Assembly (NCBI RefSeq): GCF_000212375.1
Contig: NC_015501.1
Location: forward strand, 1,054,001 to 1,118,000
DNA length: 64,000 nt
From: Porphyromonas asaccharolytica DSM 20707
GTDB lineage: Bacteria > Bacteroidota > Bacteroidia > Bacteroidales > Porphyromonadaceae
Reading direction: 5' to 3'
The notes beneath the pieces were generated by a model. It did not search any database. It worked only from the letters and a program-made list of their open reading frames with translations, and was not told the DNA's origin. Below, piece by piece: positions 1 through 64,000 of the stretch. Both the position numbers and the translations under genes were made by a program. Every line of letters starts with the position of its first letter. Within the stretch, counting starts at the first letter, position 1.

Positions 1-977
1 AGAACTAGGATGAGGAAGAAGATGATGTTAAAGACCGCATTGGTTGCTAGATTGTTCAAGGCACTAGCGCCGAATATAGCGGTGATGATCAGTCCTAGAG
101 CTACATAGATGACTATGATGGAGAGCCCGTAGATCATCGCATCTCGTATAGCAGCTTTGCGAGACTTGGTGCGCTTGAGGAAGAAGCTCACGGTCATCGG
201 GATCATAGGCCATACGCATGGGGTGATGAGCGCAATGAGACCTCCGAGGAAGCCGTAGATGAAGATGTACAGAAGACCTGCGGTAGACTGCTTCTGGTTG
301 CGATCGCCATACGCCTTGAGCTGATCTACGACGGGTGCCCAGTAGCTGGACTCTGAGACACTCGTTGAGGTAGCCCCAGCGGAGAGTGTGTCCGTTGTGG
401 CGAGCAGTGCTGTCTCTGTACTATCTGTCTCAGCTTCAGTAGAAGTCTCCTCGTTAGTTGTCTCTGCGGGTTCGGTTGCAGCGACAGCGAGCATGGACTT
501 GGAGAGTTGCTTCGAGTTAAAGCTAAAGTCGTAGTCTACCTGCACACAGTTGTCTTGGCAGGCTTGTCCCTTGAGGTAACCCTCATAGACGAATGCTTTG
601 GGATCGGTGATCTCTAGCTGCTGAGAGAAAGTAACGGTCCCCTCAAACTCCCTTACCTCTACTTGGAAAATGTCGTCGATGTAGCTTTTGGGTTGTTTGT
701 TAGCCTTGAAGCCGCCAAGAGCTTTTGCTCCGACCAGCTTGTCGGTGTGAAACACGAGTGGTACGGGGCCCCCTTTTGGAAGGTTCTGATCGTAGAAGTG
801 CCAGCCGTTGTTGATGCGGGCTGTGATGGAGACGATCGCTCTCTGCTTACCATCGTCAGTAATCTTGTGAGAGAACTTGACGGGGGTGACCATGCCACCA
901 GATTGTGCTACAAGGCTAGGAGCCGTGGCAAAGAGAATGCTAAATAGCAGGAGTATATACGCTATCCGTTGCTTCAT
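1..977 (-). CDS. DsbD-like thiol:disulfide interchange protein, C-terminus beyond the window
   Basis: Reading from the ATG at 977 gives a signal peptide (MKQRIAYILLLFSILFATA), then a periplasmic DsbD N-terminal-like domain with the cysteine pair in GQACQDNCVQ (about residues 147-151). A low-complexity Thr/Ser/Glu linker follows, then transmembrane segments containing the DsbD signature TPCVWPMIP. Family members pass electrons from cytoplasmic thioredoxin across the inner membrane to periplasmic thiol proteins. The frame is still open at base 1, so the remaining membrane helices and any C-terminal thioredoxin domain lie outside the window. The family call is strong from the CVWPM motif and domain order; the exact substrate (DsbC-like protein or cytochrome c maturation) cannot be told. 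Confidence 0.85.
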   Translation of the reverse strand, partial: MKQRIAYILLLFSILFATAPSLVAQSGGMVTPVKFSHKITDDGKQRAIVSITARINNGWHFYDQNLPKGGPVPLVFHTDKLVGAKALGGFKANKQPKSYIDDIFQVEVREFEGTVTFSQQLEITDPKAFVYEGYLKGQACQDNCVQVDYDFSFNSKQLSKSMLAVAATEPAETTNEETSTEAETDSTETALLATTDTLSAGATSTSVSESSYWAPVVDQLKAYGDRNQKQSTAGLLYIFIYGFLGGLIALITPCVWPMIPMTVSFFLKRTKSRKAAIRDAMIYGLSIIVIYVALGLIITAIFGASALNNLATNAVFNIIFFLILV

Positions 978-1013
978 AATTTATCAGAGTAATACTAGTG
1001 TGATTGTTACTTA

Positions 1014-2027
1014 TCAGTGAGTTTTTATGCTTTTAGATGACGCTGTCTCCTCCATGAGAAGAGCCTCTTTTTGGGCTGCGGTGAGACGAGTCTGTGAGAT
1101 CTTGTCTAGGTTGACAAACGGGGTGTCTAGGGTGAACTGCATCTTCTGTCGCCTTATGGGGTGGAAGATGGTTAGCTCGGTGGCTCGTAGCGCTAGGTAC
1201 TTGCTGAGCTCTGGCGCGATGGACTCACTGGCGCGATGATCCCCAAGGAGCGGGTGCCCTATGCTAGCGAGCGTGGAGCGGATACTGTTATTGCGTGTGA
1301 GTAAGGAGAGCTTTACTCTCGTGATATAAGGACCCGTGGTGAGGACCTCGTAGCTAGCTCTAAAGGTAGCGGGCTTACTATCTCTAGTGGACGACCTAGC
1401 AGTGCGTCGCTTGTTGGGACCTCTCTTCTTGTCCTTTGTCGGGCGGGTCGTTAGCTCTCCACTGCTGGTGTCGAGAGCGCCTAGGATGACTGCCTCAAAG
1501 CTGTTGGAGAGGACGAAGCTACGCCACTCGGCTAGTAGGTCTTGCTGTAGCTGTCGATCACGAGCTACGATGATGATGCCCTCGGTGTCTCGATCGAGAC
1601 GGTTCAGGAGGAAGATCTTTTCGTTGGGATCGACCTTCTTGAGATGATGCGTCACGACCTGAAAGAGACTACTCTTGCTAGCTCCTCCGACGGAGATGGT
1701 AGGGATGCCGGGACGCTTGTGCAAGACAATGAACTGCTCGTCGCGATACAGCTCCTCTATGAGCGGATGCTGAACCGCCTCGGCAGTGCCTATATTGTAG
1801 ATCTCTATGGTGTCTCCGGCGATGACGGGTGCATCAAACTGAGTAGTGGTCACTCCTGCCAGCAAGACGCATCGATTGCGCAGATACTGCTTGACAGTGG
1901 TGCGACTTAAATCTGGAAGTAGTGCGAAGAGTAGCTCGAGGAGTGCTCCCGACTCCTTCGCTGTGAAGGTATAGATACACTCACGTTGAGGAGCTTTTCT
2001 GATATTCTGAGCGGGTTTTGGAGGCAT
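1014..2027 (-). CDS. RluA-family RNA pseudouridine synthase
   Basis: The 337-residue protein has an S4-like RNA-binding region near the N-terminus (about 30-75, with SRTTVKQYLRNRCV) followed by the RluA catalytic domain. The catalytic aspartate lies in LNRLDRDTEGII (about residues 140-151), where most RluA proteins read HRLDxxTSG; the aspartate is kept. Family members isomerise uridine to pseudouridine in rRNA or tRNA. A basic stretch (KDKKRGPNKRRTARS) in the middle is unusual and may be an added RNA-contact loop. It lies 36 bases downstream of the DsbD-like gene's start and just downstream of a small membrane protein gene, all on the minus strand. The target uridine cannot be assigned. Confidence 0.85.
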   Translation of the reverse strand: MPPKPAQNIRKAPQRECIYTFTAKESGALLELLFALLPDLSRTTVKQYLRNRCVLLAGVTTTQFDAPVIAGDTIEIYNIGTAEAVQHPLIEELYRDEQFIVLHKRPGIPTISVGGASKSSLFQVVTHHLKKVDPNEKIFLLNRLDRDTEGIIIVARDRQLQQDLLAEWRSFVLSNSFEAVILGALDTSSGELTTRPTKDKKRGPNKRRTARSSTRDSKPATFRASYEVLTTGPYITRVKLSLLTRNNSIRSTLASIGHPLLGDHRASESIAPELSKYLALRATELTIFHPIRRQKMQFTLDTPFVNLDKISQTRLTAAQKEALLMEETASSKSIKTH

Positions 2028-2036
2028 AGAGAGAAA

Positions 2037-2414
2037 TTAGTCTGCTTGATGATCCTTTTGATTGCAAGGCTTATGATATAGGAGGACTGTATTCGAGTAA
2101 AGCAGTAAAACAGAAGCAATCATGAGTACGAGTCTCCAATATGACTGATCTACGATGAAAAGGTAAGACCCTGCGACAAAGAGGACTCCCGCTAGGAGTG
2201 CTATACCTCGTAGTCGCTTCGTACGGAGGTCTACACCATTCTTGTCAACGAGTGCTTGACTCATTGTGTAGAGTAGCGATCCAGCCATAAGCAGATAGCC
2301 AAAGAGTACTCCAGGATAGAAGAGATGTAGGAGTAAGCTCATAAACATAAGAATGAGCCCAAGCTTAAAGCAGAGATTGATCGCCCGTTGACGCGAGGAT
2401 GCTTGCTGAGACAT
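2037..2414 (-). CDS. Small four-helix membrane protein of unknown function
   Basis: The 125-residue protein has about four hydrophobic segments (roughly 15-32, 34-52, 66-86 and 88-110), separated by a short polar loop (ALVDKNGVDLRTKRLR). The tail is polar and charged. I do not recognise a family. It sits between the pseudouridine synthase and the DivIC-like gene in a same-strand run with short gaps (9 and 44 bases), so it is probably cotranscribed with them. Hydrophobicity and its place in the run support it being a real gene; the function is open. Confidence 0.6.
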   Translation of the reverse strand: MSQQASSRQRAINLCFKLGLILMFMSLLLHLFYPGVLFGYLLMAGSLLYTMSQALVDKNGVDLRTKRLRGIALLAGVLFVAGSYLFIVDQSYWRLVLMIASVLLLYSNTVLLYHKPCNQKDHQAD

Positions 2415-2458
2415 AGAGTGCTAATTAGAAGGGTATGGGTCTAGAAGGTTAAGTGAGC

Positions 2459-2830
2459 TCATTTGTCCTCATCGTCCTCTGAGACGGGCCTATCCTTGAT
2501 GATAAAGACGACCTCATCAGGTCGTTGCATACGATACTCTTCACGAGCAATACGCTCTAGCGAAGCTTTGTCCTGCTTATAGCTGTCTATCTTCAGGCTG
2601 TCACTACGGTATGCCTCTTCGAGTCGCTTACACTCATCGGTGAGTGTCTGAATGCGATGCGAGTAGCGGAGCTGCTTGCCGAGGTTGGAGTCGCTTATAA
2701 CAAAGGTATAGAGACCCATTCCCAAGACGATTAAGCCACAGAGGAAGGCTTGTGCCCGCTTGGGATGCTCAGCACTTAAGCGCTTGATATGACCTTTGAG
2801 GCGACCTATAAGCTCTTTGATAGAGGCCAT
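2459..2830 (-). CDS. FtsB/DivIC-like septum formation initiator protein
   Basis: The 123-residue protein has a basic cytoplasmic N-terminus, one transmembrane segment (FLCGLIVLGMGLYTFVI, about residues 29-45) and a coiled coil (about 55-90, with LTDECKRLEEAYRSDSLKI). It ends in the motif REEYRMQRPDEVVFII, typical of this family. Family members link the divisome proteins FtsL and FtsQ in the inner membrane during septation. Size and topology match the family. The C-terminal tail after VVFII is very acidic (SEDDEDK). It is in the same orientation as the downstream membrane protein gene. Confidence 0.85.
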   Translation of the reverse strand: MASIKELIGRLKGHIKRLSAEHPKRAQAFLCGLIVLGMGLYTFVISDSNLGKQLRYSHRIQTLTDECKRLEEAYRSDSLKIDSYKQDKASLERIAREEYRMQRPDEVVFIIKDRPVSEDDEDK

Positions 2831-2884
2831 AGCTTCTAGATGAAGTTGGTAAGAGGTGAACTATATGACGTGAGAAAGCGTCGG

Positions 2885-3733
2885 CTAGCGTATATCAATT
2901 GATGAAGAGCGATCACTCTGCGAGTCGAGGACACGAGGAGAACCGTAGATGGTGAGCTCAGAGGCTCCGGCTAGCTTATAGCGCAGGTTACCGCTATTGC
3001 GAACCTCTGCAGAGGAGGCACCAGCTAGTGAGATGTCTAGATCTGAAACGGTTAGCTCCTCGCCATCAATCTCAGAGGCACCTGAGAGTGTAGCCTGCAG
3101 GTTGGTGATACTGCCTTTTAGCTCACTGCTTGAGCTGCCTGAGAGCTGCATGGTCAGCTGGCTTAGCTGATTAACGATCAGATCGAGTTTGGAGGCTCCT
3201 GTTAGGTTTGCCATAGCTCGCTTGGCCTGTATACTACCTGATACTTCACTTGCTCCAGAAGCTTCGAGGCTCACCTCGTCAGCTACGATAGCAAGATCCT
3301 CTATCTCTGAGGAGCCTGACAGATGAGCTGTGAACTGTGGTGCCTCAAACTGCCCAATGAAACAAGCCTCCGTAGCTCCCGCCAAGTCCATCTTGGTGAT
3401 GTAGGGCATCGTGATATGGATGGTGATGTCGTCAGAGTCAAAGGGGTACTTGACATCTTGCTGCAAGCTAATGTAGAGGGTCTCACCCTTCTGTTCGATC
3501 TTGACATCGTCCTTATATTTCTCGGGAGCAGAGATAGACACCGAGTACTCAGCGCCCTGCGTGATCTCGAGGTCGAGACCGCGATTAGCATTGATCGCCG
3601 TGAAGTCCCTGAAGTTGACCTCTTGTTGTGTCATCGCCTTAGAACCTTTCTTGTAGACGCAGCTAGAGGTACAGCATCCACAGAGGATGACAAGAAGGAG
3701 CAGAGAAGGGGTTAGTATAGATTTGTAAGACAT
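2885..3733 (-). CDS. Lipoprotein with GIN (DUF2807-like) auto-adhesin domain
   Basis: I chose the ATG at 3733 because it gives a lipoprotein signal (MSYKSILTPSLLLLVILCGC) with a cluster of cysteines; a longer frame from 3820 would bury it. The mature part is a repetitive beta-rich domain with recurring units such as LAGATEACFIGQF, LSGSSEIEDL, ASGASEVSGSI, LTGASKLDLIV and LAGASELTIYG. That pattern is a right-handed beta-helix/GIN repeat (DUF2807, putative auto-transporter adhesin head domain). Such lipoproteins are common in Bacteroidota and are exported; their role is not well defined. The ATP-independent adhesin role is a family guess, not shown here. The gene is divergent from the DUF4294-like gene. 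Confidence 0.8.
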   Translation of the reverse strand: MSYKSILTPSLLLLVILCGCCTSSCVYKKGSKAMTQQEVNFRDFTAINANRGLDLEITQGAEYSVSISAPEKYKDDVKIEQKGETLYISLQQDVKYPFDSDDITIHITMPYITKMDLAGATEACFIGQFEAPQFTAHLSGSSEIEDLAIVADEVSLEASGASEVSGSIQAKRAMANLTGASKLDLIVNQLSQLTMQLSGSSSSELKGSITNLQATLSGASEIDGEELTVSDLDISLAGASSAEVRNSGNLRYKLAGASELTIYGSPRVLDSQSDRSSSIDIR

Positions 3734-3751
3734 AACTGGATCCATCAATAG

Positions 3752-3786
3752 TTTGATATGAGGAACTTTAATTAGTTGTACCTTTG
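3752..3786 (+). promoter_or_regulatory. Candidate Bacteroidota-type promoter for the DUF4294-like gene
   Basis: TTTG at 3752-3755 (-33-like) and TACCTTTG at 3779-3786 (-7, TAnnTTTG). The gap of 23 bases is longer than the usual ~19-20, so the -33 element is doubtful, but the -7 match is exact. The transcript would start near 3793, about 58 bases before the ATG at 3851. Confidence 0.5.
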
Positions 3787-3850
3787 TCAGGTACTTCCTA
3801 CTGGTCGTCAAAGGTAACAAATTCTCTCATAAGATGCTCTATTTGTAACT

Positions 3851-4483
3851 ATGAAATATTTCTCTAAGATCTTTATCTGCTCATTGTCACTCCTCAGCCT
3901 TCTTTCTGCTAAAGGACTGAAGGGTGCTGACGTGCCACCTATTTATAGCGACATGTCTGAGTCTTTTATGCAAGCTCCTGACACGCTTGCCGAAGAAGAT
4001 ATCGTCAGTATACTCCTACCTGAAGTAAGAGTCTCGGGGACCCCTCATAAGCCTCTCACTAAGTCTGAGCGCTACGCCTATTGGCGTCGTGTGCGAGATG
4101 TCAAGAAGGTGCTACCTATCGCAGAGGAGCTTAGCGGGATGATTATTGAGACGTATGAATATGTAGAGACTTTTCCCACAGAGCGTGAGCGCCGTGAGCA
4201 TTTGTCTCGTGTCAAGAAAGAACTGGTCAAGGAGTATACGCCTCGCATGAAGGATCTGACCCTCGGACAGGGGCTGCTCCTCATCAAGTTGGTGAATAGA
4301 GAGACGGGCTCTACGGGGTATGAGATTGTTAAGTCGATCTATGGCGGATTCACCGCTACGTGGTACAATGCTTTTGCAAAGCTGTACGGGGGCAACCTAA
4401 ATATGAAGTTTGATCCTGAGCATGTAGAGGACGATGCTGTCACGGAGCGCATCATCTACCTATGGAAAAACGGCTTGCTCTAG
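3851..4483 (+). CDS. DUF4294-like exported protein
   Basis: The 210-residue protein has a signal peptide (MKYFSKIFICSLSLLSLLSA). After about residue 55 comes a conserved-looking domain, with LPEVRVSG, YAYWRRVRDVKKVLPIAEE, KELVKEYTPRMKDLTLGQG, KLVNRETGSTGYEIVKSIYG and TATWYNAFAKLYG. This matches my memory of DUF4294, a Bacteroidota-restricted family of unknown function. It ends 13 bases before the convergent miaA gene, so the two transcripts meet tail to tail. The function is unknown; the secreted location is inferred from the signal peptide. Confidence 0.8.
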   Translation: MKYFSKIFICSLSLLSLLSAKGLKGADVPPIYSDMSESFMQAPDTLAEEDIVSILLPEVRVSGTPHKPLTKSERYAYWRRVRDVKKVLPIAEELSGMIIETYEYVETFPTERERREHLSRVKKELVKEYTPRMKDLTLGQGLLLIKLVNRETGSTGYEIVKSIYGGFTATWYNAFAKLYGGNLNMKFDPEHVEDDAVTERIIYLWKNGLL

Positions 4484-4496
4484 CACGAGCCCTTCC

Positions 4497-5438
4497 TTAC
4501 GAGCCTTTTACTAGTCGAAGCACTCGGTCTCGCTGGTAGGTGACCGATTGATGTCCGTCGATCCAGTGTATGGGTAGTCCTCGGCGTGTCATACCTCGGA
4601 ACCAAGTCATCTGTCTCTTAGCAAACTGATGAATAGCGGTCGCTAGCTGCTCCTCCATCTCTGAGTAGCTGAGCTTACCTTGTAAATATAAGGTGACGAA
4701 GCGATACTCTAGACCATACGCTATGAGGGTGTCCGCGGGAACATGCTCGTCGAGCAGGCGCTCTACCTCAGCAACCATCCCCTCCTCTAGTCTGCTCCGC
4801 AGTCGCTGGTCTATGCGTCGTATGATCTCTTGACGAGCTAAGCGTAGCCCGATGATGAGTGGTGGTTTCTGTTGCTTAGACTCACTAAGAGCCTCTTGGT
4901 AGGCTTGATACTGCTCAGGATACTGCGCATAGTGCCGTGCCACCTCAATGGCTCGGATACACTTACGTGCTGAGCTTAGGTCTACATGCTCTATGCGTGG
5001 ATAGCGACTAAGTATAGCTCGCAGGTCGGCTAGACTAAGCTGCTCTAGCTCCTGTCGCAGCGCGGTGTCGGGCGGCACTCGGTGCATAGGTCTCGTCTGT
5101 AGCACCTGCTCGACATAGAGTCCTGACCCTCCGACGAAGATCGGCTTGAGTTGTTGAGAGACGATCTCATGGTACGCTTCGTCAAAGAGGTGCACATACT
5201 CAAAGAGGTTGAACGGATACCCCGCCGGGACAATATCGATGAGGTAATGAGGTATGGAGCCACGCTCCGTGGTATAGGCATCTAGATCCTTGCCAGTGCC
5301 TATATCCATACCGACGAAGACTTGCCTGCTATCACCACTGAGTATGGCTCCATGCAGCTCCTCAGCTAGAGCCACGCCTAGAGCTGTCTTACCGCAAGCG
5401 GTAGGACCAACGACTGTGAGTAACTCGGGGTAGTACAC
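4497..5438 (-). CDS. miaA: tRNA dimethylallyltransferase MiaA
   Basis: This enzyme adds a dimethylallyl group to A37 of tRNAs reading codons that begin with U, the first step to ms2i6A. The 313-residue length is normal. The P-loop GPTACGKT is at about residues 11-18, the DSRQVFVGMDIGTGKD motif (catalytic Asp, substrate site) follows at about 36-51, and GGSGLYVEQVL is at about 103-113. Later come YPRIEHVDLSSARKCIRAIE and the tRNA-binding region AIHQFAKRQMTWFRG. It is convergent with the DUF4294-like gene and lies 77 bases downstream of guaB on the same strand, so cotranscription is possible. Confidence 0.95.
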   Translation of the reverse strand: MYYPELLTVVGPTACGKTALGVALAEELHGAILSGDSRQVFVGMDIGTGKDLDAYTTERGSIPHYLIDIVPAGYPFNLFEYVHLFDEAYHEIVSQQLKPIFVGGSGLYVEQVLQTRPMHRVPPDTALRQELEQLSLADLRAILSRYPRIEHVDLSSARKCIRAIEVARHYAQYPEQYQAYQEALSESKQQKPPLIIGLRLARQEIIRRIDQRLRSRLEEGMVAEVERLLDEHVPADTLIAYGLEYRFVTLYLQGKLSYSEMEEQLATAIHQFAKRQMTWFRGMTRRGLPIHWIDGHQSVTYQRDRVLRLVKGS

Positions 5439-5515
5439 TAAATATGATACTTCGGCGAGGAGGAGCTATCTACTGATCAAGGATCACACGCTCTGCTGAT
5501 CAGAGAGGGTACGCA

Positions 5516-7018
5516 TTAGGTGCGATCCTTGCGAATGACATCGTGTGCGCCTCCCTCGATGATAGAGGTTGAGGAGACAAGTGTCAGCTTAGCATTCTTA
5601 CGGAGAGACTTCAGATCGACTGTGCCACAGCTACTCATCGTAGCTTTGATCTTGCTGAGCGTCTGATCGAGTGTATCCTTCATCGGACCAGCGTAGGGGA
5701 CATAGCTGTCGACGCCCTCCTCAAACTTCATCGTCGTGGAGGTTCCTCCGCCGTCATATCGCTGCCAGTTGTGAGCACGGTTTGACCCTTCGCCCCAGTA
5801 CTCCTTGACAATATTGTTGCCGATGCGGAGCTTCTCTGTTGGGGACTCGTCGAAGCGAGCGAAGTAGCGTCCCATCATAAGGAAGTCGGCACCCATAGCC
5901 AGCGCGAGCGTCATGTGGTAGTCGTGTACGATACCACCATCGCTACAGATAGGTACATAGATGCCTGTCTCATGGTAGTAGTCGTCACGTGCTTTGGCAA
6001 CGTCGATAACCGCCGTAGCTTGCCCACGTCCGATGCCCTTTTGCTCGCGTGTAATGCAGATAGAGCCACCTCCGATGCCGACTTTGACAAAGTCTGCGCC
6101 AGCCTCTACGAGGTAGCGGAAGCCCTCCCGATCGACCACATTGCCTGCGCCTACGATGACGCTGTCGCCATACTGCTCACGTATCCAAGCGATGGTCTCC
6201 TGCTGCCATACAGAGAAGCCGTCAGACGAATCGATACAAAGCACATCAGCTCCTGCCTCTACTAGCGCTGGTACGCGCTCCTTGTAGTCACGGGTGTTGA
6301 TGCCGGCACCGACCATCAGCGTCTTGTTGTGCGGGTTCTGTAGCTCGAGTGGGTTCTCCTTGTGACTATCATAATCCTTGCGAAATACGAAGTAGCAGAG
6401 TCGCTGCTCCTCATCAATGATCGGGAGCGCATTTAGCTTGTGCGCCCAGATGATGTCATTTGCCTCGCTTAGCGAGATCCCTTTGCATCCTGTGGTCAGA
6501 CGCTCGAAGGGCGTCATAAAGTCAGCCACCTTGCGATCCAGTGAGTCTGTCGATAGTCGGTAGTCTCTACTGGTGACGATGCCGCATAGTACGCCATCAG
6601 GCGTGCCATCATCAGTCACACCGATGGTAGAGTGCCCCATACGCTGTGTGATAGCTAGCACATCAGCGAGCGTATCTTTAGGACTAACGTTGGCATCGCT
6701 CCGTACGAAGCCCGCCTTAAACTTCTTGACACGAGCTACCATCTCTGCTTCCTCCTCGATGGGTTGTGACCCAAAGATGAAGGATAGTCCACCGTTTCGT
6801 GCTAGTGCGATAGCCATCGTGTCATTGCTGACGCTCTGCATGATAGCCGATACGAAAGGTATATTAAGATTGATGCGAGACTCTTCCTTTGCAGGGCTAT
6901 ACTTAGCCAGTGGGGTGCGTAGGGAGATCTTGTCCACAGTGCACTCGGGCGTTGTCAGTCCTGGGATGAGTAGATACTCGCCAAAGGTGTGTGACGTGTC
7001 AGGGAAGATGATTGCCAT
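5516..7018 (-). CDS. guaB: Inosine-5'-monophosphate dehydrogenase
   Basis: This enzyme oxidises IMP to XMP with NAD+, the committed step of guanine nucleotide synthesis. The 500-residue length is typical. The TIM barrel is interrupted by a CBS pair (about 100-220, with [14 protein letters not shown]). The catalytic-cysteine loop is [16 protein letters not shown] (about residues 312-327), preceded by [20 protein letters not shown] and KVGIGGGSI. Downstream are [19 protein letters not shown] and [11 protein letters not shown]. The C-terminal stretch has a serine-rich tail instead of the common GxxY flap end seen in short forms. It is the second gene of a minus-strand run after the DUF4293-like gene. 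Confidence 0.95.
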
Positions 7019-7089
7019 AAGAAAGCGAATGAATAGTGGTGGGTGAATGGTGTAAGCTCCTACGAGAGCTATCTAGATAGGCGTTTGTA

Positions 7090-7551
7090 CTAGCGTAGTC
7101 TATTGGAGGCTCGTACGAGGATGTCATCCTTGATGATATTGCGCATAGCCAGGTACTGACACAGTAGATTGATGATCGGCAGTATGATCCAAAACCGTAT
7201 CTGGGTCGTCGCCTGCATGAGATCAGTCTGTCGCCAGAGCATATAGCCGAAGGCAACGATAGCAGCCACCATCAGGAGGAGACCGATGATCGTCAGACGT
7301 ATCTGTAACTTACGTCTCTTGTAGAGGAAGATTGTCACAAAGGAGATGATCGTCACCAATGAGGTCAGAACGAACGAGACTAGATTAAAGTACTTAATAC
7401 TAGTCCACCCACTGACGATGAGCCCTGTAAAGTTGGCTGCATAGATAGTCTCCGGATCAGACTGTGTGACGGTGAAGAGCGTGAAGAGCAGTAGTAGGGT
7501 TGCGGTCACCCCACTGAGAAATAGGTATAGAGTCTGAATGCGTTGCCACAT
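7090..7551 (-). CDS. DUF4293-like four-helix membrane protein
   Basis: The 153-residue protein begins MWQRIQTLYLFLSGVTATLL and has four hydrophobic segments (about 8-27, 45-70, 80-105 and 112-140). The N-terminal WQRIQTLYL and the segment order fit DUF4293, a Bacteroidota membrane family of unknown function. It lies 31 bases downstream of the omega-like RNA polymerase gene, in an order (bamD, omega-like, DUF4293) that I recall as conserved in Bacteroidota. No function can be given. Confidence 0.8.
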   Translation of the reverse strand: MWQRIQTLYLFLSGVTATLLLLFTLFTVTQSDPETIYAANFTGLIVSGWTSIKYFNLVSFVLTSLVTIISFVTIFLYKRRKLQIRLTIIGLLLMVAAIVAFGYMLWRQTDLMQATTQIRFWIILPIINLLCQYLAMRNIIKDDILVRASNRLR

Positions 7552-7582
7552 AGTGAAGGTACGATCTAGAGGTTTGCCTTAC

Positions 7583-7921
7583 TTAGTCTTGTGACTCCTC
7601 ATTTGGCAGACGATAGTACACCTCACCATTGAGAAACTCGGTGGTGGCTACGAGCGTTGATTTGGGTAGTTGCTCGTAGTACTTAGAGATCTCAATCTGC
7701 TCTCTATTTTCCGTTGGAGTCTCATCGAGATTCTCTTGGTAGCTGGCAACCTCTTGTATCTTCTCTCGTATCTCGTCACGCATCTCTACGGATAGCTGGT
7801 TAGCACGCTTAGAGATGATACGGACAGTCTCGTAAATATTCCCAGTCTGCTCCCAAAGCTCTGGAAGGGAGCGGGTGATCGTAGTCTGTGGTACGGATAG
7901 CTTCTTATTTTTTGTTGTCAT
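7583..7921 (-). CDS. RNA polymerase omega (Rpb6-type) subunit-like protein
   Basis: I take the ATG at 7921 (MTTKNKKLSVPQTTITRS); an upstream in-frame ATG at 7981 adds 20 residues that look like untranslated leader. The 112-residue protein has the omega/Rpb6-like helix region GNIYETVRIISKRANQLS (about 28-45) and an acidic mid-section, then a tail with LVATTEFLNGEVYYRLP. In Bacteroidota the omega subunit is of this divergent type and is often annotated only as hypothetical. It would sit on the beta-prime subunit and stabilise the polymerase. It follows bamD after 71 bases on the same strand. Confidence 0.75.
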   Translation of the reverse strand: MTTKNKKLSVPQTTITRSLPELWEQTGNIYETVRIISKRANQLSVEMRDEIREKIQEVASYQENLDETPTENREQIEISKYYEQLPKSTLVATTEFLNGEVYYRLPNEESQD

Positions 7922-7992
7922 AATGCGAAATTGGAGTCTTAGTATGTGAGTATAGTGCAGGCGGAGGAACCCCTCCGTCATGCAGCCATTGT

Positions 7993-8805
7993 CTAGCTGA
8001 CGATCATGCGCTGTGCACGATCACGTAGGGTCTTAGCACGCTTGATGTGCTTCCCATCGGGGAAAGCATTCTCATAGTTATAGTAAGCATCTATGACCTC
8101 GCGTAGTCGCCCTTGCTTCTTGCTCTCTACACTATTGATCGCCTGTTGATAAGAAGCCTCCACAATGATAAAGAGTAGATCTTCACGATGCTTGGTGTAG
8201 GGGTAAGATTTGAGCGCATTGCGAGCCGTGATGATGGCTGAGATGTAGTTGTTGCCTAGATAAGTGCCTAGATTGTAGTATAGGTCAGCCGTGTTTAGCT
8301 CTTTCTTGGCTAGGTTATCTTGCAGATCGAAGAGCATCTGCTCGACCTCCTTACGATGCTCATTCTGAGGATAAGTCTCTAGGAAGCTCTGTAGCTCCTT
8401 GAGCGCACTATAAGTGACAGACTGATCTAGGCGTGGGTCGGGAGCTATACGATAGAGTGCTAGTCCCGTCTTGTAGTGTGCCTCTGTGGCTCGCGGATCT
8501 TGTGGATACTTGGTGTATAGCCTACGAAAGTACTCGGCAGCACTAGACTCTTGCTTGTTTTGTAGGAGTGCGTCGGCCATGATGTAGAGAGCCTGTGCGC
8601 CCTCCTGCGTGCCTTCGTAGTGAGGTAAGACATCGACCATGAGCTCAGCCACGCGGCCATACTTACCCTCGTTGTAGTACTTCTTGGCATAAGAGTAGCG
8701 GAGCGTGGGGTCTTTGGACTTCTGTATGCGCATATACTCAGCGCAACTACTAGTGAGCAGGAGCCAGCTGAGAGCTAAGAGGCTGAGGAGCGTTTGTCTT
8801 GTCAT
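7993..8805 (-). CDS. bamD: BamD-like outer membrane assembly lipoprotein
   Basis: The 270-residue protein has a lipoprotein signal ending LLLTSSC (Cys at about residue 21) and then five TPR-like helical pairs typical of BamD (for example RYSYAKKYYNEGKYGRVAELM, QALYIMADALLQNKQ, AEYFRRLYTKYPQDPRATEA, LKELQSFLETYPQNEHRKEV). BamD is part of the BAM complex that folds beta-barrel proteins into the outer membrane. Length and repeat layout are normal. A -7-type motif lies 30 bases upstream of the start, so this gene likely heads the run through guaB and miaA. Confidence 0.9.
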   Translation of the reverse strand: MTRQTLLSLLALSWLLLTSSCAEYMRIQKSKDPTLRYSYAKKYYNEGKYGRVAELMVDVLPHYEGTQEGAQALYIMADALLQNKQESSAAEYFRRLYTKYPQDPRATEAHYKTGLALYRIAPDPRLDQSVTYSALKELQSFLETYPQNEHRKEVEQMLFDLQDNLAKKELNTADLYYNLGTYLGNNYISAIITARNALKSYPYTKHREDLLFIIVEASYQQAINSVESKKQGRLREVIDAYYNYENAFPDGKHIKRAKTLRDRAQRMIVS

Positions 8806-8834
8806 ACTTAATACCTACAGGATACCATTGCACG

Positions 8835-8842
8835 CAAAGGTA
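8835..8842 (-). promoter_or_regulatory. -7 motif (TACCTTTG) upstream of bamD
   Basis: On the minus strand the motif reads TACCTTTG, an exact TAnnTTTG match. It would start transcription at about 8828, some 23 bases before the bamD ATG. I see no convincing -33 TTTG at the expected distance. Confidence 0.5.
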
Positions 8843-8898
8843 CGAAAAAAGAGATTAGAACGAGATCGCTCATAGTCCCCGGTTATAGAAAAATGGAA

Positions 8899-8938
8899 GA
8901 TACCCTAACCGTCTCATCGATGAGTCGGCTAGGGTATC
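8899..8938 (-). terminator. Intrinsic terminator after prs
   Basis: The arms GATACCCTAACCG (8899-8911) and CGGCTAGGGTATC (8926-8938) pair with one wobble on the RNA, and the inner bases CTCATCGATGAG extend the stem. On the minus strand it is followed by a T-rich stretch (TTCCATTTTTCT). It lies just 20 bases beyond the prs stop codon. Confidence 0.85.
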
Positions 8939-8958
8939 CTTGTATAGATTACCTGCGT

Positions 8959-9897
8959 CTAGAAGGTGTAGAGCGAGCTGATAGACTCGTGGCTACAGAC
9001 GCGACGGATAGACTCGGCAAAGAGCTCGGCGACGCTGATGATGCGCACCTTCTCGCTCTTCTTAGAGTAGGGGATTGAGTCGGTGAAGATCATCTCTGTC
9101 AGACCAGACTGATCAATGCGCTTCGTAGCTGGATCGCTCATGACGGCATGAGTCGCAAAGGCTCTGACAGACTTAGCGCCATGCTCTAGCATGAGGTCTG
9201 CAGCCTTGGTCATGGTGCCAGCGGTATCGACGATATCATCGACGAGGATTACATCCTTGCCTGTGACATCACCAATGATCGTCATCTCGGCCACCTCGTT
9301 TGCCTTAGCGCGACGCTTGTGGCAGATGACCATAGGTACGCCAAAGTGGCGTGCGTAGCTGTTGGCACGCTTTGTACCACCCACGTCAGGGGTAGCGATG
9401 CAGAGGTTGTCCACGGGTATGTTGTGCTCAATATACTCTGTGAAGACGGTAGAACCATATAGGTGGTCTACTGGAACGTTGAAGAATCCTTGTATCTGGT
9501 CTGCGTGTAGATCCATCGTGATGAGGCGGGTGATGCCAGCCACGGAGAGTAGGTCGGCAATGAGCTTAGCGCCGATGGAGACACGAGGCTTATCTTTGCG
9601 ATCTTGTCTAGCCCATCCGAAGTAGGGTATGACCGCTGTGATGTAGTGTGCGGAGGCACGCTTGGCCGCATCGATCATAAGTAGGAGCTCCATGATGTTG
9701 TCGGCATTGGGATAGGTCGACTGGACGAGGAAGAGGTCCTTGCCACGGATGCTCTCTTCGTAGGATACGGCAAACTCGCCATCGGCAAAGTGCTCGATAC
9801 GCATTTTGCCCAAGGGGCAGCCCAGTGAGTCACAGATCTTCTCGGCGAGGTTCTGAGAGGCTGAGCCAGCAAATACTAGGTAGGGTAGTTCGTTCAT
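8959..9897 (-). CDS. prs: Ribose-phosphate pyrophosphokinase
   Basis: This enzyme makes PRPP from ribose 5-phosphate and ATP, feeding purine, pyrimidine, histidine and NAD synthesis. The 312-residue length is usual. Visible motifs are the N-terminal PYLVFAGSASQNLAEKI, the flexible ATP loop ARQDRKDKPRVSIGAK, the divalent-metal region MDLHADQIQGFFNVPVDHLY, and the PRPP-binding loop DVILVDDIVDTAGTMTKAA. It has its own -7 motif upstream and a terminator downstream, so it is probably a single-gene transcript. Confidence 0.95.
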   Translation of the reverse strand: MNELPYLVFAGSASQNLAEKICDSLGCPLGKMRIEHFADGEFAVSYEESIRGKDLFLVQSTYPNADNIMELLLMIDAAKRASAHYITAVIPYFGWARQDRKDKPRVSIGAKLIADLLSVAGITRLITMDLHADQIQGFFNVPVDHLYGSTVFTEYIEHNIPVDNLCIATPDVGGTKRANSYARHFGVPMVICHKRRAKANEVAEMTIIGDVTGKDVILVDDIVDTAGTMTKAADLMLEHGAKSVRAFATHAVMSDPATKRIDQSGLTEMIFTDSIPYSKKSEKVRIISVAELFAESIRRVCSHESISSLYTF

Positions 9898-9928
9898 TAT
9901 GTTATCAGTATAGAGACAATCAGTGGCA

Positions 9929-9936
9929 CAAAGGTA
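9929..9936 (-). promoter_or_regulatory. -7 motif (TACCTTTG) upstream of prs
   Basis: On the minus strand the motif reads TACCTTTG, an exact TAnnTTTG match, 31 bases upstream of the prs ATG. No clear -33 TTTG is seen. Confidence 0.5.
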
Positions 9937-10012
9937 CGACTTTAATAATAAACGGCGGTTGCGATGCTTCGCTCCTCAACTTCGCACATCTCACGAAAAA
10001 CCCTTCTGTAGG

Positions 10013-10122
10013 CTCTAGAAGCACTAGACCTACTAGGAGTACTAGTGCCACTAGCCCCCCCCCTAATCTCTAATTTCTAACTCGATAGCCACGTGGAAAA
10101 TTCTAAATCTCCATGTGGAGAA
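10013..10122. repeat. Degenerate direct repeats plus a partial CCACGTGG palindrome element
   Basis: 10013-10075 holds short imperfect units of the type (C/T)TAGnAGnACTAG, followed by AT-rich ATCTCTAATTTCTAAC. The same kind of sequence recurs near 14825 and 45840. 10085-10122 is one CCACGTGG palindrome pair (GATAGCCACGTGGAAAAT then ATCTCCATGTGGAGAAT), a partial copy of the element at 22016, 45649 and 62149. No gene is visible in 9937-10239. Confidence 0.7.
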
Positions 10123-10239
10123 TGACCCTTTTAGTTCTTCAATCATTTCCTAGCGTCAGTAATTCTCTTTTATAAGCCGTTAGCTCTAGAATTTATCCCG
10201 TGTTCTAAGGTAAGAGTAACCAGAATTTTGCGTATTTTG

Positions 10240-10271
10240 TTTGGAGGGTGTATATATTTATTGTACCTTTG
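10240..10271 (+). promoter_or_regulatory. Strong Bacteroidota-type promoter of the fimbrial leader
   Basis: TTTG at 10240-10243 and TACCTTTG at 10264-10271 with a 20-base gap: the best two-part match to the TTTG / TAnnTTTG consensus seen in this window. Transcription would start near 10278. The next annotated gene downstream starts at 11098, giving an ~820-base leader that contains the (GA)23 tract and the terminator at 10776-10814. Confidence 0.75.
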
Positions 10272-10526
10272 TGGCGGAAAGGTGGTTTTCTATCGTGACC
10301 ACTCTTAGAGAAATGTTCGGGATGCTCGGGCAGTGTCTCGTAAACTAGAAGAAGATAGATCAGTATAATAACACACTAGCAAATACAACGGATTTACCAC
10401 TCATCGCTTTTCCGATTTTAATTCCGATTTTCTACGTAGGGCGGCTTAGTGTACCCTTCTCTGGTCGAAGGCTCCTCTAGTTGAAATAAAGTAGGTCAAA
10501 AGTTTGGTAGTCTCGAATATTTTCCG

Positions 10527-10607
<81 letters not shown>

Positions 10608-10614
10608 TACAGGT

Positions 10615-10643
10615 CTTCTGAGGTCGCACGCGACCCTCAGAAG
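10615..10643. other. Hairpin downstream of the GA tract
   Basis: CTTCTGAGGTCG and CGACCCTCAGAAG form a ~12-bp stem with one unpaired base and a tight loop. It has no T-run, so it is a structured leader element rather than a terminator. Confidence 0.55.
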
Positions 10644-10775
10644 CGGCTCCTTATACGCACTCTATCGATCTGCTTTTTCCTCCTTATCTCGTCTGGTTAC
10701 CATATCGACAGGCGAGGCGTCTTCTAGTAGCAACACTCTTTTCATAGACTCTCTTCGTCCGAGAGGCAACTCCTC

Positions 10776-10814
10776 GTGGGTGTATGTGGGCAACCATCGT
10801 ACACCCACTTTTTT
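10776..10814 (+). terminator. Intrinsic terminator inside the fimbrial leader
   Basis: GTGGGTGTATG (10776-10786) pairs with CGTACACCCAC (10798-10808, one wobble), followed at once by six T (10809-10814). It would end transcripts from the promoter at 10240 after about 535 bases. Either the upstream transcript is a non-coding RNA, or this is an attenuator in front of the fimbrial operon. I see no convincing gene in 10280-11097. Confidence 0.8.
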
Positions 10815-11097
10815 GTCTCTTGGTCGTCGTGGTCTATGCCATACAATAATACATATAGGAGTGCGACATCGCATCTCCTGCCTCAACTCGTGGATTCGTC
10901 AAGTAGCGGTAAGCTGATGAGCCGTCCGATACTTGAGAGGCTTCGAGATTGTGTGCGTTTATGGTCGTCTGATATCCTTTATAAGCTGATTTATGGTAAG
11001 CAGGGTGGGGCGCATTGTAGTTTCCATAGAGATATGGTTAGCTACTATGCGCTCCACGCTGCATGCCTATGAGATCTGATCCTTACAATAAGCTATT

Positions 11098-11685
11098 ATG
11101 AAACGAATCCTACTTATCATCTCGTTGCTGACCCTTCTGTCCCTCACCGTGAGCGGACAGCAGGTTGGTGTGCAGACAAACACCCTCTACTGGGCAACAA
11201 CGACCCCCAATGCAGGGGTAACCTTAGGTGTCGGAGAGCAGTGGAGCCTCAGCTTGCATGCTGGTTGGAACCCTTGGCGCTTCAGATCCTATGACCACCC
11301 CGAGAGTGGAGAGCGCGTCCACCCCAAGATGTTTCATTGGACGCTGATGCCCGAGGTTAAGTATTGGTTCTGCCGACGCTTTGAATATTGGAATCTCGGA
11401 CTCCATGCCATCGCCACGCAGTACAATGTGGGCGGGATGAGATTCATCAAGCCCTTAGCCGACTATCGCTATCAGGGGTATGGTGTAGGAGCAGGTTTGA
11501 GTGCTGGGTATCAGTGGCCTCTTGGAGATCGCTGGGGGCTAGAGCTCTCCATAGGCGTGGGCTATCTCTTTATGAAGTATGATAAGTATCAGTGCTGGCA
11601 GTGTGGAGAGCGTGAGGGTAGTTACACCCGTCACTATGTAGGACCCACGAAGGCTGCCATAGACTTTATTTATTACATCCGCTAA
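11098..11685 (+). CDS. DUF3575-like outer-membrane protein of the fimbrial locus
   Basis: The 195-residue protein has a signal peptide (MKRILLIISLLTLLSLTVSG) and a small beta-barrel pattern of alternating aromatic/polar strands. Motifs include NTLYWATTTPNAGVTLG, LSLHAGWNPWRF, HWTLMPEVKYWFCRRFEYWN and GAGLSAGYQWPLGDRWGLE. DUF3575-like barrels sit at the head of Mfa-type fimbrial operons in Bacteroides and relatives, as I recall. Two further paralogue-like barrels lie at 47673 and 48327. It ends 5 bases before the next gene, so the two are cotranscribed. Its exact job (assembly or anchoring) is not known. Confidence 0.8.
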   Translation: MKRILLIISLLTLLSLTVSGQQVGVQTNTLYWATTTPNAGVTLGVGEQWSLSLHAGWNPWRFRSYDHPESGERVHPKMFHWTLMPEVKYWFCRRFEYWNLGLHAIATQYNVGGMRFIKPLADYRYQGYGVGAGLSAGYQWPLGDRWGLELSIGVGYLFMKYDKYQCWQCGEREGSYTRHYVGPTKAAIDFIYYIR

Positions 11686-11690
11686 TCACT

Positions 11691-13709
11691 TTGAAGAGTA
11701 ACTGTCGTATGAAAAGTAAATCATCGTATCGCCCCCTGCGATACAGTATGGGGAGTCAGAGTAGAGAGTCACAATATGACGACTCTTCTAGGGGTGCACA
11801 GCTGATCTCGTTTCTGTGTCGTGCTTTCATGGGTGCTGTCTGTCTTTTGATCCTTTGCCTGCTCTCGCCTGTTGTGACATTGGCTCAGAGTACGACAGCT
11901 CAGCCTGATAGCACCGCACTAGCACAGACTCATCCTCATACTGTAGCGAGAGATACTATAGCTACAGACACTATAGCGACTCATAGTACGCAAGCTCTCG
12001 ATAAGGCATCTGATAAGACATCTGATAAGACATCTATAGATAGTCTCGTTGTCAAAGAGCAGCGAGAGCTGGTGGTCACAGACAGTGTCACAGTCTCCTC
12101 GACTATGCGTAGGCATCGTCAGGCAGTAGCCGATGGACTGCATATAGCTGATGTGAAGACCGCTTATAGTGCCGATGGGTCGGCTCTTGTTGTCTCCTTT
12201 GTAGCGCGTTATGGAGAGCGTGTCGTTGCTTCTCGTGAGGCGCTCCTTGTGACCCCAGTCTATGTACAGCCAGAGGCCTTAGGCGAGGTACGTCTGCCAC
12301 AGCTACGTATCAATGGGCGTCAACGGGCCAGAGCTTATCGTCGCGAGGTCTCCTTTTGGAGTCATCAGGAGTACGAGCAGCGCAAGCCGCTATTGCTGAC
12401 CACCATTGCTACACCACGACATATGCTAGACACTATAACCAATAGTGCCCGATATAGCTATCGTATGCCACTAGCCAACTACAAGACAGGAGGTAGCCTA
12501 CGCTTAGACTTAGAGGTAGAGGATTGCTGTAAGCTCTATCCCGTAGCTAGTAAGGACTATGCGATAGCACCTCACATCTTGCCAGCGCCAGACACGGTGC
12601 GTATCGTGCAGACCGTCTCTGACACCGTGCGTATTGAGGCACCCAAGCCTCTAGAGATAGCACGTCCTGATCTCTACGCATCCAATGTCTCCTTCATCAG
12701 ACCTGCTAAGGAAGAGGCTAAGGTGCGTAGCCAGAGTCTCTCCGTACGGATTACCTTTGAGGTGGCTAAGGCTGAGGTCTTGCCCAACTTTGCCAATAAC
12801 CGAGCTGAGCTGACACGGGTAGATCGTGAGATACGTCCTCTCTTGACAGACCATGATAGTACCTATACCGTGCGAGAGGCCAGCATCTATGGGTACGCCT
12901 CTCCCGAGGGGGGGTATGAATACAATCGGAACCTCTCCGAGTCACGAGCTTATGGCTTTAGGAACTATCTAGAGCGTATCTATGGTATGTCCCGTATCCC
13001 CACCTTTGATGTGCAGGGACGTAGTGAGGACTGGGAGGGGCTCCGTAAGCACATCGTCGAGTCGTCACTCCCCGAGCGAGACGAGATACTTCGTATCATA
13101 GATCGTGAGAGTATCAGCTACGATGCTCGTGATCAGCAGCTCAAGCGTCTCCGTGGGGGACGAACCTATAAGACGCTGCTGGGAGATATCTATCCGCTCC
13201 TGCGTCGTATAGATATGACGCTACAGTATGGCGTACGAGACTTCGAGCAGCGTGAGGTTGCTACAATCATTGAGACCCGCCCTCAAGACCTCTCACAGCG
13301 AGAGATCTATGATCTAGCGCATATGCGCAATAGCGATGCCGTGGCTCGTACACAGCGGAGCAACTATGGTCGTGAGTACGACATAGCCGCACGCTACTTC
13401 CCCAAGGATGCGATCGCTCAGATCAACGCTTCCTCAGCAGCCCTCATACGTGGGGAGCTAGAGATAGCCCATCTGTACCTCGAGCGTGTAGCACAGGATC
13501 CACGTGCCTACAACAATCTAGGCGTCTATCACTGGATGCGTCAGGAGTATGACCAGGCAGCCGACTACTTCCGTAGGGTGCCACAAGAGAGTCAAGAGAT
13601 GGCACAGCGCAACCTCACACAGATGCTCCAAGAGCAGCAGCAGCGCAAGGCGCTACAGCAGCAGCATAAAGCCGCGTCTGGGGCTACCAAGTCTACGACG
13701 ACACGTTAA
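11691..13709 (+). CDS. OmpA-domain/TPR fimbrial-operon protein (DUF3868-like)
   Basis: The 672-residue protein has a hydrophobic export segment (about 45-66, CLLILCLLSPVVTLAQS) after a long N-terminus, so the true start may be further in (Met7, Met20 or Met47). A Thr/Asp-rich low-complexity region (70-120) follows, with three tandem 12-base units giving DKxSDKTSDKTS. Then comes a beta-rich domain (about 150-300) as in DUF3868, an OmpA-like peptidoglycan-binding motif (ASIYGYASPEGGYEYNRNLSESRA, about 398-421), and a C-terminal TPR-like helical part (about 580-650). It probably tethers the fimbria machinery to the cell wall. It overlaps nothing but is closely spaced on both sides. Confidence 0.75.
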   Translation: MKSNCRMKSKSSYRPLRYSMGSQSRESQYDDSSRGAQLISFLCRAFMGAVCLLILCLLSPVVTLAQSTTAQPDSTALAQTHPHTVARDTIATDTIATHSTQALDKASDKTSDKTSIDSLVVKEQRELVVTDSVTVSSTMRRHRQAVADGLHIADVKTAYSADGSALVVSFVARYGERVVASREALLVTPVYVQPEALGEVRLPQLRINGRQRARAYRREVSFWSHQEYEQRKPLLLTTIATPRHMLDTITNSARYSYRMPLANYKTGGSLRLDLEVEDCCKLYPVASKDYAIAPHILPAPDTVRIVQTVSDTVRIEAPKPLEIARPDLYASNVSFIRPAKEEAKVRSQSLSVRITFEVAKAEVLPNFANNRAELTRVDREIRPLLTDHDSTYTVREASIYGYASPEGGYEYNRNLSESRAYGFRNYLERIYGMSRIPTFDVQGRSEDWEGLRKHIVESSLPERDEILRIIDRESISYDARDQQLKRLRGGRTYKTLLGDIYPLLRRIDMTLQYGVRDFEQREVATIIETRPQDLSQREIYDLAHMRNSDAVARTQRSNYGREYDIAARYFPKDAIAQINASSAALIRGELEIAHLYLERVAQDPRAYNNLGVYHWMRQEYDQAADYFRRVPQESQEMAQRNLTQMLQEQQQRKALQQQHKAASGATKSTTTR

Positions 13710-13723
13710 GAGATAGTACGGCT

Positions 13724-14824
13724 ATGGTATATAGAAGCATCCCTTTACGAGCTAAGCCAGTCACCCTCAGTAGTGCCTCGCTAAGCGTCCTTTTCAGACG
13801 TGTCATGCGCCTAGCTGTAGGTCGCTATGGGGTGCCTGCTCTGCTCCTGCTGAGCCTGGTGGGGTTGACCAGCTGTGATATGGACGACCCGCAAGATCTC
13901 TGCTGCAAGCGTGTAGACCTAATCTATCGCTACGTCCCCTCACCCGCACAAGGCGATCAGTACCAGCAGGAGATCAGAGGAGGTATGAGACACTTCCTCT
14001 ATAGTGCTGATAGTATCTACCTAAGAGAGGTTTATGCCCAGAGAGACAATCCTCAGTATGTCCGTCTCTCTAACCTCACCCCTGGCGCTTATCTGATGCT
14101 GACCGTAGCCAATAGTTCGCCAGCAGGTACGTTGCTAGAGCACTTCGAGCCAGGGGCTACGCTAGGCGAGGCACAGCTACGTTTAGCCAAGGCTTTGGAG
14201 CAGACTGCGGGTCTCTATCAGAACAGTGAAGAGCTCTTTTATAACCTGCGCGCCTTCCGCACCAATGGAGACACCCCGATCCGCTATTACTGTGACCTAT
14301 CTAATGTGCACTGTCATCTGCAGGTGCAGGTAGAGTGGGAGGATACCCCCAAGCATCTTAGCGGATCCTACGAGCTACGCGCTAGTCGTATAGCAGCGGC
14401 TTACGATCTAGGCAGATGGTATGGCGAGCCTATCGTGATAGCACGTGGCAATGGTCATACGCCGACCGAGTCTACGCTAACCGATGTGGTGCATCACTTC
14501 CCCACAGAGCGGGGAGAGATGATTACCCACTATCAGGAGCGTCAGCTCTTTGACATGAAGCTTTACTACGACCTTATCTCGCTACGCTATCGAGATGATG
14601 CGATTCCTGTGTTGCGACTCTACTATCAGGGAGAGCCCGTCACGACCGAGATAGATCTGAGCAAGGCCTTTAAGGAGTGGCGCTGGCACCCCGATCTTAT
14701 GCCAGCGCAGCTCTTCCGTATCAAGATCTTGATTCACCCCGATGGGAGTGTCACCGTGAGCCAGTGGGTCTCAGGCAACGTGCTAGACTGGGTCGATGGT
14801 GGTACGCTGGGAATGAGTGATTAG
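13724..14824 (+). CDS. FimB/Mfa2-like fimbrial anchor lipoprotein
   Basis: The frame has a lipoprotein box LVGLTSC. The signal looks normal if translation starts at the internal ATG at 13805 (MRLAVGRYGVPALLLLSL, Cys at residue 24 from there), so 13724 may be too long. The mature protein begins DMDDPQDLCCKRVDLIYRYVP, in keeping with the FimB/Mfa2 family, which caps the base of the fimbria and anchors it in the outer membrane. It follows the OmpA-type gene by 14 bases and precedes the fimbrillin at 15045. Family identity is from the operon position and the lipoprotein plus beta-domain layout. Confidence 0.75.
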   Translation: MVYRSIPLRAKPVTLSSASLSVLFRRVMRLAVGRYGVPALLLLSLVGLTSCDMDDPQDLCCKRVDLIYRYVPSPAQGDQYQQEIRGGMRHFLYSADSIYLREVYAQRDNPQYVRLSNLTPGAYLMLTVANSSPAGTLLEHFEPGATLGEAQLRLAKALEQTAGLYQNSEELFYNLRAFRTNGDTPIRYYCDLSNVHCHLQVQVEWEDTPKHLSGSYELRASRIAAAYDLGRWYGEPIVIARGNGHTPTESTLTDVVHHFPTERGEMITHYQERQLFDMKLYYDLISLRYRDDAIPVLRLYYQGEPVTTEIDLSKAFKEWRWHPDLMPAQLFRIKILIHPDGSVTVSQWVSGNVLDWVDGGTLGMSD

Positions 14825-14960
14825 AGATTAGAAGTTAGAGATTAGAGGTTAGAAGTTAGAGATTAGACCCTAGGAGCACTAGTGACCCTAGGAGCACTAG
14901 AGTCACTAGCCAACCGCCACTAGCTAACCACCAATCACCAATCGCCAATCACCAAACGAC
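14825..14960. repeat. AT-rich degenerate tandem repeats between fimbrial genes
   Basis: Imperfect units of TTAGAGATTAGAAG (about 5) run from 14822, then CCTAGGAGCACTAG (twice) and units of CCAATCACCAATCG. The unit types match the repeats at 10013 and 45840. A second small pair of TTAACCAAnAGTATTAT units lies at 15013-15043 just before the ATG of the fimbrillin. No gene or clear terminator is seen in this gap. Confidence 0.75.
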
Positions 14961-15044
14961 AAAACTAAGAAACCAAAGTGGGTACACGAGGTATCCACTA
15001 TCCATTAAACTAATTAACCAACAGTATTATTAACCAATAGTATT

Positions 15045-16415
15045 ATGAACAAAAAAATCAAGGCACTCCTAACCATTGGAGTCCTAGCTCTGGTAGCTCT
15101 AACAAGCAGTTGCCAGTCAGACAACAAGGCGCCTAAGGGGGATCAGCTCGCTGAGACCTATCAGGAGCCCAACACGTTTACCATCCGCTTCTCAGTACCT
15201 TCGGGTGATCCCGTCAAGTACGACCTGCGTCGGATACAAGACGAGAGAGAGTACACGATCGACAAGGTCATGCTCTACGTCTTTGAGGATGGCAAGCTAG
15301 CGCTTGATCCTATCCCCATCAACAACCCCGCTCTGCAGCCAGATCCTCAGGATCCTACAGCGATGGTCTACACGCACAGCTCTACGGACAACAAGATCCC
15401 ACAGGGCCTCGTCACCATCTACGCTGTCGCCAATGAGGATATCACGACACCGCTCGCTAAGGGCGATGCGGTTAGCAAGCTTACGGCTCAGCTCGCCAAG
15501 GGAGAGCAGAAAGCCAATGAGTCATCCAGCCTCGTGGTCAACGGAGACGGCACGACAGGCACTACCGACAAGATCCCTATGGTCGGAGTCAAGGAGGATG
15601 TTGTGCTCTTCAAGCAAAACGTAACAGTCGAACTAGAGCGTATCGTCGCTCGTATCGACATCAAGAACAATGTCGCCGACAATCAGCTCAACATCACTTC
15701 AGTTACCCTGGAGAATGCTAACTCAAAGAGCATCCTTGTCGATGATCATATTTCCAACGTACCCGCTGCTAGCACGAAGGTAGGTGGTGTCAAGCCCTTC
15801 CTCTTCACCCCAGGGGCAGCACGTATGGAGCATAATAAGGTTTTCTATCTCTATGAGGGCAACCAAGCCGGTACGACCGCTGATGAGGCTACCTATGTAG
15901 TAATCAAAGGTACATATCGTGGTGTAGAGAAGGAGTACAAGATCCCCTTCTTTGACAAAGCCAAGAACAAGGGTATCGACATCGTCCGTAACACTATCTA
16001 TCGTATCGTACTTGGTACAGACAACACTAAGTACAACCTCACCTTCTCAATTGAGGTGACTGATTGGGACGGTCCAGTCAACACGGTCGTTACTTGGGAC
16101 GCTATCACTGTAGCTTTTGACGGCACAGCCTCTACTGGCTTTAGTTACGATGCTAAGAAGCACGAACTCACCGCTCCTAAGACCGCAGGCACAGCTTACT
16201 TCACCACCTCGCACAACTTCGGGACCGCTCCCACCTTTACCGCAACGGCAGAGGCTTCAGCAGCTAGCTGGCTTAAGGCAAGCATTGATGGTAGTGGCAA
16301 GGTCAAGATTGAAGTTTCCGAAGCTGCTACGACCGCACGCCATGGTCTTGTGACCGTCACAGGCACTAATCCAGCCTACCAGTATCAGATCCTAGTAAAG
16401 CAGGGTGCGAAGTAA
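15045..16415 (+). CDS. Fimbrillin-family lipoprotein, probable structural subunit
   Basis: The 456-residue protein has a lipoprotein signal (MNKKIKALLTIGVLALVALTSSC). It is followed by an N-terminal fimbrillin domain (about 45-330, with YTIDKVMLYVFEDGKL, VTIYAVANEDITT and VTVELERIVARIDIKNN), as in P. gingivalis FimA/Mfa1-type pilins. The C-terminal ~110 residues (from ITVAFDGTAST) form a second beta domain resembling a BACON or Ig-like module. Lipid-modified pilins of this kind are cut by an Arg-type protease and polymerise by strand exchange. Whether this is the major stalk or a minor subunit cannot be told. It lies 220 bases after the anchor gene. Confidence 0.75.
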   Translation: MNKKIKALLTIGVLALVALTSSCQSDNKAPKGDQLAETYQEPNTFTIRFSVPSGDPVKYDLRRIQDEREYTIDKVMLYVFEDGKLALDPIPINNPALQPDPQDPTAMVYTHSSTDNKIPQGLVTIYAVANEDITTPLAKGDAVSKLTAQLAKGEQKANESSSLVVNGDGTTGTTDKIPMVGVKEDVVLFKQNVTVELERIVARIDIKNNVADNQLNITSVTLENANSKSILVDDHISNVPAASTKVGGVKPFLFTPGAARMEHNKVFYLYEGNQAGTTADEATYVVIKGTYRGVEKEYKIPFFDKAKNKGIDIVRNTIYRIVLGTDNTKYNLTFSIEVTDWDGPVNTVVTWDAITVAFDGTASTGFSYDAKKHELTAPKTAGTAYFTTSHNFGTAPTFTATAEASAASWLKASIDGSGKVKIEVSEAATTARHGLVTVTGTNPAYQYQILVKQGAK

Positions 16416-16484
16416 TAAGAGCAAGAGTGCTCATACAATACACCCTTAACTCCGCCAATCGAGTAGCTCGATGAGACGAGTAAC

Positions 16485-16627
16485 CCGTAGGGACGCACGG
16501 CTAGTGTCTAGTCGGAGAGCGTCCGTTGTATCAAGACAGAACGAGTTTTGATGTCAAGGTGTTGACGTTGTACCCTTTAATGGGTGCGGACGTCATCCCG
16601 CTAGCTACTAGCCGTGTGTCCCTACAG
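16485..16627. repeat. Inverted-repeat unit between fimbrillin and first adhesin
   Basis: GTAGGGACGCACGGCTAGT near 16488 and ACTAGCCGTGTGTCCCTAC near 16607-16625 form an inverted pair ~120 bases apart. Related GTAGGGACnCnC sequences occur next to the GC-rich repeats at 35811 and 59645. It is probably a small non-autonomous mobile element or part of one; there is no coding capacity. Confidence 0.6.
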
Positions 16628-16866
16628 AGATCGGGGTTACAGCGTTTGATGAGTGGAATTGTCGTGCTGACGTAGCTTGTGTAGGGGCGGACCTACGTGT
16701 CCGCCCGCAGAATAGACTGCGCTCAGGTGAGGACGGGCGGACACACAGGTCCGCCCCTACGGTGGGAGCTTCCACCCCGCCGAGCGGTTCACCCGAAGAG
16801 AAGTCGACCGAGCTTCCGAAACGAGAAAAAACTTCGCATTTTACTTGCATATGAACTTAGAAAGCA
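16607..16866. repeat. ~250-bp dispersed repeat with an 80-bp GC-rich inverted pair
   Basis: The core 16681-16760 begins GTAGGGGCGGACCTACGTGT and ends with its near-reverse complement. The whole unit is repeated in inverted orientation and almost unchanged at about 59407-59657; the 80-bp core is identical there as far as I can compare. More divergent copies are at 21765-21869 and 35908-35987. With no gene inside, it looks like a REP- or MITE-like element. It occupies most of the gap before the first adhesin. Confidence 0.85.
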
Positions 16867-16949
16867 GATCGTTATTCGTAAGAGATTTGCGGAGTCTCCT
16901 ACAGATAAGAACTCTACAAACAAGCACTCTAAAGAACAAGAACAATAAT

Positions 16950-18761
16950 ATGAATAAGATATATCGCATAGCGAGTGCCACCCTTGCGATGGTACTCCTA
17001 CTACTCACCATGGGGAGCTGCTCTAAGGAGAACCATCTAGCCCCAGATGCTCAGCAACAAGCTGGTGCAGGTCAGCTCACCTTCAAGCTCGACAACGATG
17101 CGCTACGTAGCGTTCCTGCCGAGGAGTTTGAGAAGGCGGTCGACCCCGCAACCGTTTGGTGCGTCTTCGTCACCCCGACAGGATCAAGCGCACAGACTGT
17201 CAAAGATGCTAAGCCAGCCACTAAGGCTTCCTCGGGAGAGTATATGATTAAGGCAGACTTTGAGGGCGCAGCACAGATGTTTGTCATCGCTAACGTGCAG
17301 GATGCTCTCAAGACAAAGCTCGAGGGACTCACCACAGCAAGCACGCTAGACGAAGTGCAGAAGCTTGTTGTCGAGAACGCTCTTGGGGACAACACTACGG
17401 CTCCCGACAAGTTCATCATGACCTCAGAGCTTATGAACGTGATGCTACCCGCTGTGGGTGGAACACCTTATAAGGTCGCAGATGCTATCAAGCTGAAGCG
17501 TCTAGCTGCACGCTTTGACGTGATCAGCGAGGTGCCAGGGCTCCAACTCACGACTATCTCTGTTGCTAAGCGTGTCACCACCTCTACGCTACTCAATGTA
17601 AATGAGACCGGCACGCTAGCCACAACGGCTACCGACTATGCTGTGGCAGGTGGCAAGCAGCTACTTCATAAGATCTACAGCTACCAGAACACCAACAAGG
17701 GTGGTACGGCAAACGCAACCTCCTTCACGCTCAAAGGTAACTACGGTGGTAAGGCAATCAAAGACATCAAGGTAGATCTCAAGGATGCCACAAACGGAGA
17801 GACTATCGCTGTCCAGCGCAACTACTGCTACCGCATCATCATCAAGCCCGCAGGAGACGATGGTAAGCCAATCAATCCAGATGATCCTACTTCCGCATGG
17901 AAGGTAACCGTCAAGGTGATCGACTGGAACGAAGCCGCTGCCGACCTCGCCAACTACAGCGATGAGGATCTAGCAAATCAAGGTAGTTTAGATTTAAGCA
18001 ATACGGTCAATCCTACAGGGCCGAACCTCCTCAATGCTGTCGCTGAGTACAACATTGACATCACAGGGACGAAGTTTACCACGAGCCAGACCAACGAAGC
18101 TGGTAACACCGGTTACTTCACTTGGACAGAGGCTAAGGCACTCACGATGCCTTCTGGCTATCACCTACCTACTCGCTACGAGTGGACAGCTATCCTAGGT
18201 TCTGACTACTATGCTTCAAATAGCAGCTCAACTGTCTATGTCGACTTCTCCCGAAACGAATCTGAGAAGGATGTCTCTCTAACGGTTCAGATCCCCGTAA
18301 AGCCAAGTTCTACGGTTACGACGATGGCTTGCCTGCAGGATGTCAAGCAAGTTAGTACCGAGTCTGCTACCTATATGATTCGCTATAAGAACAACGATAC
18401 CTATCGCTCCGCTTGGCGCTACTCCTATGTAGATGGTCCTATCGCTGGTCAGAAGGTGCTCAAGATCGAGTCTGTACCTGTCAAGGCGGGTCTAACGATA
18501 GAGCAGCTCAATAAGGATTACTTTGCTAATCCTAAGGTAAGCAAGTATGTCAAGACGATCTACCTGCCTACAACTGGCTACAACTACAACCGGGATGGTT
18601 CGGGCTCTGGCGACTATCGTGGTTCCCACGGGGGCTACTGGTCTGCCACGGAGGGCAGCAGTAGCAAAGCCAGCCTCGTGGCCTTCTACAGCTTGTACGC
18701 GAGCGTCAGCTACAACAGTCAGACGCTTCGCTTCGTGCTGCGCCCCTTCCGAGGAATATAA
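16950..18761 (+). CDS. Fimbrillin-like adhesin A with variable C-terminal (lectin-like) domain
   Basis: I chose the ATG at 16950 because it gives a lipoprotein signal (MNKIYRIASATLAMVLLLLT, then MGSC) identical in layout to the next gene; the frame is open further upstream into the repeat. The 603-residue protein has an N-terminal fimbrillin-like beta region (about 30-330). The C-terminal domain has the signature of a FISUMP/C-type-lectin fold: LPTRYEWTAILG, YLPTTGY, GGYWSATEG and VLRPFRGI at the end. The last ~57 codons (18582-18752) differ from gene B only at first and second codon positions, as in DGR targets. It would sit at or near the tip of the fimbria. Everything before about residue 415 is almost identical to gene B. 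Confidence 0.85.
   Translation: MNKIYRIASATLAMVLLLLTMGSCSKENHLAPDAQQQAGAGQLTFKLDNDALRSVPAEEFEKAVDPATVWCVFVTPTGSSAQTVKDAKPATKASSGEYMIKADFEGAAQMFVIANVQDALKTKLEGLTTASTLDEVQKLVVENALGDNTTAPDKFIMTSELMNVMLPAVGGTPYKVADAIKLKRLAARFDVISEVPGLQLTTISVAKRVTTSTLLNVNETGTLATTATDYAVAGGKQLLHKIYSYQNTNKGGTANATSFTLKGNYGGKAIKDIKVDLKDATNGETIAVQRNYCYRIIIKPAGDDGKPINPDDPTSAWKVTVKVIDWNEAAADLANYSDEDLANQGSLDLSNTVNPTGPNLLNAVAEYNIDITGTKFTTSQTNEAGNTGYFTWTEAKALTMPSGYHLPTRYEWTAILGSDYYASNSSSTVYVDFSRNESEKDVSLTVQIPVKPSSTVTTMACLQDVKQVSTESATYMIRYKNNDTYRSAWRYSYVDGPIAGQKVLKIESVPVKAGLTIEQLNKDYFANPKVSKYVKTIYLPTTGYNYNRDGSGSGDYRGSHGGYWSATEGSSSKASLVAFYSLYASVSYNSQTLRFVLRPFRGI
18582..18752 (+). other. Candidate DGR variable region of adhesin A
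   Basis: Aligned without gaps to 20556-20726, 23 codons differ (about 36 bases). All but one difference is at codon position 1 or 2, and most pairs are NNC/NNC (such as GGC/TAC, AGC/TAC, CTC/GGC). About 22 of the 36 positions have an A in one copy. This is what random replacement of template adenines in AAC-rich codons gives. Bases between the variable codons are identical (for example TACTGGTCTGCCACGGAG). Confidence 0.8.
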
Positions 18762-18775
18762 TACCCTCAACCGTA

Positions 18776-18810
18776 GGCGGAGCGCTAGACGATAAGCGTT
18801 GCGCTCCGCC
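18776..18810. other. GC hairpin just after adhesin A, DGR target-type
   Basis: GGCGGAGCGC (18776-18785) and GCGCTCCGCC (18801-18810) pair perfectly around a 15-base loop, 24 bases after the last variable codon. The same arms follow adhesin B. In known DGRs, a hairpin or cruciform beyond the variable region helps target recognition. No T-run follows, which speaks against a plain terminator. Confidence 0.75.
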
Positions 18811-18929
18811 CGCCATGCGGTCTCTCTCTGTTAGCTGTCTCTTGCTCTGATGAGACGTTTCACCATTAGATCAAAGTGCGAAGTAACAGAGGCGAGATAA
18901 GTTATACTACAATATTACAGAACAATGAT

Positions 18930-20735
18930 ATGAACAAAATATATCGCATAGCGAGTGCCACCGTAGCGATGGTACTCCTACTACTAACCATAGGGAGCTG
19001 CTCTAAGGAGAGCCAGCTAGCCCCAGAGGATCAGCAACAAGCTGGTGCAGGTCAGCTCACCTTCAAGCTCGACAACGATGCGCTACGTAGCGTTCCTGCC
19101 GAGGCATTTGAGAAGGAGGTCAACCCGGCAAGCGTTTGGTGCGTCTTCGTCACCCCGACAGGATCAAGCGCACAGACTGTCAAAGAGGCTAAGCCAGCCA
19201 CTAAGGCTTCCTCGGGAGAGTATATGATTAAGGCAGACTTTGAGGGCGCAGCACAGATGTTTGTCATCGCTAACGTGCAGGATGCTCTCAAGACAAAGCT
19301 CGAGGGACTCACCACAGCAAGCACGCTAGACGAAGTGCAGAAGCTTGTTGTCGAGAACGCTTTAGGGAACAATACTACGGCTCCCGACAAGTTCATTATG
19401 ACCTCAGAGCTTATGAACGTGATGCTACCCGCTGTGGGTGGAACACCTTATAAGGTCGCAGATGCTATCAAGTTAAAGCGTCTAGCAGCACGCTTTGACG
19501 TGATCAGCGAGGTGCCAGGGCTCCAACTCACGACTATCTCTGTTGCTAAGCGTGTCACCACCTCTACGCTACTCAATGTAAATGAGACCGGCACGCTAGC
19601 CACAACGGCTACCGACTATGCTGTGGCAGGTGGCAAGCAGCTACTTCATAAGATCTACAGCTACCAGAACACCAACAAGGGTGGTACGGCAAACGCAACC
19701 TCCTTCACGCTCAAAGGTAACTACGGTGGTAAGGCAATCAAAGACATCAAGGTAGATCTCAAGGATGCCACAAACGGAGAGACTATCGCTGTCCAGCGCA
19801 ACTACTGCTACCGCATCATCATCAAGCCCGCAGGAGACGATGGTAAGCCAATCAATCCAGATGATCCTACTTCCGCATGGAAGGTAACCGTCAAGGTGAT
19901 CGACTGGAACGAAGCCGCTGCCGACCTCGCCAACTACAGCGATGAGGATCTAGCAAATCAAGGTAGTTTAGATTTAAGCAATACGGTCAATCCTACAGGG
20001 CCGAACCTCCTCAATGCTGTCGCTGAGTACAACATTGACATCACAGGGACGAAGTTTACCACGAGCCAGACCAACGAAGCTGGTAACACCGGTTACTTCA
20101 CTTGGACAGAGGCTAAGGCACTCACGATGCCTTCTGGCTATCACCTACCTACTCGCTACGAGTGGACAGCTATCCTAGGTTCTGACAACTATGCTCCCAA
20201 TAATTTGATCGCTGTCTACTTCAACCAAAACGACGCTAAGAAGGATGTCTCTCTAACGGTTCAGATCCCCGTAGAGCCAAGTTCTACGGTTACAACGATG
20301 GCTTGCCTGCAGGATTACAAGCAGGTTAGCGCAGAGTCTGCTACCTATATGATCCGCTATAAGGACAACGATACCTATCGCTCAGCTTGGCGTTACTCTT
20401 GGGTAGATGGTCCTATCGCTGGTCAGAAGGCGCTAAAGATTGAGTCTGTGCCTGTCAAGGCGGGTCTAACGATAGAGCAGCTCAATAAGGATTGGTTTGC
20501 TAAGCCTAAGGTAAGCAAGTATGTCAAGACGATCTACCTGCCTACAACTGGCTACGGCTACAACCAGAATGGTTCGGGCTCTGGCCTCGGTCGTGGTTCC
20601 TACGGGTACTACTGGTCTGCCACGGAGTACAGCAGTAGCTATGCCTACGGCGTGGGCTTCAGCAGCACGTACGCGTACGTCTACAACTACAGTCAGACGT
20701 TTCGCGGCGCGGTGCGCCCCTTCCAAGGAATATAA
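18930..20735 (+). CDS. Fimbrillin-like adhesin B with variable C-terminal (lectin-like) domain
   Basis: The 601-residue tandem paralogue of adhesin A starts at the ATG at 18930 with the same lipoprotein signal (MNKIYRIASATVAMVLLLLT, then IGSC). The bodies are almost identical at DNA level (long blocks between 19400 and 20185 show no change), pointing to recent duplication or gene conversion. A patch near 20188-20250 differs from A by ordinary substitutions and a 3-base length change. The final domain ends YYWSATEY...AVRPFQGI, the lectin-like fold. The 3'-terminal 171 bases are diversified relative to A. It is followed by a tighter hairpin than A and by the MutS-like gene. Confidence 0.85.
   Translation: MNKIYRIASATVAMVLLLLTIGSCSKESQLAPEDQQQAGAGQLTFKLDNDALRSVPAEAFEKEVNPASVWCVFVTPTGSSAQTVKEAKPATKASSGEYMIKADFEGAAQMFVIANVQDALKTKLEGLTTASTLDEVQKLVVENALGNNTTAPDKFIMTSELMNVMLPAVGGTPYKVADAIKLKRLAARFDVISEVPGLQLTTISVAKRVTTSTLLNVNETGTLATTATDYAVAGGKQLLHKIYSYQNTNKGGTANATSFTLKGNYGGKAIKDIKVDLKDATNGETIAVQRNYCYRIIIKPAGDDGKPINPDDPTSAWKVTVKVIDWNEAAADLANYSDEDLANQGSLDLSNTVNPTGPNLLNAVAEYNIDITGTKFTTSQTNEAGNTGYFTWTEAKALTMPSGYHLPTRYEWTAILGSDNYAPNNLIAVYFNQNDAKKDVSLTVQIPVEPSSTVTTMACLQDYKQVSAESATYMIRYKDNDTYRSAWRYSWVDGPIAGQKALKIESVPVKAGLTIEQLNKDWFAKPKVSKYVKTIYLPTTGYGYNQNGSGSGLGRGSYGYYWSATEYSSSYAYGVGFSSTYAYVYNYSQTFRGAVRPFQGI
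20556..20726 (+). other. Candidate DGR variable region of adhesin B
   Basis: This is the counterpart of 18582-18752, with the same fixed framework and different residues at 23 codon sites. Tyr (TAC) is frequent here where A has Gly, Ser or Asn. Since many sites carry no A in either copy, both genes seem to have been rewritten independently from one shared template. Confidence 0.8.
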
Positions 20736-20749
20736 TACCCTCAACCGTA

Positions 20750-20773
20750 GGCGGAGCGCTACAGCGCTCCGCC
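20750..20773. other. Perfect GC hairpin after adhesin B, DGR target-type
   Basis: GGCGGAGCGC (20750-20759), loop TACA, GCGCTCCGCC (20764-20773). A 10-bp perfect stem with a 4-base loop matches the size of the hairpins described beyond DGR variable regions. It lies 23 bases after the last variable codon, the same spacing as in A. Confidence 0.8.
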
Positions 20774-20857
20774 CGCAACAACAGCGTCTCAGTTATGATT
20801 CTTTCGTCAATGGGTTTGGCTAGTGAGACGAAGTCTCTATGAGACGCTTCTAGTCGT

Positions 20858-20888
20858 ATTCGAGCGGCTGCCTCGCAGTCGCTCGAAT
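20858..20888. other. Long stem-loop upstream of the MutS-like gene
   Basis: ATTCGAGCGGCTGC and GCAGTCGCTCGAAT form a ~14-bp stem with a 3-base loop (one G-T pair). No T-run follows. It may shape the leader of the gene at 20984. Confidence 0.6.
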
Positions 20889-20983
20889 ATGCATATTCCC
20901 CCCTAGCGGGTGACACGCTGATCCGCAACCCACTGAGGAAACTTGAGCCTTTACTCGAAATGCCCCCTTCCTTCTTACCTGTT

Positions 20984-21670
20984 ATGTTAACCATTCGCGA
21001 TATACTACAGCAAGAGCAGACGAATAGAGCACACATCTATCTCTATCGTCGTGGCCTATTTTATCAAGCGTTTAACTACTCGGCTTATCTCCTCTACCAC
21101 TTGGTATACCCATTTGAGGTGACCTCTCTGCGTAATACGAGAATCAATAAGCGCTACTATATGGTGAGCTTCCCAGTGCAGTTGCTCTCGAGCTCCTCGG
21201 CGAAGGCAAAGTGCGATGCGCTAGCTGATAGTCAGGTGCTGCGCTACACCCCCTCAAGAAGTGCAAAAGCCACTCTCACCGAGTCGTATGATGAGTGGTG
21301 TCTTCGCTATACTCCTGTGCGTGGTAAGGGCGCCGCCACGACTCCGCCTACGTCGCCTACGTCTCCTACATCTCCTACACAAGGCGAGGGAGACGCTCCT
21401 AAAGCCTCCACGGTTAATTCGTCTCAAGAGCTGGGTGTGTGCAGTAACCTATCGGAGTTGCTACAAGATCTAGAGCAGGAGTCGGAGCAAGAGTTTCTAT
21501 CCATGATCGCAAAGAGTGTCTCTTACGAATTGACGCTAGACGACAAAGCGAGTCTCTGTGACTGGCTGGTGTACTGTATCTTGAAGCTCCCCATGCAGCG
21601 TCTCTGCCCGATAGCGGCTCTGGACCAGCTCGACAAACTTCAACAAGAGCTTCGTCAGAAGCTCTCCTAG
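20984..21670 (+). CDS. Small protein with MutS domain-I-like N-terminus, possible DGR accessory (MSL-type)
   Basis: I chose the ATG at 20984 (MLTIRDILQQEQTNRAHIYL); an in-frame ATG at 20960 adds 8 residues. The 228-residue protein has an N-terminal stretch, IYLYRRGLFYQAFNYSAYLL, that resembles the LFYRxGDFYExFxxDA motif of MutS mismatch-binding domain I, followed by RYYMVSFPVQLL. A linker of four PTSPTSPT-like units (near residue 120) leads to a helical C-terminal half (LDDKASLCDWLVYCILKLPM). No ATPase, clamp or other MutS domain is present. To my knowledge, MutS-like small proteins have been reported as accessory genes of some DGRs. Its place right behind two diversified adhesins supports that role, which I infer. 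Confidence 0.6.
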   Translation: MLTIRDILQQEQTNRAHIYLYRRGLFYQAFNYSAYLLYHLVYPFEVTSLRNTRINKRYYMVSFPVQLLSSSSAKAKCDALADSQVLRYTPSRSAKATLTESYDEWCLRYTPVRGKGAATTPPTSPTSPTSPTQGEGDAPKASTVNSSQELGVCSNLSELLQDLEQESEQEFLSMIAKSVSYELTLDDKASLCDWLVYCILKLPMQRLCPIAALDQLDKLQQELRQKLS

Positions 21671-21764
21671 GGAGGCTGTGACGTCCAAGCCAATACATCG
21701 TCCTATCAAGCCGGACGGTCGATACGAGTACTCTTTTGTAGTACAGCGATACGAGTAATCCGCT

Positions 21765-21869
21765 GTAGGGGCGGATCTAAGTGTCCGCCCGTCCGCATTG
21801 GAGCGCTGTCCGCCCGTCCGCATTAGAGCGCTGTATGCCCTGAGGGCGGACACGCAGGTCCGCCCCTAC
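21765..21869. repeat. GC-rich dispersed repeat, copy downstream of the MutS-like gene
   Basis: Begins GTAGGGGCGGATCTAAGTGT and ends with the near-reverse complement. Between the arms is a tandem pair GTCCGCATTnGAGCGCTGT. It is a longer, divergent member of the family at 16681, 35908 and 59512. No coding capacity. Confidence 0.8.
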
Positions 21870-21898
21870 ACGAATCACACCAACACGACGAATCATAG

Positions 21899-21936
21899 CC
21901 GTGGGTCGGAGGGGCAAAGCTCCGAACGACCCACGG
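21899..21936. other. GC-rich hairpin in the gap before tRNA-Val
   Basis: CCGTGGGTCG (21899-21908) pairs with CGACCCACGG (21927-21936), and the loop has a second GGAG/CTCC pair. No T-run, so a terminator is unlikely. The gap 21671-22313 otherwise holds only repeats; I searched it for a reverse transcriptase or a template copy of the adhesin ends and saw neither. Confidence 0.6.
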
Positions 21937-22015
21937 ATGCTGGACAGCGCCAGGTCTATCGACCCCTTGAGGGTCGGACTAAACGAATCTACAGCTCTAT
22001 CTAATCACTAATCCG

Positions 22016-22183
22016 ATAGCCACGTGGAAAATCTAAAATCTCCACGTGGCTATTTTTTATTCTCCACGTAGGGAAGAAACGATTCCTCCGAAGTTTCATT
22101 TGATTCCTCCGAAGTTTCATTTCATCTCCACGTGGAGAATTTTTATTTCCTCCCTAGGAATTTGAAAATATCCACGTGGAGAT
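22016..22183. repeat. Three-hairpin CCACGTGG element, copy 1
   Basis: Three palindrome pairs built on CCACGTGG. The first (AGCCACGTGGAAAAT ... TCCACGTGGCT) is followed by a T-rich run, as in a terminator. A larger pair encloses two direct copies of GATTCCTCCGAAGTTTCATTT, and a third small pair closes the unit. The layout is the same as at 45649 and 62149 with scattered, mostly compensated changes, so structure seems to be kept. Confidence 0.85.
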
Positions 22184-22227
22184 GGCGCTTCCATGGTCGA
22201 AATGGTCGAAATGGCACCGGCGGAGAG

Positions 22228-22258
22228 TTGGTGGGGTCGAAATTTTGTTGTAACTTTG
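22228..22258 (+). promoter_or_regulatory. Promoter of tRNA-Val
   Basis: TTGG at 22228-22231 (-33-like) and TAACTTTG at 22251-22258 (-7), 19 bases apart. Transcription would start near 22265, some 50 bases before the tRNA. Confidence 0.7.
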
Positions 22259-22313
22259 CGGTACCAAGTAAAAACGGGTCCCGAACGTGGGGCCTTCTTG
22301 TTGGGTAATTATC

Positions 22314-22388
22314 GAGTCTTTAGCTCAGCTGGTTTAGAGCATCACCTTGACAGGGTGGGGGTCGGCGGTTCGAATCCGCCAAGACTCA
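22314..22388 (+). tRNA. tRNA-Val (anticodon GAC)
   Basis: The acceptor arms GAGTCTT (22314-22320) and AAGACTC (22381-22387) pair fully, and the discriminator base is A. The D-arm is GCTCAGCTGGTTTAGAGC. The anticodon loop TTGACAG gives anticodon GAC, reading GUC and GUU (Val). The T-arm GGCGGTTCGAATCCGCC is perfect. CCA is not encoded. Confidence 0.92.
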
Positions 22389-22423
22389 CAGAACTAAGTT
22401 TGTTGTTTTAGTTTTACGAATGA

Positions 22424-22466
22424 ACGGAGACTATCGCTGTGTTGCGGTAGTCTCCGTTTTTTTTTG
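22424..22466 (+). terminator. Intrinsic terminator after tRNA-Val
   Basis: ACGGAGACTATCGC and GCGGTAGTCTCCGT form a 14-bp stem (one mismatch-type pair) around TGTGTT, followed by nine or more T. Confidence 0.9.
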
Positions 22467-22525
22467 ATTGTTTAGAGGAGGTCTCGTTAGTGTGAACTAA
22501 CAGATAATATGTCGTTGACAGGCTG

Positions 22526-22553
22526 TTTGGTCGGAAGAATATCTCTATCTTTG
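22526..22553 (+). promoter_or_regulatory. Promoter of the TonB receptor operon
   Basis: TTTG at 22526-22529 and TATCTTTG at 22546-22553, 16 bases apart (slightly short). Transcription would start near 22560, about 60 bases before the ATG at 22621. Confidence 0.6.
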
Positions 22554-22620
22554 CATTGCGGGGGTTGGGTACGAGTTATCCGCCTAGCATAGAAAATGTC
22601 GAATACAATAGAGATAGCAA

Positions 22621-25371
22621 ATGCGACGAATAGTACAAATTATATGCTTGATGCTAGTAGCTCTGTATGGAGTTCAAGCGCAGCAGATAGATGAAGCTCA
22701 AGGTGCAGTCTACGAGGAGCAGACGGGTACCCCTATACCTGCCGTTGATGTGACTTGGACTGCTGAGGGGGTCACCTCGCAGGTGCGTACTGATGCCTCG
22801 GGAGCTTATACCATATCCTATAGTGGCACGGGGCGGCTCACGGTCATCTTCAATAAGTCGGGCTACCGTGCTGAGGTTCTCGAACTGGAGTGGCCTCGTG
22901 AGGCTAACCGCCTAGAGCGTGTCACGCTCACGCCGATGCTGACGGCTAGTGATATGGCGGATCTTACGACGACGGACTTCGTGATGGGCGATGATGGCGT
23001 GACGGCTGGAGATATATCACCACTTCTGACCGCCTCGAGAGACCCTTATACGAATAAGGCGGGCTTTCAGTTTAGCCCGATGCGCTTTAGGGTGCGTGGC
23101 TACGACTCATATTACCAGTCGCAGTACCTCAACGGTATGCAGATGAATAATATGAACAATGGCTACTCCTCTTACTCCTTATGGAATGGACTAAACAATG
23201 TGACTCGTGTGCAGAATAATGAGGATGGCTTGCAGCCGATCGACTACTCCTTCGGTAACATTGGCGGAACGATGAATATCCTGACTCGTGCCTCGGGCTA
23301 CCGTCCTGGTACGACGCTTACGTTCTCTGGGAGCAACCGCACCTACAACTACCGCACGATGATAACGCACGCCACGGGCATGATGCCTGAGGGGTGGGCG
23401 ATCACCGCGAGTGCCTCACGTCGGTGGGGTAATCACTCTTACGTGCAGGGACAGTTTTACGATGCGTGGGGTTACTTCCTTTCACTTGAGAAGCAGTTTA
23501 CCCCGCAGCACTCATTGGGCTTGGTGGTCCTAGCTGCTCCCACGGAGCGTGGTGTCGCCTCAGGTACGACGCAGGAGGTGTATGATCTGGTCGGGTCAAA
23601 CTACTACAATCCGAACGTGGGCTTCCAAGGTGGTTACCTGCGCAATGCGCGTGTGCGCTCTAATCATGAGCCGATCATACAGCTGCAACACTACTGGCAG
23701 ATCAATGATAAGAACAAGCTGACCACGGGCGTCGGCTACCGCTTCGGCTGGAATGCTTACTCTGCCCTCAACTGGGGCAATGGTCCTGATCCACGCCCTG
23801 ACTACTACCGCAACTTGCCTAGCTACTACGGCTACATGAGCGAGACGCAAGATCCCGATATGGCGGCTTACTACGAGGAGCTTTGGCACTCAGACTGCAA
23901 CATGCGCTACATTGACTGGGATCGACTATACAATATTAATAGGAACAACTATCAAGTCATTTTCGATGAGAAGGGACGTCAGATCGCCGAGGGTAACCGG
24001 AGTATCTACGTCGTCGAGGATAGACGGTCGGATCAGCGTCAGTTTAACTTCGCTACCACTTGGAATGCACTCATCAACAAGCATCTCCGCTTCGACCTAG
24101 GGGCCAACTATCGCCTGAATCGCACGGCAAACTTTAATGTCATCGCCGACCTTCTCGGCGGAGATTACTGGCTAGACATCGACAAGTACTCCGAGCGAGA
24201 CTTCGCTCAGGATCCCTCGAAGTCTCAGGTAGACCTCGACAATCCCAACAGAGTGGTCGGGGTAGGGGACAAGTATGGTCACAACTACCTAGCGCACATA
24301 CAGGAGGCTGAGCTATGGGGCAACCTGTGGGGACAGTCTCGTCATGTGGACGGCTACCTAGCTTTTACTGCAGGCTGGACGGGTATGCACCGCGAGGGGT
24401 TGCAGCGTAGAGGACTTTTCCCTGATAACTCCTTCGGAGACTCGAAGCATCTGAACTTCCTCAACTATGGTGTCAAGGGAGGTGTCACCTACAAGATCAC
24501 AGGTCGTCACTACCTTGTAGCAAACGCCGCGTGGATGCAGCGTGCGCCCTACTTCGCAGACATCTTCGTGTCGCCTCGTACACGCAATCAGTATGTGACT
24601 GATCCACGTCCCGAGCGCATCCTGTCGGGTGATGTGAGCTACGTATTGCGCTCGCCTTTTGTCAAGGGGCGTATCACCGGTTTCTATACGCACTTCTACG
24701 ACAAGACGGACAATATGAGCTTCTACGATGACGGGTACAGAGCTTTCTCTAACTATGTCTTGACAAATATCGAGTCGACCCATATGGGTGTCGAGGCTGG
24801 TATGGAGTTTAAGATCACGCCGGCTCTGACCGCTATCGCCGTCGTGAGCTACGGACAGTATCGCTATGCCAACAATCCTGACTACGTCCAGACGGTCGAC
24901 AACAGTCAGAAGCTCCTAGAGCAGGATCGCGTCTACTGGAAGGGCTTCCACGTCTCTGGCACACCACAGACGGCAGCGAACCTAAGCGTCTCGTATCAGT
25001 TCCCCTTCTATATGTGGGCGGGGCTTGATCTCAACTACTTCGGGCGTAGCTTCATCAGCTTGAACCCGATACGTCGTACGGACAAGGCTCGTGCTAACCT
25101 CCCCTACGACTACGTTCGTCAGGAGGTCTTCCCAGGCGGCTTCACGCTTGATGCCAACGTGGGCTACTCGTGGCGTATCAAGTCGGGCGTCTACCTACGT
25201 CTCAACCTATCGGCCTCTAACCTGCTCAATACGAAGACCCTCCGCAGTGGTGGTTACGAGCAGCTACGTGTCCGCTACACCAAGGATGGCAAGATGATGA
25301 GACCCTTCGATAGTCGCTACTTCTATATGTACGGCACGACCTTCTTCTTCAACGCTGCACTACAGTTCTAA
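22621..25371 (+). CDS. TonB-dependent outer-membrane receptor
   Basis: The 916-residue protein has a signal peptide (MRRIVQIICLMLVALYGVQA) and a carboxypeptidase-like regulatory domain (about 25-100, with GAVYEEQTGTPIPAVDVTW and GRLTVIFNKSGYRAEVLEL). A plug region (about 120-230, with FRVRGYDSYYQSQYLNGMQM and NIGGTMNILTRASG) is followed by a 22-strand-type barrel. It ends in aromatic FFFNAALQF, as barrel proteins do. TonB receptors import large substrates across the outer membrane using proton-motive force. No SusD partner follows; instead two DUF5689-like lipoproteins and a nuclease do, which suggests nucleic-acid-derived substrates. That substrate is inferred. Confidence 0.9.
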   Translation: MRRIVQIICLMLVALYGVQAQQIDEAQGAVYEEQTGTPIPAVDVTWTAEGVTSQVRTDASGAYTISYSGTGRLTVIFNKSGYRAEVLELEWPREANRLERVTLTPMLTASDMADLTTTDFVMGDDGVTAGDISPLLTASRDPYTNKAGFQFSPMRFRVRGYDSYYQSQYLNGMQMNNMNNGYSSYSLWNGLNNVTRVQNNEDGLQPIDYSFGNIGGTMNILTRASGYRPGTTLTFSGSNRTYNYRTMITHATGMMPEGWAITASASRRWGNHSYVQGQFYDAWGYFLSLEKQFTPQHSLGLVVLAAPTERGVASGTTQEVYDLVGSNYYNPNVGFQGGYLRNARVRSNHEPIIQLQHYWQINDKNKLTTGVGYRFGWNAYSALNWGNGPDPRPDYYRNLPSYYGYMSETQDPDMAAYYEELWHSDCNMRYIDWDRLYNINRNNYQVIFDEKGRQIAEGNRSIYVVEDRRSDQRQFNFATTWNALINKHLRFDLGANYRLNRTANFNVIADLLGGDYWLDIDKYSERDFAQDPSKSQVDLDNPNRVVGVGDKYGHNYLAHIQEAELWGNLWGQSRHVDGYLAFTAGWTGMHREGLQRRGLFPDNSFGDSKHLNFLNYGVKGGVTYKITGRHYLVANAAWMQRAPYFADIFVSPRTRNQYVTDPRPERILSGDVSYVLRSPFVKGRITGFYTHFYDKTDNMSFYDDGYRAFSNYVLTNIESTHMGVEAGMEFKITPALTAIAVVSYGQYRYANNPDYVQTVDNSQKLLEQDRVYWKGFHVSGTPQTAANLSVSYQFPFYMWAGLDLNYFGRSFISLNPIRRTDKARANLPYDYVRQEVFPGGFTLDANVGYSWRIKSGVYLRLNLSASNLLNTKTLRSGGYEQLRVRYTKDGKMMRPFDSRYFYMYGTTFFFNAALQF

Positions 25372-25385
25372 CCCTCTTAAAACGG

Positions 25386-26213
25386 ATGAATAGTATGACA
25401 CATATATATAATAGACTCATCGTAGTGGTCGGCATGCTCGCCTTGCTGACGAGCTGTCAGTACAACAAGATCGACCCGCCACAGGAGCCAAAGCCACGAC
25501 CCCTCTGGGAGCGGACGATGACGATCCAAGAGCTCAAAGCGCTCTACCAGTCGAAGCCTGTACAGGTTGTACCCGATGCGGTGATCGTCGGTCAAGTCAT
25601 CTCGGACGATAGTGAGGGCAACATCTACAAGTCTATCTACCTACAGGACGAGACGGGTGGTATCGAGTTCAAGGCGGGACTCGTCAACTCGAACCTTCTC
25701 TACAAGCGCGGCTCCAAGATAGCGATTCGCTGTCACGGGCTAACGCTCGGTAAGTATGGTGGTGTCGTCACGCTGGGCAAGAACTCCACAGAGGAGAAGT
25801 ACGAGAATGCCTATCTCCCCGAGCAGATGACGCCCCGCTTGGTGCGCTGTGACAACAATCGTCAGCCTCTCGTCTACCGTACGCTCACCATTCCGACTCT
25901 TTCGCCTGAGTATGCCAATACGCTGATACGTCTTGAGGGCGTACAGTTCGTCGATAGCGAGCTAGGCCAGACTTATGCCGATGCGGACAATAAGACGAGC
26001 GTCCCCGCTGTGGAGCGTCAGATCGAAGACCAGCAGGGCAACCGTGTCGTGCTACGCTCGAGTAGCTACGCGCTCTTTGCTGGTAAGCAGATTCCTCAGG
26101 GCTCTGGCAATATTACCGCCATCCTCGGTTACTTCAATGGGAAGCCTCAGCTCCTCATCAGCCTAGAGAGTGACATTAACTTCACCAGTCCACGATTTCA
26201 AACGACCAAGTAA
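25386..26213 (+). CDS. DUF5689-like surface lipoprotein
   Basis: The 275-residue protein has a lipoprotein signal ending ALLTSC (Met4 at 25395 is an alternative start). The rest resembles DUF5689: MTIQELKALYQSKPVQVV, VIVGQVISDDSEGNIYKSIY, LQDETGGIEFKAGL, YKRGSKIAIRCHGLTLGKY and ITAILGYFNGKPQLLI. The fold looks OB-like, a shape that often binds oligonucleotides or sugars; that is a guess. It starts 15 bases after the receptor stop, so it is cotranscribed and may be the receptor's surface-binding partner. Confidence 0.75.
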   Translation: MNSMTHIYNRLIVVVGMLALLTSCQYNKIDPPQEPKPRPLWERTMTIQELKALYQSKPVQVVPDAVIVGQVISDDSEGNIYKSIYLQDETGGIEFKAGLVNSNLLYKRGSKIAIRCHGLTLGKYGGVVTLGKNSTEEKYENAYLPEQMTPRLVRCDNNRQPLVYRTLTIPTLSPEYANTLIRLEGVQFVDSELGQTYADADNKTSVPAVERQIEDQQGNRVVLRSSSYALFAGKQIPQGSGNITAILGYFNGKPQLLISLESDINFTSPRFQTTK

Positions 26214-26268
26214 CGGAGGCTCCACGGAGCTTCGCTCAAGAATTTAAGAAACAGAGTTAGATCCAGAT

Positions 26269-27873
26269 ATGAAGACACTCAATAAACTTGCGACGAGACG
26301 ATTACTCCTCGCGATCCTCTCCATCACTACGCTGCTCGCTGTAACCAGCTGTAAGGATGAGATGGACTACTATGAGCAGCCCTATGTGACGCTCTCACCG
26401 ACCTTTACCGATAACACGATCCCCTTCAAGCAGAATGGTGGTACGCAGCAGCTAACTATCGAGACCAATAGACGCTTTTCGATCACTTTCGGCGAGGGAG
26501 CCGAGTGGGTCTCGGCTACGCCTATGGAGGCGACCGAGGGAACGCACCAGATCACCATCACGGCACTCCCCAATAGAGGCGAAGATGCTCGTGAGGCTCA
26601 GATGATCATCAAGACCTCTACGACACAGCACGTCTATCTCATCATGCAGCTCGGCAGTACCGGCAAGGGAATCACCTACACCTCGCTCGCTGAGATTGCT
26701 AAGCTAGGTGAGGGGCTAGACAGAAACGGCAAGACCATCGACCAAGACCTCCGCATTCGCGCTACGGTCACGACTCATGCCGAGACGAAACAGTTCCCCT
26801 TTGCTGGCTTCCACTACATACAGGACGCTGAGGGCAATGCGCTCGTCCTGACGGTGCCCAAGGGCGAAGATCCATTGAAGTTTGGCGATGAGGTAACCGC
26901 TAAGCTCAAGGGCGCTAAGATCTCTAACTTCAACGGAACCATACAGCTACAGGTCTCACACGCACAGATGTCTATCGTGCCCAACAAGCCGATCGAACCG
27001 ATCGAGACTACGCTCGCTGAGGTCATCACAGGCAAGCACCCGAATCAATATGTACGTGTCAAGGAGGTCCAGTTTGTCCAGACAGACGTGCCCTTCTTTG
27101 ACCCAGCTAGCACTTACTCCTCTACACGTCGTGAGATCACCGACAAGAGTGGTAAGAAGACCAACGTAGAGATTTGGAAGACAGCCACCTTCCGTGACGA
27201 GAAGATTCCATCTGGCAGCGGTAGCATCACGGCAGTCGTGACGGTCAATAAGACCTTCTTCAACCTCCGCCCTACGCTGCGTAGCGACATCAAGCTCGAC
27301 CAGCCACGCTTTGATGTAGGTGGTGGCACTCAGCCCGATCCTAACACTCAGGACAACCTCTATGGCGTTGATCTCTCGCAGACGGCTCGTGCGATACCCT
27401 TTGCAGATGACTTCTCTAAGGGAGGTGAGGATAAGAAAGACTTTAAGTTGCCAGGCTGGCTCAACAAAGCCTTAGTGGGTGGACGTAAGTTCCAAAAGAG
27501 ATCTTTCAGCGATGTGCACTATGCGCAGGCCAATGCGTTTGGCTCTGCTGATCCTGAGAATAAGTGTGTCCTCGTCACGCCACGCCTACAGATGAAGGCG
27601 GGGAGTAGCTATACGGTCGACTTGACTTATAGCACAGGCCATACCAATGGCGCTACGCTCACGATACAGCAGCTAGACAAGGACGGCAAGCTGGTGAAGA
27701 CGCTCGAGGTGATCAATGACCAGAGCAGTCCTAGCGGTTACGGCAACCAGCACTACAAGAAGAGCTACACGATCACAGGCTCTGCCGATGCTGGCTACAT
27801 AGCAGTCCTCTATGCGGCTAAAGCCCCTGACCACACCACCACCTACCAAGTGGAGGCTCTCACGGTCAAGTAG
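26269..27873 (+). CDS. BACON plus DUF5689-like surface lipoprotein
   Basis: The 534-residue protein has a lipoprotein signal ending LLAVTSC and a BACON/Ig-like domain (about 40-130, with IETNRRFSITFGEGAEWVSA). A DUF5689-like domain follows (about 140-350, with LRIRATVTTHAETKQFPF, GFHYIQDAEGNALVLTV and KIPSGSGSITAVVTVN). The C-terminal jelly-roll-like region (about 365-534, with FADDFSKGGEDKKDF and LVTPRLQMKAGSSYTVDL) looks like a carbohydrate-binding or anchor-J type domain. It lies 55 bases after the first DUF5689-like gene and is probably part of the same surface complex as the TonB receptor. Confidence 0.75.
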   Translation: MKTLNKLATRRLLLAILSITTLLAVTSCKDEMDYYEQPYVTLSPTFTDNTIPFKQNGGTQQLTIETNRRFSITFGEGAEWVSATPMEATEGTHQITITALPNRGEDAREAQMIIKTSTTQHVYLIMQLGSTGKGITYTSLAEIAKLGEGLDRNGKTIDQDLRIRATVTTHAETKQFPFAGFHYIQDAEGNALVLTVPKGEDPLKFGDEVTAKLKGAKISNFNGTIQLQVSHAQMSIVPNKPIEPIETTLAEVITGKHPNQYVRVKEVQFVQTDVPFFDPASTYSSTRREITDKSGKKTNVEIWKTATFRDEKIPSGSGSITAVVTVNKTFFNLRPTLRSDIKLDQPRFDVGGGTQPDPNTQDNLYGVDLSQTARAIPFADDFSKGGEDKKDFKLPGWLNKALVGGRKFQKRSFSDVHYAQANAFGSADPENKCVLVTPRLQMKAGSSYTVDLTYSTGHTNGATLTIQQLDKDGKLVKTLEVINDQSSPSGYGNQHYKKSYTITGSADAGYIAVLYAAKAPDHTTTYQVEALTVK

Positions 27874-27901
27874 CTTCTCCTATAGCTATCTCAAGCAAGC
27901 G

Positions 27902-27977
27902 GAGCCTCTGAGCTTAACCTTGAGACCCTGTTCCCCCGAGCGGGGTAGGTCTCTCCGAAAGGTAGTCTCAGAGGCTC
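27902..27977 (+). terminator. Terminator or attenuator hairpin before the nuclease gene
   Basis: GAGCCTCTGAG (27902-27912) pairs with CTCAGAGGCTC (27967-27977), enclosing a smaller GACC/GGTC stem, followed by TGCCTTTTGTT. The T-run is short, so read-through into the nuclease gene is likely. Confidence 0.6.
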
Positions 27978-28010
27978 TGCCTTTTGTTATCCACTTTACT
28001 CCAAAGAGCT

Positions 28011-29189
28011 ATGTCCTCACTTCTATATAATAGACGCTTATCTCGCCAGATGCTCCTACTCGTGGGCTGGGTGGCGCTCCTGCTCGTCGGCTGTAAGCCG
28101 CAAGGTACGTCACAGCCCGAGCTACCCACAGAGCTAGCCCTCTACGATCGTACAGGCGCTTCGATGCGGGTCGTGAGTGCTGAGCCGTTAGACTTCTTCG
28201 TGACTGTTGAGGCGCCGACTCGCTGGACGCTCACCGCATCACCCGAGACGTGGCTCTCCGTATCCCCCAGCGAGGGCAGTGCGGGCAAGCAGGAGGTGAT
28301 CGTGTCAGTCTCCGCCAACGAAGGTGGGGAGCGCAAGGCACAGCTGACACTCTCAGCCGATGGCAAAAGCGTCACCTACGCCATCACCCAGCAGCAAGCG
28401 GACGGGCATACGGGTGGCAGTGGCGAGTATGGTAGTGAGACAATCCTAGGCGACGTCTCTCTCCTAGAGGCTCCTAAGCTCTCGGGGCGTAGCTCCGCTT
28501 ATTATATCACCCATCGTGTAGAGCAGGGACAGCGTGTCAACTACTCCGTCGAGTATGATGTCGTCTACCACCATCCTATCTGGGTCTGTTACAGTGCCGA
28601 TGAGTACACTAGCCAGCGACGCACAGGGCGCAGTGACGCTTGGAGCTGGGATCCTTTTGTACCTAGCCAGTACGAGGTGACGCAGAGAGACTTTAAGGGG
28701 TATGATCGAGGACATATCGTCGCATCGGCTGACCGTCTTTACTCCGAGGAGGCGAACGAGCAGACCTTTTATTATACGAATATGAGCCCGCAGCGACGGA
28801 ACCTCAATACGGGCGTGTGGCTACAGCTCGAGCAACTAGTGCAGGGCTGGGCACGCAATAGTCGTCTGCGTGACAAGCTTTATGTGGTCAAGGGGGGTAC
28901 CCTGCGAGAGGGCGAGACCATCGGCGTCACCGTGGGCGGCATCACCGTGCCGCGCTACTACTGGATGGCTATCCTGGCGCAGCGGGGTGACCACTACCAG
29001 GCGATCGCCTTCTGGGCAGATCACACCAATCCAGTTCAGGTTGATCGTCCTCGCACGATCGCTATCTCTATAGACCAGTTGGAGGAGCGCACAGGTCTAG
29101 ACTTCTTTCACAACCTGCCCGACAATATTGAGACACGCGTCGAGGCGGCGCACCCCACGGACGACCTCTCGCTCTGGCCTGGCATCTAG
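28011..29189 (+). CDS. Secreted DNA/RNA non-specific endonuclease lipoprotein with BACON domain
   Basis: The ATG at 28011 gives a lipoprotein signal (MSSLLYNRRLSRQMLLLVGW...VGC); the frame opens 9 codons earlier. A BACON domain (about 45-130, with SAEPLDFFVTVEAPTRWTL) precedes a NUC1/endonuclease G-like catalytic domain. It has the catalytic motif YDRGHIVASADR (DRGH) at about residues 225-236 and the metal-site region NMSPQRRNLNTGVWLQLE at about 251-268. Such nucleases degrade extracellular or phagosomal DNA and RNA at the cell surface. Following a TonB receptor and two surface lipoproteins, it is a good candidate for the digesting step of a nucleic-acid uptake locus. The 393-residue length fits. 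Confidence 0.85.
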   Translation: MSSLLYNRRLSRQMLLLVGWVALLLVGCKPQGTSQPELPTELALYDRTGASMRVVSAEPLDFFVTVEAPTRWTLTASPETWLSVSPSEGSAGKQEVIVSVSANEGGERKAQLTLSADGKSVTYAITQQQADGHTGGSGEYGSETILGDVSLLEAPKLSGRSSAYYITHRVEQGQRVNYSVEYDVVYHHPIWVCYSADEYTSQRRTGRSDAWSWDPFVPSQYEVTQRDFKGYDRGHIVASADRLYSEEANEQTFYYTNMSPQRRNLNTGVWLQLEQLVQGWARNSRLRDKLYVVKGGTLREGETIGVTVGGITVPRYYWMAILAQRGDHYQAIAFWADHTNPVQVDRPRTIAISIDQLEERTGLDFFHNLPDNIETRVEAAHPTDDLSLWPGI

Positions 29190-29535
29190 CGCAGGTTGGC
29201 TGCTCTAGGCAGAGCTTCTAGTTCAGCTGTCGGATAGCAATCATAGACAGTGCAAAGGAGAGAAGGTAGACGGCAAAGAGGCTCTTTGGGGTGTCTTGCG
29301 GCTCTCTATAGCCTGCAATCGGTCTCGACAGATCGTCAAAAAGCTCGTCACTCCTCAATCCCCTAGACTTCGCAAATTGGGTTATTCGTATTTTGATCAA
29401 GGACCGGATTACTCAGTCATCCCAGCCGTAGCTCTTTGATAAAGTAGCTCTTGTCGTGTCTATACAGCCCGAAATGAGTACTTTTGTGGAGCGCCGTCCG
29501 CCTACTCCATGAAATTGTCTCCTACTAGCTATCCT
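29190..29535. other. Gap before the glycosyltransferase: only a -7 motif
   Basis: No gene is convincing here. A 60-codon frame on the minus strand (29218-29400) has no good start context or family match. On the plus strand a TACTTTTG motif at 29479-29486 matches TAnnTTTG and probably starts the glycosyltransferase transcript near 29493. Confidence 0.5.
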
Positions 29536-30423
29536 ATGCCAGCAAAGCAAATCTCCATCCTGATCCCCACACGCAACTACGACTGCCGTCCTCTCGTAGA
29601 GACTCTGCACCGTCAGCTACTTCAGGCGCATATAGATGGCGAGATCATCCTCGGCGACGACTCCTCTGACTCCTACTACGCTCAGCTCTACGACACCCTC
29701 CAGCAGGAGGGACTCATACAGCTTGTCCGCCCCACGACACATCTCGGTGCGGGACGTATGCGCAACTACCTAGCGCAGCAAGCCGATGGTGATCAACTTC
29801 TCATCATCGACTCCGATACGATGCCCGCTTCTGAGCGCTTCATCGTGGACTACCTGCAAGCAGCACATGACGATAGGGTCGTGGTAGGTGGCTTTTGCTA
29901 TCCCACCGAGCGGCCCTCCAGCGACAGACTATTGCGCTATAAGTATGGCCACAAGGTCGAGACACGTAGTCTCGCCGATCGACAGGCGGCACCAGCAGAT
30001 GCATTCGTCAGTATGAGCTTCATGGTTCCTCGTCATATCTTTCTAGAGGAGGGCTTCCCCACGGAGATGGGTATGGGCTACGAAGACGCTTACCTCGGCT
30101 ATCGACTAGCCGAGCGGGGTGTCGCCATCACGCATATTGACAACCCCGTCATCCATGCGCTCAAGGAGACCAGCGACCAGTTTCTCGACACCACCGAGCG
30201 CTATGTGGAGAACCTCTACCGACATCGTGCCTTGCTTGCTCCCTATCCGATACGTCTCCTCCAGCTTTATCTACGGCTAGAGCGCGCTAAGCTCGTCCCG
30301 CTCTTCGGTGCTCTAGCTCCACGGCTTAAGCCCTTGCTACGGAGACAGCTCACGTCGCGTCACCCCTCGCTACGCCTTTTCGCCCTCTACAAGCTCCTCC
30401 ACCTCTGCACCTTTCGAGATTGA
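29536..30423 (+). CDS. Family 2 glycosyltransferase
   Basis: I chose the ATG at 29536 (MPAKQISILIPTRNYDCRPL), which puts the GT2 fold at the N-terminus. The 295-residue protein has the nucleotide-sugar region ISILIPTRNYD, the acidic EIILGDDSSDSYY, the DxD-type metal site LLIIDSDTMPA (about 88-98) and the catalytic-base region GYEDAYLGYRLAERG. Family members transfer sugars to cell-envelope glycans or lipids. It is alone on the plus strand, between the nuclease and the convergent nifJ, so context gives no substrate. Confidence 0.85.
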   Translation: MPAKQISILIPTRNYDCRPLVETLHRQLLQAHIDGEIILGDDSSDSYYAQLYDTLQQEGLIQLVRPTTHLGAGRMRNYLAQQADGDQLLIIDSDTMPASERFIVDYLQAAHDDRVVVGGFCYPTERPSSDRLLRYKYGHKVETRSLADRQAAPADAFVSMSFMVPRHIFLEEGFPTEMGMGYEDAYLGYRLAERGVAITHIDNPVIHALKETSDQFLDTTERYVENLYRHRALLAPYPIRLLQLYLRLERAKLVPLFGALAPRLKPLLRRQLTSRHPSLRLFALYKLLHLCTFRD

Positions 30424-30484
30424 TCTTTTCACCTCCTGCGACCACTACGCTACACATCTCGTGAAGCCTTGGACAAGCACAACA

Positions 30485-30517
30485 AAAGCCGTGTAGCTCT
30501 GATGGCTACACGGCTTT
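30485..30517. terminator. Bidirectional terminator between glycosyltransferase and nifJ
   Basis: AAAGCCGTGTAGC (30485-30497) pairs perfectly with GCTACACGGCTTT (30505-30517). The A- and T-rich ends serve both directions, as expected between convergent genes. Confidence 0.85.
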
Positions 30518-30573
30518 GCTATGTTGGGGAGCCTGCTGGGGCTTACGCCGCAGGCTCGGTATAGTCAGACAGA

Positions 30574-33500
30574 CTAGGTGAGGTCTACGGCATGTACCTC
30601 CTCAGGCGTGGTGGGCTCGGGCTTGGCATCGAGGATGTCAGCGAGAGGACCGTAGTTGTTTTCCCACTCGGTAGATGAGATACGTACGTAGGTGCTGTAG
30701 CGCTTGTAAGCGGAGCGAAGTGACTCGTTGGCTAGCTCCTCAGCGATCTCTGGGTACATCTTGAAGAGTGAAGCGTAGCGTACCTCGCCCTTGAGGAAGT
30801 CCTTGAACTTCGAGAAGTCCGGCTCCTTGCTGTCGAGTACGAAGGGATTCTTACCCTCCTGCTCACGACGTGGGTCGTGGTGCCAGAGGTGCCAGTAACC
30901 ACACTCTACAGCGCGCTTCTGCTCGTTCTGAGCATTGCCCATACCACCCTTGAGACCGTGTGAGATACAGGGTGAGTAAGCGATCACGAGTGAGGGACCC
31001 TCGTAAGCCTCAGCCTCGCGGAGTACCTTGAGCGTCTGAGCGGGGTTGGCACCCATAGCGATCTGAGCTACATAGACGTAGCCGTAGGTGGTTGCGATGA
31101 GACCTAGATCCTTCTTGCGGACACGCTTACCTGATGCGGCAAACTTAGCGATAGCGCCTAGAGGTGTACTCTTAGAAGACTGTCCACCCGTATTAGAGTA
31201 GACCTCCGTGTCGAGTACGAGGACGTTGACATTCTTGCCCGAAGCGAGTACGTGGTCGAGACCGCCGAAGCCGATATCGTATGCCCAACCATCACCACCG
31301 ATGATCCACTGTGAGGGCTTGACGAAGTGGTGACGCAGGTTGTAGATGTAGTGCATGTGACCCTTAGCCTCAGCATCGATCAGAGGTAGGATCTTGTAGC
31401 TAAGCTGCTGTGAAGCATCACCATCGAAGCGCTGCTCGATCCACTCATTGAGTAGCTGACGTAGCTCATCGCTAATAGGCTCCTTGCCCTCCTCTAGAAC
31501 TTCCTTGACGAGGTGCACGAGGCGGTTGCGGTTGGAGCTAGAGGCGATGTACATACCCATACCAAACTCAGCATTGTCCTCAAAGAGAGAGTTAGCCCAT
31601 GCAGGACCCTCGCCACGCTCATTGGTCGTGTAGGGAGTAGAGGGCGCTGATGCTGAGTAGATAGAGGAGCAGCCTGTAGCGTTTGCTACTACCTGACGAG
31701 TTCCGAAGAGCTGCGTTAGTAGCTTGACATAAGGAGTCTCACCACAACCAGAGCATGCTCCGGAGTACTCAAAGAGGGGCTGTGCAAACTGTGAGTTCTT
31801 GACGTTGGACTGTACGTCGACCATGTAAGACTTGTTGGTCACCTGATGACGCATGTAGTCCCAGTCGCACTGCTTGTCGCGAACCTCGTCGAGGTGAACC
31901 ATCTTGAGTGCCTTGCCCTGCTTATTGCCTGGACAAGTGTTGACACAGTTGGCGCAACCTAGACAGTCAAGGTAGTTGACCTGAATGCGGAACTTGAGAC
32001 CAGCCTCCTTGAAGCCCTTGCCCGTAGCATCGAGTAGAGCTACATTGGTACCCTGAGCCTCCTGCTCGTTGAGTAGGAATGGACGGATCGTAGCGTGAGG
32101 ACAGACGAAAGCGCACTGGTTGCACTGGATACAGTTGTCCTCGATCCATACCGGTACGAGGTCAGAGACACCACGCTTCTCGGAGTCGGCCGTACCAGAG
32201 TCCCAAGTACCGTCCTCGCGACCTGCGAAAGCAGAGACGGGGAGTGTATCACCCTTCTGAGCGTTGATGACACGTACTACGTTCTGTACGAAGTCGGTGT
32301 CGCCAGCGTGCTTGACAGCAGGCTCGTCGGGTAGGTTAGCCCACTCAGCCTTGACGGGAACCTGGACAACGTTGGCACCCTCGTCGACAGCTGCGAAGTT
32401 CTTATTGACAATATCCTCACCCTTGCGAGAGTAAGACTTGACGATGAACTTCTTCATCTGCTCTACAGCTAGATCGTAAGGTATGACGCCAGAGATCTTG
32501 AAGAAGGCACTCTGTAGGATCGTGTTCGTACGGTTGCCTAGACCAATGCGCTGAGCGATCTCGGTAGCGTTGATCATATAGAAGGAGATCTCGTTCTCAG
32601 CGAGGTAACGCTTGATGTGGTTAGGTAGGTGCTCCTCGATGCTGTCTAGATCCCAAACAGAGTTGAGGAGGAACGTACCGCCCTTGCGAAGTCCTGCGAG
32701 GACATCGTACATGCGTAGGTAAGCAGGCACGTGGCAAGCGACGAAGTTGGGGCGTACGACTAGATATGTACTACGGATGGGCTGATCGCCAAAGCGTAGG
32801 TGAGAGGCGGTAAAGCCTCCGCTCTTCTTAGAGTCGTATGCGAAGTAAGCCTGGCAGTACTTGTTGGTGTTTTCGCCAATGATCTTGACGGAGTTCTTGT
32901 TAGCACCGACCGTACCGTCAGCACCTAGTCCGAAGAACTTAGCCTCGTATGCATCGCTCTCGAGCTCGACCTCCTTGCCTAGGGGTAGAGACTTGAAGGT
33001 CACATCGTCGACGATACCAACGGTGAACTGATCCTTCGGCTCGTTCATCGCTAGATTGTCAAAGACGGCGATGATCTGAGCAGGTGTCGTGTCCTTGCTC
33101 GATAGACCATAGCGACCGCCTACGACTAGGGGTGCGTTGGGCTGTGTGTAGAGAGCGTTCTTGACATCAAGGTAAAGTGGATCACCAGCAGCTCCTGGCT
33201 CCTTGGTGCGGTCGAGGACAGCGATACGCTTGACGCTCTTGGGCAGTGCACCGAGGAAGTGCTCTACGCTAAATGGACGATAGAGGTGTACGGCTACAAG
33301 TCCTACCTTCTTGCCCTGAGCGCGTAGGTAGTCGATAGACTCGCGGATGGTCTCTGTGACAGATCCCATAGCGATGACGACGTGCTCAGCCTCGGGATCT
33401 CCGTAGTAGTCGAAGAGGTGGTAGTGACGTCCCGTGATATTAGCTAGCTGATCCATATATTCCTGTACGATAGCGGGGACTGCATCGTAGAAGGAGTTGG

Positions 33501-34203
33501 AAGCCTCACGAGCCTGGAAGAAGATGTCGCCGTTCTGAGCAGTACCACGTACTACAGGAGCATGCGCACTGAGTGCACGCTCACGGAACTGACGCAGAGC
33601 CTTCTGGTCGATGAGTGGCTCGAGATCCTCGTTAGAGAAGTACTCGATCTTCTGGATCTCGTGTGATGTACGGAAGCCGTCGAAGAAGTGGATGAAAGGT
33701 ACGCGGCTCTTGATCGCTGTGAGGTGTGCTACAGCAGCGAGGTCCATGACCTCCTGTACAGAACCCGTGCAGAGCTGTGCGAGACCCGTCATACGAGCAC
33801 TCATCACGTCCTGGTGATCACCAAAGATAGAGAGCGCTTGTGAAGCGATCGTACGAGCAGCTACGTGGTAGACACCTGGGAGTAGCTCACCAGCTACTTT
33901 GTACATATTAGGAAGCATCAGGAGCAGTCCCTGAGATGCGGTAAAGGTGACACCGAGAGCACCAGCCTGTAGAGCACCGTGCATAGCGCCAGCAGCACCA
34001 GCCTCGCTCTGCATCTCCTGTACCTCGACGATCTCTCCGAAGATGTTCTTGCGCTTTGCAGCTGCCCACTCATCGACATACTCCGCCATCGTGGAGGAGG
34101 GGGTGATAGGGTAGATAGCAGCTACCTCGCTAAACATGTAGGCGACGTGTGCGGCCGCTTGGTTGCCGTCACAGGTCATTGTCTTTTTAGTTGGATTAGC
34201 CAT
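30574..34203 (-). CDS. nifJ: Pyruvate:ferredoxin (flavodoxin) oxidoreductase
   Basis: This is the single-chain enzyme that converts pyruvate and CoA to acetyl-CoA and CO2, reducing ferredoxin, and is central to anaerobic energy metabolism. The 1209-residue length is normal. Domain order: TPP-domain half with [18 protein letters not shown], a gamma-type domain, 4Fe-4S motifs [12 protein letters not shown] (about 690-701) and [12 protein letters not shown] (about 752-763), then [13 protein letters not shown] (about 820) and the TPP-binding region [20 protein letters not shown] with [18 protein letters not shown]. An AAA ATPase gene ends 46 bases upstream on the same strand. Confidence 0.95.
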   Translation of the reverse strand: [1209 protein letters not shown]

Positions 34204-34248
34204 TTCTATATATTGATATTCCTTGTGTGTTGTTGTTAGTAAGTTGCT

Positions 34249-35433
34249 TTAGTAGATAAAGCCGAAGAGCCATAGCGGGATGACATTGTCATGTCCCATG
34301 GGGATGCCTTGCACTGCGTAGTAGCGGTCGGGACGATAGCGCCCGCCCAGCTCCTTGTCAATGCGAAATTCATAAGTTTCGTCCAGGACGAAGTGTACCT
34401 GTGCCCGCCCCCCTGCATTGACTTGGTGTGCATGATGTAAGTGCGTCAGGAAGAAGGTGGAGTAAAGCTCAGGACTGGTCACAGGCTCGGGGACGAGTGC
34501 GTAGCCTATGTTGGTGTTTTGTAGATAGCACATAGCCGGCTTGCGTGTGGTCGCCTCGGAGCCTACACGGTATAGCTGCGTGACGAGACCCGCATCTGAG
34601 AGGATGTGCATATAGTTGGAGATGGTAGCGCGTGAGGCGCTGATCATCTGCGAGAGCTGAGAGATATTTGGCGAGGTGGGTGTCGTGCGACCCAGCTCGT
34701 AGAGTAGCCTGCGCAGCTTGGGTAGGAGACGCTGGTCGAGGTTGCGTAGGAAGCTCACATCGACCTCCAGCATCATGTTGATGTTTTTCAGCAGATTCTC
34801 TGAGTAGTTGCGATCCTCGAGGAAGAAGGGGTAGTAGCCGTGATGCGTATAGTCCGCCAAGTAGTTGAGCGGATTGACCATTCCCATGATCTCGCGAGAG
34901 ATGGTCTCGTGATCCTTCAGTATCTCCTCTAGCGTGACTTGCGGGAGGTTGAGTCCCGTCTTGAGCTGTATGAACTCACGGAGCGAAAAGCCATCTAGCC
35001 TATAGACAGCTCCTGGCAGCTGCTCCTCGATGGGAAGCGCCGAGTCGTACTGTACGATCGATGTGGTGTAGATAATCTGCAGGTCGGGCATCAGACGCAT
35101 ACAAGCCAGCAGATCTTCGTGCCACGAGGGGTACTTATATATCTGGTCTAGCAGCAGATGTCGCCCGCCATGGTCGTAAAAGGTCTTAGCAAAGTCTACA
35201 AGCGTCTCACTCGTAAAGAGGAAGTTGTTGAGATTGACATAGAGACACTTCCTATTGAGCGACCCAAAAGTCCTCGCAGCGTAGTCCAGGAGGAAGGTGG
35301 TCTTGCCCACGCCACGACAGCCATAGATGCCGATCAGCGGGGCGGAGAAGTCAATCTCGCCAAAGAGGCTACGCTGTATCGGATTGCTCAGGTTGCGCAG
35401 CAGGTAATCGTGTGTTCTATAGAGTGCCTCCAC
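34249..35433 (-). CDS. AAA-14/DUF4143-type ATPase
   Basis: The 394-residue protein has a P-loop GIYGCRGVGKTTFLLDYAAR (about residues 33-52). A Walker-B/sensor region HLLLDQIYKYPSWHEDLLA (about 94-112) replaces the usual DE(I/V)Q with LLLDQI. A winged-helix-like region SQLSQMISASRATISNYM (about 262-279) is followed by the DUF4143-like C-terminal domain (AMCYLQNTNIGYALVPEP). Proteins of this class are abundant in Bacteroidota; some act as defence or cell-regulation ATPases, most are uncharacterised. It precedes nifJ closely, but no functional link is evident. The sequence ends with a truncated-looking LWLFGFIY. Confidence 0.8.
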   Translation of the reverse strand: MEALYRTHDYLLRNLSNPIQRSLFGEIDFSAPLIGIYGCRGVGKTTFLLDYAARTFGSLNRKCLYVNLNNFLFTSETLVDFAKTFYDHGGRHLLLDQIYKYPSWHEDLLACMRLMPDLQIIYTTSIVQYDSALPIEEQLPGAVYRLDGFSLREFIQLKTGLNLPQVTLEEILKDHETISREIMGMVNPLNYLADYTHHGYYPFFLEDRNYSENLLKNINMMLEVDVSFLRNLDQRLLPKLRRLLYELGRTTPTSPNISQLSQMISASRATISNYMHILSDAGLVTQLYRVGSEATTRKPAMCYLQNTNIGYALVPEPVTSPELYSTFFLTHLHHAHQVNAGGRAQVHFVLDETYEFRIDKELGGRYRPDRYYAVQGIPMGHDNVIPLWLFGFIY

Positions 35434-35478
35434 TACTTTATCTTGATGCTTGGACTAGATACCTATATCTTGGTATGG

Positions 35479-35510
35479 CAAAGGTACGCAAACTTCTTTA
35501 ATTGACAAGT
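35479..35510 (-). promoter_or_regulatory. Promoter of the AAA ATPase gene
   Basis: On the minus strand TACCTTTG (35479-35486) lies 20 bases after CTTG (35507-35510, one mismatch to TTTG). Transcription would begin about 35472, 40 bases before the ATG. Confidence 0.5.
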
Positions 35511-35720
35511 GCTCTTGGCAAAAATCTTAGCAAAACGAGTGAACTGCCCCATTCAGATGACAAGTAACCCTCCATAGACTAGCAAGGAGTAGGCACCACT
35601 TACCACTTGATACTGAGTAAACAAGCAGTTTCACTAGAGGCTCGCGGTTGTAATGTGATCTTGTCGATAGTTGAGGTGACTTGTAGCCGAGTGTCATTGC
35701 TTTCGACAAGTAACGCTGGC

Positions 35721-35780
35721 ATCTCCACGTGGAAAATTCGAATTTGCCACGTGGGGATTTTTTATTTTCCACGTGGAGGA
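35721..35780. repeat. Partial CCACGTGG element
   Basis: ATCTCCACGTGGAAAATTCG and its partner TTTGCCACGTGGGGAT, then a T-run, then TTTCCACGTGGAGGA. It is the first hairpin and part of the second of the element at 22016, with the rest lost. Confidence 0.8.
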
Positions 35781-35810
35781 GCAGTAGCACAGCAAGACAA
35801 GCAATCCGAT

Positions 35811-35987
35811 GTAGGGACACCCTCTCGCTAGATACTGATCGAGCGTCCCTATAAATATTGGTGTTACAGCGTCTGATGGCTGAACTTTTCGTGTTGATGT
35901 GGTTTGTGTAGGGGCGGACCTGCGTGTCCGCCCATATGGCATACAACGCTCTGACGAGAACGGGCGGACACATAGGTCCGCCCCTAC
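35811..35987. repeat. GC-rich dispersed repeat, copy near the patatin gene
   Basis: The core 35908-35987 begins GTAGGGGCGGACCTGCGTGT and ends with its near-reverse complement. It is preceded by GTAGGGACACCCTCTCGCTA and a divergent version of the flank seen at 16607 and 59657. The remaining gene-free stretch up to 36047 holds nothing recognisable. Confidence 0.8.
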
Positions 35988-36047
35988 AGTGGGTTATTCG
36001 TCTCGCTTTGACACGACCGGGATTGCGAGAGTTGAGATCCCCGCTTG

Positions 36048-38534
36048 TCAGAAAGCATATCCGAGGCTAAAGAAGAAGCGTGAGGCGCGGAGGACGTTCG
36101 ACCGACTGAAGGAGAGCTTGATAGGACCTATCATGGAGTCGTAGTCTAGGTCGATGCCCGCGCCGTAGAGGAGGTCGCTGTCCTGCAGATTGGGCGCCTG
36201 GATGTCCATACCGACACTGACGTGCGGGGTGATGTAGAGAGACTTGATCGGGGTGTACTGGATGCCTAGGTAGAGTGCTGCGAGGTTGTTGACAGGGTAC
36301 TCTCTGTATCGTAGCCCTGAGAAGATGGTCTGATTGTGCACCCCTAGATTGGCAAAGCCCCCGAGGTGAAACTTCTGACTTAAGAAGAGGTAACTGTCGT
36401 AGTGAAAGCTATCCCGCCAGGGCTTACCGAGGTCTAGATTGACCCCACCGAAGAGGCGACCGTGCAGAGCCACCCTTTTGCTCAGAGGAGCGACTACGTG
36501 CTCATAGACAGAGAGATGTAGTAGGGGACCCCGCTGTGGGGATATGCTCTCCTCGGGATTGAGTATATTGTGGATCTGCTTCTGGCTCTCTGTGGCATCC
36601 TCAGGGAGAGGGGAGAGCGCATAGGAGTTCTTTAGCGTCAGCTCAGCCGTTAGGGCGAGGTGGTTACCCCGTGTAGCAAAAGCTTTCCGATTCAAGCTGT
36701 TTTGCTGGTAAGCTAGGTTCATCGTCCAGGTACCATGGCGATAGCTTAGCTTAGGTCGGTTGTTAGCCTGCATGAGTTGGTTGAAGTAGTTGAGGGGTAT
36801 TTGCTCAAGATCGGCAGCTTGTGCTGACCCTCTCATTTCATGGTCAAAGGGCGTCTGTGGTTGCCACACATACATCAAGCCGTACTGCACACCGAGTGTT
36901 ATCTCAGACTGAGGTGATAGGGCATAGCCCATCTTCACGCCAGTGGCTATGGAGCCCTGATAGAAGGTTGCCTCGGTATGGTTCTCTATCTGCGATAGGT
37001 AGCGTAGATGGAGGTTGTCACTGCGATCTAGGCGAAGGGAGATGTAGGGACTCACCCAGTAGGAGTAGCTATCGTCGAACCACTTGTAGTAGCTGGCACG
37101 CAGCTTGGGGTACTGAGATATGGCGAGCTTGGCTGAGAGGTGTGAGTTAGATAGGAGTAGATCTCTAAGTGAAGTGTTGAGGATGATATTTGCTGACTCG
37201 TAGGGGTCGTAGTAGGCCCCGAGGCGGAGGAGTGCTTGTGGCTTCTTCTTGATAAAGAAGTGTAGTGTGTTTACCTCATTGCCTCTCGTCGCAGTCGAGT
37301 CTGACTCATAGGTATAGTAAACTTGTGCATAGCGGTTGTAACCCATAAGCATGTCGATGCGCTGCTGGAGGAGGTCGACAGAGTCGAGGAGCGAGAGATC
37401 CTCACCGATCACACTGCGAATGAACTCTGTCTCGGCTTGCTCTAGGGGAGCACCCCATTGATCCGTGATCTTGACCTGCTGGATCGGGATGGAGACCGTG
37501 GCGAGCTGTTGCTTCTGATAGTTGATGCCCTGTGCGACTTGATGAGTCTTGAGAGCGACGAGCTGTGGCAAGAGCTTGTGAGCTTCCGCTTCTGCGAGGG
37601 CTATGATCTGCTCCCGCTGACTAAAGTCTGCCGAAGTGTAGCCTCTGAGTGCCTGAGAGAAGTCAAGCATCACATCTACTTGACTTACCTGACGCTCTAC
37701 CTCCTTTTTTGTCAGGAGCGCATAGGACTGCTGGATGACATCAATGGAGCTGTGCTCTAGCTCCTCCACATTTCGTAGTCTAGCTCCCGTATAGCTGCCG
37801 ATGACGAAGGTTGCCCCCATAGCACGCACCTCCTCGACGGGGAAGTTGCGATCTAGACCTCCATCGACTAGTAGCTTGCCATCGACAATTGTGGGGGCGA
37901 AGACGGCCGGAATCGCTAGACTAGCCCGTATAGATAATGGTAATGTCCCTGAGGTCATCACGCAGGCTCCGCCGCTCCCAGCATCCGAAGCTACGAGCTG
38001 TAGCGGTATCGGCATCTGTGCATAGTCTTTGATATGCCGCACGGGGAAGGTGTAGCGCATCAGTACCTCCATCAAGTACTGCCCCTCAATAAGTGAGGAG
38101 GGAACCTTAGGGATACCTCGACGCATGGGGAACTCTAGGGTATAAGTCCCGTAATCCTCCTTCTCACACATATCCACCTTGTCGTAAGGCAGACGATTGC
38201 TCAAGACACGCCCCCAGTCTTCCTGACGCACCAGTTCTTTGATCTCAGCAGCACTGTAGCCCGTTGAGTAGAGCCCTGCCACGACGGCACCCATAGAGGT
38301 GCCAGAGATGTAGTCTACCTGTATCTGCAGTGAGTCGATCAGCTCAAGGAGGGCAATGTGTGCTAGTCCCTTGGCTCCTCCGCCACTAAGGACCAAGCCA
38401 CAGCGCATCTGAGTGCTGTCGCAGACCTCGTCGCTCTGCCCCAGCATAGTGGCGGGAGCGCAGAGAGCTACCATACATAAGATGAGGCTGGAGAGTAGGA
38501 TCGATGGTTGTTTCGTATAGATACGCGAGATCAT
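36048..38534 (-). CDS. Patatin-like phospholipase with C-terminal outer-membrane barrel
   Basis: The 828-residue protein has a signal peptide (about 1-33), then a patatin domain. The oxyanion loop is LSGGGAKGLAHIALLE (about 49-64), the nucleophile serine is in YISGTSMGAVVAGLY (about 76-90), and the partner aspartate is in LLVDGGLDRNFP (about 208-219). From about residue 330 comes a POTRA-like segment, then a C-terminal barrel with strands such as LSAKLAISQYPKLRA and SLYITPHVSVGMD and a terminal aromatic RFFFSLGYAF. This arrangement is like type Vd/PlpD-type proteins, where the barrel exports its own lipase. The substrate (membrane phospholipid) is family knowledge. Confidence 0.88.
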   Translation of the reverse strand: MISRIYTKQPSILLSSLILCMVALCAPATMLGQSDEVCDSTQMRCGLVLSGGGAKGLAHIALLELIDSLQIQVDYISGTSMGAVVAGLYSTGYSAAEIKELVRQEDWGRVLSNRLPYDKVDMCEKEDYGTYTLEFPMRRGIPKVPSSLIEGQYLMEVLMRYTFPVRHIKDYAQMPIPLQLVASDAGSGGACVMTSGTLPLSIRASLAIPAVFAPTIVDGKLLVDGGLDRNFPVEEVRAMGATFVIGSYTGARLRNVEELEHSSIDVIQQSYALLTKKEVERQVSQVDVMLDFSQALRGYTSADFSQREQIIALAEAEAHKLLPQLVALKTHQVAQGINYQKQQLATVSIPIQQVKITDQWGAPLEQAETEFIRSVIGEDLSLLDSVDLLQQRIDMLMGYNRYAQVYYTYESDSTATRGNEVNTLHFFIKKKPQALLRLGAYYDPYESANIILNTSLRDLLLSNSHLSAKLAISQYPKLRASYYKWFDDSYSYWVSPYISLRLDRSDNLHLRYLSQIENHTEATFYQGSIATGVKMGYALSPQSEITLGVQYGLMYVWQPQTPFDHEMRGSAQAADLEQIPLNYFNQLMQANNRPKLSYRHGTWTMNLAYQQNSLNRKAFATRGNHLALTAELTLKNSYALSPLPEDATESQKQIHNILNPEESISPQRGPLLHLSVYEHVVAPLSKRVALHGRLFGGVNLDLGKPWRDSFHYDSYLFLSQKFHLGGFANLGVHNQTIFSGLRYREYPVNNLAALYLGIQYTPIKSLYITPHVSVGMDIQAPNLQDSDLLYGAGIDLDYDSMIGPIKLSFSRSNVLRASRFFFSLGYAF

Positions 38535-38667
38535 AGGTCGTGTGTCATTTGTAGTGTGGAGAGATCAGCTCATGGTCAACGAGCAGTGCGGGATACAAAT
38601 GTACGCTTTTTGGCAAATGGAGTGCTAGCATGTAGATCTACGATGCAGTCGCTTGAGGGTAAGTTTG

Positions 38668-38675
38668 TATCTTTG
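38668..38675 (+). promoter_or_regulatory. -7 motif (TATCTTTG) very close to the U32 gene start
   Basis: TATCTTTG at 38668-38675 is an exact TAnnTTTG. Transcription would start at about 38682, at or just after the ATG at 38681. The mRNA would be leaderless, or translation starts further in. No TTTG is seen at the -33 distance. Confidence 0.45.
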
Positions 38676-38680
38676 TCCCT

Positions 38681-40021
38681 ATGAATGAACGTGCAGAAAG
38701 AATAGAGACGACCGATTCGATCATAAAGCGTGAGTTGGTGACGCTCCCCGAGGAGCTGCGTGATCCTAGTCGCTATGAGGTGATGGCTCCTGTGGGGTCG
38801 TATGAGAGCTTGAGCGCTGCGATACGTGCGGGAGCGAATAGTATATACTTTGGCATTGAGGCGCTCAACATGCGGGCTAAGTCTGCCTACAACTTTACGA
38901 CAGACGACCTCTATCGTATCGTGGAGATCTGTCGGAGGAGTGGCGTGAAGAGTTACCTGACGGTCAATACGATCATCTACGATGAGGACTTGACGCTGCT
39001 TCGCGAGATCCTCTACCATGCGCACCAGGCACAGGTCACGGCGGTGATCGCTGCCGATGTGGCGACGCTGATGGAGGCGCATCGCTTGGGGCTGGAGGTG
39101 CATCTCTCTACGCAACTCAATATTAGCAATTGGGAGGCTTTGCGCTTCTACGCACAGTTTGCCGATGTGGTGGTCTTGGCTCGTGAGCTGAACCTAGATC
39201 AGGTGGCGGAGATCAAACGTAAGATAGCTGAGGAGCAGATCGTCGGTCCGTCGGGGAGACTGGTGGAGATAGAAATGTTTGCCCATGGAGCGCTCTGCAT
39301 GGCGGTCTCGGGCAAGTGCTATCTGAGTCTGCACCATCAAGCTACGAGTGCCAATAGAGGTAGTTGCGCACAGATCTGTCGCCGTGGCTACCGAGTCTAT
39401 GATGACCGCCAAGGGGTCGAGCTGGAGGTGACGCACCCGAACATTATGTCGCCGAAGGATCTGAAGACGATTCACTTCATCAATAAGATGATGCTGGCGG
39501 GTGTCACGGTCTTTAAGATAGAGGGGCGCGCCCGTGGCCCGGAGTATGTCTCTACGGTGGTGCAGTGCTACCGTGAGGCTATCGATGCTGTCTGTGCGGG
39601 TACTTACGATGAGGCTCGAATAGCGCAGTGGAATGAGCGACTACGAGAAGTCTTCAACAGAGGCTTTTGGGATGGTTACTATCTCGGTCAGCGACTGGGC
39701 GAGTGGACACCTTTTGCGGGTTCTAGTGCTGTGCGTGAGAAGGAGTACGTGGCGCACATCGTTAAGTACTTTAGCAAGATAGGAGTCGCCGAGGTGGAGG
39801 TAGAGAGTGGCGAGCTGGCACTGGGAGATCGCATTCTGATCATCGGACCGACGACAGGCGTGGTCGATATGACGCTCTCGGAGATGCGCTACGAGCTGGA
39901 GCCGGTCTCTCATGCCATCAAGGGGCAACGTATCTCCATCCCTGTGCCACGTAAGGTGCGGGCGAATGACCGGCTCTACCTCTTTAGAGAGCGTACGGAG
40001 GTACAGCATTTCAAGGGGTAG
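38681..40021 (+). CDS. U32-family peptidase or tRNA-modifying protein
   Basis: The 446-residue protein has the U32 fold opening YEVMAPVGSYESLSAAIRAG (about 27-46), preceded by some 25 extra residues. Motifs include ANSIYFGIEALNMRAKS and the cysteine-bearing HGALCMAVSGKCYLSLH (about 204-220) with GSCAQICRRGY (about 228-238), which bind iron-sulphur or zinc in relatives. U32 proteins in E. coli act in tRNA/rRNA hydroxylation, others are called collagenases; the sequence does not decide. It is the first gene of a plus-strand trio with a thioesterase and a PLD-fold protein. Confidence 0.85.
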   Translation: MNERAERIETTDSIIKRELVTLPEELRDPSRYEVMAPVGSYESLSAAIRAGANSIYFGIEALNMRAKSAYNFTTDDLYRIVEICRRSGVKSYLTVNTIIYDEDLTLLREILYHAHQAQVTAVIAADVATLMEAHRLGLEVHLSTQLNISNWEALRFYAQFADVVVLARELNLDQVAEIKRKIAEEQIVGPSGRLVEIEMFAHGALCMAVSGKCYLSLHHQATSANRGSCAQICRRGYRVYDDRQGVELEVTHPNIMSPKDLKTIHFINKMMLAGVTVFKIEGRARGPEYVSTVVQCYREAIDAVCAGTYDEARIAQWNERLREVFNRGFWDGYYLGQRLGEWTPFAGSSAVREKEYVAHIVKYFSKIGVAEVEVESGELALGDRILIIGPTTGVVDMTLSEMRYELEPVSHAIKGQRISIPVPRKVRANDRLYLFRERTEVQHFKG

Positions 40022-40065
40022 GGGACTTGCATAGAATCATTTTACCCAAGATACTTACATATCAT

Positions 40066-40512
40066 ATGAAACAACCAATCAAATATCAGTATGGTCTCAC
40101 GCTCAAGGTGCGAGACTACGAGTGCGACCTCCAGGGGGTGGTCAACAACAGCAACTATCAGTGCTACATGGAGCATACACGCCACGAGTTTTGGCTGGCA
40201 CTGGGCGATAGCTTTGCTGAGATGCACGAAGAGGGGCTTGATCTCTTCGTCTACAAGGTCTCTATAACCTATCATCGCTCGTTGCGTAGTGGTGATACCT
40301 TTCATACGGCACTGCGTGCCAGACGTGAGGGGGCTAAGCTCATCTTCGACCAGGTCATCGTACGTAGTGATGGCGTGAAGTGCGCCTCAGGTGTGATCGA
40401 GGCGGTCGCGGTGCAGAACGGACGGACGACCCGTGGAGAGTGCTTCGATGGGATCATGGCTCGTGCTGAGGCTTACAGCGAGAGCCATCCGTATGACTTA
40501 ACGATTCTCTAG
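40066..40512 (+). CDS. Hotdog-fold acyl-CoA thioesterase (4HBT type)
   Basis: I take the ATG at 40066 (MKQPIKYQYGLTLKVRDYEC); an in-frame start at 40027 adds 13 unlikely residues. The 148-residue protein has the 4HBT motif VRDYECDLQGVVNNSNYQCY (about 13-32) with the catalytic Asp, and a second half RARREGAKLIFDQVIVR. It hydrolyses acyl-CoA thioesters (YbgC/FadM-like); the chain length is unknown. Its TAG stop overlaps the first base of the downstream GTG/ATG start, so translation is likely coupled. Confidence 0.88.
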   Translation: MKQPIKYQYGLTLKVRDYECDLQGVVNNSNYQCYMEHTRHEFWLALGDSFAEMHEEGLDLFVYKVSITYHRSLRSGDTFHTALRARREGAKLIFDQVIVRSDGVKCASGVIEAVAVQNGRTTRGECFDGIMARAEAYSESHPYDLTIL

Positions 40513-40514
40513 TG

Positions 40515-41921
40515 ATGGCCGAGCTCCTCTTCGTCCTCTATCTCCTCTCTGTTATCGGAGGTATCGTTATTGTGCTCGGGGAGGAGCGTAGTGCGGTCTC
40601 TTCGATCCCGTGGATACTGGTAGTCATCTTTCTCCCTGTCGTCGGGCTCCTGCTGTATATTATCTTTGGCTACTCGCTGAGGCGTAAGCAACTAATCGAT
40701 GTGGGGGTGAGGCGGGCCCTCTCGAATGCTACTGTAGAAACTAAGTCGCTGCCTAGCACGGAGGTTGAAGAGAGAGCAGGTCGTAAACTTACGTCGCTAT
40801 CCTCTCTCATAGAGCGACTGACCGATACGCCACTGACCACGGCTAATGAGCTGACTCTCTATGACGATAGTCGCGAGTGGCTTGCTGCTTGTCGTGAAGC
40901 TGTCGTACAGGCGCAGCACTACATCTACATCGAGCTGTATCGTATCGAGGAGGGCCCGTGGCTGGACGCTCTGCTAGATCTGCTCGCAGAGCGCATTCAG
41001 GAGGGCGTAGCTCTCTACTGGCTCTATGATGACGTTGGGTCGCGAAGTCTGAGTCGACGCTATCGCAAGCGGATGGAGCAGTTGGGCGGAGAGGTTGCTG
41101 CCTTTCTCCCCGTACGCTTTCGGCTTCTTACGAGCCGCGTGAACTATCGCAACCATCGCAACCTCGTGGTGGTAGATGGTGCTGTAGGCTTTACAGGGGG
41201 CAATGTGCTACTCTCGGAGCTACAGCATTTGCCTCAAGGTGCGCAACCTCTGGCGACGACTCATCTGCGTATGAGTGGCGCAGTGGTACGTCAGTTGGAA
41301 TACAGCTTTGCGCTGGACTGGTACGTAGCGACGCAGCAATTGCTCTCGCCACAGCAGAGCTCCTCTACCGTGACGATGGCCGAGCCTATCAAGATGCAGA
41401 TCTTCCCGACGCATCCTACGGACGACTTTCCCTCGCTAGAGATGATCTTCACGCACGCCTTCCTGCAGGCTCGTCAGTCGCTCTACATCGAGTCGCCTGT
41501 CTTGATCCCCACCTCTAGCATACAGCAGGCACTGATCTCCACGGCACTCTCTGGGGTGCAGGTACGGGTGATCCTACCTCGCCGTGGGCGTAGCTGGCTG
41601 GCTCCTAAGGCTTCGCACGCTTTCTTTACCGACTTGCTACGAGCTGGTGTGGAGATATACTACTATGACGGCCTACGAGAAGCGACCTATGCGGTGATAG
41701 ATAAGGAGCGTGTGGTGACGGGAACACCTTACCTAGACTTTAGAAGCTTTGAGTACAACTTCGACTTGACCACCATTGCCTATTCTTCGGAGGTCGCACG
41801 GCAGTTTGTCGATAGCTTTGAGGCAACACTTGCCCTCTGTCGTAGGATAACCCTACGACGCAATAGGCTGTGGAGACGTATCGTTCATGGCGTGATGCGT
41901 CTGCTTACGCCTCTGATATGA
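40515..41921 (+). CDS. Cardiolipin-synthase-like PLD-fold protein with degenerate catalytic motifs
   Basis: The 468-residue protein starts at ATG 40515 (a GTG at 40512 is also possible) with two membrane segments (PLDc_N type: FVLYLLSVIGGIVIVL and WILVVIFLPVVGLLLYIIFG). The two PLD half-domains are recognisable, but the HxKxxxxD motifs are damaged. The first reads NHRNLVVVDG (Lys replaced by Asn, His and Asp kept). The second reads REATYAVIDK (His replaced by Glu, Lys by Thr, Asp kept). The frame is intact over its full length with normal codon use, so it is not an obvious pseudogene. It may be a non-catalytic membrane or lipid-binding paralogue. Confidence 0.85.
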   Translation: MAELLFVLYLLSVIGGIVIVLGEERSAVSSIPWILVVIFLPVVGLLLYIIFGYSLRRKQLIDVGVRRALSNATVETKSLPSTEVEERAGRKLTSLSSLIERLTDTPLTTANELTLYDDSREWLAACREAVVQAQHYIYIELYRIEEGPWLDALLDLLAERIQEGVALYWLYDDVGSRSLSRRYRKRMEQLGGEVAAFLPVRFRLLTSRVNYRNHRNLVVVDGAVGFTGGNVLLSELQHLPQGAQPLATTHLRMSGAVVRQLEYSFALDWYVATQQLLSPQQSSSTVTMAEPIKMQIFPTHPTDDFPSLEMIFTHAFLQARQSLYIESPVLIPTSSIQQALISTALSGVQVRVILPRRGRSWLAPKASHAFFTDLLRAGVEIYYYDGLREATYAVIDKERVVTGTPYLDFRSFEYNFDLTTIAYSSEVARQFVDSFEATLALCRRITLRRNRLWRRIVHGVMRLLTPLI

Positions 41922-41971
41922 GAGGCTCTTATCGCTTGTTTAAGAGTTCGTGTAGCGGCGGTAAGACGCTA

Positions 41972-43006
41972 CTAGAGTGCGTAGATCCACGCTCCTGCGA
42001 AGCTGTCGGATAGTGCGGAGACGGTGCGGCGTAGTTCGCCAGCACGCTCCTCAGAGGAGCTGATGCCTGCGATGACAAGACAGCGAGAGGACTCTTGGAT
42101 GACTTGTAGCGAGACCCCTTTGGTCTGAGGCTGATCAGTTGTTATCTCTTCGATAAATCGCTCTGCACGCTTAGGCCCCTTGAAAACACCTACGACGATA
42201 GCATGACTCCCTTGCTGTAAAGCCTCGTCATGCGTGATCAGTAGAGACGAAGCTGCGGCATGCTCCGGAGTCGCAGAGACGATCTCCGTTTGTTCTGTAG
42301 CCTTGTTGGGTTGTGTGGCAGTTGTCGCGCTACCCGACGAGGCTTGCTTTTGCTCTGGCGTCACTACGCTTGCCTCATCAAGCCAGCCGTAAGGGACGAA
42401 GCCCGCACTGTAACGATCTGGGTGACTGTCTGAGCTGATGGGTAGTAGGCAGAGGAAACATATAGCACCTGCTGCAGCCCAATTGGCCGCAGTCCGATTG
42501 ATACGTATCGTCCAATACTTCCGATCACTCTTCGCCTTACTAGCAGGTTCGGCAGTGGTATGATCGACAGGGGCGATGGCTGGGAGCAAGCAGCTCTGGG
42601 GGTAGAGGCCGTAAGAGTGTATCGATCTCAGGCCTTGTCGCTCCTGTACGGGAGTAAAGAGTAGCTCGCCACTCTCCTGCAGCGTGAGGGTGCCGAGGTT
42701 GGAGCCGATAGTTAGAGACCCTGACTGATATAGCTGATGCCTGATCACGGTCACGTCGGAGTCTACCACGAGGCGCGCTCTGCGTACGGATAGCCCTAGG
42801 GTGCGTGCGTAGCAACTGTCTAGGATGCCGTCACGATCTACTAGAGATGCGTTGAATGAGATGCGCTGTCCTGCTGGCGTGATGACATTGAGATCCTTGT
42901 CATAGAGTGGAGGCGTTTGCTCCACGATGAAGGCTCCTATCGTGGGTAGTACGACGCAGTCGTGCAGTAGTAGAGCTTGCTCTAAGATATCTCCGATGCG
43001 ATACAT
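41972..43006 (-). CDS. HU-CCDC81 and SPOR domain membrane protein
   Basis: The 344-residue protein has an N-terminal tandem HU/CCDC81-like part (about 1-125: LLHDCVVLPTIGAFIVEQTP, RISFNASLVDRDGILDSCYA, VVDSDVTVIRHQLYQSG). It then has one transmembrane segment (AAGAICFLCLLPIS, about 185-198), a Thr/Ala-rich linker, and a C-terminal SPOR domain (about 260-340, with HAIVVGVFKGPKRAERFIEE). SPOR domains bind denuded septal peptidoglycan. The orientation (HU-like part inside, SPOR outside) suggests a link between cell division and the nucleoid or cytoplasm; that link is inferred. A -7-like motif TAACTTTG lies on the minus strand at 43109-43116, about 100 bases upstream. Confidence 0.85.
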   Translation of the reverse strand: MYRIGDILEQALLLHDCVVLPTIGAFIVEQTPPLYDKDLNVITPAGQRISFNASLVDRDGILDSCYARTLGLSVRRARLVVDSDVTVIRHQLYQSGSLTIGSNLGTLTLQESGELLFTPVQERQGLRSIHSYGLYPQSCLLPAIAPVDHTTAEPASKAKSDRKYWTIRINRTAANWAAAGAICFLCLLPISSDSHPDRYSAGFVPYGWLDEASVVTPEQKQASSGSATTATQPNKATEQTEIVSATPEHAAASSLLITHDEALQQGSHAIVVGVFKGPKRAERFIEEITTDQPQTKGVSLQVIQESSRCLVIAGISSSEERAGELRRTVSALSDSFAGAWIYAL

Positions 43007-43205
43007 TGAGATGTACAGGCTAAGAGTGGATGATTACAGACGAGTCAGGGGCGGCTACATTGTGCGGCCACCTCCACAGAGTAGGCAGAAGACTCCCGCT
43101 CCTCACCACAAAGTTAAGCAATCTCCACGAACTGGAGCGTGTGGTGCAGAGCGGAAGTACTGGTAGATTTCGTTAAGTCTTTGGGAGCTAGTGGCTCATC
43201 AAGAC

Positions 43206-45077
43206 CTAGTCATTCATCGAGGCGAGGAACTCAAGGTTGGTCTCCGTCAGCTCGATGCGCTGCTTGAGGAACTCCATCGCCTCTACCGTATTCATGTCAG
43301 ATAGGTGGTTGCGTAGGATCCACATACGCTGCAGCGTCGTCGAGTCTAGTAGGAGGTCATCACGACGGGTGCTACTAGCGAGGATGTCAATAGCGGGGAA
43401 GATACGCTTATTGGACAAACGACGGTCGAGCTGTAGCTCCATGTTACCAGCGCCCTTGAACTCCTCAAAGATGACATCATCCATCTTGGAGCCCGTCTCC
43501 GTCAGAGCCGTCGCTAAGATGGTGAGACTACCGCCGTGCTCGATGTTTCGTGCAGCTCCGAAGAATCGCTTCGGCTTTTGCAGTGCATTAGCCTCGATAC
43601 CACCTGAGAGGATCTTGCCCGAGGTAGGTTGTACTGTATTGTAAGCACGTGCGAGGCGCGTGATCGAGTCTAGCATGATGAGCACATCGTGACCGCTCTC
43701 GACCATACTCTTAGCCTTGGCGAGTACCAGCTCAGCGAGCTTCACGTGATGGTCAGCGGGTTCGTCAAATGTCGAGGCGACGACCTCAGCATTGACATTG
43801 CGTGCCATATCGGTCACCTCCTCGGGACGCTCGTCGATCAGGAGGATGATCATATAGACCTCAGGATGATTGGCAGATATCGCATTAGCAATATCCTTGA
43901 GTAGCATTGTCTTACCCGTCTTAGGCTGAGCGACGATGAGTCCACGCTGTCCCTTGCCGATGGGGGTGACTAGATCCACGATGCGCATGGCGGTCTTGTC
44001 GTAGACTGCTGCGATGCCCTGAGACTCTAGCTTAAACTTATCCTCTGGGAAGAGAGGCGTCAGCATGTCAAAGGAGACACGATCCAGATTGTCCTTAGGA
44101 TGACGTCCATTGACGAGTAGGATGTTCTGTAGTAGGAAGTACTTCTCGCTACCCTTGGGTGGGCGTATGCTTCCCTCGATGACATCACCCGTCTTGAGGT
44201 GCCACTTCTTGATCATGTCGGCTGGGACGTAGATGTCGTCTGGTGAGGGGAAGTAGTTGTAGTCTGAGCTACGGAGGAAGCCGTATCCCTCTTGGGAAAC
44301 CTCCAGCAGTCCGCTAGCGGTCAGTATGTTGGAGAAGTCGTATGAAGTCTCCTCTTCCTCCTCTTTGACTTTGTTATTCTGCTGCTTGCCCTTTTGTGCC
44401 GGTTCGTCGGAGTTAGCTTCTTTGTGAGACTCGCCTAGTACCTCACCAAGTAGTGAGTCCGCATCGGGATGGGTAAAGACCATGGGAGTCTCCTCCTGTT
44501 GCTCCTCCTCTGCGTCTTGCTTAGCTTGAGGACGCCTCTCCTCTTTATCAGACTTGTCAGACTGGTTCGTTGGCTCCTGTCGTTTGTTATTCCGATTGTT
44601 GCGCTCCTTATTATTGTTACGCTTCGGACGGTTAGACTCTTGAGCCTTAGTCTCCGTCTCTGGCTCCTTCTCTTCGGACTGAGTAGCCGCTGCCTTCTCA
44701 ACGATAGCGATAGCTGCTTGGCGATCTATCTCAGTGGGCTGGTTGGTTGCATCGCCTTTGTCCGTTTTAGAGGTGCGCTTGTTCTGTCGCGAGTTCGATC
44801 GATCCTTTTGCTCAGGCTTGTTTTTCTCGTCTTTAGCGTCCGTTTTCTCCTCTTTGTTTGAACGGTTATTGCGGGAGTTGCTCTGTCGCTCTTTGCGCTT
44901 ATTGCTCTGCTGCTGCTCTACTGTTTGGGTGGCTACAGCTTCTGCCTGAGCGTCTAGAATTTGGTAAATGACCTCTTTCTTTTCGGAGGCCATCTTGGTA
45001 ATCTCTAGCTGGGAAGCAACTTCTTTGAGCTGCTCTTCCGTCATACCATTGAGATCTACGATGGTGTACTTCTGCAT
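43206..45077 (-). CDS. rho: Transcription termination factor Rho with large disordered insert
   Basis: This RNA helicase ends transcription at Rho sites. The 623 residues are about 200 longer than E. coli Rho. The N-terminal helical Rho_N part ([15 protein letters not shown]) is followed by about 180 residues rich in Lys, Asn, Arg, Gln, Glu and Ser (about 50-240). The RNA-binding cold-shock domain then follows (about 255-320, with [20 protein letters not shown]), and the ATPase ([20 protein letters not shown], about 373-392; [27 protein letters not shown]). Such inserts are known in Bacteroidota Rho and form condensates in Bacteroides. It is transcribed from a long leader. Confidence 0.95.
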
Positions 45078-45622
45078 GATGTACTTATGTTATGCTGGAT
45101 AAATGCACCTTACGGCTTGTTGCAAAGGGCTATCATGCTACAATGCTGAGCCTCAGAAAGCTACATGTGAGATGATAGAGGCAACGGAATCAACTGTCTA
45201 GCAGGCGCTGTGGCGAGACAGCTGGCTAGCATAATGACCGACCTAAGTAAGGTGTGTAATGTGTGAATAGGCTGAGTGATGGGTCAGTCCTGTCTGATAT
45301 GGGACGCTCTGCTCGGTCGTTGTCATCTAGGTCGATACAGAGCCAGAGCTACTTCCGCAGCAGATCGGAAGCCTCTCCATACAAGCTGTGTCCTATTGTG
45401 CAACTCTTTGTATCTGTACAGCTCAGGAGTGCGTCGATCTAGTGACTCATCCACTTCTAGAGACAAAGGTACGAAAAAGTGTTCAAATAAAGCATCTCTT
45501 CTCTCTCTCAGGTCAAATAGCAGATTGGGTAGCCCGATAAGACAAATAGCGATTTGCGTAATTGATGGTTCATCGGGAATCACTCTCATTGAAAGGGACA
45601 GGAGGAGAGCTAGGGGGGATAT
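45078..45622. other. Long rho leader with a -7 motif, no gene
   Basis: On the minus strand TACCTTTG at 45464-45471 is an exact -7 match; transcripts from it would have a leader of about 380 bases before rho. Long leaders are usual for rho, which attenuates its own mRNA in many bacteria; that is an analogy. The 102-codon frame at 45323-45631 spans the promoter motif and has no family features, so I do not call it a gene. Confidence 0.5.
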
Positions 45623-45816
45623 TCTAATCAACTGAGACTATAAAACAGGATATCCACGTGGGGATTCTCAATTCTCCACGTGGATATTTTTTATTCTCCA
45701 CGTGGGGACGAAACGATTCCTCCGAAGTTTCATTTGATTCCTCCGAAGTTTTATTTCGTCCCTACGTGGGAAATTTTTATTCTCCACGTGGAGATTTGAA
45801 AATTTCCACGTAGGAA
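45623..45816. repeat. Three-hairpin CCACGTGG element, copy 2, with flank
   Basis: TATCCACGTGGGGATT pairs with TTCTCCACGTGGATAT, then a T-run. CCACGTGGGGACGAAA pairs with TTTCGTCCCTACGTGG around two copies of GATTCCTCCGAAGTTT. The third pair is TCTCCACGTGGAGA / TTCCACGTAGGAA. The left flank CTAATCAACTGAGACTATAA (45623 on) recurs at 54798, so the element extends at least 25 bases outside the first hairpin. Confidence 0.88.
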
Positions 45817-45835
45817 AGCGATTGGCTGTTGACGA

Positions 45836-45902
45836 TTGGCTAGAGGCACTAGTGCCACTAGAAAAATCTCTAACCTCTAATCTCTAACTTCTAACCTCTA
45901 AT
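45836..45902. repeat. AT-rich degenerate repeats before the SulP gene
   Basis: GGCACTAGTGCCACTAG followed by five CTCTAAnnTCTAA-like units, related to the repeats at 10013 and 14825. Just beyond them TATCTTTG at 45907-45914 is a -7 motif for the transporter gene. Confidence 0.65.
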
Positions 45903-45943
45903 TTCGTATCTTTGTAACAGTACCAACCATTTTTCTTACGCTT

Positions 45944-47638
45944 ATGTCTATCATGAAGGGACTCGTGCCTGAGTTTTTTCTCTCTCTACGTGGTTACTCA
46001 CGACAGAACTTTGTCAAGGATCTCACAGCGGGTATCATCGTTGGGGTCGTCGCCCTGCCACTAGCTATCGCCTTCGGTATCGCTAGCGGGGTCTCACCGA
46101 CGGAGGGCTTGCTGACGGCTATCATCGGTGGTTTCCTCGTCTCGCTACTAGGTGGTAGCAAGGTGCAGATCGGAGGACCAACGGGCGCATTTATCGTGAT
46201 CGTCTATGGGATCATCCAGCAGCACGGCTTGGACGGGCTAGCCATTGCGACCATTATGGCGGGCTTGCTCCTGATGCTTTTGGGCTTCTTGCGCTTGGGT
46301 GGCTTGGTGCGCTTCATCCCTTATCCGATTATCGTGGGCTTTACGGCGGGTATTGCGGTGACCATCTTCACGACGCAGATCGCTGACCTCTTCGGGCTAC
46401 AGATCGAGTCAATGCCGGGAGACTTCATCGGCAAGTGGCAGGTGCTGATTGCGAACTTTGCTACGGGGTCGTGTATTCCCTTTGCTTTTGCAGTCTGTAC
46501 GATATTGATCATCTGGCTACTGCCTAAGGTTAATGCAAAGATCCCTAGCACGCTGGTGGCTCTGGTGCTGCTCACGCTGGTTAGCTTTGGGCTCCAGCAG
46601 CTGGGCTACCTTAGACCGGAGAATATTGGGGACAACTATACGATAGAGCGTGCACTGCCTACCTTTGTGATGCCGACGATCACGGTGGAGCGTATCGTGA
46701 CGCTCTTTCCCTCTGCTCTAACGATCATGCTACTGGGCGCTATGGAGAGCCTCCTCTCGGCCTCGGTGGCGGATGGGGTGATCGGGTCTAAGCACAATCC
46801 TGACAGTGAATTGATCGGTCAGGGCGTAGCTAATGTGGTGGTGCCTTTCTTCGGAGGGATCCCGGTGACGGGGGCTATCGCTCGTACGATGACCAATATC
46901 AATAGCGGTGGACGGACTCCTATGGCGGGAATCATCCATGCGGTGGTGCTCCTGCTGATCATGCTCCTGCTCTCGCCTCTGACGGCGCATATACCGATGG
47001 CGGTGCTGGCGGGTGTGCTGGTGGTGGTCTCCTATAATATGAGTGGCTGGCGATCGTTTGTCTCGATCTTTAAGGGCCCACGAGGGGATACGGTTATCCT
47101 CCTGGTGACCTTCCTACTGACGGTGATGACCGATCTGACAGTGGCGATCGGGGTGGGCATGCTGCTGGCGATAGCTCTGCTCTTCCGTCGCATCCTCGAT
47201 GTGAGCTCTGTCGAGCAGATCGGGGTGGGCGAGATCACGGACGAGCCTCTGGCTGAGGAGCATCTGGAGTTACCCTCAGGAGTGGAGGTCTATGAGGTAG
47301 AAGGACCGTTTTTCTTCGGTATTGCCAATAAGTTTGAGGAGGTGATGGTGACGGTTCACGATCACCCAGAGGTGCGCATCATCCGTATGCGTCGTGTGCC
47401 TTTTATCGATAGTACCGGGCTCTACAACCTGCAGATGGTCTTGGAGCGACAGCGCAAGCGTGGCGTGCACGTCATCTTGAGTGGTGTGCGTCCTGCGGTC
47501 TATACGCATCTGGAGCAGACAGGTATCATCGATCAGCTGGGACCGGAGAATGTGCTGCCGACCTTTGCCGAGGCGCAGGAGCGTGCCTGGGCGCTTTACG
47601 AGCAAATCAGTGCGACAGCGGCTAAATATCAGAAATAG
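45944..47638 (+). CDS. SulP-family anion transporter with STAS domain
   Basis: The 564-residue protein has a dozen or more membrane helices and the SulP motifs DLTAGIIVGVVALPLAIAFG, GLLTAIIGGFLVSLLGG and QIGGPTGAFIVIVYGI. The inner repeat contains GAMESLLSASVADGV and GGIPVTGAIARTMTNINSGG. The cytoplasmic STAS domain (about 430-550, with VYEVEGPFFFGIANKFEEV and RRVPFIDSTGLYNL) closes it. Members move sulphate, bicarbonate or dicarboxylates; which one cannot be told from sequence alone. A -7 motif TATCTTTG lies 30 bases upstream of the start. Confidence 0.9.
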   Translation: MSIMKGLVPEFFLSLRGYSRQNFVKDLTAGIIVGVVALPLAIAFGIASGVSPTEGLLTAIIGGFLVSLLGGSKVQIGGPTGAFIVIVYGIIQQHGLDGLAIATIMAGLLLMLLGFLRLGGLVRFIPYPIIVGFTAGIAVTIFTTQIADLFGLQIESMPGDFIGKWQVLIANFATGSCIPFAFAVCTILIIWLLPKVNAKIPSTLVALVLLTLVSFGLQQLGYLRPENIGDNYTIERALPTFVMPTITVERIVTLFPSALTIMLLGAMESLLSASVADGVIGSKHNPDSELIGQGVANVVVPFFGGIPVTGAIARTMTNINSGGRTPMAGIIHAVVLLLIMLLLSPLTAHIPMAVLAGVLVVVSYNMSGWRSFVSIFKGPRGDTVILLVTFLLTVMTDLTVAIGVGMLLAIALLFRRILDVSSVEQIGVGEITDEPLAEEHLELPSGVEVYEVEGPFFFGIANKFEEVMVTVHDHPEVRIIRMRRVPFIDSTGLYNLQMVLERQRKRGVHVILSGVRPAVYTHLEQTGIIDQLGPENVLPTFAEAQERAWALYEQISATAAKYQK

Positions 47639-47672
47639 TATTAACTTTGGAGCATAACTCAAAGACATTGCT

Positions 47673-48296
47673 ATGATGAAAGAACGACTGACACAGCTAA
47701 TCCTTAGCACGATCCTACTAGCACTAAGCTCATTTGGGCTAGCTGCTCAGGAGGTTGTGGTGCCTGGAGAGCCTGAGCCTCCGACGCCCGAAAAGCGCAA
47801 CGAAGTACGACTGAACCTTTACGCTCCAGTAGTACACAAAACTTTATCTTTGGAGTACGAGCGTGCGGTGGCGCAAGATGTGGGTGTGGGAGCTATGGCG
47901 AGTGCTTACTTTAGCAGTAATCGCTTTAACGTGATCTTCTTTCCTACGGTGGGCGTGATGCCTTATGGTCGCTGGTACTTTGGTGGTCGTTGGTTTTCTA
48001 TGACAAAGCCTAATGCAGGCTTTTTTCTAGAGGCTAATAGCTCTCTAGCCTACAATGATAATCTAGCCAATGTACGAGATGATGAAGATGAGACGTACAC
48101 TGAAGATCCCGAAAATCCACTTGAAGAGCGGAGCGGTGTCTCGTGGGGTATAGGTCTCGGAGCAGGTCTCAAGCTAGTCTCTCGAAACAACTGGAGCGGA
48201 GAGATAAGCCTGCGTCTAGGTCGTAATCTTGTGAAGGTGTGTGACTGGAACATCGCCTACATATACCCCGCGATCTCTGTGGGGTACCGCTTCTAG
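47673..48296 (+). CDS. DUF3575-like small outer-membrane barrel, copy 1
   Basis: The 207-residue protein has a signal peptide (about 1-26) and then VVVPGEPEPPTPEKRNEVRL with short strands such as VGVMPYGRWYFGGRWFSM and WGIGLGAGLKLVSRNNWSGE, and ends YIYPAISVGYRF. It resembles the barrel protein at 11098 in layout. A -7 motif TAACTTTG at 47642-47649 lies 24 bases upstream. Its tandem paralogue follows after 30 bases. The function is unknown; the localisation is inferred from the signal and the aromatic C-terminus. Confidence 0.75.
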   Translation: MMKERLTQLILSTILLALSSFGLAAQEVVVPGEPEPPTPEKRNEVRLNLYAPVVHKTLSLEYERAVAQDVGVGAMASAYFSSNRFNVIFFPTVGVMPYGRWYFGGRWFSMTKPNAGFFLEANSSLAYNDNLANVRDDEDETYTEDPENPLEERSGVSWGIGLGAGLKLVSRNNWSGEISLRLGRNLVKVCDWNIAYIYPAISVGYRF

Positions 48297-48326
48297 TAAT
48301 GTTGAGATAGAACTCAAAAGAGTACG

Positions 48327-48926
48327 ATGATGTCGCGACTACGGACGAAACTAACGCTCTTGACGATCATTCTGACACTAGGCTCACTCGGGATAGTGGC
48401 TCAGGAGGTCGTGGTGCCTTCACATCCAGTCAAGTATCACGAAGTTCGGCTTAATCTTTTAGCATTGCCATATGCTTCGGAGCTCTCTGCGGAGTATGAG
48501 TATGCAACAGCGTCACCCTTTAGTATTGGTTGCGCAGTGAGTGCCTACATAGGTGATGAGTCTGCTAGTGGACTCTCCTTTCCGACTTTTGGGGTGATGC
48601 CTTATGGACGCTGGTACTTTGGCGGGAAGTGGTTCTCTATTACGAGCCCCAATGCAGGTTTCTTGATAGAGGTGAATAGTGCTATTGGCTACTATGACAA
48701 ACTGAAAAATGTGCATTACTCTGGACCTTGGATGAACCTGAAGAGGACGGAAGAGATAGTGAGCGGAACTTCGTGCGGTATAGGTTTAGGGGCTGGGTTT
48801 AAGTATGTGACGCGAAGGGGTTGGAGTGCAGAGGCGAGTCTGCGCATGGGTGTCAATCTAGTAGAGGCTGCTCAAAAGAACTTTGCCTACATATACCCTG
48901 CGATCTCTGTGGGGTACCGCTTCTAG
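48327..48926 (+). CDS. DUF3575-like small outer-membrane barrel, copy 2
   Basis: The 199-residue tandem paralogue of the previous gene shares VGVMPYGRWYFGG-like, GLGAGFKYVTRRGWSAE and the identical C-terminus YIYPAISVGYRF, while the middle (residues 110-150) has diverged. The ATG at 48327 and the next codon (48330) are both possible starts. It is followed by a terminator shared with rlmN, so the two barrel genes likely form one short transcript. Confidence 0.75.
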   Translation: MMSRLRTKLTLLTIILTLGSLGIVAQEVVVPSHPVKYHEVRLNLLALPYASELSAEYEYATASPFSIGCAVSAYIGDESASGLSFPTFGVMPYGRWYFGGKWFSITSPNAGFLIEVNSAIGYYDKLKNVHYSGPWMNLKRTEEIVSGTSCGIGLGAGFKYVTRRGWSAEASLRMGVNLVEAAQKNFAYIYPAISVGYRF

Positions 48927-48952
48927 TGAGTGTCAAGCTTTGGACGAAACAA

Positions 48953-48990
48953 AAAAGGTTCTAACCTCTCTCGTGAGGCTAGAACCTTTT
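48953..48990. terminator. Bidirectional terminator between the barrel gene and rlmN
   Basis: AAAAGGTTCTAACCTC pairs with GAGGCTAGAACCTTTT (one bulge/mismatch) around a short loop. A-rich and T-rich sides serve both convergent transcripts. Confidence 0.85.
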
Positions 48991-49012
48991 GTCATAATAG
49001 GGGTGTGAGAGC

Positions 49013-50038
49013 TTATGCGCCCTGCTGCTCCTGGGTGCTGAGCATACCGCAGGCGGCGCTGATGTCTTCGCCACGGGAGGTGCGGATGGTGGTCGGTATG
49101 CCCGCCTCGCAGAGCCGATCGCGGAGCCACTCCATGCGGGTCATATCGGAGCTAGGCAGGTCGATGTGCGGGATGCGGTGGTAGCGGATCAGGTTGACGT
49201 GACAGTCGAGCTGGGAGAGTAGACGCTTGAGGGCTGCAAGGTGACGGGGTGTGTCGTTGAGCCCTGAGAAGACGATATACTCGAAGGTGAGGCGACGCTG
49301 CCGGCTCCAGTCGTAGTGTCGTAGGAGTGCCACCGTGTCGGCGAGGGGCATAGCGCGCTCTACCGGCATGATCGCTAGACGCTCCTCCGGCAGTGGGTTG
49401 TGCAGGCTGATAGCCAGATGACAGGTGCACTCCTCTAGAAAGCGCTCCAAGCCGGGTCTTAGCCCGATGGTCGAGACGGTGATGCGCTTCGGACTCATCG
49501 CTAGTCCCTTCGGATCGGTTAGGCAGCGGATCACTTGCAGGAGCGTATCTATATTGTCCATCGGTTCGCCCATTCCCATGAAGACTATGTTGGTCAGCTC
49601 ATTGACCTCAGGCACGGAGAGGATCTGATTGAGAATCTCGCTCGCTGAGAGGTTGGCGCCGAAGCCTTGCTTACCCGTCATGCAGAAGAGGCAATTCATC
49701 TTACAGCCTCGCTGTGACGATACGCAGAGCGTGGCACGATCTCCCTCGGGGATCATGACTGTCTCGACGAAGCCTCCACCAGCAGCAAAGAGATACTTGA
49801 CCGTCCCGTCTCGTGAAGTCTGCTGTAGATGAGGCGCAGCACGACCTATCTCGTAGTGCGAGGCGAGCAGTGCACGCGCCTTCTTGCTCAGATTGGTCAT
49901 CTCGTCCCACGTGGAGACATGCTTCTGGTAGAGCCAGTCAGCGATCTGCTGGCCTGTGTATTTGGGCAGTCCTAGGCCAACGGCTAGCTCCGTGAGCTGC
50001 GCAGGCGTCTTGCCGAGGATCTGATGAGTTGCTGTCAT
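49013..50038 (-). CDS. rlmN: 23S rRNA/tRNA (adenine-C2) methyltransferase RlmN
   Basis: This radical-SAM enzyme methylates C2 of A2503 in 23S rRNA and A37 in tRNA. The 341-residue length is normal. The cluster motif is RGCKMNCLFCMTGKQGFGA (about 109-127), the SAM-binding region is NIVFMGMGEPMDN (about 151-163), and the catalytic cysteine lies in ISAACGML near the C-terminus. It is the last gene of a minus-strand run from pyrH (frr, rsgA, rnr, rlmN), all translation or RNA-related. Confidence 0.95.
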   Translation of the reverse strand: MTATHQILGKTPAQLTELAVGLGLPKYTGQQIADWLYQKHVSTWDEMTNLSKKARALLASHYEIGRAAPHLQQTSRDGTVKYLFAAGGGFVETVMIPEGDRATLCVSSQRGCKMNCLFCMTGKQGFGANLSASEILNQILSVPEVNELTNIVFMGMGEPMDNIDTLLQVIRCLTDPKGLAMSPKRITVSTIGLRPGLERFLEECTCHLAISLHNPLPEERLAIMPVERAMPLADTVALLRHYDWSRQRRLTFEYIVFSGLNDTPRHLAALKRLLSQLDCHVNLIRYHRIPHIDLPSSDMTRMEWLRDRLCEAGIPTTIRTSRGEDISAACGMLSTQEQQGA

Positions 50039-50061
50039 AAGGGCTTGACTAAGTGGTCTTA

Positions 50062-52239
50062 TCAGACGAGGTCAAAGTCGAGCTGTCGCTGCTCTAGGTC
50101 GGCACGAGCGACACGTACGGTGATCGGGTCGCCTAAGTTGTAGCGCTTGCCAGTGCGTCGCCCACGGAGACGGTAGTTCTTCTCGTCGTACTCAAAGTAG
50201 TCGTCCTCGAGCTTGCGGATCGGTATGAGTCCCTCGCAGTGCGACCCCTTGAGCTCCACATAAAGTCCCCACTCGGCGACCCCGCTGATGACTCCATCGA
50301 AGACCTGTCCCATACGAGCTTTCATATACTCCACCTGCTTGTACTTGATCGAGTCACGCTCTGCCTGTGTGGCTATCTGCTCCTGCTCGCTGCAGTGCTG
50401 GCACTGCTCCTCGAGCTTGCCCTTTGTCACAGAGCGACCACCCGCATAGTAGCGTGTCAAGAGGCGGTGCACCATAAGGTCGGGGTAACGACGTATGGGT
50501 GAGGTGAAGTGGGTGTAATAAGCAAAGGAGAGCCCGTAGTGGCCGATGTTGTCTGGTGAGTACTCGGCACGGGTCATAGAGCGGATGGCAAGTGTCTCGA
50601 TGAGGCTCTCCTCACGCTTTCCCTGGACGCTGTCGAGGAGCTTGTTGAAGGAGCGACTTACCTGACGATTCTCGCCACTGAGATTGACTTTGTAGCCGAA
50701 CTTACCCGCAAAAGAAGCAAGCGCCATCAACTTCTCTTCGCTAGGCTGTGCGTGGACACGATAGACGAAGTTCTTCGCTTTCTTGCCTTTGGCACGAACC
50801 AGTCCGATGTCCTCGGCAACGGTGCGGTTAGCCAGGAGCATAAACTCCTCAATAAGGTGGTGCGACTCATTGTCTATCACCTCCTCGACACCTGTGGGAC
50901 GACCCTTGGGGTCTAGAACGAAGCGCACCTCTTGGCTCTGAAACTTGATCGCACCCTCGTCAAAGCGGCGCTTACGCAACTGCTGGGATAGCTCGAAGAG
51001 CGGCTGAATGATCGCCTGCTGGGTGTCACTACGCCCCTCGATCACATCTTGCGCCTCCTCGTAAGTCATACGCTGATCGCTCCGTATCACGGTGCGACAG
51101 ATGCGGTACTGCTGTACATGCGCCGCATTGTCTAGCGTGAGGATACAGGAGTAAGCGTACTTATCCTCGTTGGGGCGTAGCGAACAGAGATTGTTGCACA
51201 GTGCTTCAGGGAGCATTGGTATGGTTCTGTCAACGAGGTAAACACTGGTGCCACGTGCGTAAGCCTCCTCGTCAATCTTGGATCCCTCGGTGACGAAGTA
51301 AGAGACATCCGCAATGTGTACGCCTACCTCGTGCCGGCCGTCGCCGAGGTCACGGTAAGAGAGCGCATCGTCAAAGTCCTTAGCATCGGCAGGGTCGATG
51401 GTAAGTGTCGGCACCTCGCGAAAGTCCTCTCGCTGTGCTAGCTGCTCTTGGGTTATCTCGCCCGAGAGTTGCTCAGCCTCGTCGATAGCTGCCTGTGGGT
51501 AGCCGTAGTCTATATTGTACTCGGTCAGTATGGCGCGCATCTCGGTGTCGTTGTCGCCCGCCTTGCCGAGTACCTTGAGGACACGTCCCGTGGGGATCTT
51601 GTCCGAGCTAGGCCACTCGGTGATAGCCACCTCTACCTTGGAGTCTCGCTGAGCTCCGTTTAGTTCGCTGAGTGGAATCAATATATCGGTCGAGAGGGTG
51701 CGATCCTCGGTGATGAAGATGGCCCAGTCCTTTTTGAACTCTAGTCGCCCTACGAAGGTATGCTTCGAGCGCTCGATGATATTGATCACCTCACCCTCTA
51801 GCTCTCCGCCCTGTCTCTTGGCAAAGAGCCGCGCCTGCACACGATCGCCGTTGAGCGCATGCATAGAGTTGCGCTCGGCGATGAAGATGCTCTTGCCATC
51901 CTCATCAGAGATGAGCGCGTTGCGTCCGTTAGAGCGACGCTCGAAAGTGCCGAAGAGCAGAGCTCCCGAGAGATTATAGCGATAGGTGCCAGGCTTGACA
52001 CGTATGAGCGTGTCGTCCATCTCCAGTACCTCTAGGATGCGGCTGATGGTCTGGCGCATCGGTTGCTCCGTGATGTCGAGCTGCTTGGAGACCTGCTTGT
52101 AGTTCCACGTGTGAGTTGGATTTGCGGCAAAGAGCTTGACGACAGCGCGTGTCAGTTCATCGAGGTTAAGCCGCTTAGCGCCGGAGCGTTTGGTGGGGTT
52201 CTTCTTGGGTGTGCTTTTCTTTCTAGATGTTTTCGTCAT
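50062..52239 (-). CDS. rnr: Ribonuclease R
   Basis: This 3'-to-5' exoribonuclease degrades structured RNA and takes part in rRNA and mRNA quality control. The 725-residue protein has a basic N-terminus (KTSRKKSTPKKNPTKRSGAK), cold-shock-like domains, the RNB catalytic domain with DPADAKDFDDALSYRDLGDG (acidic metal ligands, about 285-304) and YAYSCILTLDNAAH, and a C-terminal S1 domain (FDGVISGVAEWGLYVELKGS, about 655-674). It ends with a tail of normal length. It lies between rsgA and rlmN. Confidence 0.95.
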   Translation of the reverse strand: MTKTSRKKSTPKKNPTKRSGAKRLNLDELTRAVVKLFAANPTHTWNYKQVSKQLDITEQPMRQTISRILEVLEMDDTLIRVKPGTYRYNLSGALLFGTFERRSNGRNALISDEDGKSIFIAERNSMHALNGDRVQARLFAKRQGGELEGEVINIIERSKHTFVGRLEFKKDWAIFITEDRTLSTDILIPLSELNGAQRDSKVEVAITEWPSSDKIPTGRVLKVLGKAGDNDTEMRAILTEYNIDYGYPQAAIDEAEQLSGEITQEQLAQREDFREVPTLTIDPADAKDFDDALSYRDLGDGRHEVGVHIADVSYFVTEGSKIDEEAYARGTSVYLVDRTIPMLPEALCNNLCSLRPNEDKYAYSCILTLDNAAHVQQYRICRTVIRSDQRMTYEEAQDVIEGRSDTQQAIIQPLFELSQQLRKRRFDEGAIKFQSQEVRFVLDPKGRPTGVEEVIDNESHHLIEEFMLLANRTVAEDIGLVRAKGKKAKNFVYRVHAQPSEEKLMALASFAGKFGYKVNLSGENRQVSRSFNKLLDSVQGKREESLIETLAIRSMTRAEYSPDNIGHYGLSFAYYTHFTSPIRRYPDLMVHRLLTRYYAGGRSVTKGKLEEQCQHCSEQEQIATQAERDSIKYKQVEYMKARMGQVFDGVISGVAEWGLYVELKGSHCEGLIPIRKLEDDYFEYDEKNYRLRGRRTGKRYNLGDPITVRVARADLEQRQLDFDLV

Positions 52240-52273
52240 AATGGTTTGGTTAATGTGTGTATGCGTTGTGGGC

Positions 52274-53218
52274 TTACTGCTCGGGTCGGTAGGGACCGCT
52301 GTGCTCGTCCTGGAGGATGCTCAGATAGCTCTTGTATCGCGAGGGGGCAATGCGTCCCTCCTCAAGCGCCTTGAGGACAGCGCAGCCCGGCTCGTGGATG
52401 TGCGTGCAATTGGCAAAGCGACAGTCGCTCGAATAGGCAAAGAACTCACGAAAGAAGTGGCTCGTGTCCTCTTCGCTCATCTCTAGCGTGCCAAAAGCTT
52501 TGATCCCAGGCGTGTCGATGATCCAGCCCGAGTGCGGGGCCGGTAGCTGATACATCTCCGAGTAAGTAGTCGTGTGCTGCCCCGTCTCATAGAGCGAAGA
52601 GATAGCCTGCGTGGCTAGGTCTAGGTCGGGTATCAAGCTGTTGAGTAGGGTCGACTTGCCGGTGCCTGAGTGCCCGGCGATGAGCGTGCACTTGCCCTCG
52701 AGCAGCGATAGGAGTGCGTCGGTGCCTTGATGTTGCAGTGCCGATATGGGGTGGCAGGGATAGCCTAGTGGGGTGTAGATCTCGGTCAGTTCGCGCATCA
52801 CCTCCTCCTCGTCGGGCTTAAGGTCGTCGACCTTGTTGATGAGGATCTCGGTGGGGATGCGGTACGCCTCTGCCGTCGCTAAAAAGCGATCGATGAATGT
52901 GTAGGAAGTGCGAGGACGAGCGATGGTGACCATCAGGAGCGCTAGGTCAATGTTTGCCGCAAGGATGTGCGACTCCTTAGAGAGGTTGGTGGCGCGTCGT
53001 ATGATGTAGTTGCGCCGTGGCTCGAGAGACTCTATATAGGAAACGTCCTGTTGTGGATCTGGCGTGAAGTGCACCCAGTCACCGACCACTACGGGATTGG
53101 TGCTGCGAATGCCCTGGATGCGAACCCGCCCTTTGATCAGGCAGGAGTAGACCCGCTCCTCTTCGGGCACGTGCACTGCACAGTTATTGCCGATGACCTT
53201 GATGACTCTGCCTCGCAT
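52274..53218 (-). CDS. rsgA: Ribosome small-subunit GTPase RsgA
   Basis: I take the ATG at 53218 (MRGRVIKVIGNNCAVHVPEE), where the OB-fold begins; an in-frame ATG at 53290 adds 24 residues. The 314-residue protein has the OB-fold, the circularly permuted GTPase order (G4 INKVDDLKP at about 118, G1 GHSGTGKSTLLNSL at about 184-197, G3 DTPGIKAFGT) and the C-terminal zinc motif with CRFANCTHIHEPGCAV. It helps mature the 30S subunit and releases late assembly factors. Confidence 0.92.
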   Translation of the reverse strand: MRGRVIKVIGNNCAVHVPEEERVYSCLIKGRVRIQGIRSTNPVVVGDWVHFTPDPQQDVSYIESLEPRRNYIIRRATNLSKESHILAANIDLALLMVTIARPRTSYTFIDRFLATAEAYRIPTEILINKVDDLKPDEEEVMRELTEIYTPLGYPCHPISALQHQGTDALLSLLEGKCTLIAGHSGTGKSTLLNSLIPDLDLATQAISSLYETGQHTTTYSEMYQLPAPHSGWIIDTPGIKAFGTLEMSEEDTSHFFREFFAYSSDCRFANCTHIHEPGCAVLKALEEGRIAPSRYKSYLSILQDEHSGPYRPEQ

Positions 53219-53380
53219 AGGATAGGGGGAATGGGGAAAATGTGAGCAAAGCCACAGTCCACAGCTTGAGAGGATGGAAGGGGCAGACAATGCGGAAATA
53301 GTCTCTCCGCTCTGCCTGCCGTCTCAGGCTGTAGGTGTGACTTGCATAAGGGTAAAATGTGATAGGGAGGGGGCGGGGGA

Positions 53381-53941
53381 TTAGATCGTCATGATCTCTT
53401 TCTCCTTAGCCGCTAGAGCCTCCTCGACGCGACCGATGTACTTGTCGTGGAGCTTCTGAGCGTCATTCTCCGTTTGCTTGATCGTATCCTCTGGTAGGTC
53501 CTCAGCTTTGACCGCTTTCTTCGCAGCGTCGATAGCGTCACGGCGCGCGTTGCGGATGCTGATCTTAGCCTCCTCGCTCTCAGCCTTACACTGCTTGACA
53601 AGCTCCTTACGACGCTCCTCGGTGAGCGGTGGCATAGCGATGCGAATCATCTCGCCATTGTTCGTCGGTGTGATACCCAGGTTGGAGTCGAGGATTCCCT
53701 TCTCGATATCCTTGATGAGCTTCTTGTCCCACGGTGTGATAGCGAGCGTACGCGCATCGGGTACAGTCACTGTCGCAACCTGATTGAGAGGCATCGGCGC
53801 CCCATAAGCCTCGACGGTAATGTCGTCTAGTAGGACAGGATTCGCCTTGCCCGCACGTATGCGGTCTAGCTTGTCCTGAAGGAATTCGACAGCTTTGAGC
53901 ATAGACTGCTCAGCAGGTTTGGTAAATTGGCTTGTACTCAT
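53381..53941 (-). CDS. frr: Ribosome recycling factor
   Basis: The 186-residue protein has the RRF layout: helix bundle with [20 protein letters not shown], the beta domain with [18 protein letters not shown] and [18 protein letters not shown], and the long C-terminal helices [20 protein letters not shown] and [20 protein letters not shown]. It splits post-termination ribosomes together with EF-G. It follows pyrH by 33 bases, the usual pyrH-frr pair. Confidence 0.96.
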
Positions 53942-53974
53942 ATTTCGTTGTGATTGGTTTCTAGATTTTATTGA

Positions 53975-54700
53975 TTAGGAAACGATGGACCCTATCTCCT
54001 CGCCACGCATCACACGAGCCAGGTTGCCCGTTGTGTCCATGTCAAAGACGATGATTGGCAGGTGGTTCTCCTGACAAAGCGTCATAGCGGTCAGGTCCAT
54101 AATCCTGAGCCCACGATCGTATACCTCTTGGTAGGTGAGACGAAAGAGCTTCGTCGCTGAGGGATCGCGCTCAGGATCGGCTGTGTAGATGCCGTCGACA
54201 CGGGTCCCCTTGAGCATGATGTCAGCTTGTAGCTCTATGCCACGCAGTGCTGAGGCAGAGTCTGTGGTAAAGAATGGATTGCCCGTCCCGCCAGCGACGA
54301 AGACAATATGCCCCTGCGCCAGCAGTTGGCGAGCTGTGAGCGCATCGTAGTAGCGCGCGTAGGGCTCCATCGGCGTACTGGTCATGACGACCGCACGAGG
54401 TGTGCCTTGTATGGAGGGACACTGTGCATTGATCGCAGCACTGATGGCGAGCGCATTGATGACCGTGGCGAGCATGCCCATACGGTCGCCCGACACACGA
54501 TCCAGCCCTTCGGCAGAGCCAGCCATACCTCGGAATATGTTGCCACCGCCTACGACGATAGCCACCTCGACGCCCATATCACTGATCTCGATGATCTGCG
54601 AGGCGTAGTCGTGGAGGCGTGTCGTGTCGATGCCTTGCTTGGAGCCAGCAGCTAGCGACTCGCCGCTGAGCTTGAGTAGTACTCGTTTGTATTGAGCCAT
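53975..54700 (-). CDS. pyrH: Uridylate kinase
   Basis: The enzyme phosphorylates UMP to UDP. The 241-residue protein has the bacterial amino-acid-kinase fold motifs YKRVLLKLSGESLAAG (about 4-19), VVGGGNIFRGM (about 49-59), and VFVAGGTGNPFFTTDSAS (about 133-150), which is the family signature, and ends YIVFDM/GEEIGSI. It heads the run pyrH-frr-rsgA-rnr-rlmN. The 190 bases upstream hold a partial CCACGTGG repeat (54798-54840) and little else. Confidence 0.95.
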   Translation of the reverse strand: MAQYKRVLLKLSGESLAAGSKQGIDTTRLHDYASQIIEISDMGVEVAIVVGGGNIFRGMAGSAEGLDRVSGDRMGMLATVINALAISAAINAQCPSIQGTPRAVVMTSTPMEPYARYYDALTARQLLAQGHIVFVAGGTGNPFFTTDSASALRGIELQADIMLKGTRVDGIYTADPERDPSATKLFRLTYQEVYDRGLRIMDLTAMTLCQENHLPIIVFDMDTTGNLARVMRGEEIGSIVS

Positions 54701-54797
54701 AATGGTCTTATCTCATTGTATCCTCTACAAAGATAGACAAAAAGAGATTAGCAGTAAAGCGAAGCGGTAAGGCAAGCGAACTTTTAGCATGGCTAAG

Positions 54798-54840
54798 CTA
54801 ATCAACTGAGACTATAAAACAGAATATCCACGTGGAGATC
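54798..54840. repeat. Truncated CCACGTGG element with the flank of copy 2
   Basis: TAATCAACTGAGACTATAAA, then ACAGAATATCCACGTGGAGA: the same flank as at 45624 and only half of the first palindrome pair. It shows the element's left boundary and that copies erode. Confidence 0.75.
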
Positions 54841-54891
54841 TACCCTTTTTCTAAGGATAAATCGTAGTTCCCTAGTACCTCAAAATAGGAC

Positions 54892-56178
54892 TTAGTCGTT
54901 GCTCCGCTGGAGCTGCTGGTCGTGTCGGCGCAAGAGGTAGAGGAGCCAGCCCCCGTAGAGCAGGTGGTAGAGTGCGATGACTAAGTAGTAAGTGGAGACG
55001 GTCTCGACGAAGGGCACACGCAAGATGTAGATGAGTAGCACCAGGAGGGCAACTTGTAGGAAGAGGTTGAGCAGTTGGATCTGTAGGTGCGCTCTTTGCC
55101 GCCCGATGATGTCGGGGATGACGTTGATGATGGAGGTGAAGAAGAGGACGAGCAGGTAAACGAGCATAGCGCGTATGATCTCTGTGCAGGCTACGTATGC
55201 GGGGGCTAGGAACCAACGAACTAGATAAGGCATAGCCCACCAGAGGAGTACGAGTGTGGGGAGGCCTGCTACGAGCGTCACCAGGAGCAGCGGACGGACG
55301 AGCGGCCGCCAGGGTGCCTGCGCGTGGTGTGCTACGGAGAGACGGTTGAAGTAGACCTGACTGACGCTGTCTGCGATGAGCTGTACGGGACGGCGTGCCA
55401 GCATCGTTGCCATAGTGACCAGTCCCACCTCTACAGTCGTGTAGCCTAGCGGCAGCATGAGGATCAAGATCGACCCGAGGAGGGTGGTGATGGCTGCTTG
55501 AGGAAGGCTAAAGAGGGGGAAGGCTCTGTACTTTCGAGCCACTTGACTTAGCTCTCTACGGCTAGTTGGGACCCTGGTTTGTTTGTTATGCTTCAGAGGT
55601 TGTAGGAGTGGAATGAGCGCGAGCAACGTCGAGGCTATTTGCGCCCCCCACAAGCTCCAGACGGAGGGGGAGAAGAGTCCGAAGTCCACTTTGAGTCCAT
55701 TATTGCCCAGTCCTTGCACCGCCTTGCTGGTGGCGATGCGCTTGAAGTGACCTAGACTTAGCGCATAGTTGCTTAGTGTAGCGCACAGTCCCAAGGTGCA
55801 GACAACGGGCGGAATGAGCCAGAGCTTGCCCTGCAGGGTAGCGTAGCGGGTGGCCCCTATCCACGGCTCGATGGCTGGGGTGAGAGCAAGTAGAGCGAGC
55901 GTCACTAGAGCTGTGATCCAAAGGGTGAGGCGTAGCAAGTGCTTTCGCTCTAAGGGCTCTTGGCAGATGACGATAGCCTGCTCGTAGCGCCCCCCGACGG
56001 CGATGCTGAGCAGCGTAGAGATGGAGAGAATGAGTGCTAGGTCGCCTAGCGTGTCTGGTGCGTATAGTTTACTGACCCACGGTAGGAGAAGTAGGGCTAT
56101 CAGCTGTACCCCGACGCCGACAGAGAGGAGTAGACCGCTATCGGCTAGTATGGAGCGCAGTGGTCGGGGCACTTTCAC
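54892..56178 (-). CDS. Wzx-like oligosaccharide flippase
   Basis: The 428-residue protein is membrane-embedded with about twelve helices, among them GLLLSVGVGVQLIALLLLPW near the N-terminus and FFTSIINVIPDIIGRQRA near the C-terminus. The N-terminal pattern (LPWVSKLYAPDTLGDLALIL, VGGRYEQAIVICQE) is that of the polysaccharide-biosynthesis flippase family, which moves lipid-linked sugar units across the inner membrane. It is 4 bases downstream of cdsA and in line with it. Substrate unknown. Confidence 0.85.
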   Translation of the reverse strand: MKVPRPLRSILADSGLLLSVGVGVQLIALLLLPWVSKLYAPDTLGDLALILSISTLLSIAVGGRYEQAIVICQEPLERKHLLRLTLWITALVTLALLALTPAIEPWIGATRYATLQGKLWLIPPVVCTLGLCATLSNYALSLGHFKRIATSKAVQGLGNNGLKVDFGLFSPSVWSLWGAQIASTLLALIPLLQPLKHNKQTRVPTSRRELSQVARKYRAFPLFSLPQAAITTLLGSILILMLPLGYTTVEVGLVTMATMLARRPVQLIADSVSQVYFNRLSVAHHAQAPWRPLVRPLLLVTLVAGLPTLVLLWWAMPYLVRWFLAPAYVACTEIIRAMLVYLLVLFFTSIINVIPDIIGRQRAHLQIQLLNLFLQVALLVLLIYILRVPFVETVSTYYLVIALYHLLYGGWLLYLLRRHDQQLQRSND

Positions 56179-56182
56179 AGCT

Positions 56183-57028
56183 TTAGTATAGATCGAAGAT
56201 GGCGAGGAGCAGATAGACGGCTGGCACCGCTAGAAGTAGGCTGTCTATGCGATCGAGGATGCCACCGTGACCCGGGATGAGCTTGCCCGAATCCTTGACA
56301 CCCGCTTGACGCTTGAGGCTACTCTCAAAGAGATCCCCAATGGTACCAAAGATGGCGACCACCGCCGCGATGAGCAAGATGCGTAGCCAGCTTAGCTCTG
56401 GGAATAGAAGCAGGCGTAAGACGACTGCTGAGAGGAGGACGAGGAGGAGACCTCCGATGGAGCCTTCGACGCTTTTCTTTGGTGAGATGCTGGGTGCCAG
56501 TCTTCTTTTTCCCCATCGTGAGCCGACGAGGTAGGCACCCGTGTCATTGACCCATATAAAGATGAAAATGGCGAGCAGGAGCAACCCGTTGTACTGCGTC
56601 ATGGAGGAGAAAGGATCGGCCACAAGCGTCAGCCTGATGGTCAGTGCGAGGGGAGCGGCTATGTAGAGCTGTCCGATGAGACTGTTGCCGAGACTGGGGA
56701 GCATATCCTTGTGCGGAAGGAATGTGGAGCGACAGACCACATAGAGCAGGTAGAGCAGGTAAGGAATGAAAATGCCGAACTCATGACTGATCGCCATGCC
56801 ATACTGCGCCGTGGCGTAGAGAAGCCAGACGGCTGCCACGCAGTCTAGTACGATACGAAAGATGTAGGTCTGATTGACTCGCGTCAGATGGTTGAACTCG
56901 ATGATCCCTGCCACGGCAAAGAAGGAGAGCAAGATCCACAATCCCCAGACCATGGAGAGTGTTAAGGCTAGCACGATCAGTGCTACGTAGACAGTGCCCG
57001 ATATAAGACGAGTGGTGAAGGTCGACAT
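56183..57028 (-). CDS. cdsA: Phosphatidate cytidylyltransferase
   Basis: The enzyme makes CDP-diacylglycerol, precursor of all phospholipids. The 281-residue protein has about eight membrane helices and the C-terminal family signature in GKLIPGHGGILDRIDSLLLA (about 245-264), preceded by FESSLKRQAGVKD. It lies between ftsH and the flippase; ftsH-cdsA adjacency is common in Bacteroidota. Confidence 0.93.
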   Translation of the reverse strand: MSTFTTRLISGTVYVALIVLALTLSMVWGLWILLSFFAVAGIIEFNHLTRVNQTYIFRIVLDCVAAVWLLYATAQYGMAISHEFGIFIPYLLYLLYVVCRSTFLPHKDMLPSLGNSLIGQLYIAAPLALTIRLTLVADPFSSMTQYNGLLLLAIFIFIWVNDTGAYLVGSRWGKRRLAPSISPKKSVEGSIGGLLLVLLSAVVLRLLLFPELSWLRILLIAAVVAIFGTIGDLFESSLKRQAGVKDSGKLIPGHGGILDRIDSLLLAVPAVYLLLAIFDLY

Positions 57029-57080
57029 GGTAGCGTTGTATTCAGTGATTGTCGTGTGTTACGTAGAGCTTAATAAGTCA

Positions 57081-57120
57081 GTCGGACAGAGACGCTCAGC
57101 GGTGAGTATCTCTGTCCGAC
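57081..57120 (-). other. Hairpin between ftsH and cdsA
   Basis: GTCGGACAGAGA and TCTCTGTCCGAC pair perfectly over 12 bp with a 16-base loop. On the minus strand it is downstream of the ftsH stop but has no T-run, so it may slow or partly end transcription, or protect the ftsH mRNA end. Confidence 0.6.
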
Positions 57121-57132
57121 TTCTAGATAGGA

Positions 57133-59244
57133 CTATTCGTGATCTGTAGGCTCCTCATCCTTTTTTTCATCTGAGGAATCGGGTGTAGGCTGATCCTCCT
57201 CCTTTTTAATATAGGGCGGAGGGGTAGCACTAGCGAGTCTCTTGGCACGCGCAGCCTCATTGAGCGCATCTAGCTCGTCTGAGCGTGAGATCCACTGGCG
57301 CTTGCCGAGGATCGTCTCTACATCTTCCGTGTAGATCACCTCACGCTCTAGGAGTAGTTGCGCTAGCTGGTGATGCTGCTCGGCATATTGTGTCAGGATC
57401 TCCTTGGCACGGGCATACTGTGTAGCGATGAGCTTGGAGACCTCCTGATCGATGATGACTGCCGTCTCCTCACTGTACGGCTTTTGGAAGGTATAGCCGT
57501 CGCTCTGCGAGTCAGCGTAGTTGAGATTGGGCAGCTTGTCGCTCATACCGTAGTAGGTGATCATAGCGTAGGCGAGCTTGGTGACACGCTCTAGGTCGTT
57601 GGCGGCACCTGTCGAGATGCGATCGAGGAATAGCTCCTCAGCAGCACGACCGCCCAGCAGCGAGCAGAGCTCGTCGAGGAGTACCTGCGTGTGGGTGATC
57701 TGTCGCTCCTCAGGCATATACCAAGCGGCACCAAGAGCCTTGCCACGAGGTACGATGGTGACCTTGACCAAGGGGTTGCCATACTCCGTCATCCAGCTGA
57801 TGGTGGCGTGACCCGCCTCGTGGATGGCGATGCTGCGACGCTCGTCCTCGGTGATGATCTTGTTCTTCTTCTCCAGACCTCCGATGATACGATCCACCGC
57901 ATCCATAAAGTCTTGCTTCTCGATCGCCTGCTTGTCGTGGCGTGCCGCTATGAGCGCCGCCTCGTTGCAGACGTTTGCTATGTCAGCCCCTGAGAATCCA
58001 GGCGTCTGTCGTGCCAGCTGATCCACCGATACGTCTGGACCTAGCTTGAGACCCTTCATATGTACGAGGAAGATCTCCTTGCGGTCGTTCAGGTCGGGCA
58101 GGTCTACGTAGATCTGACGGTCGAAGCGTCCAGCACGTAGAAGTGCCTTGTCGAGGATATCCACACGGTTCGTCGCTGCGAGGATGATCACCCCACTATT
58201 GCCATCGAAGCCGTCCATCTCGGTGAGGAGCTGGTTGAGCGTGTTCTCCCGCTCATCATTACTGCTGAAGCCGGCGTTCTTGCTTCGTGCACGCCCCACG
58301 GCGTCGATCTCGTCGATGAAGATGATACAGGGCGACTTCTCCTTAGCCTGCTTGAAGAGGTCACGGACGCGTGAAGCTCCTACACCGACGAACATCTCCA
58401 CGAAGTCTGAACCAGAGATTGAGAAGAACGGTACATGCGCCTCGCCGGCGACCGCTTTAGCAAAGAGCGTCTTACCAGTGCCTGGAGGGCCCACGAGGAG
58501 CGCGCCCTTAGGGATCTTACCGCCCAGCTTGGTGTACTTGTCGGGGTTTTTGAGGAACTCGACAATCTCCTGTAGCTCCTGCTTAGCTTCGTGAAGTCCT
58601 GCCACATCGTCAAAGGTGACGTGCGACTCCTTCTTGTCATAGAGCTTAGCCTTAGACTTACCGACGTTAAAGACTCCGCCAGGACCACCGTTCTTCCCTC
58701 CAGGGCCAGCGCTCATACGACGGAAGACCCATATCCAGAAGACAAGAAGCAGGATCAGCGGAAGCCAGTTGGCTAGGATGAGCCAAAAGCTCATGCTGTC
58801 GGTCTTATACTTGACATCTATGGCGACCTCCTCCCTTTGGACAAACTCGTCAAAGCGATCTACCGACGGAAGGGTACACTTGACCTGATACTGCGCATTG
58901 ACCATGCGAAAGGGGAAGCCCCGCTGCTCAATGTTTTGTAGCTCCTGCTCGCTGTAGACCATGCCCACCTTCTTGGGATTGAGCGTAGCGATAGCGACAC
59001 CCTTGGTGCGGTTGACCTCTACCTTGGTAGCGACCTCCTTGCGAAGCAATTGCTGAAACTCCGTCCAGTCCACCTCTTTATTATTAGTAGGCTGCTCAGA
59101 CGGAAGGAAGAAGAGCATTGCCAATATCAGAATGGCCGATAGGTAGAGCCACATCGGATTAAAGCGACGCTTACCGCGTCGTGGATCCGACCCCTGCGGG
59201 TTAGGAGTGGGGGTACCCAGCGGGTTTTTAATATGCTTATTCAT
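57133..59244 (-). CDS. ftsH: ATP-dependent zinc metalloprotease FtsH
   Basis: I prefer the ATG at 59244 ([18 protein letters not shown]); an in-frame ATG at 59286 adds 14 residues. The 703-residue protein has the membrane segments ([14 protein letters not shown]-like, then [20 protein letters not shown]), the AAA ATPase with Walker [19 protein letters not shown] (about 254-271), [16 protein letters not shown] and the SRH region, and the protease motif [10 protein letters not shown] (about 475-484). It degrades membrane and regulatory proteins. The acidic tail ([10 protein letters not shown]) is longer than usual. Confidence 0.94.
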
Positions 59245-59680
59245 CAATAGATTCCTTTCTAGTTCACCTTTCAAAAAGCGTACCACAATCTACTTTGCAG
59301 ACCTATTGGCACACCTTTGCCCGCAAAGGTACAAAATAACCCTGTAGAGACTTCGTGTCTAAAAGGCGATTAACGCTATAAATCAAAGCGAGACGTGTAA
59401 CCCTTTGCTTTCTAAGTTCATATGCAAGTAAAATGCGAAGTTTTTTCTCGTTTCGGAAACACAGTCGACTTCTCTTCGGGTGAACCGCTCGGCGGGGTGG
59501 AAGCTTCCACCGTAGGGGCGGACCTGTGTGTCCGCCCGTCCTCACCTGAGCGCAGTCTATTCTGCGGGCGGACACGTAGGTCCGCCCCTACACAAGCTAC
59601 GTCAGCACGACAATTCCATTCATCAAACGCTGTAACCTCGATCTGTAGGGACGCACGTCTCGTCGCTACACGTAATGCAC
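59245..59680. repeat. Gap before ftsH: -7 motif and ~250-bp dispersed repeat in inverted orientation
   Basis: On the minus strand TACCTTTG at 59324-59331 is a -7 match for ftsH. From 59407 to 59657 the sequence is the inverted near-identical copy of 16607-16866, with the 80-bp GC-rich core at 59512-59591. No gene is visible in the gap. Confidence 0.8.
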
Positions 59681-60835
59681 CTAGGAGAGGAAGCCGAGGA
59701 GGACACCCGCAGCTACGGCAGAGCCTATGACGCCAGCAACGTTCGGTCCCATCGCGTGCATCAGCAAGTAGTTCGTCCGGTCATACTTGACGCCCTCAAT
59801 CTGCGATATGCGAGCCGAGTCAGGAACGGCCGAGACTCCCGCATTGCCGATCAGCGGATTGATCTTGTTGCCCTCCTTGAGGAAGAGGTTCATCACCTTG
59901 ACAAAGAGTACTCCCGAGCAGGTCGCAATGATGAAGGAAAGTGCACCGAGCATAAAGATCTTTACCGAGTCGAGCGTGAGGAAGTGTGTCGCCTGTGTCG
60001 AGGCTCCCACTGTCACACCGAGAAGGATCGTGACAATGTCGATGAGTGGCTCACGAGCCGTACGAGCTAGACGATCGCAGACACCACTCTCCTTGAGGAT
60101 ATTTCCGAAGAAGAGCATACCCAGTAGCGGTAGTCCAGAGGGAACGAGGAATCCCGTCAAGAGAAGTCCGAAGATAGGGAAGAGGATACGCTCTATACGA
60201 GACACCTTGCGGGGGGGCTTCATACGTATGCGTCGCTCCTTGTCGGTTGTCAGCAGACGCATAAAGGGCGGCTGTATGATCGGCACCAATGCCATATAGG
60301 AGTATGCCGAGACAGCGATAGCGCCGAGTAGATCGGGAGCCAGCTTTGATGAGAGGAAGATAGCTGTCGGACCATCAGCACCTCCGATGATACCAATAGC
60401 ACCTGCAGCATTTGGCTCGAAGCCTAGCTGCAAGGCGATCATATAGGCCCCAAAGATGCCAAACTGTGCAGCCGCACCGATCAGCATCAGCTTAGGATTG
60501 GATATCAGCGCCGAGAAGTCCGTCATAGCACCGATGCCGAGGAAGATCAGTGGCGGGTACCACCCCTGTCTCACCCCCTGGTAGAGGATGTTTAGGACAG
60601 ATCCCTCCTCATAGATGCCGATCTGCAAGCCCGCATCCTTAAAGGGGATATTGCCGATCAGCATACCAAATCCAATGGGGATCAAGAGCAGTGGCTCGAA
60701 CCTAAAGCGTATGCCTAGAAAGATAAATAGAGCACCGACCAATATCATGATCACGTGACCCGTCGTCACATTGGCAAAGCCAGTGTAGGTAGAGAAGATC
60801 TCTATATTCTCAACAAGGAAGTTCCAGAAATTCAT
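59681..60835 (-). CDS. Na+-translocating decarboxylase beta subunit (OadB-like)
   Basis: The 384-residue protein has ten or so membrane helices and the family signature GGADGPTAIFLSSKLAPDLL (about 155-174), with the intramembrane Asp that couples Na+ to decarboxylation. Other motifs are SFIIATCSGVLFVKVMNLFL and INPLIGNAGVSAVPDSARIS. The complex exports sodium while decarboxylating oxaloacetate, methylmalonyl-CoA or glutaconyl-CoA. It lies just downstream of the OadG-like gene. The alpha (biotin-dependent) and biotin-carrier subunits are not in the window; they could lie elsewhere or be shared. Confidence 0.93.
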   Translation of the reverse strand: MNFWNFLVENIEIFSTYTGFANVTTGHVIMILVGALFIFLGIRFRFEPLLLIPIGFGMLIGNIPFKDAGLQIGIYEEGSVLNILYQGVRQGWYPPLIFLGIGAMTDFSALISNPKLMLIGAAAQFGIFGAYMIALQLGFEPNAAGAIGIIGGADGPTAIFLSSKLAPDLLGAIAVSAYSYMALVPIIQPPFMRLLTTDKERRIRMKPPRKVSRIERILFPIFGLLLTGFLVPSGLPLLGMLFFGNILKESGVCDRLARTAREPLIDIVTILLGVTVGASTQATHFLTLDSVKIFMLGALSFIIATCSGVLFVKVMNLFLKEGNKINPLIGNAGVSAVPDSARISQIEGVKYDRTNYLLMHAMGPNVAGVIGSAVAAGVLLGFLS

Positions 60836-60867
60836 AAGGCTATCTCGTTAATCGCTTAGGTCTAATG

Positions 60868-61827
60868 TTACGCTTTCAGTCGCTTGCAGTCCACCGTAGG
60901 ACGCATCATTTGGCTCTTATCACTCCATGGCGTGTAGGGTAGCGTGCGAGGGCGTATCGTCAGTCGTCCTGGAGCCTCCCCACCGCCCATCTCTAGCTCA
61001 CTCGTCAGTGCCAGTGAGATAGCGACAGCCACGAGCGGATCTTCAGTCGTGCTGGCCTTCTCCGCAGGCTCTTGGTGTAGACGGCTGTTGAGTCGTCTGT
61101 TGAGGCTCTCTTTACGCCCCTCGAGACGCATTGCCATGATCCCGACCAGCTTATAGGCCAAGAAGAGGATCAGTAGCCCCGAGAAGACCACCAGCATAGC
61201 GGTGATGGTCATCACAAAGCCATTGGGATCGGCCTCCTGTAGGCGGTCCATCTTCTCATTTTTGTCCTTGACCACATTGTTGGATCCAGGCGTCGTGTGC
61301 TGCGTGATATGCCAAGCCTCGGCTGGCTCAACCGTCCGCACCCCGTCATCGATACGAGCATAGGAGTGATTGGCGGGGAGTGATGCAGGCACCTCCACCT
61401 CATCGATGATAGTGCTCCCATCGTTGCTTATCAAAGCTAGATAGTGCGGAGTGTCAGGTGCTAGCGTGAAGTTCAGGTGGAAGGTGCCTCGTAGCGGCAT
61501 CTCATCAGCAAAGAAGACGACGCTCTGACGTGGCTTAATAGCTGTCAGCACATCCCCCTTAGGGATCATATACTTCTTAAGATTCTGCGGATCATCTGTC
61601 AGGAAGCAGCCCGCTAGGTCGATCGATCCCGCAGAGGAGTTGTAGATCTCGATCCAAGGGCTACGCTTCCCGTAGTTGTCTATGTAGTTATCTACATTAT
61701 CTATCATCACCTCATTGATCCGTGCCGCTGTGATACTCTGTGATGAGAGCGGAAGGGATGACCATAGGGCAGCTATAGTAGAGAGTAGTAATAGTCTCTG
61801 TAAAGCAGGCAGTGTGACTCGTTGCAT
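60868..61827 (-). CDS. OadG-like membrane subunit with N-terminal lamin-tail domain
   Basis: The 319-residue protein has a signal peptide (about 1-29), then an LTD-like domain (about 35-155, with ARINEVMIDNVDNYIDNYG, SPWIEIYNSSAGSIDLAGCF and SVVFFADEMPLRGTFHLNF). A single membrane segment (ITAMLVVFSGLLILFLAYKL, about 207-226) precedes the OadG-like cytoplasmic tail. OadG subunits are normally only about 80-90 residues, so about 200 extra periplasmic residues are added. It is transcribed with the OadB-like gene, 33 bases downstream. A -7 motif (TACCTTTG on the minus strand) lies at 61861-61868, 33 bases upstream of the start. Confidence 0.85.
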   Translation of the reverse strand: MQRVTLPALQRLLLLSTIAALWSSLPLSSQSITAARINEVMIDNVDNYIDNYGKRSPWIEIYNSSAGSIDLAGCFLTDDPQNLKKYMIPKGDVLTAIKPRQSVVFFADEMPLRGTFHLNFTLAPDTPHYLALISNDGSTIIDEVEVPASLPANHSYARIDDGVRTVEPAEAWHITQHTTPGSNNVVKDKNEKMDRLQEADPNGFVMTITAMLVVFSGLLILFLAYKLVGIMAMRLEGRKESLNRRLNSRLHQEPAEKASTTEDPLVAVAISLALTSELEMGGGEAPGRLTIRPRTLPYTPWSDKSQMMRPTVDCKRLKA

Positions 61828-61910
61828 AAGCTCACATATATATTGCTAAGATTAGACCTCCAAAGGTACGTTTTCTTTGGCAAAGTAAGAGCATTTCGAG
61901 AGATTTCTAG

Positions 61911-61944
61911 ATATCCACGTGGAGATTTAAATCTCCACGTGGCA
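61911..61944. repeat. Minimal CCACGTGG palindrome pair
   Basis: ATATCCACGTGGAGATTTAA and ATCTCCACGTGGC: the first hairpin alone of the element, close to the start of the OadG-like gene. Confidence 0.75.
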
Positions 61945-62148
61945 AACAACTCAAGAGCTTTACGAAATCAAAAATCGCACAGGGCTGACGCATTATAATC
62001 GCTCTTGCAGGAGCTACACATTAGTGACAAGCAAGGAATAGATGAGATCATTATATATAATGTGTCACCCCTAGATTTTCGCTATTCTCACGCCTTGCAG
62101 TTTTACATATCTTCACGGGGACAGTTCCTCCGATCCCCCCATTTCTCG

Positions 62149-62317
62149 AATATCCACGTGGAAAATCTCAAATCTCCACGTGGATATTTTTTGTTTTCCA
62201 CGTGGGCGTCATTCATTTCCTCCGAAGTTTCATTTGATTCCTCCGAAGAGTTTTTTATTTCCTACCTGGGAAATAAAAATTTTCCACGTGGGGATTTCGA
62301 AATATCCACGTGGGAAT
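62149..62317. repeat. Three-hairpin CCACGTGG element, copy 3
   Basis: AATATCCACGTGGAAAATCT pairs with AATCTCCACGTGGATATT followed by a T-run. TTTTCCACGTGGGCGTCAT begins the middle part with two GATTCCTCCGAAG-like units. A CCACGTGGGGATTTCGAAAT / ATATCCACGTGGGAAT pair closes it. Same architecture as 22016 and 45649. Confidence 0.85.
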
Positions 62318-62420
62318 CACTTTTCCCCGACATGGCGTCGTATCGATATGTAGTCGGCTCTAAATTATTGTAACGAGTCGACGTTGAATTTGCCCAGCTA
62401 GGGCTGACGCATCATAATCG

Positions 62421-62432
62421 TTTTTTTTTTTT
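62421..62432. repeat. T12 homopolymer upstream of the C10 protease
   Basis: Twelve T in a row, in the second of two copies of a direct repeat that lacks them in the first copy (61982). It lies about 100 bases upstream of the -7 motif of the protease gene, so length change could alter expression. Confidence 0.85.
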
Positions 62433-62528
62433 CAGGAGCTACACATTAGTGAGAAATTGCATTAGCGGGTGGAATGTACCGCCCTGAAAAATTGCACAGC
62501 TCCAAAATGGCAATATCTCTGTTTTTTA

Positions 62529-62536
62529 TATCTTTG
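62529..62536 (+). promoter_or_regulatory. -7 motif (TATCTTTG) of the C10 protease
   Basis: TATCTTTG, exact TAnnTTTG, 34 bases before the ATG at 62570. No TTTG at the -33 distance. Confidence 0.55.
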
Positions 62537-62569
62537 CAAAATGCAATTGACTAACAAAACTACTTGCTT

Positions 62570-64000
62570 ATGAATTACCCGCTACTCGGTCGGTCACGAA
62601 TGCTGACCATGACACTATGCTTACTGCTCTGTGGCGTGGTGCAGATCTTTGCACGCCCACTACGAGAGCAAGAGGCTCGGCTGCTCGCAGAGCAGTTTTT
62701 TCAAAAGAACACGCAGATGCAGCAACTGCGCTCTGCTGAGCTGACTCTTGTGTCAGCACCCGCTTGTACATCCAATGGCTATGAACTACAATCGACAGGT
62801 GAGCCGGCTCGCTATTACTATGTATATAATAGAGGTGAGGGACGTGGCTTCGTGATTATCTCTGGTGATGATCGCCTAGCTCCTTATATAGGCTATGCTA
62901 CGACGGGATCCTTCTCCGTCGAAGCGATGCCGGACAACCTCGCTGCCTTTCTAGAGGCTTGTCAGCAGCGTATTGATGAGCTGATGGGGCAGGTAGCCTG
63001 GCAGACACGCTTGGCACCGACGCTGCCAATGGCTGGAGAGCCTGCAGAGGTGGCTCCGCTGCTAGGCGAGATCGAGTGGGATCAGTCTGCTCCGTGGAAC
63101 TCAAAGACTCCAGTAGATGGCAAGGGTAAGCACATGCCCGTGGGCTGTGTCGCTACTGCCTACGCTCAGGTGATGCGCTACTATCAGTGGCCTGTCAAGG
63201 GTGAGGGTAAGGTTGAGTACAAAGAGCCATACAAGACTCGCAAGCATAAGGTGAACTTTGGTACGACGACCTACGACTGGGCTAATATGCCAGCCGCTTA
63301 TGAAGATCCTACTAAAGCAACGGCCGCGGAGATTGAGGCACTAGGCACGCTATGCTATCATGCAGGCGTTGCTATCGAGACGGACTATGATCCATCGGCT
63401 AGTGGTAGCTTTGCTCCTCTGATCGTACGTGCTCTGCGCAATAACTTCCGCTACAACAAGCAGGTGACCTTCAAGAGACGTGTCAACTATACCCAGCCGG
63501 AGTGGGATAAGATCATGCGTGCGGAGCTCGCTGCGCAGCGTCCTGTCGTATACAGTGGTACAGGTACTGGTGGTGGTCACGCATTCGTATGCGATGGTTA
63601 CAACGACGAGGGACTCTATCACATCAACTGGGGCTGGAGCGGTCTCGCTAATGGATACTTCAACCTTAACTTCCTACAGCCCGACGACCTAGGTATCGGT
63701 GGAGGCTTCGGAGGAGGCTTTAGTATGGAGCAGGGTATCGTCGTAGGCATCACGCCTGATCGTGACGGTAGCTCTAAGGATACCGAGCTACCTCTCCTGA
63801 CCACACGTAAGTTTACCACACACCTCACGGGTGGCTCAACAATCAGGATACTTGATGCCAACTACTCTGTCTGGCTTAGCGATGTACCTACCCTAGATGA
63901 TGAGGGCAAAGCCGATTACAACTACTTTGGCTTCACGACCATCGCTGCTGCCAAGCTTGGTACGACCGATACGGTCTATATGGACGAGTACAAGAAGTCT
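62570..64000 (+). CDS. C10-family cysteine protease (streptopain-like), 3' end beyond the window
   Basis: The frame is open from ATG 62570 to the window end (477 codons). It has a signal peptide, then a propeptide of the SpeB type (about 30-150, with REQEARLLAEQFFQKN and GRGFVIISGDDRLAPYIGY). The catalytic domain has the cysteine in MPVGCVATAYAQVMRYYQWP (about 189-208) and the histidine in GGGHAFVCDGYNDEGLY (about 333-349), with INWGWSGLANGYFNL after it. Such enzymes (streptopain, interpain) degrade host proteins. The part after about residue 400 is a further beta domain typical of Porphyromonas secreted proteases (T9SS cargo), but its tail is outside the window. Confidence 0.92.
   Translation, partial: MNYPLLGRSRMLTMTLCLLLCGVVQIFARPLREQEARLLAEQFFQKNTQMQQLRSAELTLVSAPACTSNGYELQSTGEPARYYYVYNRGEGRGFVIISGDDRLAPYIGYATTGSFSVEAMPDNLAAFLEACQQRIDELMGQVAWQTRLAPTLPMAGEPAEVAPLLGEIEWDQSAPWNSKTPVDGKGKHMPVGCVATAYAQVMRYYQWPVKGEGKVEYKEPYKTRKHKVNFGTTTYDWANMPAAYEDPTKATAAEIEALGTLCYHAGVAIETDYDPSASGSFAPLIVRALRNNFRYNKQVTFKRRVNYTQPEWDKIMRAELAAQRPVVYSGTGTGGGHAFVCDGYNDEGLYHINWGWSGLANGYFNLNFLQPDDLGIGGGFGGGFSMEQGIVVGITPDRDGSSKDTELPLLTTRKFTTHLTGGSTIRILDANYSVWLSDVPTLDDEGKADYNYFGFTTIAAAKLGTTDTVYMDEYKKS

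What the first reader, a model, noticed from the sequence alone, without database searches (positions are those of the whole stretch)
16950..20773. Tandem fimbrial adhesins diversified in a DGR-like way
Adhesins A and B are nearly identical for over 1,000 bases (few changes before codon ~415), yet their last 171 coding bases differ at about 36 positions in 23 codons. Only one of these changes is at a third codon position, while ordinary divergence elsewhere in the pair is mostly silent third-position change. Most variable pairs are NNC/NNC, fitting template codons AAC in which each A is replaced at random. Fixed framework codons lie between them. The domain is lectin-like (FISUMP/C-type-lectin) at the end of a fimbrial protein, the kind of target DGRs are known to diversify in Bacteroides-type pili.
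Basis: partly seen in the sequence, partly recalled or inferred. Interest (0 to 1): 0.95.

Follow-up and report, generated by a model that had tools for sequence, protein, structure and literature searches.

The report
Pilus-tip adhesins from a lost mutator
Two neighbouring pilus-tip adhesin genes carry the signature of a bacterial targeted-mutation machine (a diversity-generating retroelement), but the machine itself was not found in this genome, which leaves two apparently frozen variants and one leftover helper gene.

Summary
In detail: adhesins A and B differ at 36 bases in 23 codons at their 3' ends, one change at a third codon position, none silent. The proposed diversity-generating retroelement (DGR) explains how the difference arose, but not what the genome holds now. 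In the closed 2.19-Mb genome the searches found no DGR reverse transcriptase, only five identical group II intron enzymes, and no template-like copy. However, a congener (G011) has the homologous pilus operon ending in a homologous adhesin followed by a complete DGR, and its template adenines coincide with A/B variable sites (24 of 32, against 21 of 121 invariant sites; p=1.5e-9). The ORF after B (20984-21670) is related to the DGR accessory protein MSL; relatives sit beside a DGR in G011 and in 6 of 7 other genomes hit in the order. Best reading: tandem type V tip adhesins diversified by a DGR whose Avd, template and RT were later lost, leaving two frozen variants and an orphan MSL gene. Known kind, engine-less variant.

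The parts
11691..13709 (+). OmpA/DUF3868 protein of the pilus operon
   Evidence: Pfam DUF3868 30.0 bits, cut-off 27; G011 counterpart 46% over 356 aa, E=8e-94
13724..14824 (+). Mfa2-like anchor pilin
   Evidence: Pfam Mfa2 18.8 bits, below cut-off 21.2; G011 counterpart 31% over 366 aa, E=5e-46
15045..16415 (+). probable stalk fimbrillin
   Evidence: G011 counterpart 27% over 464 aa, E=4e-19; BACON match at 401-453 below cut-off
16950..18761 (+). Adhesin A, tip-pilin type, DGR target
   Evidence: 603 aa; weak Fimbrillin_C and FISUMP matches; place in operon
18582..18752 (+). Variable repeat (VR) of A
   Evidence: coincides with template adenines of G011
18776..18810 (+). GC-rich inverted repeat after VR A: 10-bp stem, 15-nt loop
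18930..20735 (+). Adhesin B, tip-pilin type, DGR target
   Evidence: 601 aa; 34% over 253 aa to the G011 DGR target, E=2e-32
20556..20726 (+). Variable repeat (VR) of B
20750..20773 (+). GC-rich inverted repeat after VR B: same 10-bp stem, 4-nt loop TACA
   Evidence: in the window the arm sequence occurs only at these two loci (4 matches)
20984..21670 (+). MSL-type DGR accessory gene, orphan
   Evidence: 30% over 79 aa to the G011 ORF between DGR target and Avd, E=7e-9; best Pfam match MutS_I (PF01624) 15.2 bits, below cut-off 20.6; relatives beside DGRs
21671..22313 (.). Stretch where Avd, template and RT would be expected; no remnant found
   Evidence: tblastn/blastn with G011 parts; six-frame reading

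Best explanation
A and B are tandem tip adhesins of a type V (Bacteroidales) pilus. Their last 57 variable-end codons are variable repeats written by a DGR: an error-prone reverse transcriptase copied a template rich in AAC codons, put random bases opposite adenines, and the cDNA replaced the ends of both genes, so framework codons were renewed without silent changes while exposed residues were randomised. The engine (Avd, template, RT) that follows the accessory gene MSL in the congener's operon is missing from this genome and was probably deleted after the last rounds of mutagenesis. Shown: the pattern, coincidence with an independent template, the orphan MSL gene, failure to find RT or template. 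Inferred: that a DGR acted in this lineage, that its loss was recent, that the variable face binds ligands.
For: Third-position contrast and absence of silent changes. 24 of 32 comparable A/B variable sites are adenines in the G011 template, against 21 of 121 invariant sites, p=1.5e-9; the excess holds at codon position 1 (14 of 17 vs 10 of 34) and position 2 (10 of 14 vs 11 of 37). G011: homologous operon, then MSL, Avd (PF22296 53.0 bits, cut-off 40; PHROG 'Avd protein of DGR' E=2e-20), template, and an RT with LPIGNLTSQ and YVDD; its template and VR differ at 21 of 162 bases, 19 at template A. MSL relatives: of 7 other genomes hit among 393 in the order, 5 have Avd and an SQ-motif RT next to it, 1 has a TR/VR pair and the start of an RT cut by the contig end, 1 has no RT. 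Passages of PMC10053308 name MSL a DGR accessory protein with Pfam attribution PF01624, the best Pfam match of the window ORF. Inverted repeat with 10-bp GC-rich stem 24 bases after the last variable base in both genes.
Against: No RT, template or Avd cassette in this genome, so the defining parts are absent. 8 of 32 compared variable sites are not adenine in the G011 template, including the single third-position change (template AAC there); the templates belong to proteins only 34% identical. A protein elsewhere in the genome (1749405-1749728) reaches the bAvd cut-off, but it stands between histidine-degradation-type genes without RT or repeats. The hairpin loops (TACA; 15 nt) do not fit the phage consensus GRNA, and control flanks of other DGRs are mixed. 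No other isolate was compared.
Confidence: 0.86

Rival explanations
1. A DGR engine still acts on A and B in trans, in other strains or through a mobile element that this isolate lacks; the window strain is one engine-less member of a population with the full cassette.
For: The variable ends show no silent differences, so the last mutagenesis was recent relative to the flank; intact MSL ORF; PMC3521204 passages report targets far from their RT and a cassette that lost its RT while another enzyme sufficed.
Against: No engine in this genome; no exact 18-base framework match in viral contigs. Other strains not available.
Confidence: 0.12
2. Ordinary diversifying selection plus recombination among alleles, with no retroelement, made the variable ends.
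For: A recent gene-conversion tract exists in the same pair (17508-18206); exposed loops of a lectin fold could coincide with another species' template codons by selection alone.
Against: Selection changes residues but does not keep third bases fixed: 1 of 23 observed against a mean of 15.9 of 23 expected by codon usage; 12 of 23 codons changed at both first and second base with the third kept; orphan DGR accessory gene.
Confidence: 0.04
3. The five group II intron reverse transcriptases of the genome, or an unrecognised enzyme, drive the mutagenesis.
For: They are the only RTs found.
Against: TPQGGNLSP motif and five identical copies; no template-like repeat for any enzyme to copy; PMC3521204 passages: DGRs found only with their own RT clade.
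Confidence: 0.01

Closest known systems
DGR-diversified type V tip pilins of Bacteroides (Macadangdang et al. 2024, as cited in PMC12632263; passage seen, the work itself not held)
   Same: [quoted passage not shown] pilus operon of anchor, stalk and tip
   Different: Here two tandem targets, and no RT, template or Avd in the genome
Complete DGR of congener G011 (L072, 3992-9703, minus strand)
   Same: Homologous operon, homologous adhesin C-terminus, MSL gene in the same place, coincident variable codons
   Different: One target, and Avd, template and SQ-motif RT present
DGRs with inactivated RT (PMC3521204, passages seen)
   Same: Target repeats that keep a clean mutagenesis pattern after loss of the enzyme
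   Different: There TR and a broken RT remain; here both were not found at all and MSL remains
G043 locus (L104)
   Same: FISUMP-type gene with a DGR-like end (judged by eye) followed by an MSL relative and no RT
   Different: MSL cut to 74 aa; single target; different family of the order
Bordetella phage BPP-1 DGR
   Same: A-specific mutagenesis of the C-terminal end of a lectin-fold protein; GC-rich hairpin after VR
   Different: Phage tail protein, complete cassette, GRNA loop (PMC3240598, passages seen)

Membership tests
Diversity-generating retroelement (working cassette) | RT with (I/V/L)GxxxSQ motif | tested here: not met
   Only five identical RTs with TPQGGNLSP in the genome; G011 RT as query finds only these
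Diversity-generating retroelement (working cassette) | Template repeat similar to VR | tested here: not met
   BLAST of 232 bases finds only A and B as long matches, next best 25 bases at E=0.07; two patterns with N at variable sites, up to 3 mismatches, find only A and B
Diversity-generating retroelement (working cassette) | Avd accessory protein beside the cassette | tested here: not met
   No Avd-like match at the locus (best in window E=0.026 at 4118-4231); one bAvd-family protein elsewhere, at 1749405-1749728, reaches the cut-off but stands alone
DGR target gene (VR) | Differences confined to sites that are A in the template | tested here: inconclusive
   Own template absent; against the G011 template 24 of 32 sites are A, p=1.5e-9
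DGR target gene (VR) | Non-silent variation at codon positions 1 and 2 with fixed framework | tested here: met
   19/16/1 by codon position, 0 silent
DGR target gene (VR) | VR at the C-terminus of a lectin-fold (FISUMP/CLec) protein | tested here: inconclusive
   FISUMP matches below cut-off; structure prediction failed, mean pLDDT 28.2; no PDB relative by sequence
DGR target gene (VR) | Hairpin/cruciform after VR: 7-10 bp GC-rich stem, 4-nt loop, 4-34 bp away (phage DGRs, PMC3240598 passages) | tested here: inconclusive
   B: 10-bp stem, 4-nt loop, 24 bases from the last variable base; loop TACA not GRNA; A: same stem, 15-nt loop. Could also be a terminator; controls mixed
DGR accessory protein MSL | MutS_I-like ORF next to DGR parts | tested here: met
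   Related ORF between target and Avd in G011; beside DGR parts in 6 of 7 other genomes hit in the order. MutS_I score itself below cut-off
Type V (Bacteroidales) pilus operon | Anchor, stalk and tip pilins together | tested here: met
   Mfa2-like, fimbrillin-like and adhesin genes in order, homologous to G011 operon; most family scores below cut-off, assembly not tested

The most novel reading that the evidence does not exclude
A split DGR: the species keeps a target-plus-MSL platform, and a mobile or strain-variable engine that arrives in trans re-mutates both adhesins at once and is lost again, so that strains alternate between searching and frozen states. MSL is kept because it serves the platform, not the engine.
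Probability: 0.12. Interest if true: 0.75.

Novelty: new variant of a known kind. Interest (0 to 1): 0.52.

Why it matters
Surveys that start from the reverse transcriptase cannot see such loci: paired targets with a clean mutagenesis pattern but no engine. Here paralogues in one genome reveal the pattern without a template, and an orphan accessory gene points to the lost cassette. A second engine-less locus in another family (G043) suggests that losing the engine after diversification may recur, which bears on the open question whether DGRs are kept for continuous or occasional use. It also suggests that two fixed tip variants of one pilus exist in an opportunistic human anaerobe (species name recalled from genome size, not from a call).

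Tried and rejected
Tried without gain: structure prediction of the C-terminal domain from A and B (mean pLDDT 28.2, not used, no fold search made); PDB sequence searches (no match); viral contigs pattern (0); genome-contig scan (23 stretches matched a pattern, 1 relative, a Fibrobacterales contig, 38% over residues 49-95, not DGR-like by eye). The bAvd-family protein at 1749405-1749728 was followed and set aside. Group II intron RTs considered as engine and rejected. Of 19 genus RT loci looked at (L001, L052-L069), a region-4 motif was read in 9: one SQ (G011), eight SP; the other 10 gave no motif by my expression, so they rest on weak tblastn only. Template/VR base counts: L102 19 of 19, L103 22 of 22, L105 29 of 29, L099 16 of 20, G011 19 of 21 at template A; L100 11 of 34 in two fragments, which does not fit and may be mispaired; no TR/VR pair found in L101, whose contig begins at MSL, nor in L104. 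L073-L080 were fetched and used only in the bulk tblastn; the two weak relatives of B in the own genome (228008, 491337) were not resolved, as picked another ORF or none.
Full report
Observation. The window is bases 1054001-1118000 of a closed genome of 2,186,370 bases, 99.95% complete. I recall that size as Porphyromonas asaccharolytica DSM 20707; no call names it. Adhesins A (16950-18761) and B (18930-20735) align with one two-codon gap. Codons 1-413 hold 25 differences, codons 414-544 hold 41, and codons 545-601 hold 36. By codon position the three parts read 5/5/15, 12/9/20 and 19/16/1. The last part has 23 changed codons, none silent, 12 of them changed at both first and second base. Third-position changes against the rest of the pair: p = 6e-8. 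Independent codon choice by the genes' own usage predicts 15.9 third-base mismatches among those 23 codons (minimum 8 in 20,000 draws); 1 is seen.

Engine search. PF00078 finds five RTs in the genome, identical over 430 residues, with TPQGGNLSP and YADD; the 207-residue segment tested matches the group II intron RT model best. The DGR RT of a congener finds only these five, at E=0.001. BLAST of 232 bases around the A variable end finds A and B, and then nothing longer than 25 bases. Two framework patterns, with N wherever a template adenine could lie, and up to 3 mismatches, find only A and B. So neither RT nor template was found. One bAvd-family protein reaches its cut-off, but it lies between genes that look like histidine degradation, with no repeat of 50 bases or more within 15 kb.

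The congener. Of 26 genomes of the genus, 9 hold a relative of B at E<=1e-10, the own genome included, and 13 hold an RT, the own genome included. In G011 the two meet. On the minus strand of L072 the order is OmpA/DUF3868 protein, Mfa2-like anchor, fimbrillin, adhesin (7511-9703), MSL-like ORF (6792-7385), Avd (6279-6653), template (5515-5676), RT (3992-5362) with LPIGNLTSQ and YVDD. Avd is recognised by PF22296 (53.0 bits, cut-off 40) and PHROG 3206; NCBIfam's Avd model scores 57.4, below its cut-off of 80. Template and VR differ at 21 of 162 bases, 19 at template A. The window's first operon genes match those of G011 in the same order at 46, 31 and 27% identity, and B matches the G011 adhesin at 34%.

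Independent template test. Aligning A, B and the G011 adhesin by protein and laying the G011 template on it, 24 of 32 comparable A/B variable sites are adenine in that template, against 21 of 121 invariant sites (p=1.5e-9). The excess holds separately at first (14 of 17 vs 10 of 34, p=4e-4) and second positions (10 of 14 vs 11 of 37, p=0.009). Four of the 36 variable sites lie before the start of the template and were not compared. Eight of the 32 are not adenine there, among them the single third-position site. Selection on the same surface residues could give part of this overlap; it would not keep the third bases fixed.

The orphan accessory gene. The ORF after B (20984-21670, 228 residues) is 30% identical over 79 residues to the G011 ORF between target and Avd (E=7e-9). 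Its best Pfam match is MutS_I (PF01624), below cut-off. Passages of PMC10053308 name MSL as a DGR accessory protein and attribute PF01624 to it. Among 393 genomes of the order, 8 match, the own included. Of the 7 others, 5 have Avd and an SQ-motif RT beside it (L099-L103), one has a TR/VR pair and the first part of such an RT at the contig end (L105), and one has none (L104, genome G043). G043 has no match to the DGR RT anywhere at E<=0.001; its MSL is cut to 74 residues and follows a FISUMP-type gene whose end looks DGR-like by eye. In the genus, G011 matches well, and G013 and G025 weakly (E=0.002 and 0.06); those two were not followed beyond fetching the G013 stretch. Between the window's MSL gene and the tRNA-Val at 22314 no trace of Avd, template or RT was found.

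Downstream hairpin. Both genes carry the inverted repeat GGCGGAGCGC/GCGCTCCGCC beginning 24 bases after the last variable base, with loops of 15 (A) and 4 (B) bases; the arm occurs nowhere else in the window. Phage DGR hairpins have 7-10 bp GC-rich stems, 4-base GRNA loops, 4-34 bp from VR (PMC3240598, passages). B fits all but the loop sequence. Controls are mixed: G011 has perfect stems of 9 and 10 bp after VR and none of 7 or more after the template, but three of five other VR flanks (L099, L103, L105) have no perfect stem of 7 and three template flanks (L100, L102, L103) do. A terminator is not excluded.

How it most likely works. A DGR once rewrote the ends of both genes from one template. 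Each retrohoming renewed the framework, which is why silent differences that mark the flanking codons (11 of 110 unchanged residues) are missing in the variable end (0 of 34). Gene conversion separately homogenised 17508-18206. The engine was then lost; the small number of later changes suggests recently, by the same reasoning that PMC3521204 applies to DGRs with broken RTs (passages). What remains is probably a pilus with two fixed tip variants. Steps shown: pattern, coincidence, accessory gene, failure to find the engine. Steps inferred: time and manner of loss, binding function.

Known and new. DGR-diversified tip pilins of Bacteroides are in print (PMC12632263, passages, citing Macadangdang et al. 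2024), as are DGRs with broken RTs, two VRs, or remote targets (PMC3521204, passages). The library searches for DGR with Porphyromonas (13 papers, 11 listed, seen as a listing), for P. asaccharolytica with reverse transcriptase (5 papers, listing), and for orphan targets (none) showed no description of this locus; Wu et al. 2018 and Macadangdang et al. are not held, so earlier mention cannot be excluded.

Noticed in passing
G000:C1 506474, 770799, 992618, 1127958, 1271261: Five RT genes identical over 430 residues, group II intron type; one lies about 10 kb beyond the right end of the window.
   Followed up: partly
window 17508-18206 and the matching part of B: 699-bp tract without any difference between A and B, bordered by diverged sequence: recent gene conversion.
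   Followed up: partly
L104 9779-11288 (genome G043): Second engine-less locus: FISUMP-type gene with a DGR-like end, then a 74-residue MSL relative, no DGR RT found in the genome.
   Followed up: partly
L072 3992-9703 (genome G011): Complete DGR on a pilus-tip adhesin in a Porphyromonas-type genome, with an HU-like ORF after the RT (3193-3705).
   Followed up: partly
L063/L066 (G015) and L062/L067 (G016): Pairs of adjacent distinct RT genes, possibly a two-RT defence system.
   Followed up: no
genome G015: 13 matches to adhesin B, a large expansion of pilus/FISUMP-type proteins without a DGR RT nearby in the loci fetched.
   Followed up: no
window about 16680-16765 and 21765-21870: Similar palindromic intergenic repeats (GGGGCGGACC..GTCCGCCC type) on both sides of the adhesin pair.
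   Followed up: no
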